From: a virus
IMG/VR virus record: IMGVR_UViG_3300006037_000048
Location: 1 to 20,950 of that record
Strand: one strand, 5' to 3'
DNA length: 20,950 nucleotides
Under the pieces are notes generated by a model. That model was not told where the DNA came from. It saw nothing but the letters and a program-made list of their open reading frames with translations, and made no database searches. Positions 1-20,950 of this stretch are shown in pieces. A program made the translations under genes and the position numbers. Numbering within the stretch: the first letter of the stretch is position 1; each line of letters opens with the position of its first letter.

Positions 1-57
1 AAAGGTGTTCACGAGGTGATCACCCAAAAGAAATTAATAGAATTGTTAACAAAATGA
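1..57 (+). CDS. C-terminal end of an upstream gene (partial)
   Basis: Frame 1 is open from the first base of the window and ends at TGA 55-57, giving an 18-residue tail rich in Lys and Leu (ends ELLTK). Its stop overlaps the ATG of the next gene in an ATGA junction, the coupling seen repeatedly downstream, which is the main reason to believe it. The body of the gene lies outside the window, so its product cannot be named. Confidence 0.55.
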   Translation, partial: KGVHEVITQKKLIELLTK

Positions 58-896
58 AAATAGCATTATGCAGTGACCTGCACTTAGAGTTTCAAGATAT
101 CAACCTCAAGAACACAGAGGGTGCAGAGGTCCTTATTCTGTCAGGTGACATTATGGTCGCTGACTATTTGCATGACCATCCTGCACCCGATCCATACACA
201 TCAGGTGGTATGCGTGACTTTGGTCACAAAATGTTAATGAGTGTACGATTCCGTGACTTCCTAAAGCGTTGCAGTTTTGAGTTCCCGCATGTTATCTATG
301 TTGCAGGCAATCACGAATTCTATCACGGTAAGTGGAAGGGTTCTATTGATGACCTGCGCTTTCAATGCGGTCAATTACCTAACGTTTACTTTTTGGAAAA
401 CGATATCAAGACTATCGGTGAGCATACGTTCATTGGTTGTACATTGTGGACCGACTGTAACAAAGGTGATCCATTGACACTTCATGCCTTGACTGACATG
501 ATGAACGACTTCCGCATCATCCGTAACGATGAAGCTGGATATACTAAACTACGTCCTGCTCATACGGTTAGTCGTCATAGGAATAGTCTCAGTTATATCA
601 AAAACATTGTTGAAGGTATGCATGATGAAAAGTTTGTAGTTGTTGGGCACCACGCTCCTACTACTCTGAGTACGCATGAACGCTATGTCGGTCAGGACCT
701 TATGAACGGTGGTTACCGCTCGGACCTTAGCGAGTTCATCATGGATCGTCCTCAGATCAAATTGTGGACTCATGGTCACACTCATGATCCGTTTGACTAT
801 GTAGTTGGTGAAACTCGTGTGGTTTGCAACCCTCGAGGCTATGCAGGTCATGACGAACATGCCGATATTTTTGAGTTGAAGTTTCTGGACATCTAA
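54..896 (+). CDS. Calcineurin-like metallophosphoesterase
   Basis: A 280-aa predicted cytoplasmic two-metal phosphoesterase. All family blocks are visible in order: D8-x-H10 in SDLH, GD at 31-32, GNHE at 85-88, GHH at 198-200 and HGHTH at 240-244. These residues normally bind the two metal ions and the phosphate. Family members cleave phosphomonoesters or phosphodiesters, including nucleotides, cyclic nucleotides and RNA ends, and the substrate cannot be read from sequence. The start overlaps the preceding stop (ATGA), so the two genes are probably co-translated. It is followed by a 95-base gap containing a promoter. A role in nucleotide or RNA end metabolism is inference. Confidence 0.9.
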   Translation: MKIALCSDLHLEFQDINLKNTEGAEVLILSGDIMVADYLHDHPAPDPYTSGGMRDFGHKMLMSVRFRDFLKRCSFEFPHVIYVAGNHEFYHGKWKGSIDDLRFQCGQLPNVYFLENDIKTIGEHTFIGCTLWTDCNKGDPLTLHALTDMMNDFRIIRNDEAGYTKLRPAHTVSRHRNSLSYIKNIVEGMHDEKFVVVGHHAPTTLSTHERYVGQDLMNGGYRSDLSEFIMDRPQIKLWTHGHTHDPFDYVVGETRVVCNPRGYAGHDEHADIFELKFLDI

Positions 897-917
897 GTTT
901 ACTTTGTTCACCGAATA

Positions 918-951
918 CTATTGTACAGGACATCAAGTTCTGTTACAATAG
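918..951 (+). promoter_or_regulatory. Sigma-70-like promoter inside an inverted repeat
   Basis: A -35 hexamer TTGTAC (921-926) and a -10 TACAAT (944-949) are separated by exactly 17 bases. The element lies inside a dyad: CTATTGTACAG (918-928) pairs with CTGTTACAATAG (940-951) with one bulged T. The dyad covers both hexamers, as an operator would. No T-run follows, so it is not a terminator. It would transcribe the HTH-like gene at 992. Confidence 0.6.
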
Positions 952-991
952 TATCACGCTGTGACGAACAGCGAAACATTAAAGGAAATTT

Positions 992-1252
992 ATGATGACT
1001 ATGACTACTAAAAGCGAACGCCTTGTTGAGGCATTTACAAAAGGGCAGGAACTAACTGCAAAGCAAATTACCCAACGTTTTGGTTTTGCTAATCCAACTG
1101 CAACTGTAAGCGACTTGCGCTTGCGTGTCGGTTTGGCAATTTATGCTAATAAGCGTACCAACAAACTAGGTGATACTTACACTAAGTATCGTTTGGGTAC
1201 CCCTAGCCGCGAAGTTGTCGCTGCTGGTTACAAAGCACTTGCAAAGGCTTAA
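992..1252 (+). CDS. Small winged-helix/HTH-like DNA-binding protein
   Basis: An 86-aa protein. Residues about 20-50 (ELTAKQITQRFGF then NPTATVSDLRLRVG) read as a helix-turn-helix in which a DeoR or winged-helix type recognition helix contacts DNA. The basic tail (ANKRTNKLGDTYTKYRLG) resembles the wing. Similar small HTH proteins are common in T4-like aquatic phages. The start is supported by AAAGGAA at 981-987. Two ATG codons are adjacent (992 and 995), so the start is uncertain by one residue. It sits alone behind a promoter embedded in an inverted repeat, so autoregulation is plausible but not shown. Confidence 0.75.
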   Translation: MMTMTTKSERLVEAFTKGQELTAKQITQRFGFANPTATVSDLRLRVGLAIYANKRTNKLGDTYTKYRLGTPSREVVAAGYKALAKA

Positions 1253-1267
1253 TTTGCTATAAGGTTC

Positions 1268-1298
1268 AATGGGCACCTAAAGCCCATTACAAATTTTT
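1268..1298 (+). terminator. Weak rho-independent terminator-like hairpin
   Basis: A 7-bp perfect stem, AATGGGC (1268-1274) with GCCCATT (1282-1288), has a 7-base loop and is followed after five bases by T5 (1294-1298). It lies directly after the HTH gene and before the cupin gene. The T-run is short and displaced, so it may only partly terminate transcription. Confidence 0.5.
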
Positions 1299-1318
1299 AG
1301 ATATTGACTAGGAGTATT

Positions 1319-1837
1319 ATGAGTTTCTTTCACAACATTATGAACAAACTAGGTCGATATCGATTGATTCCAGATCGTGCGACAGGTGAAGACTATCTAC
1401 ATCGGTACTATCTGTTCCTGAAGGACCGTAGTTGGTTCCCCTTCAACGTCACACTGCACAAAATTGTTCGCAGTGATGACCAAATCATGCATGATCACCC
1501 GTGGGGCTACATGACGATTATCCTTAAAGGTGGTTACTGGGAACACACTCCTATCTTTGCCAACGATGGTAGAAAATTAGCAGAGTTTCAAACATGGCGT
1601 GGTCCGGGCTCTATCATCAAGCGTAGTGCAAATGAGTTTCACTGGCTTGAACTAGATGAAAGTGTAGGACCTGCTACTACATTGTTCTTCATGGGTCGTC
1701 AACAACGTGAATGGGGCTTTCTAGTACAAACTAAGAAAGGTCTGCATCGCTGGATCAAGTGGACAGATTATCTAAGTGGATGGAAAAACTATCATCAAAA
1801 ATATGTAGTAAAAGCTGCAAGCAAAAAGAAAGAATAA
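1319..1837 (+). CDS. Cupin-like protein
   Basis: A 172-aa protein with a predicted single cupin beta-barrel. The metal-binding signature is visible: H58-D-H60 followed by PWGYMTIILKGGYWE with E75, and a second-motif histidine H108 in NEFHWLEL. Related phage proteins are unassigned; the fold commonly supports dioxygenases, isomerases and sugar-binding proteins. I choose ATG 1319 because AGGAG (1310-1314) lies at ideal distance; a TTG at 1304 would add five residues and place the SD inside the gene. The Lys-rich C-terminus (ASKKKE) is probably disordered. The stop is one base before the next ATG, so it begins a coupled gene run. The substrate is unknown. Confidence 0.75.
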   Translation: MSFFHNIMNKLGRYRLIPDRATGEDYLHRYYLFLKDRSWFPFNVTLHKIVRSDDQIMHDHPWGYMTIILKGGYWEHTPIFANDGRKLAEFQTWRGPGSIIKRSANEFHWLELDESVGPATTLFFMGRQQREWGFLVQTKKGLHRWIKWTDYLSGWKNYHQKYVVKAASKKKE

Positions 1838-1838
1838 T

Positions 1839-2057
1839 ATGTACGTAACATTAACAAACGCAACCGAAGCCCATAAGGGAAATAGCATAGCAATTAATGC
1901 AAATCTAATTGCTACGGTGCATGACGCACTAGTCACCCGGGAGAATGGAGTAACAGAGCGCATCACTTATGTATTCTGTCCACCTCATGGTACTTGGGAA
2001 GTATCAGAACCGCTTGAAGATTTAGTTACTGTGTTGAACTCGATAAAACGAAAATGA
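1839..2057 (+). CDS. Conserved hypothetical, 72 aa (FlbD-like pattern)
   Basis: A small protein that begins one base after the preceding stop and overlaps the next gene by ATGA. Its pattern (YVTLTNA, then IAINANLIATVHD, then WEVSEPLEDLVTVLNSI) resembles the short FlbD-like beta-strand plus helix proteins: hydrophobic strands followed by a C-terminal amphipathic helix. That resemblance is weak and read by eye. No catalytic residues or membrane segment are seen. Coupling to the MazG-like gene suggests shared expression rather than a known shared function. Confidence 0.7.
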   Translation: MYVTLTNATEAHKGNSIAINANLIATVHDALVTRENGVTERITYVFCPPHGTWEVSEPLEDLVTVLNSIKRK

Positions 2058-2335
2058 ACGACCAAACAAGAGAAATCATGTTGATCCTGCAAGAAGAAGG
2101 TGCAGAGGTCATTCAAGCGGTGAGCAAGTGTATGCGTTTTGGTCCCGATCAAATCAAGCCAAACAAGGAAGTGTCCAACATCGGTATGCTTGAAGAAGAA
2201 ATTGGTGACTTTTTGGCAATGGTTGAATTGCTAACTGACTTAGATATCGGGGTGACTACCGAAGGTCTAGCATTGGCTAAGAAGAATAAATTTGAAAAAC
2301 TAAAGGTGTGGTCTAATTTGACTATCAACAAATGA
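2054..2335 (+). CDS. MazG-like NTP pyrophosphohydrolase
   Basis: A 93-aa all-alpha protein with the MazG/dUTPase-alpha signature: EExxE at residues 14-18 (EEGAE) and ExxD at 49-52 within LEEEIGDFLAM. These acidic residues coordinate Mg for hydrolysis of a nucleoside triphosphate to the monophosphate and pyrophosphate. The length fits single-domain phage MazG-like proteins. Phage homologues are proposed to clean non-canonical dNTPs or to lower (p)ppGpp, but neither is shown here. The dCMP deaminase lies 1.1 kb downstream in the same coupled run, which favours a nucleotide-pool role. It overlaps both neighbours by four bases. Confidence 0.8.
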   Translation: MNDQTREIMLILQEEGAEVIQAVSKCMRFGPDQIKPNKEVSNIGMLEEEIGDFLAMVELLTDLDIGVTTEGLALAKKNKFEKLKVWSNLTINK

Positions 2336-2670
2336 TGTATGTAGAATTTCTTGAATTTGTCGTAGTGTTCGCTATTGGATTCTTTCTGGGTGAGGTATAT
2401 CTAGCTAAAAGAATCCAATATGTAATGTTGAGTATTGCACAATCAGAAGAAGATACCACTGACGTAGTAGAAGTGTTTAAGCTAAAAACTACTGCAACAC
2501 CCGACTCCATTCTATTGTACGATGACCAAGACATGTTTATTTGCCAAGGTAAAACCCTAGCTGAACTAGCTTCCCGATGCAAAGAGCACAATAACATTCA
2601 GTTTGCATCCGTGATGCATGACGACAAGATTGTTATCTTTATGGACGGTGAAGTAAAGGAAACAAAATGA
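2332..2670 (+). CDS. Hypothetical protein with N-terminal membrane anchor
   Basis: A 112-aa protein. Residues about 4-25 (EFLEFVVVFAIGFFLGEVYL) form one hydrophobic helix that looks like a membrane anchor rather than a cleaved signal, since no cleavage motif follows. The remaining 85 residues are soluble and acidic: a predicted alpha/beta domain with strands such as SILLYDD and KIVIFMDG. Start and stop are in ATGA overlaps with both neighbours. I do not recognise a family. Confidence 0.75.
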   Translation: MMYVEFLEFVVVFAIGFFLGEVYLAKRIQYVMLSIAQSEEDTTDVVEVFKLKTTATPDSILLYDDQDMFICQGKTLAELASRCKEHNNIQFASVMHDDKIVIFMDGEVKETK

Positions 2671-3203
2671 AAATCAACATAGGTAAGTTTCCTAAAAATG
2701 GAAATCAGAAAGTTGATATACATATCGACAACTGGGATACTTGGAATATGGATAGTACTCTTGCTAAGATTATCTATCCAATGTTGATTCAGTTGAAAGA
2801 ATCAAAACACGGTGTTCCTAGTGAGTTAGTGAATGATGTTGGTGGAGAAGATTGGACTGATCAAAGTTGTTTTGATTTCTACAAAGATACCCACAATGAA
2901 TCATGGGAACTCGCATGTAAAAGATGGGATGAAGTATTAGACAAAATAATCTGGAGCTTTCAGCAAATTGCTTACAAAGATTATGATAGTCAATATCATC
3001 ACGGAGATGCAAAATTTGATTGGGTAAAGTCTGATAAGACGTATCCTAATCCTATCACTGGTAAAATTGAACCTACTTATCAAATGGTTGACAAGAATCC
3101 CAGTGAACACTGGTACGATTACGTTGGGCATCAAAAGCATGAAGAACGAATCCAAGAAGGTCTTGAATTGTTCGGCAAATACTACAGAAGTCTCTGGGAC
3201 TAA
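2667..3203 (+). CDS. Conserved T4-like phage hypothetical, 178 aa
   Basis: A Trp- and Asp-rich soluble protein. The segments DTWNMDSTLAKIIYPML and QLKESKHGVP near residues 24-50, then a helical body and EHWYDYVGHQKHEERIQEG near the C-terminus, match a conserved pattern I recall from aquatic T4-like phages, where the function is unknown. The fixed spacing of Trp, His and Asp suggests a folded core, but no catalytic motif can be assigned. The start overlaps the preceding stop (ATGA) and the stop is one base before the next ATG. Confidence 0.8.
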   Translation: MKINIGKFPKNGNQKVDIHIDNWDTWNMDSTLAKIIYPMLIQLKESKHGVPSELVNDVGGEDWTDQSCFDFYKDTHNESWELACKRWDEVLDKIIWSFQQIAYKDYDSQYHHGDAKFDWVKSDKTYPNPITGKIEPTYQMVDKNPSEHWYDYVGHQKHEERIQEGLELFGKYYRSLWD

Positions 3204-3204
3204 T

Positions 3205-3450
3205 ATGGATCCATGGGGCCCTATAGTTTCTACTATAGCTAGTGATGCATTTAAAGACACTGAGTTCATTCCGATCAGTAAAAAAGACTATGAAGTATTC
3301 TGCAAAGAATATATCTTTGATAAGCTGAGAGGTGACAATTTTGGTAGAGCCTTTAGAAAAAGATTCCAGTGCAGTGATAGAGTACTAAGTATGTTTAGAG
3401 AACAAGAAGATGCCATGAAGCATATTGAATACTGCGGTTACGTTAAATGA
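3205..3450 (+). CDS. Hypothetical protein, 81 aa
   Basis: Starts at ATG 3205, one base after the preceding stop. An upstream in-frame extension to 3067 is open but would lie entirely inside the preceding gene, so it is rejected. The N-terminus (MDPWGPIVSTIAS) is followed by a mixed charged helical protein with two cysteines in the C-terminal half. The stop overlaps the dCMP deaminase start by four bases. No family is recognised. Confidence 0.7.
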   Translation: MDPWGPIVSTIASDAFKDTEFIPISKKDYEVFCKEYIFDKLRGDNFGRAFRKRFQCSDRVLSMFREQEDAMKHIEYCGYVK

Positions 3451-3974
3451 AACAAAAATATATTGACTTATATATGGACTGGGCAGATCGCACTGCAAAG
3501 TTAAGCCACGCTAAACGCCTGCAAGTGGGAGCAGTCATTGTAAAAGATGACTCAGTTATCAGCTATGGTTACAATGGTATGCCTGCAGGTTGGGATAACA
3601 ATTGTGAGAACGTTGAATACATGAGCAGAGATGCTGGTGGTTGGCTAAGTCCAGAAGAGATTTACGAAAGCTGGCCCTTTGTTGAAGATGACCTAGACCC
3701 CGATTTAGGTTATGCCAGACGTTATCGTTTAAAAACTAAACCAGAGGTGTTACATGCTGAATCCAATGCGATTGCGAAGCTGGCCAAATCGAGCCAAAGC
3801 GGCTGTGATGCTAGTGTTTTTATTACTCATGCTCCTTGTCTTGATTGTGCCAAGCTCATTTACCAATCTGGTATATCTAGCGTATTCTATCGCAATAGTT
3901 ATCGGGACGTGGCGGGAGTAAAATTCTTAGAAAAGAGTGGTGTAAGTGTTACCCAATGCCCTGTTCAAGATTGA
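3447..3974 (+). CDS. dCMP deaminase (deoxycytidylate deaminase family)
   Basis: A 175-aa zinc-dependent deaminase that converts dCMP to dUMP, the precursor for dTMP synthesis. The zinc and catalytic motifs are visible: HAE at 103-105 and PCLDC at 130-134. The N-terminal strand block (RLQVGAVIVKDD, YGYNGMP) is typical of the family. About 40 residues (55-97) are inserted between the NG and HAE blocks, as in phage dCMP deaminases with an extra loop; I do not see the zinc-binding residues of the regulatory site clearly. It belongs to the same coupled run as the MazG-like gene, consistent with nucleotide-pool control. Confidence 0.92.
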   Translation: MKQKYIDLYMDWADRTAKLSHAKRLQVGAVIVKDDSVISYGYNGMPAGWDNNCENVEYMSRDAGGWLSPEEIYESWPFVEDDLDPDLGYARRYRLKTKPEVLHAESNAIAKLAKSSQSGCDASVFITHAPCLDCAKLIYQSGISSVFYRNSYRDVAGVKFLEKSGVSVTQCPVQD

Positions 3975-4146
3975 CGTTGAAATAGGGTTTGGACAACTTG
4001 GCCCTGTTATCAAATGGGCAAGTGACTACTGTGCAAATAACTGGAGCTATGATATAATAGAGTCAGCAGGTAGAGATGCGGGAATGTATCGATTCTACTT
4101 TGATGAAGAAACAGACTACGTTAATTTTATACTTTGGAAAACATGA
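3946..4146 (+). CDS. Conserved small phage protein with non-ATG start
   Basis: Up to 66 aa. The core (KWASDYCANNW, AGRDAGMYRFYFD, YVNFILWK) resembles small T4-like phage proteins of the type 'W-helix then strand pair'. There is no in-frame ATG upstream of the conserved part. The options are GTG 3946, which overlaps dCMP deaminase by 29 bases, or ATT 3970, which would give a five-base overlap similar to the neighbours. The reading frame and the ATGA junction with the next gene support it being real, but the exact start is open. Confidence 0.65.
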   Translation: MLPNALFKIDVEIGFGQLGPVIKWASDYCANNWSYDIIESAGRDAGMYRFYFDEETDYVNFILWKT

Positions 4147-4394
4147 AATACTATACCTTCTACCGCGAGAGCAATAACTTTGATGACATTCTAAAAGACA
4201 TAGCCCTTAAAAAGTTTGTGACTGAAAAAACTCGATGGACACATTATTTACAGATTGGTATCAGCCTGTACAAGAAAGATGCCGAGAAGATTTTTAGTTA
4301 CATCACGTTAAAGTACGGTGATGAAATTAGAACCAATATCACTAAAGATTACTCACCCAAACCATACGTTGACTACGTACCCATCAGGAAATAA
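4143..4394 (+). CDS. Hypothetical protein, 83 aa
   Basis: Starts at ATG 4143 in an ATGA overlap with the preceding gene; a TTG nine bases upstream is less likely. It is Tyr-, Lys- and Thr-rich (YYTFYRESNNFDDILKD at the N-terminus), predicted alpha plus beta and soluble, with no cysteines and no membrane segment. I recognise no domain. Its place between two coupled genes suggests co-expression with the DUF3307-like membrane protein, which begins two bases after its stop. Confidence 0.7.
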   Translation: MKYYTFYRESNNFDDILKDIALKKFVTEKTRWTHYLQIGISLYKKDAEKIFSYITLKYGDEIRTNITKDYSPKPYVDYVPIRK

Positions 4395-4395
4395 T

Positions 4396-4764
4396 ATGAC
4401 TACCTCAATTTTTATCTTACTTATTCTTCTTCAAATCAAACATTGGTACATTGATTTCGTAAATCAATCAATGAACGAAGTTGTTAGCAAAGGCATCTAC
4501 GGAGATCGTGAGGGTGTTAATCATAGTGCAAAGCAAGGTATCGGCACTATGATAGCTATCGTACTAGCAGTTGGTACACCGTATATTGCATTCGCTGCAA
4601 TTCTTGGATTCTTAGATTTCGTATTGCACTATCATATTGATTGGACAAAAATGAATTATGGAAACAGGGATATTTCTACCCCTGCTTTTTGGAATCATCT
4701 TGGATTAGACCAGATGGCGCATCAACTTGTCTATCTGTTTATTGCTTGGGCAATGATTATCTAA
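4396..4764 (+). CDS. DUF3307-like integral membrane protein
   Basis: A 122-aa protein with three predicted membrane helices: about residues 4-17, 48-78 and 108-121. The pattern matches the DUF3307 family: an N-terminal hydrophobic helix followed by an aromatic/His stretch (HWYIDFVNQ), a histidine/Lys segment (GVNHSAKQG), FVLHYHIDWTK, and LDQMAHQLVYL near the end. Function in the family is unknown. The start at ATG 4396 follows the preceding stop by one base; a longer frame from 4318 would overlap that gene. Its end overlaps the converging minus-strand gene by eight bases with no terminator between them. Confidence 0.75.
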   Translation: MTTSIFILLILLQIKHWYIDFVNQSMNEVVSKGIYGDREGVNHSAKQGIGTMIAIVLAVGTPYIAFAAILGFLDFVLHYHIDWTKMNYGNRDISTPAFWNHLGLDQMAHQLVYLFIAWAMII

Positions 4765-4972
4765 TTGATCTACACTGCGGCTCACCTAAGTACAATCCTA
4801 GCAAAGCCCGGCTTATATTATCAGTTGATCCCGATAGAAAAATTGATTCAACAACTAATACAAATATGATCACTAAATTAGCTAGTGCCCATATTTGCCA
4901 CAAAGTCCTTAGTGGTATTGCTTCTATTACCCATTTAGAAATTTGGCAGATTTTCTCCCATAGTTTCTTCAT
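4757..4972 (-). CDS. Small membrane protein, 71 aa
   Basis: One clear hydrophobic helix at about residues 25-47 (QIWALANLVIIFVLVVESIF) follows a basic, amphipathic N-terminus (MKKLWEKICQISKW), giving a cytoplasmic-N single-pass layout. GAGGT lies at a good distance upstream of the ATG and supports the start. It is the last gene of a minus-strand group of membrane proteins, 19 bases after the DUF4337-like gene. The opposite strand is also open in part, but that frame has no good start. Confidence 0.6.
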   Translation of the reverse strand: MKKLWEKICQISKWVIEAIPLRTLWQIWALANLVIIFVLVVESIFLSGSTDNISRALLGLYLGEPQCRSIR

Positions 4973-4986
4973 ATAAATAGTACCTC

Positions 4987-5008
4987 ACTGGTTATAACCA
5001 TAACCAGT
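4987..5008. repeat. Perfect 9-bp inverted repeat (hairpin)
   Basis: ACTGGTTAT (4987-4995) and ATAACCAGT (5000-5008) are perfect complements separated by AACC. On the minus strand the hairpin covers the last codons and stop of the DUF4337-like gene and ends just before the GAGGT ribosome site of the next gene. No T-run follows, so an RNA processing, stability or translational-coupling element is likelier than a terminator. Confidence 0.6.
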
Positions 5009-5528
5009 AACCTTGCGCCATTAGAATTAATCCTAATGCACCAACCGCAATGCTACCAGTATACATTTTATTGTTAACTGCTAAAATACTTGCCGATAAC
5101 AATACGATTGCTAATTGAAATAGCATACCCGAGAAAGTTAGCCAAGGGCTGTGTAATCTTGCTTCATCACGTGCTGCTTCTTGTGCCTGTGCCTTTGCTA
5201 ATAATTCTTTCTTACCTTCGCCAGACTTAGGATCGCTTTCATAGCGGTCAATCTTAGCTTGTAGTTTTTCAATACGAACTTTGTCTTTTTCTTTCTTAGC
5301 ATCTTCTAATTGCCCTTCAGCAATAGTTTGCTTGATACTCTTTGACTGATAAAACCCATAGGTGTTACTCGCTTTGAGCAAGTTGGTTTGTGCCACACCA
5401 CTAAAGTTGTTAGACAAATAAGTATTGCCCGCCAAGAACAATGCCATAAAGACAATGACTAATCCAGCCTTATCTTTGATCTGTGCTTCACGTTCGCTAC
5501 GTGAAAGGGGTTTCTTTTCTTCTGCCAT
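4992..5528 (-). CDS. DUF4337-like membrane protein
   Basis: A 178-aa protein with a charged N-terminus, a membrane helix at about 21-38, a periplasmic-like or cytoplasmic coiled-coil middle (80-125, rich in Lys, Glu, Ala and Gln), and two C-terminal helices at about 130-150 and 157-177. The segment NTYGFYQSKSIKQ (55-67) matches the hallmark 'a..YQ.KSIKQ' of DUF4337, whose function is unknown. The start has AGGAG upstream and an AATAAATA late-promoter-like box before that. It lies between other membrane-protein genes on the same strand, suggesting an envelope-related group expressed late. Confidence 0.75.
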   Translation of the reverse strand: MAEEKKPLSRSEREAQIKDKAGLVIVFMALFLAGNTYLSNNFSGVAQTNLLKASNTYGFYQSKSIKQTIAEGQLEDAKKEKDKVRIEKLQAKIDRYESDPKSGEGKKELLAKAQAQEAARDEARLHSPWLTFSGMLFQLAIVLLSASILAVNNKMYTGSIAVGALGLILMAQGYWLWL

Positions 5529-5546
5529 AATGTTTCTCCTATTGTA

Positions 5547-5554
5547 TATTTATT
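5547..5554 (-). promoter_or_regulatory. T4-late-like promoter box AATAAATA
   Basis: On the minus strand the box AATAAATA differs by one base from the T4 late consensus TATAAATA. It lies 18 bases upstream of the DUF4337-like start and is followed by AGGAGAAAC. A very similar box plus AGGAGAAAC arrangement occurs before the 68-aa gene at 6652, which supports it being functional. Confidence 0.4.
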
Positions 5555-5559
5555 TAATA

Positions 5560-6177
5560 TTAATTTTTAGCATAGTCTGCTAATGCTTTCTTATCCTCAG
5601 CTAGCCTAGCTTGGTGTTGCCTGTATACTGATTGTCTACGTGCTTCTACTTTTTCTTCATATATTCTTTTATCTTCTATCGCACCGTATATTCCGACACC
5701 TGCCATAATAGTACAAAATGCAACAATAGAAAATCCTATAAAATACATAGCAATCATAAATTGATTTGCCATTTTTTTCTTATGTTCTAGTTGTCTTTCT
5801 TCTTCTTCACGTCTGGCCTGTGCTCTTTCCTTGAATAGTCGGTTACGTTCTTTAATCATATCCTCCCATATTTGCGGCTTACCCAGTTGCCAAATAATCA
5901 TATCTTTCAACTCTCGTTCGGCTTCACGCAATGAGTTACTGTGCATTGCTATCTGTAATGCCTCTTTACCCAACTCAGCATCAGTCTTTCCGAGCAATGC
6001 TGCCTTTACTTTTGCTTCGGTTCTAGCACGATGCACACTATCAGCCGAATCAAAGAAGGTGTTAAACTGGCCAGCAAGGCTATTGATATCCTTACCTAGA
6101 GCAATGGCTTGCTTGATGTGACTGACTGCGGATTGTGCTGCTGTAAAAGCCAAACCAATGGTGATAGGATCAAGCAT
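5560..6177 (-). CDS. Conserved phage coiled-coil membrane protein
   Basis: A 205-aa protein. The N-terminus (MLDPITIGLAFTAAQSAVSHIKQAI, then LGKDINSLAGQF) and the long helical, charged middle (60-135) fit a family I recall from T4-like aquatic phages with the same start 'MLDP'. A membrane helix lies at about 139-165 (FMIAMYFIGFSIVAFCTIMAG) and is followed by a basic coiled-coil tail. Function is unknown; a role at the cell envelope or in lysis timing is only a guess. It overlaps the 67-aa signal-peptide gene by eight bases, so the two are coupled. Confidence 0.75.
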   Translation of the reverse strand: MLDPITIGLAFTAAQSAVSHIKQAIALGKDINSLAGQFNTFFDSADSVHRARTEAKVKAALLGKTDAELGKEALQIAMHSNSLREAERELKDMIIWQLGKPQIWEDMIKERNRLFKERAQARREEEERQLEHKKKMANQFMIAMYFIGFSIVAFCTIMAGVGIYGAIEDKRIYEEKVEARRQSVYRQHQARLAEDKKALADYAKN

Positions 6178-6373
6178 TTTTCTTTTGATCCTTCTTAGTA
6201 GTATCAGGCTTAGACCACTCTAAACACCATACTGTACGATTGTATACGTCCCCACTCCAAGCCCAACGTAAGCACTGAGGACGATCTCTTAGCATTTCTG
6301 CTAGTATAGTCCCGGGGACTACTGTAGTGGTAATTGAACTGAGCAATAGGGTACTTAATATACCTCTTATCAT
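6170..6373 (-). CDS. Small exported Cys/Trp protein, 67 aa
   Basis: The N-terminal 25 residues (MIRGILSTLLLSSITTTVVPG) look like a signal peptide or anchor. The mature part carries RDRPQCLRWAWSGDVYNRTVWCLEW, with two cysteines flanking a Trp-rich segment that could form a disulfide. The pattern C-x-RWxWxGDVxNRxVxCLEW is one I recall in T4-like aquatic phages next to the 205-aa gene. The tail is very basic (KKDQKKNA). The ATG has GGAG upstream. Periplasmic location is inferred from the signal-like N-terminus. Confidence 0.75.
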   Translation of the reverse strand: MIRGILSTLLLSSITTTVVPGTILAEMLRDRPQCLRWAWSGDVYNRTVWCLEWSKPDTTKKDQKKNA

Positions 6374-6384
6374 TAGTTGCTCCG

Positions 6385-6406
6385 ATATGTATAGTTATAT
6401 ACATAT
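6385..6406. repeat. Perfect 9-bp inverted repeat over a promoter -10
   Basis: ATATGTATA (6385-6393) and TATACATAT (6398-6406) are perfect complements separated by GTTA. The dyad overlaps the -10 hexamer and predicted start point of the minus-strand promoter, a position typical of operators. It is AT-rich, so chance is a real alternative. Confidence 0.45.
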
Positions 6407-6424
6407 TTAGTTGACTTAGATCAA
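6396..6424 (-). promoter_or_regulatory. Sigma-70-like promoter for the membrane-protein group
   Basis: On the minus strand, TTGATC (complement of 6419-6424) and TATATA (6396-6401) are separated by 17 bases. The start of the 67-aa gene lies 22 bases downstream with GGAG between. The -10 is not a full consensus and the region is AT-rich, so confidence is moderate. Confidence 0.45.
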
Positions 6425-6445
6425 AAGATATATGTCGCTAGATAG

Positions 6446-6652
6446 CTAGACAGTGTTTTTTGCTATGTAGTCTTGAATTTTTTGTTCCGCTTCGGTAAAA
6501 CTAGTAGCAAAGACTTTAAATTTACCCCTGTTCTCATTGATAGTAGCGTTGAACGGAATGATGCCTGGAAGATGGCATCCTTCGGGAATATCTACTTCAA
6601 TGTCAAATTCCCGTAATTTGTTCAACTGATCTAAAATGAAAGTGGTTGCCAT
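6446..6652 (-). CDS. Hypothetical protein, 68 aa
   Basis: A soluble protein with an N-terminal helix (FILDQLNKLREF), a central strand region (EVDIPEGCHLPGIIPFNATINENRGKFKVFA) and a C-terminal helix (TEAEQKIQDYIAKN). This compact alpha-beta-alpha layout would suit a small DNA- or protein-binding fold, but no family is recognised. AGGAGAAACC upstream of the ATG supports the start. It is preceded by an AATAAATA late-promoter-like box. Confidence 0.75.
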   Translation of the reverse strand: MATTFILDQLNKLREFDIEVDIPEGCHLPGIIPFNATINENRGKFKVFATSFTEAEQKIQDYIAKNTV

Positions 6653-6668
6653 GGTTTCTCCTAATGTC

Positions 6669-6697
6669 TTGTATTTATTAAAATATACTGCTATAAT
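6669..6697 (+). promoter_or_regulatory. Sigma-70-like promoter, perfect -10
   Basis: TTGTAT (6669-6674) and TATAAT (6692-6697) are separated by 17 bases. The predicted start point is near 6704, which leaves only about 9 bases before the ATG at 6713. This spacing favours translation from the second ATG at 6731 or a near-leaderless start. Confidence 0.5.
6672..6679 (-). promoter_or_regulatory. T4-late-like promoter box AATAAATA
   Basis: A minus-strand AATAAATA lies 19 bases upstream of the 68-aa gene start and is followed by AGGAGAAACC. Its arrangement mirrors that at 5547. It diverges from a plus-strand GATAAATA box 20 bases away. Confidence 0.4.
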
Positions 6698-6699
6698 AA

Positions 6700-6707
6700 G
6701 ATAAATA
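6700..6707 (+). promoter_or_regulatory. T4-late-like promoter box GATAAATA
   Basis: GATAAATA differs by one base from the T4 late consensus and lies just upstream of the HAD nucleotidase gene. It overlaps the start region of the sigma-70-like promoter, so one of the two may be incidental. Confidence 0.35.
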
Positions 6708-6712
6708 TTTTA

Positions 6713-7270
6713 ATGAGGATACGAGACATTATGGAATCAGCTACAGACAAGATGCCCCATCTATACCTGGATATGGATGGAGTACAAGCCGACTTTTTTC
6801 AAGCATGGGCAGACTACGAGAATGTGCACCACTATAAGCACATCACTGACCACGAAGCGTCAATTGTAAAATTGGCTAGTGCAGGACCAGAACAAGTGTA
6901 CAAATTCTTCCGTGATTTGAAACCATTACACGGTGGCAATGCTATAGTAGAATGGCTACAGAAGAACAACATCCCATATACTGTACTGAGCGCTCCTATC
7001 AGAATTGAACCCGAAGCAAGTAAGCAGGGCAAGCGAGAGTGGTTAGATGCACACAATCCAGGCACAAGTAAAGACGCAATCTTCACTAGCGCCAAATACA
7101 AGTATGCAACCGCAGGTGGTCAACCCAATGTGCTAGTTGATGACTATGACAAGTACCTAAATGCATGGTCTGAACATGGTGGCATTGCCGTGAAGCACAT
7201 TGATGAGACCACACAAAACACTATCCAGCAATTGGAAAAGATTTACGCTCCCTATCTAGGACAACAATAA
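6713..7270 (+). CDS. HAD-family 5'(3')-deoxyribonucleotidase-like protein
   Basis: A 185-aa predicted nucleotide phosphatase. The HAD motifs are in order: DMDG at 20-23 with nucleophile D20 and D22, followed by VQADFF as in NT5C-type 5'-nucleotidases; motif II Ser at 93 (TVLSAP); motif III Lys near 107 (KREWLDAH); and motif IV LVDD at 141-144. The product would be a nucleoside from a dNMP or NMP. ATG 6713 has no clear SD, while ATG 6731 has GAGGA upstream, so the protein may begin at MESATD. The extra N-terminus MRIRDIMESA looks like a short T4-type capsid-targeting sequence. Confidence 0.8.
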   Translation: MRIRDIMESATDKMPHLYLDMDGVQADFFQAWADYENVHHYKHITDHEASIVKLASAGPEQVYKFFRDLKPLHGGNAIVEWLQKNNIPYTVLSAPIRIEPEASKQGKREWLDAHNPGTSKDAIFTSAKYKYATAGGQPNVLVDDYDKYLNAWSEHGGIAVKHIDETTQNTIQQLEKIYAPYLGQQ

Positions 7271-7271
7271 C

Positions 7272-7466
7272 ATGAGCAATGAATTACCCGAAGGTCATAT
7301 TGACAGCTATGAGGTCATCACTCAGAAAGATGATATAACCGGAGACATACTATTACCCATTCCCCCTCACTTGCTGAAAAAGCTAGGATGGAAAACTGGC
7401 GATGATATTCAGTTTGGGTTAGATGATGAAGGTCAGTTTGTACTGACGAAAGCAATTAAAGAATGA
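7272..7466 (+). CDS. AbrB/MazE-like small protein
   Basis: A 64-aa protein. Residues 23-60 (TGDILLPIPPHLLKKLGW, then KTGDDIQF and DDEGQFVLTK) read as a swapped-hairpin AbrB-type fold: strand, PxxLLxxLGW helix, GD turn, strand, then G-x-F-x-L-x-K. Proteins of this fold bind DNA as dimers or act as antitoxins; no toxin gene is adjacent, so a regulator or T4-like conserved unknown is likelier. A longer relative with the same domain is encoded at 16042-16512. It follows the nucleotidase by one base and overlaps the next gene by ATGA. Confidence 0.75.
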   Translation: MSNELPEGHIDSYEVITQKDDITGDILLPIPPHLLKKLGWKTGDDIQFGLDDEGQFVLTKAIKE

Positions 7467-7852
7467 CTTATACAATTAACAATACTATGGCATCCGTTCC
7501 GGTATACACTACCTCTATTAGTAATGGCACATACCTCACCGTTGGTGCAACTGGTACAACTGGTACTAATAGCATAAATTGGTCTAATCTCAGTTCTATT
7601 ACCGGTAGCACTAATCTCGCTGGCCAGTCATTAGAGGTAAAAGGTGATGCAAACTTTGACGGTGAAATTACTATTAAGGGTAAGAAGTTGTCCGAATTAC
7701 TAGAAAACATAGAATCACGACTAGCTATCCTTCACCCAAACGAAAAGCTAGAAGAAAAATGGGAAAATCTACGAGGCTTACGTGAGGCTTACGTAGCATT
7801 GGAAAAAGAAATCATTGAAAAAGAAGCAATGTGGGCAATATTAAAGCGATAA
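7463..7852 (+). CDS. Probable virion-associated protein, 129 aa
   Basis: The first 60 residues are Ser/Thr/Gly/Asn-rich (GATGTTGTNSINWSNLSSITG), like the beta-rich heads of phage fibre and decoration proteins. Residues 58-75 (LEVKGDANFDGEITIKGKKL) form a short repeat-like strand unit. The C-terminal half is a helical, charged coil (RLAILHPNEKLEEKWENLR, then ALEKEIIEKEAMWAILK), a pattern I recall from conserved T4-like aquatic phage proteins. No enzyme motif is present. The link to the virion is inference from composition and from the fibre gene nearby. Confidence 0.7.
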   Translation: MTYTINNTMASVPVYTTSISNGTYLTVGATGTTGTNSINWSNLSSITGSTNLAGQSLEVKGDANFDGEITIKGKKLSELLENIESRLAILHPNEKLEEKWENLRGLREAYVALEKEIIEKEAMWAILKR

Positions 7853-7855
7853 TGC

Positions 7856-7883
7856 TTGACTTTTAATCAGATCCGTGTATAAT
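7856..7883 (+). promoter_or_regulatory. Near-consensus sigma-70 promoter
   Basis: TTGACT (7856-7861) and TATAAT (7878-7883) are separated by 16 bases. It lies in a 63-base gap between the preceding stop and the 131-aa gene at 7916, and probably drives the genes from there to IF-1. Confidence 0.7.
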
Positions 7884-7915
7884 AGACTCATATCAACTAT
7901 GACTAAAGCTAAGCC

Positions 7916-8311
7916 ATGACTATGCATCTGATGCACCCTTCACTAACTATGGGTGGTAAGCGCAAGGGTAAAACTAAATTCAAGAATGCTGTTGAGGCCC
8001 AACGTGCCCGCGAACTTGATGCCTCTTGGAAAGACTTGCAAAATAAATGGGGCGTAGAGCAAGAAGAAAAGAAGCGTAATCGTGCGCTCAAAGCTGCTCC
8101 ATTGCAGTATAGTATTACTACGCCTACTCAACGAACAACTAAGCACTTCCCTTCTCTTAATACAGGTGAAGCAGGTGCTGGCACGTACAAAGAATCTCCT
8201 AAATACACAGGTACAAAAATGCTAGGTATCGGTCAACTGCATAAGAGCAATGCAGTTCCAGTATTCTGTGACCAAGATGCAATTGATATCGCAAGGATGC
8301 GCCGTGGCTGA
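7916..8311 (+). CDS. Conserved phage hypothetical, 131 aa
   Basis: A basic, soluble protein. The N-terminal block MGGKRKGKTKFKNAVEAQ, a helix with DLQNKWGVEQEEKKRNRAL, and the C-terminal block TKMLGIGQLHKSNAVPVF followed by [10 protein letters not shown] match a family widespread in tailed phages, function unknown. The LGIGxLHKSNxVPVF segment is the most conserved part. ATG codons at 7916, 7922 and 7931 are all possible starts, and no strong SD is visible. It is the first gene behind a near-consensus promoter and overlaps the next gene by eight bases. Confidence 0.75.
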   Translation: MTMHLMHPSLTMGGKRKGKTKFKNAVEAQRARELDASWKDLQNKWGVEQEEKKRNRALKAAPLQYSITTPTQRTTKHFPSLNTGEAGAGTYKESPKYTGTKMLGIGQLHKSNAVPVFCDQDAIDIARMRRG

Positions 8312-8573
8312 TTTTACATATTACTGTGAGGTCACACTTGACCGTGCTGATATTAGGCCTGGCACCTATTCATTCACAACTGACGGGCCTCGTTCTTTAT
8401 TGAGATTCAATAGACTTACCACAGTTAGCGACAAAGTTTGGCGTCAAGGTCCACGTGGTGGTGTAAAGATTATCAAAGAGCGTACTACTGGCATATATCA
8501 GTATGTAACCAAAGATGAAGAAGAAATGAAGAAATTCATGTGGGCAAAGTTGCAAGCCCGAGTATTTAAATAA
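8304..8573 (+). CDS. Hypothetical protein, 89 aa, GTG start
   Basis: I choose GTG 8304 because AAGGA (8293-8297) lies at ideal spacing and the overlap with the preceding gene is only eight bases; an ATG at 8250 would overlap by 62 bases without an SD. The protein is mostly beta-strand with many basic residues ([28 protein letters not shown]) and a C-terminal Lys-rich helix. No family is recognised; RNA or DNA contact is possible from charge alone. The IF-1 gene follows after 19 bases. Confidence 0.7.
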
Positions 8574-8592
8574 GGAGCTTAAGGCAAATAGT

Positions 8593-8808
8593 ATGGCAAA
8601 AGAAGAAGGTGTTAGAATGGACGGTACGGTAACTGATGTGTTGCCCAATGCTGTTTTTAGAGTAGTATTAACCTCAGGTCCTACGGTGACCGGGTATATA
8701 TCAGGTAAAATGCGTCAACATGCAATCAAAATATTGCTAGGTGATGTAGTTGAGATTGAGTTCAGTCCATATGACTTGAGCAAGGGTCGTATTACACGTC
8801 GCCGATAA
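8593..8808 (+). CDS. infA: Translation initiation factor IF-1
   Basis: A 71-aa homologue of bacterial IF-1, which binds the ribosomal A site of the 30S subunit and assists IF-2 and IF-3 in start-codon selection. The whole S1-type OB fold is present: [45 protein letters not shown] and [13 protein letters not shown] line up without gaps over almost the full length of bacterial IF-1 (72 aa in E. coli). The SD AAGG at 8581-8584 lies eight bases before the ATG, with AAGGAG further upstream. No truncation or frameshift is seen. IF-1 genes are uncommon in phages, and this copy probably came from a host. Whether it is functional cannot be judged from sequence. Confidence 0.95.
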
Positions 8809-8819
8809 TCGTTAGCCAC

Positions 8820-8847
8820 GTTCATACACACTAAATACTGTATGAAC
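8820..8847 (+). promoter_or_regulatory. 9-bp hairpin enclosing the Fe-S carrier start codon
   Basis: GTTCATACA (8820-8828) and TGTATGAAC (8839-8847) are perfect complements around a 10-base loop. The ATG at 8842 lies inside the right arm. The loop holds CTAAATA (8831-8837), which resembles T4-late-like boxes. The hairpin could hide the start codon if transcription begins upstream, or be bypassed if it starts within the loop region. Confidence 0.5.
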
Positions 8848-9168
8848 ATCACAATATCAGACTCTGCCCGCAATAAAATTGCAGATATCCTAGCGGAAGA
8901 AAATAATCCAGCAATACACCTACGTATGTTTGTACAAGGTGGCGGTTGCAGTGGATTTAGTTACGGCTTTACCCTAGATGAAGAAATAAATGAAGATGAC
9001 TGGCAGATTCCGGCCGGTAATAGTAGTGTATTAGTTGACAGTATGAGCGCACAATATCTAGAGGGTGCTGAGGTTGACTACGTAGAAGAACTAATGGGTG
9101 CTAGTTTCAAGATAAAGAATCCCCAAGCACAATCAACGTGCGGCTGCGGTAGCTCATTTAGTGTTTGA
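8842..9168 (+). CDS. A-type Fe-S cluster carrier (IscA/ErpA/HesB family)
   Basis: A 108-aa protein that would carry and deliver Fe-S clusters to apo-enzymes. The three ligand cysteines of the family are in place: C36 in [11 protein letters not shown], and C100 and C102 in STCGCGSSF near the C-terminus. Flanking blocks ([14 protein letters not shown] and [13 protein letters not shown]) are typical. Length equals bacterial IscA/ErpA. There is no obvious SD; the ATG lies in the right arm of a hairpin. It sits next to the IF-1 gene, so two host-type genes are adjacent. Such carriers are known as auxiliary metabolic genes of some aquatic phages. Confidence 0.9.
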
Positions 9169-9187
9169 GATAAATACTAAATAAGGA
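9169..9187 (+). promoter_or_regulatory. Tandem late-promoter-like boxes and ribosome site
   Basis: GATAAATA (9169-9176) is followed directly by CTAAATA (9177-9183), both close to the T4 late consensus, and then AAGGA (9183-9187) seven bases before the fibre ATG. The box begins at the base after the Fe-S carrier stop codon. The position before a probable structural gene fits late expression. Confidence 0.45.
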
Positions 9188-9194
9188 TGAATAT

Positions 9195-10910
9195 ATGGCT
9201 ATTTCAGGACAACAACACATACAAGTAGGGGTAGAAAATCAAGCAACAGGCGCAGATAGTCTATTTTCTGCATTTACCAAAACAGAAGAAAACTTCACTA
9301 CACTATTTTCAACAGCTAGTCCTTATCAAAATTTTACAGCAGGTAATGGCATACTTACTGAAAAATCCGGAAATACAGTTACTATTACCAATACAGGAGT
9401 ACTAAATGTACTTGCAGGAACAGGCGTTACTGTATCGAACACAGCCGGTAACGTTACTATCTCTGCATCGGGTAACGGAAATACAGGTGTTACTAGCGTT
9501 GGCGTAACATCAAGCACACTCACTGTCTCAAATAGTCCAGTTATCAGTGCAGGTATCATTGGTATTGAATTGCCTATGATAGAACAAGGACTACAATTTA
9601 GTCCGGGTCAATATATTGCACCCACAATGACCGTAGACGCATACGGTAGAATCACTAGCATCACAAACACTGCATCAGCCGGTACAGTAACTAGTGTAGC
9701 AATGCAAGCGTTCGGCAATGGAATCGCAGTTACCGGTAGTCCTATTATCGGTAACGGAACAATTGTAATTACCAATACAGGTGTGACTCGTCTTACAGCT
9801 GGTACTGGTATTGAGCTAAGTGGAATCACTGGTGAAATTACTATCTCATCTACACTGAAAGCGGCTGGCACAGTAACTCGTGTTGATGTAGCGAGTAATA
9901 CGTTGACTGTATTAAACAGTCCAATCACCCAATCAGGAACTATCACAGTAGAGATTCCTAATGATATTACGTTAGTCGGCAATCTAGTCGCAGCAAAGAT
10001 TCTTAGTAACACTACTGCGAATGTAACGGGTAATGTAAACGCAGGCAATTTAGTTACAGCAGGAGTTGCCAATGTAACAGGTAACGTAATTGGTGGTAAT
10101 TTGACCACTGCCGGACAAGTTGTTGCTACTGGTAACATCACTGGTGGTAATCTCATTACAACCCGTACCGTACAGGGTGTAACGGTGACAACTTCAGGTG
10201 CTAAGATAACTAGTGCATGGGGAACAACTGGTATAGGCTTTATTGCAACAGGTGCGACATATACTGATAATTCAACTCTTGCATCAGGCAATGTAGCAAA
10301 TGCACATATTCATACTATTGCTAGACCAACAATTGCTGCTGCAAATTATACTGTCACGGTGACAAAAGCTGCATCATTCTATGTTGCAGGCGCACCGATC
10401 GCAGGTGGCAATATCACACTCACAAATCCGTATGCGATACAAGTTGCAGCAGGAAATGTACAAGTGGACACTTTGACCACATCAACTAATTCTACAACCG
10501 GCGCATTAAGGGTTGCGGGTGGCGTAGGTATCGGTGAGAACTTAAACGTTGGTGGCAATGTTTCAGTGATTGGATCAGTTACTACTGATACTCTAGTAGC
10601 CAATCTAGTGTCACAATCAGTAGCTGCATCAGTATCAAGTACAGGAGCAACTCAATCAGCGGCAGTTGCATTGACCAAACAGTTGAATGTTATTACTGCC
10701 TCAATCAACGGAGCTAATAGTGCAGTACTGCCTACTCCAACTACAGGTGTTTCAATCAAAATAGTAAACACCAGTGCAAACAGTGTAAACGTTTTTCCTG
10801 CTGCAGGTGGCACAATTAATTCATTGGCTGCAAACGCTGCGTTTGTACTAACGTCAAACAGTAGGGTAGAATTTAGTGCGTCATCAAGTACGCAATGGTA
10901 CACATTCTAA
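9195..10910 (+). CDS. Repetitive tail-fibre-like structural protein
   Basis: A 571-aa protein rich in Gly, Thr, Val, Asn and Ser with almost no Cys, predicted to be all beta. N-terminal residues 1-60 include QVGVENQATGADSLFSAFTK and AGNGI, a start style I recall from aquatic phage fibres. Residues 66-127 and 194-255 are two ungapped copies of a 62-residue module. Residues 276-326 are three copies of a 17-residue TGN/GNL repeat. TGALRVAGGVGI near 434-445 is typical of fibre shafts. The C-terminal ~90 residues form a probable head domain ending QWYTF. Receptor binding is inferred. Late boxes precede it and a strong terminator follows. Confidence 0.8.
   Translation: MAISGQQHIQVGVENQATGADSLFSAFTKTEENFTTLFSTASPYQNFTAGNGILTEKSGNTVTITNTGVLNVLAGTGVTVSNTAGNVTISASGNGNTGVTSVGVTSSTLTVSNSPVISAGIIGIELPMIEQGLQFSPGQYIAPTMTVDAYGRITSITNTASAGTVTSVAMQAFGNGIAVTGSPIIGNGTIVITNTGVTRLTAGTGIELSGITGEITISSTLKAAGTVTRVDVASNTLTVLNSPITQSGTITVEIPNDITLVGNLVAAKILSNTTANVTGNVNAGNLVTAGVANVTGNVIGGNLTTAGQVVATGNITGGNLITTRTVQGVTVTTSGAKITSAWGTTGIGFIATGATYTDNSTLASGNVANAHIHTIARPTIAAANYTVTVTKAASFYVAGAPIAGGNITLTNPYAIQVAAGNVQVDTLTTSTNSTTGALRVAGGVGIGENLNVGGNVSVIGSVTTDTLVANLVSQSVAASVSSTGATQSAAVALTKQLNVITASINGANSAVLPTPTTGVSIKIVNTSANSVNVFPAAGGTINSLAANAAFVLTSNSRVEFSASSSTQWYTF
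9390..9575 (+). repeat. Fibre module, copy 1 of 62-residue repeat
   Basis: Encodes residues 66-127 (starts NTGVLNVLAGTG, ends GIELP). It aligns without gaps to residues 194-255; shared positions include AGTG, TIS, STLTV/NTLTV and NSP. This is an internal duplication in the fibre gene. Confidence 0.75.
9774..9959 (+). repeat. Fibre module, copy 2 of 62-residue repeat
   Basis: Encodes residues 194-255 (starts NTGVTRLTAGTG, ends VEIP), the second copy of the module at 9390-9575. A partial unit (GTVTSV to NSP-like GSP) lies between the two. Confidence 0.75.
10020..10172 (+). repeat. Three tandem 51-base repeats in the fibre gene
   Basis: Three in-frame 17-codon units start at 10020, 10071 and 10122, with the core TGN-x-x-x-GNL. 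Units one and two are closest; the third is more diverged. Such units usually form a triple beta-helix or beta-spiral shaft and can change copy number by slippage. Confidence 0.8.
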
Positions 10911-10916
10911 CCAAAT

Positions 10917-10941
10917 AAAAAGCCCCTTTCGGGGCTTTTTT
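10917..10941. terminator. Strong bidirectional rho-independent terminator
   Basis: AAAAAGCCCC (10917-10926) pairs perfectly with GGGGCTTTTT (10931-10940) around TTTC. On either strand the stem ends in a U-run. It lies between the ends of the plus-strand fibre gene and the minus-strand 68-aa gene, so it serves both converging units. Confidence 0.93.
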
Positions 10942-11146
10942 ATTTTACTTTCATTAGCATGTAATTTGTAAATTTATGATCACACATTGCAGGCACTTCA
11001 ATGTAGGGGTCTTCCAAATAGAAGGGGCAACCCTGTTTCCATTTACCATTTACCTTAAAGTATTTCAATTCAGCTAAATCTTTTTTGTCAGCTGGATTGA
11101 ACTCTCGGCGTTCAGCAAACGCTTTACGGAATGTGGTTAAGATCAT
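10940..11146 (-). CDS. Conserved hypothetical, 68 aa
   Basis: A soluble protein with a basic N-terminal helix (MILTTFRKAFAERREF) and a C-terminal block CPFYLEDPYIEVPAMC with two cysteines 15 residues apart. The CPFYLExPxxxVPxMC pattern looks conserved and could bind a metal, but only two cysteines are present. The stop lies in the arm of the shared terminator. The start is directly after the preceding stop (TAA then ATG), so it is the last gene of a four-gene run. No function is recognised. Confidence 0.75.
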   Translation of the reverse strand: MILTTFRKAFAERREFNPADKKDLAELKYFKVNGKWKQGCPFYLEDPYIEVPAMCDHKFTNYMLMKVK

Positions 11147-11335
11147 TTATTCGCGGGGCATGTCGGTAGCGTCTTTGATAACTGCGTAGACTTCATCCAA
11201 TGTAGTACACATGACCTTTGCAGTCTTCCAGTCGTCTTTATCGTCACGACCGGACACTTCAACCATGAAGCCGTTGTCGTACATGTTGACAGTCAGGCTA
11301 TCACCGCACTTTGCAAGTTTAGTAGAGAGTTTCAT
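11147..11335 (-). CDS. Conserved T4-like hypothetical, 62 aa
   Basis: A small, mainly beta protein: MKLSTKLAKCGDSLTVNMYDNGFMVEVSGRD is followed by DDWKTAKVMCTTLDEV and an acidic C-terminal helix. The NMYDNGFMVEVSGRDxxDxWKTxKxMC stretch matches a pattern I recall from T4-like phages, function unknown. It shares one base with the preceding stop (TAATG) and abuts the next gene, so all three are translated together. Confidence 0.75.
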   Translation of the reverse strand: MKLSTKLAKCGDSLTVNMYDNGFMVEVSGRDDKDDWKTAKVMCTTLDEVYAVIKDATDMPRE

Positions 11336-11727
11336 TATGCTGGGTCCACGTTGTGCAATGCTTGTGCAAGCACTTGTTCGGGGGTCAATTCTTTCTTAGC
11401 ACGTGCCTTGATTGCATCAATGCTAGGCTTTGCTTTTGCCTTAGTCACTTTGACCTTGACGATACCTTTGTTTGCTTCCTTAGAACGGTCCTCAATCGCA
11501 TCATTGATCGTAGCCTGATCGGACGGGGATTGAAAATCAGCGTGTGCTTGCAGATACGCAAGTGCCTCAAGTTTTGTCATTGAAGTAGGCAACTCCATCA
11601 AGTCAATGCGTGATGCACCACCTTTAGAGAATTGTTTCACCCGACGAACGAGGTCATCCGTGAAGCGAACTTTTGTAGAAGTACCATGTGTAGTGATACC
11701 AGCGACTTTGAAAGATTGATTAGCCAT
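11335..11727 (-). CDS. Hypothetical basic protein, 130 aa
   Basis: Residues 1-30 are beta-rich (FKVAGITTHGTSTKVRF), residues 45-80 are helical (MTKLEALAYLQAHADF), and residues 88-115 are Lys/Ala-rich (VKVKVTKAKAKPSIDAIKARAKKE) like a flexible nucleic-acid-contacting linker. The rest is helical (TPEQVLAQALHN). No family is named. AAGGAA precedes the ATG, and a consensus-like promoter lies about 60 bases upstream, making this the first gene of its unit. Confidence 0.7.
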   Translation of the reverse strand: MANQSFKVAGITTHGTSTKVRFTDDLVRRVKQFSKGGASRIDLMELPTSMTKLEALAYLQAHADFQSPSDQATINDAIEDRSKEANKGIVKVKVTKAKAKPSIDAIKARAKKELTPEQVLAQALHNVDPA

Positions 11728-11788
11728 TGTGTTCCTTATAGATAAGAGCTAAGTTTAAAAATGTGCCGATATCATCAGCACTGTTACA

Positions 11789-11817
11789 ATGATAACACAG
11801 TTTGGCATTATTGTCAA
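11789..11817 (-). promoter_or_regulatory. Minus-strand sigma-70 promoter (array member 1)
   Basis: A perfect -35 TTGACA (complement of 11812-11817) and a -10 TATCAT (11789-11794) are separated by 17 bases. It drives the unit 11727 to 10940. The leader is about 55 bases, longer than at other array members. Confidence 0.75.
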
Positions 11818-11835
11818 GCAGTGTGTTACCCATTA

Positions 11836-12087
11836 TTAGTTGCGAACAAGTTTCGGGTGCGTTCCCGGAACCAATACATAATCGTTACGTGTGCCCCAAC
11901 TTCCCATTATGGCTGTCATTTTAGGTCCAGGGATAGTTTTGGGATTTTCTGTCCCTTCAACTACACTCATTAGGGCTTTGGCGCCGGCAGATACATTAGT
12001 TCTTGGAATTTCTTGCGTTTTTCGCAAAGCAAAACCATCAAGTACACCTTCAATCATACCTGCATAGTACTCATCATTAGTTGTCAT
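11836..12087 (-). CDS. Hypothetical protein, 83 aa
   Basis: A soluble protein: helical N-terminus (DEYYAGMIEGVLDGFALRK), a middle with VSAGAKALMSVVEG, and a Gly/Pro-rich C-terminus (PGPKMTAIMGSWGTRNDY). No motif is recognised. AAAGGAAATG lies just before the start. It is a single-gene unit behind a promoter with two full consensus hexamers. Confidence 0.7.
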   Translation of the reverse strand: MTTNDEYYAGMIEGVLDGFALRKTQEIPRTNVSAGAKALMSVVEGTENPKTIPGPKMTAIMGSWGTRNDYVLVPGTHPKLVRN

Positions 12088-12117
12088 ATCATTTCCTTTA
12101 AGGAAGTTTAAAAATTA

Positions 12118-12146
12118 ATTATAACACCAAACACTTTTTGTGTCAA
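12118..12146 (-). promoter_or_regulatory. Minus-strand sigma-70 promoter, full consensus (member 2)
   Basis: TTGACA (complement of 12141-12146) and TATAAT (complement of 12118-12123) have exactly 17 bases between. Both hexamers match the consensus perfectly, so it should be very strong with a host-type sigma factor. Confidence 0.88.
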
Positions 12147-12156
12147 GCCGTTTTTA

Positions 12157-12300
12157 TTAGGCTTCGCCCAAAAAGATTGCCTTACCGATTGGGCTCATAC
12201 CTCGCCCCATACCTTCTGCAACCCAGCAAGTATCACCTGAAAGGACCATATCCTGATAGTAGGATTCACTCATAAAAACTCGGACCCGATAACTGTTCAT
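12157..12300 (-). CDS. Small hypothetical protein, 47 aa
   Basis: Begins at ATG 12300, one base after the preceding stop; a longer form starting at 12339 would overlap that gene by 38 bases and is rejected. The product (MNSYRVRVFMSESYYQDMV, then SGDTCWVAEGMGRG) looks like a small beta-rich protein with a Gly/Met-rich end. No family is recognised. It is coupled to the conserved 136-aa gene upstream and ends 11 bases before promoter member 2. Confidence 0.6.
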   Translation of the reverse strand: MNSYRVRVFMSESYYQDMVLSGDTCWVAEGMGRGMSPIGKAIFLGEA

Positions 12301-12301
12301 A

Positions 12302-12712
12302 TTATGCACCAACTGTGTAAGGTTTGTTCCATTGACCAACGTTCACGTCAACGTACCAGCCCACGTCAAAGTAGTCGGTTTGAATGTCGCTGCGGTCGTG
12401 ATTGCCACCATTCATAACTGCAAAAACTTCTTGCATGAATGCTTTAGCGTCACCGCTGAAATGATTTTGATAGTGATAAGGATTCACGTCCAGAGACTTT
12501 TCCGCTTTATTGAAACCTCGTGCAGAGAGATACGGATCAGCACTAACGGTATCGTTGAAGTTGCCGATAAAATCAATAGAACCACTCTTGATGTTCAAAA
12601 CCAAAGTCATGTGATTGCGCACAGCAAGCGAACCTTTGACGTTGTACTTTTTCAAAATTGCTTTGATAGCTGGGGCACGTTCTGCTTTGCGTTCTTGATT
12701 CATGTAAGCCAT
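12302..12712 (-). CDS. Conserved phage hypothetical, 136 aa
   Basis: A soluble protein with a strongly patterned sequence that I recall from many T4-like and other tailed phages, function unknown. Blocks are the N-terminal MAYMNQERKAERAPAIKAIL, LAVRNHMTLVLNIKSG with DFIGNFN, LDVNPYHYQNHFSGDAK, and MNGGNHDRSDIQTDYFDVGW with YVDVNVGQWNKPY at the end. The NPYHYQ and NHDRSD clusters would suit metal or nucleic-acid contacts but are not a named motif. AGGAC precedes the start within a repeated promoter leader. Confidence 0.8.
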   Translation of the reverse strand: MAYMNQERKAERAPAIKAILKKYNVKGSLAVRNHMTLVLNIKSGSIDFIGNFNDTVSADPYLSARGFNKAEKSLDVNPYHYQNHFSGDAKAFMQEVFAVMNGGNHDRSDIQTDYFDVGWYVDVNVGQWNKPYTVGA

Positions 12713-12745
12713 TTGATAGTCCTGTTCTTTACTGTTTAAGATTCT

Positions 12746-12774
12746 ATTATATCACCGAAACCATTTAATGTCAA
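12746..12774 (-). promoter_or_regulatory. Minus-strand sigma-70 promoter (member 3)
   Basis: TTGACA (complement of 12769-12774) and TATAAT (12746-12751) are separated by 17 bases. Spacer and leader (AGAATCTTAAACAGTAAAGA) are nearly identical to those of the promoter at 14258, so this is a copy of a repeated cassette. It drives the 136-aa and 47-aa genes. Confidence 0.88.
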
Positions 12775-12777
12775 CCT

Positions 12778-12999
12778 TTAAAATGCTTCACACATGTTAG
12801 GGAAGACACCGGTTTCTTCAAGAATATCAAGGGCACGAGTTCCGCCTGCGTATGCTTCGTCTTCTGTAGCAAAAACCGCAGCACTTTCAACCTCAGAGCA
12901 GACATATTCTTGTCCGGGAATACCCTTGTAACTTACTAGGGTAATACTCCACTTATTGTTGAATTTGCTTTGAGCCACTTGTCCGAGTTCTGTACGCAT
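12778..12999 (-). CDS. Hypothetical protein, 73 aa
   Basis: Predicted alpha/beta: strands KWSITLVSYK and EYVCSEVE, then AAVFATEDEAYAGGTRALDIL as a helix. The FATEDEAxxxG pattern resembles small phage proteins in which residues after the strand form a helix used for dimerisation, but that is only shape. A GGACATTGAA leader precedes the ATG. It is a single-gene unit between two promoters and ends four bases from the next -35 hexamer. Confidence 0.65.
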   Translation of the reverse strand: MRTELGQVAQSKFNNKWSITLVSYKGIPGQEYVCSEVESAAVFATEDEAYAGGTRALDILEETGVFPNMCEAF

Positions 13000-13032
13000 T
13001 TCAATGTCCTGTTCTTTACTGTCTATGTATGT

Positions 13033-13061
13033 ATTATAGCAGAATATCCATTTAATGTCAA
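13033..13061 (-). promoter_or_regulatory. Minus-strand sigma-70 promoter (member 4)
   Basis: TTGACA (complement of 13056-13061) and TATAAT (13033-13038) are separated by 17 bases. The leader keeps GACAGTAAAGAACAGGA in common with the promoters at 12746 and 14258 although the spacer differs, showing that parts of the cassette have recombined or diverged. Confidence 0.87.
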
Positions 13062-13063
13062 AT

Positions 13064-13201
13064 TTAGGCTAGAACGGTAAGCACTGCGAAGGTGTTGAAA
13101 ATGACTCCGATTCCGCTTATCCACCATGCAAGACTCCAAGTTCTGTCTATAGCTACAAAGTAGGCACAGGCTATGAGGCACAATAAATTGAGGATAAGCA
13201 T
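13064..13201 (-). CDS. Very small membrane protein, 45 aa
   Basis: Nearly the whole product is hydrophobic: residues 1-18 (MLILNLLCLIACAYFVAI) and 23-45 (SLAWWISGIGVIFNTFAVLT) would form two short membrane helices joined by DRTW. AAGG lies five to six bases before the ATG. It follows the 54-aa gene by seven bases and ends two bases before the -35 of promoter member 4. Its size lies below common gene-finding cut-offs. A holin-like role is possible from size and topology, but nothing else supports it. Confidence 0.6.
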   Translation of the reverse strand: MLILNLLCLIACAYFVAIDRTWSLAWWISGIGVIFNTFAVLTVLA

Positions 13202-13208
13202 AGGAACC

Positions 13209-13373
13209 TTAAGAGTTGACAGTTTTGAATGGACTCAGTTCTTCATCCGAAGACTCGGAAACTTCGTACACCCATTTGATGGGCACTTGTAGATATTGAG
13301 CGATTTTGACAGGTGAATCGCCCTGTTCCAGCATCAGTTCAATATCGTAGTAGAGTTCAGACATTCGGCTCAT
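13209..13373 (-). CDS. Small HTH-like protein, 54 aa
   Basis: A compact helical protein: MSELYYDIELMLEQGDSPVKIAQYL then VPIKWVYEV reads as helix, turn (GDS), helix, turn and recognition helix. The same layout (IExxLxxGxSPxxIAxxLxVPxxWVYE) occurs in small phage proteins, which suggests DNA binding or protein-protein contact. The Ser/Asp-rich tail is probably flexible. The start is in a four-base ATGA overlap with the preceding membrane-protein gene. Function is unknown. Confidence 0.65.
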   Translation of the reverse strand: MSRMSELYYDIELMLEQGDSPVKIAQYLQVPIKWVYEVSESSDEELSPFKTVNS

Positions 13374-13585
13374 TTTGATTTGCTCACGGTAGATTTAAAC
13401 AAGAAACCACTCAGTACGGTCAAGCCCCATGCTTGCAACCAAGTCACTTCGGCCACTCCTGCGATGGCGCCGACCAAGCAACCGTTCCACAACATGTACA
13501 CCGGCCAACTCAGCAAGAAACTGAGAAACAGAATGCCCATGATACCAAGAACAACTGCACCAACGACAACGACAACTTTTTCCAT
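13370..13585 (-). CDS. Small membrane protein, 71 aa
   Basis: Residues 4-27 (VVVVVGAVVLGIMGILFLSF) and 50-66 (WLQAWGLTVLSGFLF) are two predicted membrane helices, with PVYMLWNGCLVGAIAG between them possibly a re-entrant segment. The LWN and ITxxQAxGLxxLS-type patterns resemble small T4-like phage membrane proteins. A basic tail (KSTVSKSK) would face the cytoplasm. AGGAAAA precedes the start. It is the second gene of the unit led by the 90-aa SH3-like gene. Confidence 0.75.
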   Translation of the reverse strand: MEKVVVVVGAVVLGIMGILFLSFLLSWPVYMLWNGCLVGAIAGVAEVTWLQAWGLTVLSGFLFKSTVSKSK

Positions 13586-13607
13586 GATTTTTCCTAGAGT
13601 TTAAAAA

Positions 13608-13880
13608 TTAAGCAGCAGACAACATGTTTGCAGGGACACGCCAGTTGGTCATACCAGACTTGACGATAATGAATTTACGATTCACCTTTTCAACTGAACC
13701 AATCACAGTCTGACCGGAGCGTGAGCTAGTGAATTTTACTTGTGAGCCCTTGACTAGGGTGAATTTGTTTTTCGTTGCGATTTGACCACGAGCAAATTTG
13801 ATTGCATCATTGATTGAATTCAGGTCTTCGTTAGAGAAAGTGCCTGCGATGATAGAACGATTGATTTCTTGCAAAGTCAT
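13608..13880 (-). CDS. Conserved SH3-like phage protein, 90 aa
   Basis: The N-terminal 40 residues are helical (LQEINRSIIAG, NSINDAIKFARGQI). Residues 41-90 form a strand-rich SH3- or KOW-like domain: TLVKGSQVKFTSS, then TVIGSVEKVNRKFIIVKSG and NWRVPANMLSAA. This layout and the motif VPAxML match a family I recall in T4-like phages, function unknown; the KOW-like core suggests RNA or protein binding. AAGGAAT precedes the ATG. It is the first gene of a four-gene unit that ends with the 45-aa membrane protein. Confidence 0.75.
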   Translation of the reverse strand: MTLQEINRSIIAGTFSNEDLNSINDAIKFARGQIATKNKFTLVKGSQVKFTSSRSGQTVIGSVEKVNRKFIIVKSGMTNWRVPANMLSAA

Positions 13881-13912
13881 TTTGATTCCTTGTTTCGACT
13901 GTTTAAGATTCT

Positions 13913-13941
13913 ATTATATACCCAAAGTGATTTATTGTCAA
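13913..13941 (-). promoter_or_regulatory. Minus-strand sigma-70 promoter (member 5)
   Basis: TTGACA (complement of 13936-13941) and TATAAT (13913-13918) are separated by 17 bases. AGAATCTTAAACAGT follows the -10, as at 12746. The TGA within TTGACA is also the stop codon of the 95-aa gene upstream. Confidence 0.88.
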
Positions 13942-14225
13942 CCTTTTTTAACAGGTTTCACCCCATCAAAAGTCCATTCATTTGCTATCTCCTCATAGAA
14001 GTCGTTGCAATCACCTTCAGTGCCATCATCCGCTAGATAGTAGTAGGCAGACTCTGTATTGCCTGCGCGGTCAATCTCGTCCTCATCGTAGCCGCACTGG
14101 TCATAACCTTCAGGGTCATAGATAAACCAAGCAACCGGTTGATTGTCGTAGTCGCTATACTTTTTGAACCACTTCTTGTCCTTGATGTATGCTGCACTGA
14201 TTGTTGGACTGTGTTTTTCACGCAT
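13938..14225 (-). CDS. Acidic hypothetical protein, 95 aa
   Basis: A Tyr-, Asp- and Glu-rich soluble protein. The N-terminus (KHSPTISAAYIKDKKWFKKY) is basic and the middle is acidic (DPEGYDQCGYDEDEIDRAG, YYYLADDGTEGDCNDFYEE). High negative charge can indicate DNA mimicry, as in small early phage proteins that inhibit host enzymes, but no homologue is recognised. The tail is Lys-rich (KPVKKG). CAGGAAC precedes the start. It is a single-gene unit whose stop lies inside the -35 of the next promoter. Confidence 0.65.
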   Translation of the reverse strand: MREKHSPTISAAYIKDKKWFKKYSDYDNQPVAWFIYDPEGYDQCGYDEDEIDRAGNTESAYYYLADDGTEGDCNDFYEEIANEWTFDGVKPVKKG

Positions 14226-14257
14226 TTTAGTTCCTGTTCTTTACTGTCTAAGATTCT

Positions 14258-14286
14258 ATTATAGCACCGAAACCATTTACCGTCAA
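14258..14286 (-). promoter_or_regulatory. Minus-strand sigma-70 promoter (member 6)
   Basis: TTGACG (complement of 14281-14286) and TATAAT (14258-14263) are separated by 17 bases. Spacer (AAATGGTTTCGGTG) and leader match the promoter at 12746 with few differences. It drives the 95-aa gene. Confidence 0.85.
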
Positions 14287-14291
14287 CCTTT

Positions 14292-14540
14292 TTATAGGTT
14301 CTTCAATAGGTGCATTGTTAGGTCAGGGCCGCCGATCAGTACGCATTGACACGTGTACTTTAGGTAACCAGTATCATCACGGTATTTTGATAGCATATCA
14401 ACGACACGAACTTGCTTGGGTGTGATTTTGATAACCTTACCCACATAAAGGCTATTGTGATGGGTGTATGCGACTGCATCACCCTCTGCCACAGTACGAC
14501 CCAGAAGGTCTCGGTGATCTTCTGGAATAGTCTTACTCAT
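14292..14540 (-). CDS. Hypothetical SH3-like protein, 82 aa
   Basis: After a short helix (PEDHRDLLGR) the sequence TVAEGDAVAYTHHNSLYVGKVIKITPKQVRVVDM has the strand spacing of a KOW or SH3-like barrel, in which DxVAY and GKVxxI are typical strand pairs. It could bind RNA, DNA or a protein; function is not known. The start shares one base with the preceding stop (TAATG). It is the last gene of the unit driven by promoter member 7 and its stop is six bases from member 6. Confidence 0.7.
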   Translation of the reverse strand: MSKTIPEDHRDLLGRTVAEGDAVAYTHHNSLYVGKVIKITPKQVRVVDMLSKYRDDTGYLKYTCQCVLIGGPDLTMHLLKNL

Positions 14541-14782
14541 TATTTGGAAGTAATTTTGTTGATATTTGCAGAGATTTCGTCAATTTTTTTATCATGTTCC
14601 AACTTAGAAAGGATTAATCCATACACGGTGTACAATAGTACACTCATTATACCGACTGAAAATGCAGTTTGAATTGTCTCCACAGAGACATTGTGTGCAA
14701 TGTAATGTACTAGGCCTGCTGCGGCGACTGTACCAGCCATGAATCCAGCCAGAATGAGTAGAGCTTTGAGTTTAAGAGACAT
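14540..14782 (-). CDS. Two-helix membrane protein, 80 aa
   Basis: Residues 5-25 (LKALLILAGFMAGTVAAAGLV) and 37-57 (IQTAFSVGIMSVLLYTVYGLI) are predicted membrane helices, and a charged C-terminal coil follows (SKLEHDKKIDEISANINKI). A longer frame from 14830 is open but overlaps the 47-aa gene and lacks an SD, whereas AAGGAAATTC precedes ATG 14782. The start overlaps the upstream gene by 11 bases. No family is recognised. Confidence 0.72.
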   Translation of the reverse strand: MSLKLKALLILAGFMAGTVAAAGLVHYIAHNVSVETIQTAFSVGIMSVLLYTVYGLILSKLEHDKKIDEISANINKITSK

Positions 14783-14915
14783 TTTGAATTTCCTTTTGTG
14801 TGAGAATTGTGTTTGTGACGATAACACCACCGTATGCTTGCTGATACGTTTCAGCTACGGCTTTGACGAAAAATGTGAGAACTTTACCATTTGATGTAAT
14901 CAGCGTGAAGTTCAT
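14772..14915 (-). CDS. Very small protein, 47 aa
   Basis: Product MNFTLITSNGKVLTFFVKAV followed by AETYQQAYGGVIVTNTILTQ and KEIQNVS: two beta strands, one helix and one strand, which is a plausible folded mini-protein. GGAAATG precedes the start and promoter member 7 lies about 30 bases upstream. The AYGGVIVT pattern looks conserved in small phage proteins in my recollection. It is shorter than usual cut-offs, but the promoter, SD and overlap with the next gene support it. Confidence 0.65.
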   Translation of the reverse strand: MNFTLITSNGKVLTFFVKAVAETYQQAYGGVIVTNTILTQKEIQNVS

Positions 14916-14944
14916 TTCCAGTTCCTTATCGTTTCAATACATGT

Positions 14945-14973
14945 ATTGTATCACGGAAACCATTTAATGTCAA
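14945..14973 (-). promoter_or_regulatory. Minus-strand sigma-70 promoter (member 7)
   Basis: TTGACA (complement of 14968-14973) and TACAAT (14945-14950) are separated by 17 bases. The spacer AAATGGTTTCCGTG is close to those at 12746 and 14258 but the leader is different. It drives the 47-, 80- and 82-aa genes. Confidence 0.85.
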
Positions 14974-14977
14974 CCTT

Positions 14978-15130
14978 TTAGGTCTCAGGGCGATTGCAGT
15001 GCTTATTCTTACGACGGTACTGCACTTTGGATTGGACAACCTTAGGTTTGAACGGGGTGTTCTCGCAGAAAAGCACCCTATGTGCCCGATGTTTGGGCTG
15101 TTCAACAGTGAAAGATATTACCTTTTTCAT
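14978..15130 (-). CDS. Small basic protein, 50 aa, probably leaderless
   Basis: Product starts MKKVISFTVEQPKHRAHRVL, continues FCENTPFKPKVV and ends YRRKNKHCNRPET. It is strongly basic with two cysteines and two His near Cys, which could bind a metal or RNA. The ATG lies about seven bases downstream of the -10 of promoter member 8, so the mRNA would have almost no leader. The stop is four bases from the -35 of member 7. No family is recognised. Confidence 0.55.
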   Translation of the reverse strand: MKKVISFTVEQPKHRAHRVLFCENTPFKPKVVQSKVQYRRKNKHCNRPET

Positions 15131-15137
15131 AACTCAT

Positions 15138-15166
15138 AGTATAACACAATGAGTATTTATTGTCAA
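15138..15166 (-). promoter_or_regulatory. Minus-strand sigma-70 promoter (member 8)
   Basis: TTGACA (complement of 15161-15166) and TATACT (15138-15143) are separated by 17 bases. The TGA within TTGACA is the stop codon of the 78-aa gene. The leader is absent or nearly so. Confidence 0.82.
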
Positions 15167-15399
15167 CCTTGGCGACCAGTGGTGTAGTGTTTACCTTTTG
15201 GACCTTTGCTGATAAAAGTTCTTCCATACAAATCTCCCTGGTACTCGTCACTTTTAACATTGTACTTCAACACCAATTTGATGCTCCGATCAAGGCTGAT
15301 GCTGAGTAGCACATTAGGTTTAAAGTCAAGTACCTCAGCAGTTACAGTTTGGTTGTTGTCAACACATTTGACTGACGTAGTTTCATCATACCGGATCAT
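15163..15399 (-). CDS. Hypothetical protein, 78 aa
   Basis: A mainly beta soluble protein: TTSVKCVDNNQTVTAEVLDF, VLLSISLDRSIKLVLKYN, EYQGDLYGRTFIS and a basic Gly-rich tail (GPKGKHYTTGRQG). The alternating strands suggest a small barrel, related in style to the SH3-like 110-aa protein encoded just upstream. AGGAG lies before the ATG, and the start overlaps the preceding gene by 14 bases. Its stop codon is inside a promoter -35 hexamer. Function is unknown. Confidence 0.72.
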   Translation of the reverse strand: MIRYDETTSVKCVDNNQTVTAEVLDFKPNVLLSISLDRSIKLVLKYNVKSDEYQGDLYGRTFISKGPKGKHYTTGRQG

Positions 15400-15718
15400 T
15401 ACTTTCTCCTAATGAGAATTCAATGCGTTTGATATTTTTGATAGTGAATGCGCGCCACTCATTTTTTTCTAAGTCAAAGACACGCAATGCCTTTGTACTA
15501 TCAGATTGTTTGCGGGGCTTTGCACCTTCTTTCAATTCAACTACAGGTAGCTTGCTTGCTTCCAATGTGCATTTCATTACTCGCTCCGTGCCATCAACTT
15601 TAGTGAAAGTAATAGTTGCTTCACCGATTGCTAGCATTCCCTTAAGCCACTCGTGCAGTTTAGGTTCCATCTCATCAGTAATCGCAACATCTGTATTAAC
15701 CCAGTTACCAGTTTCCAT
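15386..15718 (-). CDS. SH3 beta-barrel phage protein (DUF2693-like)
   Basis: A 110-aa protein. The N-terminus is helical (EMEPKLHEWLKGML). Residues 33-60 contain ATITFTKVDGTERVMKCTLEA, the hallmark block of DUF2693/SH3-fold phage proteins, and the C-terminal block TKALRVFDLEKNEWRAFTI is also typical of that family. The fold is described but the function is not. It shares one base with the preceding stop (TAATG) and overlaps the 78-aa gene, so it belongs to a coupled run. Confidence 0.82.
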   Translation of the reverse strand: METGNWVNTDVAITDEMEPKLHEWLKGMLAIGEATITFTKVDGTERVMKCTLEASKLPVVELKEGAKPRKQSDSTKALRVFDLEKNEWRAFTIKNIKRIEFSLGESNDPV

Positions 15719-16041
15719 TATTTTGATACTCCTAAAATTGTTTTTGCTCGGGCGACAAGTTCCTCATCACTGTCAGTGAATCGGTAACCTTCTTCGATAA
15801 GTCGCAATGTGTAGAATTTGTTAAAGAACAACCCGAACATCAATGCAGTAAGCATCCACAGTGGTAATGTGAACATGTGAAAGATTAGACAAATCAATGA
15901 CATTACGAGATTACCACGATAAAGCGGTACAATCCATCCTAGACTAAAGATGCCTAGAAAGAAATAGCTATAGCTAAAACCAATGTATCCGTCTTTGACG
16001 ATACCAGTTTTAGTATGGGTCATTTGAATTGCTTGTGCCAT
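15718..16041 (-). CDS. HrgC-like small membrane protein, 107 aa
   Basis: After IQMTHTKTGIVKDGYIGFSYSYFFLGIF, two membrane stretches follow at about 24-55 and 60-75 (IVPLYRGNLVMSLICLIFHM, MLTALMFGLFF), then NKFYTLRLIEEGYRF. The T-GxxKxGxxGFSxxxxFFG and FxNKxYTxxLxxxGY patterns resemble HrgC-like and DUF2628-type proteins, whose function is unknown. The ATG abuts the preceding stop. The name is given by resemblance only. Confidence 0.65.
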   Translation of the reverse strand: MAQAIQMTHTKTGIVKDGYIGFSYSYFFLGIFSLGWIVPLYRGNLVMSLICLIFHMFTLPLWMLTALMFGLFFNKFYTLRLIEEGYRFTDSDEELVARAKTILGVSK

Positions 16042-16512
16042 TTATTGCCCTTGTTCTTTCCAAGTTGTAAAGAAGTTTTTGATCTTAGTTTCTTCATCCC
16101 AAGAAGTAGTGTAGTCATTATCTTTGTCACACAAGGTCAGTGCCTCTGCCTTAGTAACAACACGATGCGACACAATTTGTTCACCTAAATGCTCTGAACT
16201 GAATGTCTTGGCTTCTTCCATCGTTACGGTATCCAATGCCCATGTAGATTTATCTTTACCGAAATCATCAACACCAATAGGAACTTCGACCATATAGCGG
16301 TCGCGGAACGTACTAACGCATTCAACGAGAACCCATTGAGTTTCTACCTTCTTAGACAGAGTAAACGAACCATCATCATTGGGTTCCCAGTTGAGAGTAT
16401 CATCAATTTCCCAGCCCAGCTGATCACACAGACCTTCGGGGAAGGGAAGAATTAGATCACCTGTCTCAGGATCTTCCTCAACGATAACTGTAAAAGTTTT
16501 ATTTTCATTCAT
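16042..16512 (-). CDS. AbrB-like domain plus conserved T4-like domain
   Basis: A 156-aa protein. Residues 17-54 (TGDLILPFPEGLCDQLGW, then DDGSFTLSK) are an AbrB-type domain matching the 64-aa protein at 7272-7466. The rest contains VLVECVSTFRDRYMVEVP, WALDTVTMEEAKTFSSEHLG, IVSHRVVTKAEAL and CDKDNDY, blocks I recall together in T4-like phages, function unknown. The fusion suggests that a DNA-binding or oligomerisation module is joined to a second domain. It directly precedes the HrgC-like gene and follows the 96-aa membrane gene by one base. Confidence 0.8.
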   Translation of the reverse strand: MNENKTFTVIVEEDPETGDLILPFPEGLCDQLGWEIDDTLNWEPNDDGSFTLSKKVETQWVLVECVSTFRDRYMVEVPIGVDDFGKDKSTWALDTVTMEEAKTFSSEHLGEQIVSHRVVTKAEALTLCDKDNDYTTSWDEETKIKNFFTTWKEQGQ

Positions 16513-16513
16513 A

Positions 16514-16804
16514 TTAATTTACCAACATTCTAATTAAACCAATGCTGTCAATAGTGACAAGCAACAAATAATTTGCAATCATACCAAACGATTTACGAGT
16601 ATAAGCAGCCCAACCGTACATAGCGCAGCCACAAATCCATATAGGATAAAGATAGATAAGAGGCGGATTGGGTACAGTGAGCGCCATTGTGATCGAACAC
16701 GCGATTGAAATAGCCCAAGCCATAATTTCAACGACAAAACGAACAGGGTAAGTTTTATAGTCATCTTTGATCCAAGTAAAAATACTAGCTACCGCATCAT
16801 TCAT
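16514..16804 (-). CDS. Conserved T4-like membrane protein, 96 aa
   Basis: Three membrane helices at about residues 20-42, 48-63 and 75-95. Segments YPVRFVVEIMAWAISIACSITMA, TVPNPPLIYLYPIWICGCAMYGWAA and SFGMIANYLLLVTIDSIGLI match a pattern I recall from T4-like aquatic phages. The charged N-terminus (FTWIKDDYKTYP) lies in the cytoplasm. I choose ATG 16804 because the longer form starts with TTG. The start overlaps the preceding gene by eight bases. Function is unknown. Confidence 0.78.
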   Translation of the reverse strand: MNDAVASIFTWIKDDYKTYPVRFVVEIMAWAISIACSITMALTVPNPPLIYLYPIWICGCAMYGWAAYTRKSFGMIANYLLLVTIDSIGLIRMLVN

Positions 16805-17294
16805 GTTTATCAATCACTGCTTGTAAAATTTCAACCACTAACTCATTGAGTGTGATATCTTTCTCGTGCGCAAGTTGCATCATAGTAAACAATTCATCTT
16901 TGGATAAATTGATCGGCACACTAACACGTTTGTCAAAGTCTTCACCTTTGAAAATAGCACTTGCTTTTTCTAGGAAGTCTTCTTCTGTCTCCAAGTCAAT
17001 CCACTTAACATCATCCCATGCTTGGTCTGCATCTATTGTACGGTACGATGCTTCCTCATACATAACATTCTTAAACAGAGGATTCAACCAACGATAAGGC
17101 TTTTGTTCTGAATCTTTGATTTCAACATGAATTTCGTAGACTACTTGATCTGTCGTATCAAATACGCATGACCCAGTTGCATAAGCACTTTCATAATCTA
17201 GAAAGCGGGCGTTAGGACCGTAACACTTCCAGCCATATTCGCTGCCGCCATTGATACGATGTTCAAGACTTTCGTTTACGTCTTTTAGTTGCAT
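16797..17294 (-). CDS. Conserved T4-like hypothetical, 165 aa
   Basis: The N-terminal domain (HRINGGSEYGWKCYGPNARFLDYESAYA, then VYEIHVEIKD, YRWLNPLFKNVMYEEA, QAWDDVKWIDLETEEDFLEKA) matches a T4-like phage family of unknown role. The C-terminus (VSVPINLSKDELFTMMQLAH, EKDITLNELVVEILQAVID) reads as a ribbon-helix-helix pattern, so the protein may bind DNA or dimerise. AAAGGAA precedes the ATG. It overlaps the upstream 77-aa gene by 32 bases and the downstream gene by eight. Confidence 0.82.
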   Translation of the reverse strand: MQLKDVNESLEHRINGGSEYGWKCYGPNARFLDYESAYATGSCVFDTTDQVVYEIHVEIKDSEQKPYRWLNPLFKNVMYEEASYRTIDADQAWDDVKWIDLETEEDFLEKASAIFKGEDFDKRVSVPINLSKDELFTMMQLAHEKDITLNELVVEILQAVIDKHE

Positions 17295-17496
17295 TTTGTT
17301 TTCCTTTAAGGGTTTGTAAGTCTGCTAATTTGATAATTTCATTATAGATGAATTCCATTACACTGTAAAGTATTTTGGCATCACGCTCTGTCATCCCTGC
17401 TTCCCAAGAAGGGTCAGTAGGTTGTTTTCGCAATCCAAAATCATGCCTGTACTCTAGGCACATCATGTGGATTACTTCTTCTTTAGTCATTGTCAT
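17263..17496 (-). CDS. Hypothetical protein, 77 aa
   Basis: A helical, partly acidic protein (TKEEVIHMMCLEYRHDFGLR, DPSWEAGMTERDAKILYSVM, EFIYNEIIKLADLQTL) with a very basic C-terminus (KGKQNATKRRKRKS). The Arg/Lys tail could bind nucleic acid. The ATG at 17496 has GGGTGAAAC before it; 17490 is an alternative. It overlaps the upstream gene by 14 bases and the downstream gene by 32, a larger overlap than its neighbours, so the end of this gene is constrained by two frames. No family is recognised. Confidence 0.65.
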   Translation of the reverse strand: MTMTKEEVIHMMCLEYRHDFGLRKQPTDPSWEAGMTERDAKILYSVMEFIYNEIIKLADLQTLKGKQNATKRRKRKS

Positions 17497-17761
17497 GTTT
17501 CACCCAAGTATTTGTTCCACTGTTCCAGTGTCGGTTGTCATAAATTTGTGCACCGATTGTGTATCCCAAAAACCCCATCTCTATGCAGAGTCCTCCGTGG
17601 TCTCTACGGAAAGTCATCTCAAAGCTAAAACTAATTAACACACCACATCGGTAACATTCAATTTCCCAAGACTTGTTTTTAGTTAGTTGGCCGGCTTTAA
17701 CAAACACAGTTTTGAATGTGTTACTCCATGGATTTTGAATTGTGAGGTTAAGATGGATCAT
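17483..17761 (-). CDS. Hypothetical protein, 92 aa
   Basis: Starts at ATG 17761 (SD AGAGA) behind an extended -10 promoter; a longer frame from 17914 is open but overlaps the preceding gene by 86 bases, so I reject it. Strand-rich: MIHLNLTIQNPWSNTF, TVFVKAGQLTKNKSWEIECY, LISFSFEMTFRRDHGG, LCIEMGFLGYTIGAQIYD, then RHWNSGTNTW. The RHWN-x-xxTNTW ending resembles conserved ends of T4-like phage proteins. Function is unknown. Confidence 0.65.
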   Translation of the reverse strand: MIHLNLTIQNPWSNTFKTVFVKAGQLTKNKSWEIECYRCGVLISFSFEMTFRRDHGGLCIEMGFLGYTIGAQIYDNRHWNSGTNTWVKHDND

Positions 17762-17779
17762 ATATATTTCTCTAGCGTC

Positions 17780-17804
17780 ATTATAACACTCAATACAATA
17801 ATGA
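17780..17804 (-). promoter_or_regulatory. Extended -10 promoter candidate
   Basis: On the minus strand TGTTATAAT forms an extended -10 (TATAAT complement of 17780-17785). A -35 about 18 bases upstream (TTGCTT) is poor. It would begin transcription some 10-12 bases before the 92-aa gene's ATG. Confidence 0.4.
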
Positions 17805-17828
17805 AGCAAGTACTTTCGGGCAGATAAA

Positions 17829-18047
17829 TCATCGTTTGGTCTGTCCGATCCGACTAGCCTTATTCCAGTCGTATGCAACCCCATCTGGACATTTGCCGTC
17901 TTTGATAGTATCAACTCCGAACATACCTACGATTTCAAAGTCTGGACCGGTGATGGTCACAAACTCGTTCATTACTTTAGCGGTGTGCATTGCTTCATCC
18001 AATGTCATTGCATCAAATGAAACAGTCTTACCTTTTACTTTAAACAT
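17829..18047 (-). CDS. Conserved T4-like hypothetical, 72 aa
   Basis: MFKVKGKTVSFDAMTLDEAM, HTAKVMNEFVTITGPDFEIV, GMFGVDTIKDGKCPDGVAYD and WNKASRIGQTKR: the TLDEAMxxAKxMNEFVTIxGPDFEIVGxFGVDxIxxGKCPDG pattern is well conserved in T4-like aquatic phages in my recollection, with no known role. The end (SRIGQTKR) is basic. It shares one base with the preceding phosphatase stop (TAATG). Confidence 0.82.
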   Translation of the reverse strand: MFKVKGKTVSFDAMTLDEAMHTAKVMNEFVTITGPDFEIVGMFGVDTIKDGKCPDGVAYDWNKASRIGQTKR

Positions 18048-18511
18048 TAAAAATCATTCTTAAAAGTTCGCCAATCATCTAAGTTTGGCTTTTCGTTTTC
18101 ATCATATGTCCAACCCAATGCCTTCATCATACGATGCTTGACTAACAAGTTAGGGCTACGAAATCTTCCAGTGTCTTCAAATCCCATCATTACACCGACT
18201 TCGCAAACTGCACCACTACGGCAAATGCCCATAGTACAGTGAACAACCACGTTCATGCGATTGTCTTTTGCATGTTGCAGCAATCGAACCAACTCGTTAG
18301 CTTGTTCTTGGCTGCAACGCATTTCTTCTTCCAATGCATAGTCATGCAATTCAATGTCAAGGAACTCAAAGTTATGACGTTCCTTGAACACGTGCTTTGC
18401 TTCTGGCTTCCAACCTGCAGGATCTGTAATGCTAATCAGCATAGAGTTCTCACCTGCTTCATGATGGAAGCGAGTTGGGATATCACTAGCAGCTACATTC
18501 TCAATCCACAT
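18047..18511 (-). CDS. Cysteine-based (tyrosine/dual-specificity) phosphatase
   Basis: A 154-aa protein with the P-loop HC-x5-RS at 91-99 (HCTMGICRS): C92 is the nucleophile and R98 binds phosphate. A candidate general acid is D57 (ELHDYA). The N-terminal part is shorter than in classical PTPs and closer to dual-specificity/kinase-associated types. Substrate is unknown: protein, nucleotide or RNA end are all possible. ATG 18511 has GAGGT at good spacing and overlaps the kinase gene by 11 bases. Its coupling to a polynucleotide-kinase-like gene is notable. Confidence 0.85.
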   Translation of the reverse strand: MWIENVAASDIPTRFHHEAGENSMLISITDPAGWKPEAKHVFKERHNFEFLDIELHDYALEEEMRCSQEQANELVRLLQHAKDNRMNVVVHCTMGICRSGAVCEVGVMMGFEDTGRFRSPNLLVKHRMMKALGWTYDENEKPNLDDWRTFKNDF

Positions 18512-18965
18512 ATCGTACCTCAATAAATCCTTCATCCTTAGTTGGTTCTTGCCAACCTGCAATCATACTATCAACAACATTTTTCGGAATGTGTTTACCA
18601 AAGCGACCACTCAATCGCACATCTAACTCGTCACGTACGGGTGTGCGGAACACCACAGCAACATGCTCATAATCACGCAACATATTAAACTTCTTTTTAC
18701 GGCTATTAACTGTAGTAGAAGTTTGGTCCCATATGATATCTCGGCCCAGGTCCCGAGCATTCTCAACTTGAATAGCCATTAGCTTTACGGCTTGTGGCAT
18801 ATAGTCTTTGAACACTTCGTTATAGGTTAGTCCAAGTCGTTCGGCTTCCATGTCAACCCACATGTCGGTAGATACAATAGTACAATCACTAGCCCAGGCT
18901 TGGTTCTTGATCCAAGTACTTTTACCTGCTGCGGGCACTCCGACTAATTGATAACATTTTGCCAT
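18501..18965 (-). CDS. P-loop kinase, T4 Pnkp kinase-domain-like
   Basis: A 154-aa protein with Walker A GVPAAGKST at 9-17, a DxD-like STDMWVD at 32-38 and WDQTS at 79-83, followed by basic residues R111, R117 and R121 in the LID-like region. This is the layout of the 5'-OH polynucleotide kinase family, which phosphorylates RNA or DNA 5' ends from ATP; small nucleoside or metabolite kinases share it. No 3'-phosphatase domain is fused, unlike T4 Pnkp. I choose ATG 18965 (GGTGA upstream); a GTG at 18974 would overlap the preceding stop as GTGA. Confidence 0.78.
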   Translation of the reverse strand: MAKCYQLVGVPAAGKSTWIKNQAWASDCTIVSTDMWVDMEAERLGLTYNEVFKDYMPQAVKLMAIQVENARDLGRDIIWDQTSTTVNSRKKKFNMLRDYEHVAVVFRTPVRDELDVRLSGRFGKHIPKNVVDSMIAGWQEPTKDEGFIEVRYVD

Positions 18966-18970
18966 TTTCT

Positions 18971-19366
18971 TCACCGTGTACTGTTTGCTAATTCTTTGTA
19001 ACCATTTGTTGTAGGATGAACTTTGTCTTTTGAAAGTTGAGGAATGAACAAAATCTTATCCTCAAACTTGCCAGCAACAATTTTCACTGCCTCTTGTGCG
19101 TTTGCATTTATTGCAGGGACGATCCAATATACTCTTTTTGCATCAACCACTTCTCTAAGTACAAACAACTCTGCAAGAGTTTTCATGTTTTTGGAATCAT
19201 TTGACCCCAAACTGATAATTACTGTTTTGGCTGCAAGATCCTTTGTGATATTTCTATCAACATAGTTGCGACTATTAATTCCCACCTTAGCATGAACTTC
19301 ACACTCAGGGCGATACTGTGCTACGCCAACTGCAATACTATCACCTAACAGTAAACACTCAATCAT
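18971..19366 (-). CDS. SGNH/GDSL-type hydrolase
   Basis: A 131-aa protein with block I GDSI (Ser10 nucleophile) near the N-terminus, a block III-like GSND at 54-57, and block V DKVHP with D114 and H117. The strand-helix pattern between the blocks fits an alpha/beta/alpha hydrolase. Family members cleave esters of lipids or sugars; phage examples often act on host surface polymers, but there is no signal peptide here. The start at ATG 19366 overlaps the preceding gene by eight bases. Confidence 0.8.
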   Translation of the reverse strand: MIECLLLGDSIAVGVAQYRPECEVHAKVGINSRNYVDRNITKDLAAKTVIISLGSNDSKNMKTLAELFVLREVVDAKRVYWIVPAINANAQEAVKIVAGKFEDKILFIPQLSKDKVHPTTNGYKELANSTR

Positions 19367-19646
19367 TAGATTCGTCTTCCTCTTCGGGAATTGCTGCTTC
19401 AAGCTGCCGGATCAGAGATCGGACTGCACTTGTACTCATTGTCAGTGTAGATGCGGTGTAGCCATCGCCGGTCATACGCAGTTGAATATAGCCGGCAGGG
19501 TTACGTCCGATTGTGTACACTGCATCATCCTTCATCGGGTCGCGAGGAGCAACTACCTTAGGTATAACTGGAATTGCAGTTGGTTCCTCGTTAATAGCTG
19601 CATCAACCGTGTTGGCAATTTGCCGTTTACGCCATCCAAAAATCAT
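19359..19646 (-). CDS. Conserved T4-like hypothetical, 95 aa
   Basis: The N-terminal part is a basic helix and linker (MIFGWRKRQIANTVDAAI, EEPTAIPVIPKVVAP). The conserved part is YTIGRNPAGYIQLRMTGDGY, TASTLTMSTSAVRSLIRQLE, AAIPEEEDESND, like the 'GxTQLRxxxDGxSxTLTMxxxxxxxxIRxL' pattern I recall in cyanophages. AGGAGTTAGT precedes ATG 19646; a longer frame to 19691 overlaps the upstream gene. The acidic tail is probably flexible. Function is unknown. Confidence 0.78.
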   Translation of the reverse strand: MIFGWRKRQIANTVDAAINEEPTAIPVIPKVVAPRDPMKDDAVYTIGRNPAGYIQLRMTGDGYTASTLTMSTSAVRSLIRQLEAAIPEEEDESND

Positions 19647-19656
19647 ACTAACTCCT

Positions 19657-19842
19657 TTATTGAATGGTAGCAGTTTGATAACCACTACCACCCGTTTTAA
19701 TCATAGCAACATGCGTTACCAACTTTAGAAACTCATCCATTTCCTCTGAACTTGCTGCCGCATGGGGTAGTTCCCCTTGCATCACTTTCCACAAACGTTC
19801 AACGTCTGTATCAGAAAGCCAAGTATCAAATTCATCTGTCAT
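19657..19842 (-). CDS. Conserved hypothetical, 61 aa
   Basis: A helical protein: DTWLSDTDVERLWKVMQGEL, PHAAASSEEMDEFLKLVTHV and a short tail. The GELPHAAASSEE-like centre looks conserved among T4-like phages in my memory, function unknown. It is the first gene of its unit: promoter member 9 lies directly upstream with AAGGAACATAA before the ATG. It is followed by the 95-aa gene after ten bases. Confidence 0.75.
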   Translation of the reverse strand: MTDEFDTWLSDTDVERLWKVMQGELPHAAASSEEMDEFLKLVTHVAMIKTGGSGYQTATIQ

Positions 19843-19860
19843 TTATGTTCCTTAAATTGT

Positions 19861-19889
19861 ATTATAGCATGGTATCCATTACTTGTCAA
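19861..19889 (-). promoter_or_regulatory. Minus-strand sigma-70 promoter (member 9)
   Basis: TTGACA (complement of 19884-19889) and TATAAT (19861-19866) have 17 bases between. It lies between the RNA ligase stop and the 61-aa gene and starts the long run down to 15386. Confidence 0.88.
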
Positions 19890-19890
19890 C

Positions 19891-20910
19891 TTAGTCGCCG
19901 CCCTTGAGCAAAAACTTGTTAGAAATTGCCTTGAAGGACACTTGTTTTTCGTTACACTTGAACACAAGACCTTCACGTTCTGGTCCATTGATATCGCCCA
20001 TTACAGACTTACCTTCTGCAAGTTGCAGCAATGATTCAACTGATTCAATTAGCTCAGTGTTGCGGTGAAGCACAGGGCAGTGATTCAATCCAAACACTTC
20101 TACAAACGCCTTACGTTCAGCAGGAGTGTAGTAACGTCCTGCATCAATATCGTAAATGTCGTAAACATAAAAGTCTTGGTCACGCATCTTGTACTTGTTA
20201 CCTTGAATACCGTTGCCAATCAGTTCACCTTGAACTGCAAGGTTACCACCTGCAATCTTCAACTTTTCTTCTAGGTCGTGCTTAAGAGCAGCACGCCACA
20301 GTGAATTATCTTCGTTGCGTTTGAGGTCAAGGTTGCGTGAACACACACCAACATAGTCATCAATACGATAAACAGTCATTGACGAACCATCTAACTTTTC
20401 AGTCACTTCCCAAGATAGATTCTCAGTCTTCCACACTTCCAACTCTACTGACAAGTTTTGAATACGCTCTTGGTCAGTCTTGGGAATCACTGAAGGGAAC
20501 ATGCCCTTGACTTCGCCTGCAAGTGCTGCGGGGATTGGTGCTTCGTACTTGGTGATACCGAGAAATTCAGATACATCATCACCGATCGCCATATCATTTG
20601 GAAATAACTTCACAGATTCTGGAGACAGTAACAGCCCTTGCGACAATTGACCACGCAACTTCACAGTACGGAGACGTTCGCCTTCAACACCTTCAAAAGT
20701 CTTAGCATAGTGTCCGGACTTGGTCAAGAACGGTGCGATAGTAGAGGGGATGAACGAATCAATTTCGCAATATACTGCCAGATCACCAGCAGTATATTCA
20801 CCCTTCTTTACTACGCAGGTCCAGCCACCTACGATAGCGCATTCAATTGCATCAGCGCCCACAATAGGACGCAGTGCATCAATCTTTCTAATAGTTGCCA
20901 TCTTACGCAT
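19891..20910 (-). CDS. RNA ligase, two-domain DraRnl (Rnl5)-type
   Basis: A 339-aa ATP-dependent RNA ligase, close to the 342 residues of the Deinococcus enzyme. The N-terminal ~150 residues form an OB-like module. The nucleotidyltransferase domain has motif I EKLDG at 171-175 (AMP-accepting K172), Ia SRN at 191-193, III QGELIG near 227-232, IIIa FYVYDIY, IV EGLVFK at 313-318 and V VSFKAISNKF near 324-333. It seals RNA nicks, where present using 3'-OH and 5'-phosphate ends. ATG 20910 has AAGGAAATTA upstream; 20901 is an alternative. Together with the kinase it could form an RNA-repair pair. Confidence 0.9.
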   Translation of the reverse strand: MRKMATIRKIDALRPIVGADAIECAIVGGWTCVVKKGEYTAGDLAVYCEIDSFIPSTIAPFLTKSGHYAKTFEGVEGERLRTVKLRGQLSQGLLLSPESVKLFPNDMAIGDDVSEFLGITKYEAPIPAALAGEVKGMFPSVIPKTDQERIQNLSVELEVWKTENLSWEVTEKLDGSSMTVYRIDDYVGVCSRNLDLKRNEDNSLWRAALKHDLEEKLKIAGGNLAVQGELIGNGIQGNKYKMRDQDFYVYDIYDIDAGRYYTPAERKAFVEVFGLNHCPVLHRNTELIESVESLLQLAEGKSVMGDINGPEREGLVFKCNEKQVSFKAISNKFLLKGGD

Positions 20911-20950
20911 TTTTAATTTCCTTTACACTAAAGAGATGTTGTGGTACCGA

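Follow-up and report, generated by a model that had tools for sequence, protein, structure and literature searches.

The window, our term for the whole stretch of DNA analysed, corresponds to a 20,950-base viral record. Across positions 1-18,805 it is 100% identical to an IMG/VR contig of 73,670 bases (G015). Its features around a gene for translation initiation factor 1 (IF-1, infA) are listed in Table 1. The predicted protein matched the infA equivalog model TIGR00008 with an E value of 2.7e-28 and 97.7 bits (curated cut-off 61.15 bits), its residues 3-70 covering model positions 1-68 of 69. It also matched PF01176 (E 3.8e-21, 74.9 bits, cut-off 30.2) and the unnamed family phrog_30201 (E 4.7e-28). 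All 12 distinct sequences found by searching the PDB are named initiation factor 1.

Table 1 Features of the window at and around the IF-1 gene, with the RNA ligase gene near its end.
Feature	Position	Strand	Evidence
TAAATA box 5 nt before the 6713 ATG; presumed promoter of the gene run ending with IF-1	6702..6707	+	position
5'(3')-deoxyribonucleotidase (NT5C)-like, first gene of the run	6713..7270	+	PF06941 33.9 bits (cut-off 24.8); phrog_2643
MazE/AbrB-like small protein	7272..7466	+	PF04014 20.8 bits, under cut-off 24.7
129-aa protein, function unassigned, block-conserved	7463..7852	+	cluster in 70/82 sequence sets compared
131-aa protein, function unassigned	7916..8311	+	phrog_27048, E 6e-22
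107-aa ORF, uncertain start	8250..8573	+	no PHROG match; cluster in 16/82 sets
AAGGAG, Shine-Dalgarno-like, upstream of IF-1	8572..8577	+	sequence; anti-SD energy -7.6 kcal/mol
Second AAGG upstream of IF-1	8581..8584		sequence
Phage IF-1 (infA)	8593..8808	+	71 aa, ATG start, TAA stop
TAAATA box, 4 nt ahead of ErpA's ATG; predicted late promoter, leaderless mRNA	8832..8837	+	sequence
ErpA-type iron-sulphur insertion protein	8842..9168	+	NF010147 153.5 bits (cut-off 117)
TAAATA box 18 nt before the 9195 ATG, AAGGATG between	9171..9176	+	sequence
Second TAAATA box, 11 nt before the 9195 ATG	9178..9183	+	sequence
Structural/fibre-like protein, 571 aa	9195..10910	+	weak phrog_697 (head and packaging), E 2.6e-6, 46 residues
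RNA ligase	19891..20910	-	PF09414, phrog_968

An AlphaFold model, built on an alignment of 51 phage sequences, had a mean pLDDT of 90.9. It showed strands at residues 7-17, 21-26, 31-36, 52-58 and 61-70, with a helix at 38-42 between strands 3 and 4. Its top structural match was E. coli IF-1 on the 30S subunit (9fco_I; Z 14.8, 0.9 Å over 70 residues, 57% identity), and Foldseek gave an E value of 2.9e-9 against E. coli IF-1 on 30S. A sequence-only reading had described the protein as a full-length IF-1 and had singled out a 10-residue segment, which is intact at residues 58-67. That description held, with a TIGR00008 score above the cut-off, a model close to E. coli IF-1 and retained 30S-facing residues. 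The two outcomes it had named against itself, no relation to IF-1 in profile searches and loss of the 30S-binding surface, were not seen. Judged by profiles and model, the gene is a genuine, complete IF-1 with the predicted IF-1 OB fold. IMG/VR yielded 112 confirmed relatives, of which 80 were kept (63-100% identical, 55 distinct protein sequences), and the median dN/dS of the phage genes was 0.085 (276 pairs among 43 genes; rough values, because dS is high). With these relatives and this purifying selection, the ORF is not a chance one.

Residues were compared between the 55 distinct phage rows and 101 bacterial rows, the latter selected for similarity to phage IF-1. According to the structural account in PMC10913371, IF-1 contacts helix 44, the 530 loop and S12 of the ribosome through K39, R41, R46, Y60, R64 and R66. 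In the window protein, K39, R41, Y60, K64, R66 and R70 are retained, while Lys replaces Arg at 46, Tyr replaces His at 35, and residue 44 is Ala. Across the phage rows R41, Y60, R66 and R70 are invariant (55/55), and basic residues alternate at position 39 (Lys 41, Arg 14), position 46 (Lys 48, Arg 7) and position 64 (Lys 50, Arg 5). In these residues, as in length, fold and above-cut-off profile score, the phage protein resembles bacterial IF-1. It differs in its identity of at most 64% to the bacterial sequences found, in being phage-encoded beside superoxide dismutase (SOD) and ErpA genes, and at three positions. Residue 44 is acidic or small in the phages (Asp 43, Glu 8, Ala 2, Asn 2) but Tyr, Arg or Phe in 100/101 bacterial rows, the sole exception being a Glu on a Rickettsiales chromosome. 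Residue 54 is Glu in 52/55 phage rows versus 2/101 bacterial ones, and residue 69 is Arg or Lys in all 55 phage rows versus Tyr, Phe, Trp or His in 98/101 bacterial rows. In the same structural account, the short helix (38-43) sits in the groove formed by the 530 loop and helix 44, and R41 and R46 touch A1492/A1493, which places residue 44 in the contact loop (PMC10913371). A change there may alter IF-1 function, and residues 44, 54 and 69, distinctive in nearly all phage rows, suggest some specialisation.

Two other roles were weighed against these residues. An OB-fold protein that has left initiation could now work as an RNA chaperone or transcription anti-terminator: IF-1 has a nucleic-acid-binding OB fold, and E. 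coli IF1 has chaperone and anti-termination activity. We consider this very unlikely, since the 30S-facing residues are strongly constrained, it is the infA equivalog model that the protein matches, and RsgA_N (Pfam), the RsgA N-terminal OB domain, scored 18 bits, under its cut-off of 27. Alternatively, the substitutions at 44 and 69 could change release or affinity and make the protein a competitor that displaces host IF-1, slowing host translation or evading an initiation-directed defence instead of aiding phage translation. Shut-off by an intact-looking factor would strike phage messages too, and we give this reading equally little credence.

The anti-SD energy upstream of IF-1 was the strongest among 39 hand-chosen starts in the window, 15 of which had strong energies (≤ -4.5) and 17 weak ones (> -3); the background mean was -1.0 kcal/mol for 2000 random 18-mers. 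Upstream regions of IF-1 were SD-like in 43/55 relatives, with a background of 8%. The genes from 6713 to 8808 follow one another in the same direction with little space between them; co-transcription of IF-1 with NT5C is therefore probable. Among loci with enough sequence, the 131-aa gene was found at most 700 nt upstream of IF-1 in 60/77 and NT5C at most 3 kb upstream in 53/63. ErpA followed downstream on the same strand in 71/80 loci, at most 2.5 kb away in 53 of the 73 with enough sequence. An Fe/Mn SOD-like gene (PF02777, E 2.9e-23) lay between IF-1 and ErpA in 54 loci; none of the window's ORFs belongs to the SOD cluster. A TAAATA box stood 3-7 nt before the NT5C start in just 6/45 distinct genes, with 7 more at 2 nt, and 4-7 nt before ErpA in 13/46 distinct relatives. 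Judging from its position, IF-1 would be expressed late in infection, although the small number of NT5C genes with a close box speaks against this.

This SOD-like gene (e.g. L004:471-1022, L016:11911-12459, L008:8772-9338) has relatives encoded on at least 598 IMG/VR stretches. The four metal-ligand positions appear by eye to be retained. In some loci a second, more distant Fe-S biosynthesis gene (PF01521) directly precedes ErpA (L008:9737-10060, L010:11178-11501).

Searching 50,697 phage records with IF-1 by tblastn gave 36 matches. They comprised 15 Prevotella Lak phages, six Bacteroides phages (167-179 kb), Sinorhizobium phage Phosso (57%), two uncultured huge phages, and matches of doubtful origin: H2 and H3, named Acinetobacter phage, and unannotated Listeria, Enterococcus and Staphylococcus records. 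H2 (CAKLQH020000005) was rejected as a bacterial chromosome (asd, truA, leuBCD, infA). The sequence-only reading had called translation initiation factors rare in phages and mostly a matter of very large genomes. For IF-1 both points were borne out, at least one of the few matches even being a host chromosome, but the smaller Bacteroides phages have an IF-1-like gene too. Phage IF-1 as such is already reported, as IF1 in huge phages (PMC7162821) and as "translation initiation factor 1A" in Jug phages (PMC12363816). Huge, Jug, Lak and Bacteroides phages share with the window an IF-1-family gene in a large phage. Unlike the clade's, the Lak and Bacteroides copies are 43-46% identical to the window IF-1, and those of Lak-C1 and DAC19 retain Tyr at the place of residue 44.

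Among cultured phages, the terminase points to Phosso, PA5oct-like phages and Agrobacterium phage Atu_ph07 as kin. Phosso, besides its similar IF-1, supplied the top-ranked cultured match to the terminase of one relative, G008 (49.8%). It differs in the neighbours of the gene, in its promoter spacing (below) and in Asn44, Asn46 and Tyr69 of its IF-1. The window's IF-1 is best assigned to a jumbo phage whose clade has kinship with the T4-like giant phages and probably lives in lake water, judging by the habitats behind IMG/VR sample numbers and by similarity to published lake phages.

Within the clade, infA scored above the cut-off in all 16 larger records queried, which had been chosen for having it. 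IF-1 was nearby in 41 of the 58 SOD-selected loci with enough flank, and present in 4 of 16 records mostly picked for having no IF-1 nearby. It was absent from the eight longest terminase-selected records besides G001. The largest of these, G633 (264 kb), lacked both IF-1 and the whole NT5C-IF-1-SOD-ErpA block; such IF-1-negative clade records are or may be fragments. Two IF-1 copies in one phage were considered for G001 (IMGVR_UViG_3300027749_002876; 524,565 bases) and rejected. The record aligns with itself over a long inverted and colinear stretch, ~14-157 kb versus 388-522 kb, and has two IF-1 genes, two bS21 genes and one terminase. Given this inverted duplication, it is in our view probably an assembly join of two related phages, and neither its size nor its second IF-1 should be trusted. 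G003, G007 and G633 had no such duplication (close-paralogue genes 9/422, 15/354 and 6/239).

The closest bacterial IF-1s reached 64% identity among the best 80 of 511 relatives in a first search, 60% in a second (191/198 genomes matched) and 61% in a third (387/398 matched). The second sampled the class of G017, a record titled Gammaproteobacteria whose IF-1s look Gemmatimonadota-like. With phage relatives at 63-100% identity and the bacterial IF-1s found reaching 64%, recent capture from a host was unsupported. In the IF-1 tree (72 columns), 38/79 inner branches were open and 30/36 phage rows clustered at 97/84. A quick tree with two long rows removed held all 36 phage rows together with support 53. 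Topology tests left both a Phosso grouping (p-AU 0.555) and a gammaproteobacterial one (0.23) unrejected. The hope that infA phylogeny would reveal the donor and likely host was disappointed: the tree of this 71-residue protein places no donor, and no host was found.

A gp55-type sigma factor (phrog_234) was encoded in 8/16 clade records, among them 8 of the 9 above 200 kb, and in 0/14 control genomes; it was not found in G015, which is a fragment. Spacing between TAAATA and the start codon was bimodal in G003, G007, G001 and G015, given here in that order. TAAATA stood at 4-5 nt in 24, 28, 47 and 6 genes. SD-like sequences were found in 0/27, 2/37, 2/64 and 0/6 genes of the short class (3-7 nt), and in 24/38, 24/38, 47/71 and 2/3 of the long class (14-26 nt). 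Across 55 loci with 1131 genes, the short class held 108 genes (SD in 4) and the long class 105 (SD in 85). The window itself has just two short-spacing boxes, before 6713 and 8842. The terminase gene had a box 4-7 nt before ATG in 79/80 relatives, with SD in 0/79 and 62 distinct upstreams, in-frame ATGs up to 60 nt from the matched start being allowed. For the SOD gene, a box lay 4-7 nt before a possible start in 38/38 loci of the 55-loci set, and at most 60 nt upstream of the start first used in 34/38; in the partly overlapping SOD-selected set, it lay 4-7 nt before a possible start in 54/80 loci. With gene categories set by matches to a chosen set of 53 annotated proteins, boxes of either class in G003 and G007 occurred at 14/26 structural or packaging genes and 0/13 replication or nucleotide genes; one weak rIIB-like match also had a short-spacing box. 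Short-class genes were rare in comparison phages: 1/48 in T4, 1/52 in PA5oct and 0/52 in Phosso (50 kb each), and 0/27 in BUCT-ZZ01, 0/32 in PhiW-14 and 0/31 in C48C1 (18-kb pieces).

TAAATA near ATG might be a start-codon sequence preference of an A+T-rich genome and not a promoter. Some permuted hexamers that overlap the shifted box also rise at 4-5 nt, and our method takes the nearest among several candidate starts. The permuted controls, however, reached means of only 2.7, 4.2, 7.1 and 0.7 genes in the four records (maxima 8, 15, 21 and 4). T4 and PA5oct, whose G+C is as low or lower, had one such gene each, the terminase spacing is kept over all its distinct upstream sequences, and the boxes stand at structural, not replication genes. 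We regard a mere sequence preference as improbable.

The boxes resemble T4 late promoters (TATAAATA, gp55) in their A+T-rich core, the gp55-type sigma and their place at structural genes. They differ in the large class with a box 4-7 nt from ATG without SD, of which the 50 kb of T4 had the single case given above. In T4, the late box of 8 bp begins at -13, roughly one turn of the helix ahead of the transcription start (PMC2988020). By this geometry, transcription from a box ending 5 nt before AUG would begin with the A of that codon, and a box at 6-7 nt would give a 1-2 nt leader. Short-spacing late genes are thus predicted, by analogy with T4, to yield leaderless mRNAs, and their spacing, AUG start and lack of SD agree with the features of such messages. 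Their AUG-only starts were not counted as evidence because the long class is nearly all ATG too (37/38, 33/38, 66/71 and 3/3). The sequence-only reading had seen several leaderless or weak-SD messages in the window. This gained much stronger support from the whole clade than from the window, with its two short-spacing boxes.

Parallels in print are partial. Lactococcus cremoris is reported to have bimodal leader lengths with none of 4-14 nt, a rough parallel only. In-vitro work, as summarised in a review, has IF1 and fMet-tRNA stimulating leaderless translation. A separate text states that AUG is required for it (PMC4611024). The AR9 authors call phage transcripts "often leaderless", and the existence of leaderless mRNA in phages is therefore no novelty in itself.

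Start-codon hairpins were considered as a general control and found weak: among short-spacing genes, 44% and 54% had the start region paired upstream, compared with 23% and 30% of the rest. At the SOD promoter, inverted repeats of at least 6 bp flank the box in 25/59 loci versus 7% at random places. In some SOD promoters (e.g. L049, L040) the repeats flanking TAAATA extend over the start codon, as though to conceal the AUG in read-through mRNA until transcription starts from the late promoter.

Other initiation components were sought in the clade. C1-A72 is a hallmark of initiator tRNAs, and tRNA-Met genes with this pair occurred once each in G003 and G007 and twice in the joined record G001. 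In the anticodon stem, none of the four has three G-C pairs in a row, and a comparison of the initiator-like phage tRNA with E. coli DNA gave no close similarity. Ribosomal protein bS21 was encoded in 11 of 12 records, and IF-3 in none of the 12. In lake phages with predicted Bacteroidetes hosts, phage-encoded bS21 is described as late-expressed and as acting at the anti-SD region (PMC9723584), so it is not a pointer to leaderless initiation. Those phages are like the clade in making an initiation component, in lake habitat and in bS21; they are unlike it in their predicted hosts, and a text search of that paper for IF-1 returned none.

The tRNA genes number 45 in G003, 33 in G007 and 56 in G001. 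One G003 tRNA was read as having anticodon CTA, and TAG occurs in frame within the gp55 match of G007; since 4-6% of long ORFs end in TAG, this codon is not fully recoded. A GOLLD RNA (201 bits) lies inside a tRNA cluster of G007 (L293:4359-4824), overlapping one tRNA.

Taken as a whole, the observations are probably best explained by a jumbo-phage IF-1 that acts on the host 30S subunit late in infection and also aids late leaderless-type mRNAs. In this proposal IF-1 would be made late, from the gene run beginning at 6713, and would bind the A site of the host 30S, replacing or adding to host IF-1. It would sustain initiation as host gene expression fades, and the conserved substitutions at 44 and 69 would adjust how it touches helix 44 and the 530 loop. 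Sequence and model show the fold, the 30S-facing residues, the conservation and the purifying selection; the best-supported step from there is a working IF-1 that would act on host ribosomes. A bolder step is that the phage IF-1 may help ribosomes to start on late mRNAs; for many of these the predicted 5' end lies at the AUG or at most 2 nt from it.

A plainer account would have the phage IF-1 as a host-like top-up late in infection with no message preference, the leaderless-type promoters being an unrelated trait of the clade. The contact residues are retained, and the title of Kapralou 2008, as cited in PMC4611024, has IF-1s of other species replacing E. coli IF1 in vivo. Clade fragments where IF-1 was not found carry short-spacing boxes too, as do 19 genes of G633; Phosso has IF-1 and none in the 50 kb examined. 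Residues 44, 54 and 69, at which almost every phage row departs from the bacterial ones, speak against a plain supplement, which we rate as plausible though short of an even chance.

Aid to leaderless messages is attractive because promoter spacing and the initiation kit agree in direction. In its full form, AUG-start promoters together with an IF-1 altered in its decoding-centre loop, an initiator-like tRNA that lacks the customary three G-C pairs, bS21 and no IF-3 would shift host ribosomes from SD-led messages to a leaderless late programme. Against this link, the IF-1 gene is itself SD-led and Phosso combines IF-1 with 0/52 short-spacing genes. Because the IF-1-negative fragments, G633 and Phosso break the pairing, the co-occurrence of IF-1 and short spacing holds at clade level only and is perhaps loose. 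With the pairing broken and the start sites predicted, we hold the full programme to be possible but rather doubtful.

Nothing in print was found on this lake-phage branch of IF-1, on its altered residues or on the layout of its late promoters. Among the titles and abstract openings listed by open-access searches, none described the clade's IF-1 or its leaderless late promoters.

Even without a link to IF-1, the late-type box 4-7 nt before the terminase AUG in nearly all relatives makes a strong prediction. If the link is true, a virus would alter the ribosome's choice of messages through promoter geometry matched to an initiation factor and an initiator tRNA that it encodes itself. The clade would then offer a natural test of the long-open role of IF-1 in leaderless versus SD-led initiation.

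Follow-up and report, generated by a model that had tools for sequence, protein, structure and literature searches.

The promoter array in this phage DNA most probably (probability about 0.86) is built from one compact regulatory cassette in direct repeat, which doubles as homology for gene exchange. The window, that is, the whole 20,950-base IMG/VR virus record analysed here, has small minus-strand genes in a run. The cassette would comprise a strong sigma-70-type promoter, an unstructured leader, and a ribosome-binding site. From it, host RNA polymerase would transcribe small accessory genes of the phage, most likely during early infection; the promoter activity is inferred, and so is the early timing, from promoter type and analogy. 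Cassette copies would supply homology for recombination between phages or within one phage, presumably performed by UvsX-type machinery of the phage. Crossing over within two cassettes or at their edges would insert, delete, or replace the intervening gene or genes, and each time one functional set of promoter, leader, and start site would remain. At the level of sequence, the comparisons establish a cassette family with sharp bounds, its spread, gain and loss of genes from cassette to cassette, and mosaic cassettes.

The promoter cassette and its copies in the window

An earlier note had described nine near-identical sigma-70 promoters on the minus strand; each site is designated here by the plus-strand coordinate at which its -10 hexamer ends. 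The positions and the 17-nt spacing of all nine are confirmed, with 11–12 of 12 consensus matches; near-identity, however, holds for five (14945, 14258, 13913, 13033, and 12746) and not for 15138, 12118, 11789, and 19861. In a search of the window with a profile whose members came mostly from other contigs, the five score 37–57 bits (E 1e-11 to 1e-17). With scores near 7.5 bits (E about 0.1), the sites at 15138 and 12118 are weak relatives; the site at 19861 scores 5.3 bits, and 11789 was not found by this search. A nine-member family is thus rejected, since only five window sites score as cassettes, and the remaining four have little in common beyond the consensus. Exact TTGACA-N17-TATAAT occurs five times on the minus strand of the window, never on the plus strand, and never as the reversed pattern; promoter-like sites of all kinds number 47 versus 50.9 in shuffles, which is not above chance.

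Identity outside the hexamers, computed for the nine sites, places the leaders and spacers of the family above random background. The leader said to be common to 12746, 13033, 13913, and 14258 is indeed so: 18–27 of the 35 downstream bases match outside the hexamers, where random pairs have a mean of 9 and a 99.9th percentile of 18. The spacers at 12746, 14258, and 14945 likewise match at 14–16 of 17 bases (99.9th percentile of the background, 11). We therefore agree with the earlier note that promoter consensus alone is insufficient, leader and spacer being common to unrelated genes far beyond it. The ORF list also bears out the statement that each promoter unit holds 1 to 4 small genes, while the AAGG reported ahead of the -35 at most sites is present at five of the nine and absent from the rest.

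The five window copies represent one cassette of about 60–62 bp, reaching from AAAGG before the -35 through the Shine-Dalgarno sequence. In an alignment of 59 distinct contexts, in which positions 0–17 were set by the search and the other columns were free, conservation begins at AAAGG, 4–5 bases ahead of the -35, ends at the Shine-Dalgarno sequence, and is at background on both sides. The gene ahead of the cassette stops at a median distance of 2 nt from the -35, and in 174 cases out of 452 (about 38%) this stop is the TGA within TTGACA, so the cassette itself terminates the preceding protein. The window genes at 13938–14225 and 15163–15399 stop at this TGA, and both proteins have a C-terminal glycine. 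The leader folds less than shuffled sequence, which rules out a structured RNA leader.

All of the following features lie on the minus strand. Copy 5 (14925–14980; nhmmer 42.0 bits, E 2e-12), with a TACAAT -10 ending at 14945 and the -35 at 14973–14968, has a diverged leader. Copy 4 (14225–14292; 45.8 bits, E 1.3e-13) has TATAAT ending at 14258 and a TTGACG -35 at 14286–14281. Between it and copy 3 lies a 95-aa gene (13938–14225), marked as an exchangeable module by comparison with contigs L092 and L115. Copy 3 (13882–13947; 37.4 bits, E 5.6e-11), with its -10 ending at 13913 and its -35 at 13941–13936, is the predicted promoter of a unit of four genes in the ORF list (13064–13880; ORFs 13880–13608, 13585–13370, 13373–13209, and 13201–13064). 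Copy 2 (12998–13061; -10 ending at 13033; 38.6 bits, E 2.3e-11) is likewise predicted to serve a listed 73-aa gene (12778–12999). Copy 1 (12712–12780; -10 ending at 12746), the best match at 56.6 bits (E 5.5e-17), is the predicted promoter of a 136-aa gene (phrog_10415; 12302–12712), relatives of which in other contigs have the same cassette in front and different genes upstream. The weak relative ending at 15138 (15137–15171; 7.4 bits) is without the common leader, and its TGA terminates the upstream 78-aa gene; the other ends at 12118 (12093–12145; 7.6 bits). The consensus scan adds a sigma-70 promoter at 11789–11817, outside the cassette family, and one of doubtful membership at 19861–19889, directly after the RNA ligase gene.

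Gene exchange at cassettes

The first line of evidence for exchange is the loss of gene order. The loci were found by searching with the cassette or with the RNA ligase, an approach that enriches for variable regions, so that the frequencies are not valid for all genomes. Among junction pairs with a common upstream gene end, the downstream gene is kept in 35%, and in the converse case the figure is 13%. The Jaccard index for joint conservation of both neighbours is 0.11 at cassettes versus 0.30 at ordinary junctions of the same loci, or 0.39 where the gap is 40 nt or longer. In an alignment-end test, the break fraction reaches 86% at cassettes, compared with 60% and 52% for control junctions; in the 90–99% identity bin, it is 50% versus 31% and 27%. 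Homology in discordant junction pairs is lost at the cassette. Where the genes are unrelated on both sides, the flanks are 24–31% identical, and most of the cassette is about 60–100% identical (484 junctions). Pairs with only the downstream gene in common show 70–80% identity downstream and about 27% immediately ahead of the cassette, and pairs with only the upstream gene in common reach background within a few spacer bases and are still there past the leader. These one-sided profiles indicate that the promoter mostly moves together with the downstream gene.

Homology between the window and other contigs ends preferentially at 13913 (25 locus ends), 12746 (24), 15138 (17), 11789 (17, though outside the family), and 14945 (10), against a window background with a median of 1 and a 90th percentile of 11. 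The cassettes at 13033 and 14258 are not peaks, and the site at 12118 has zero such ends; the value at 19861 is biased because the adjoining RNA ligase served as a search query.

Gain and loss of genes, judged from aligned contigs, runs from cassette to cassette and leaves exactly one cassette. Cassettes stand at all borders of 132 of 927 indel-like events (75 distinct segments, median 346 bp), although these counts and those of the mosaics below are not independent because some loci are common to several events. In the genome that is without the gene, the median overlap of the flanking matches is 57 bp, roughly one cassette in length, and an overlap of 35–80 bp is found in 83% of the cassette-bounded indels versus 1.5% of other indels. 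The 95-aa gene at 14225–13938, between the cassettes ending at 14258 and 13913, offers a worked case. It is missing from L092, in which homologues of both its neighbours are joined by one cassette resembling the 13913 copy. In L115, a gene 93% identical to it from cassette to cassette has unrelated neighbours on both sides.

Mosaicism was assessed in 48 events that had sequences for both parents and at least 4 informative sites within the cassette. The single-cassette alleles pass from parent 1 to parent 2 in 33 of the 48, in the reverse order in 5, and tie in 10; perfect parent switches number 11 versus 2.1 expected from shuffled site order. Synteny breaks, cassette-to-cassette indels, mosaics, and the case of the 95-aa gene together uphold the earlier proposal of a recombination-prone promoter module resembling in concept the cassettes of T4-like phages. 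The suggestion that the module is mobile has to be narrowed, as the promoter rarely moves alone and goes with the downstream gene. Some mosaics are imperfect, whether through greater age of the event, later mutation, or absence of the true parents from the sample.

Could selection alone have kept a set of normal early promoters similar, every accessory gene requiring the same strong promoter and leader, with genes gained and lost by whatever mechanism and the cassette having no role in exchange? The core is a perfect sigma-70 consensus, selection on the spacer and leader is possible, and the accessory region is variable anyway, given that ordinary junctions break in 52–60% of comparisons. We nevertheless consider this account unlikely: the likeness of leader and spacer ahead of unrelated genes goes far beyond the consensus, single-cassette alleles are mosaic in the order expected of a crossover, and indels end exactly at cassettes with one remaining. 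A promoter that inserts ahead of genes by itself, as a mobile element in its own right, is highly improbable. There is one clean empty site, in L209, without a 66-bp stretch present in four other contigs, but no more than 4 distinct cassettes show presence and absence between the same neighbours, each in comparison with the same locus, in contrast to gain or loss of 75 distinct gene segments bounded by cassettes, and neither a transposase nor terminal repeats were seen. With empty sites so rare, an autonomous mobile promoter is rejected on the filled/empty-site comparison.

Chimeric metagenome assembly at repeats might imitate shuffling, as every carrier is a metagenome contig in which the cassette recurs as a dispersed repeat. 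The stretches of exact identity between cassettes of the same locus, however, have a median length of 15 bp and a 99th percentile of 53 bp, lengths exceeded by the usual final word sizes of assemblers. Moreover, there are 852 discordant pairs in which both junctions recur elsewhere in non-identical sequence. The short exact matches and the recurring junctions make chimeric assembly a very improbable source of the pattern, though single cases may occur. The arrangement of the window is, in addition, 100% and 99.97% identical in contigs L001 and L002 from other metagenomes, and exchanged segments differ from their relatives by 3–30%. Homology-based exchange at promoter cassettes remains our preferred reading.

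Relation to known promoter repeats

Promoter-early stem-loops (PeSLs) were reportedly described by Arbiol et al. in 2010 (Genome Biol Evol 2:140) and are said to appear also in Comeau et al. 2014 (Genome Biol Evol 6:1611). Passages in two papers present the PeSLs of phages RB49 and phi1 as promoter-terminator cassettes mediating shuffling in T4-type genomes (PMC4503421, PMC3950731). The cassette resembles them in its strong sigma-70 promoter of early type (TTGACA-17-TATAAT, 11–12 of 12 matches; timing by analogy), in its common leader, and in the many copies that accessory regions of T4-superfamily genomes contain, with genes shuffled between them; the comparative footprint and the mosaic tests indicate that copies mediate gene insertion, deletion, and replacement. 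It differs in sequence and phage clade, in the upstream stop near or within the -35, and in being without a stem-loop terminator. A terminator-like site lies within the upstream ~60 nt of about 3.7–4.1% of cassettes (20 of 484), equal to the 3.6% at ordinary junctions of the same loci, whereas the same scan finds one at 7 of 26 leader-bearing promoters of RB49, the positive control (p=1.7e-4). Single copies may have such a site, for example in L115. Because it works in a PeSL-like way and the stem-loop is not enriched, we class the cassette as a variant and not as a member of the PeSLs. Gene shuffling of the PeSL type is known in T4-type phages; the promoter-only cassette suggests that a terminator is not needed for cassette-mediated shuffling.

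The haloarchaeal myovirus HGTV-1 has a TATA box plus an inverted-repeat motif ahead of genes (PMC3950731). The likeness lies in a regulatory motif repeated ahead of many genes and proposed to drive shuffling; there, however, the promoter is archaeal and has an inverted repeat, and shuffling is a suggestion. Cluster K mycobacteriophages reportedly have start-associated sequences, short repeats at gene starts that are tied to ribosome-binding sites, whereas the cassette has a complete sigma-70 promoter. According to a paper on Acinetobacter T4-like phages, about 50 bp of homology suffices for recombination in T4 (PMC4177764), a length that fits the 60-bp cassette as recombination homology.

These observations imply that accessory regions of large freshwater phages are probably built by recombination at a common promoter cassette, besides random illegitimate joints. 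The many natural exchange events form a quantitative data set for an idea tied so far, in the papers covered, mainly to RB49-type phages. The cassette sequence is also a practical handle that marks module borders and points to candidate host-takeover genes in metagenomes. A more tentative proposal is that the cassette serves uncultured freshwater T4-type jumbo phages as the common adaptor of an accessory gene pool that spans the population. If so, some 60 bp would hold the previous stop codon, promoter, leader, and ribosome-binding site; any gene between two copies could pass from phage to phage in one crossover and be expressed at once; and the cassette sequence would be kept partly for working as a recombination joint.

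Spread and carriers of the cassette

Sought beyond the window, as the earlier note had proposed, the leader motif recurs widely in uncultured viral contigs. The 18-mer AAGGTTGACATTAAATGG of the cassette matched 81 stretches in viral contigs, nearly all of which run on roughly as GTTTTGGGTATATAATAnAnnCTTAGACAGTTAATTAAAGGACnnnAAAATG ahead of differing genes, and a leader-only pattern matched at least 120 stretches. In all, uncultured viral contigs provided 484 distinct cassette junctions (245 loci). Whole records have up to 25 copies (117 kb), with 14 in a 303-kb record and 16 in a 73.7-kb record that matches the window at 100% identity over 11 kb; the reversed-pattern control gave zero in every whole record. 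The cassette has no exact match among 84,980 prokaryote genomes, which speaks against a host-derived element, and 50,697 phage records held nothing convincing among isolated phages (best E 0.6).

The carriers are probably large freshwater phages related to T4. Wherever a cassette-bearing record has a capsid match, it is the T4-type Gp23, found in 7 records, including all five above 210 kb (E 1e-16 to 1e-100). Four of these capsids are mutually 94–98% identical, and the carriers known by capsid are therefore one clade. Among isolates, the closest capsids belong to Sinorhizobium phage Phosso (72%), Vibrio phage 2.275.O (70%), and Pseudomonas PA5oct-like phages (68%). DNA polymerase B is present in 12 of 17 records, and several cassette-bearing records encode a UvsX-like recombinase. 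Gp23 and UvsX had no match in the window's contig or in its 73.7-kb twin, which is probably a genome fragment. The DNA polymerase is found in G002, a contig related to the window; the window's own phage is represented by a fragment.

The small genes are mostly without a family in PHROGs or Pfam, and PADLOC gave zero defence or counter-defence names for them. Identity between copies is 0.669 within genomes versus 0.642 between them. The effect is weak, so strong within-genome homogenisation is rejected and the copies resemble one common pool.

Promoter architecture and an empty cassette site

Several promoters of the T4-type phage RB49 (loci L251 and L252) hold an inverted repeat (GGGGATCGGTGATCCCC) within the spacer, so that a stem-loop may lie inside the promoter itself. 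In the window, the ATG of a 50-aa gene is located 8 nt past the end of the predicted minus-strand promoter at 15138, a weak relative of the cassette family (15130–15138); thus, the predicted transcript would be nearly leaderless. The only clear empty site is that of contig L209, where the neighbour genes are directly joined, without the 66-bp cassette present in four other contigs.

Terminator between convergent gene blocks

A strong bidirectional terminator (10917–10940) separates convergent gene blocks in the window; the homology of many contigs to the window also begins beside it.

RNA ligase surroundings and the twin contig

The RNA ligase gene of the window (19891–20910, minus strand; phrog_968) has about 60 relatives among viral contigs, and the cassette is absent from many contigs carrying this ligase. 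Close to it, at 18047–18974 (minus strand), a dual-specificity-phosphatase-like gene adjoins a polynucleotide-kinase/ATPase-like gene, a possible RNA-repair neighbourhood. L250 (57–74 kb), the 73.7-kb twin contig of the window, carries a QueE-like radical SAM gene (phrog_2076), as well as exonuclease and endonuclease genes.
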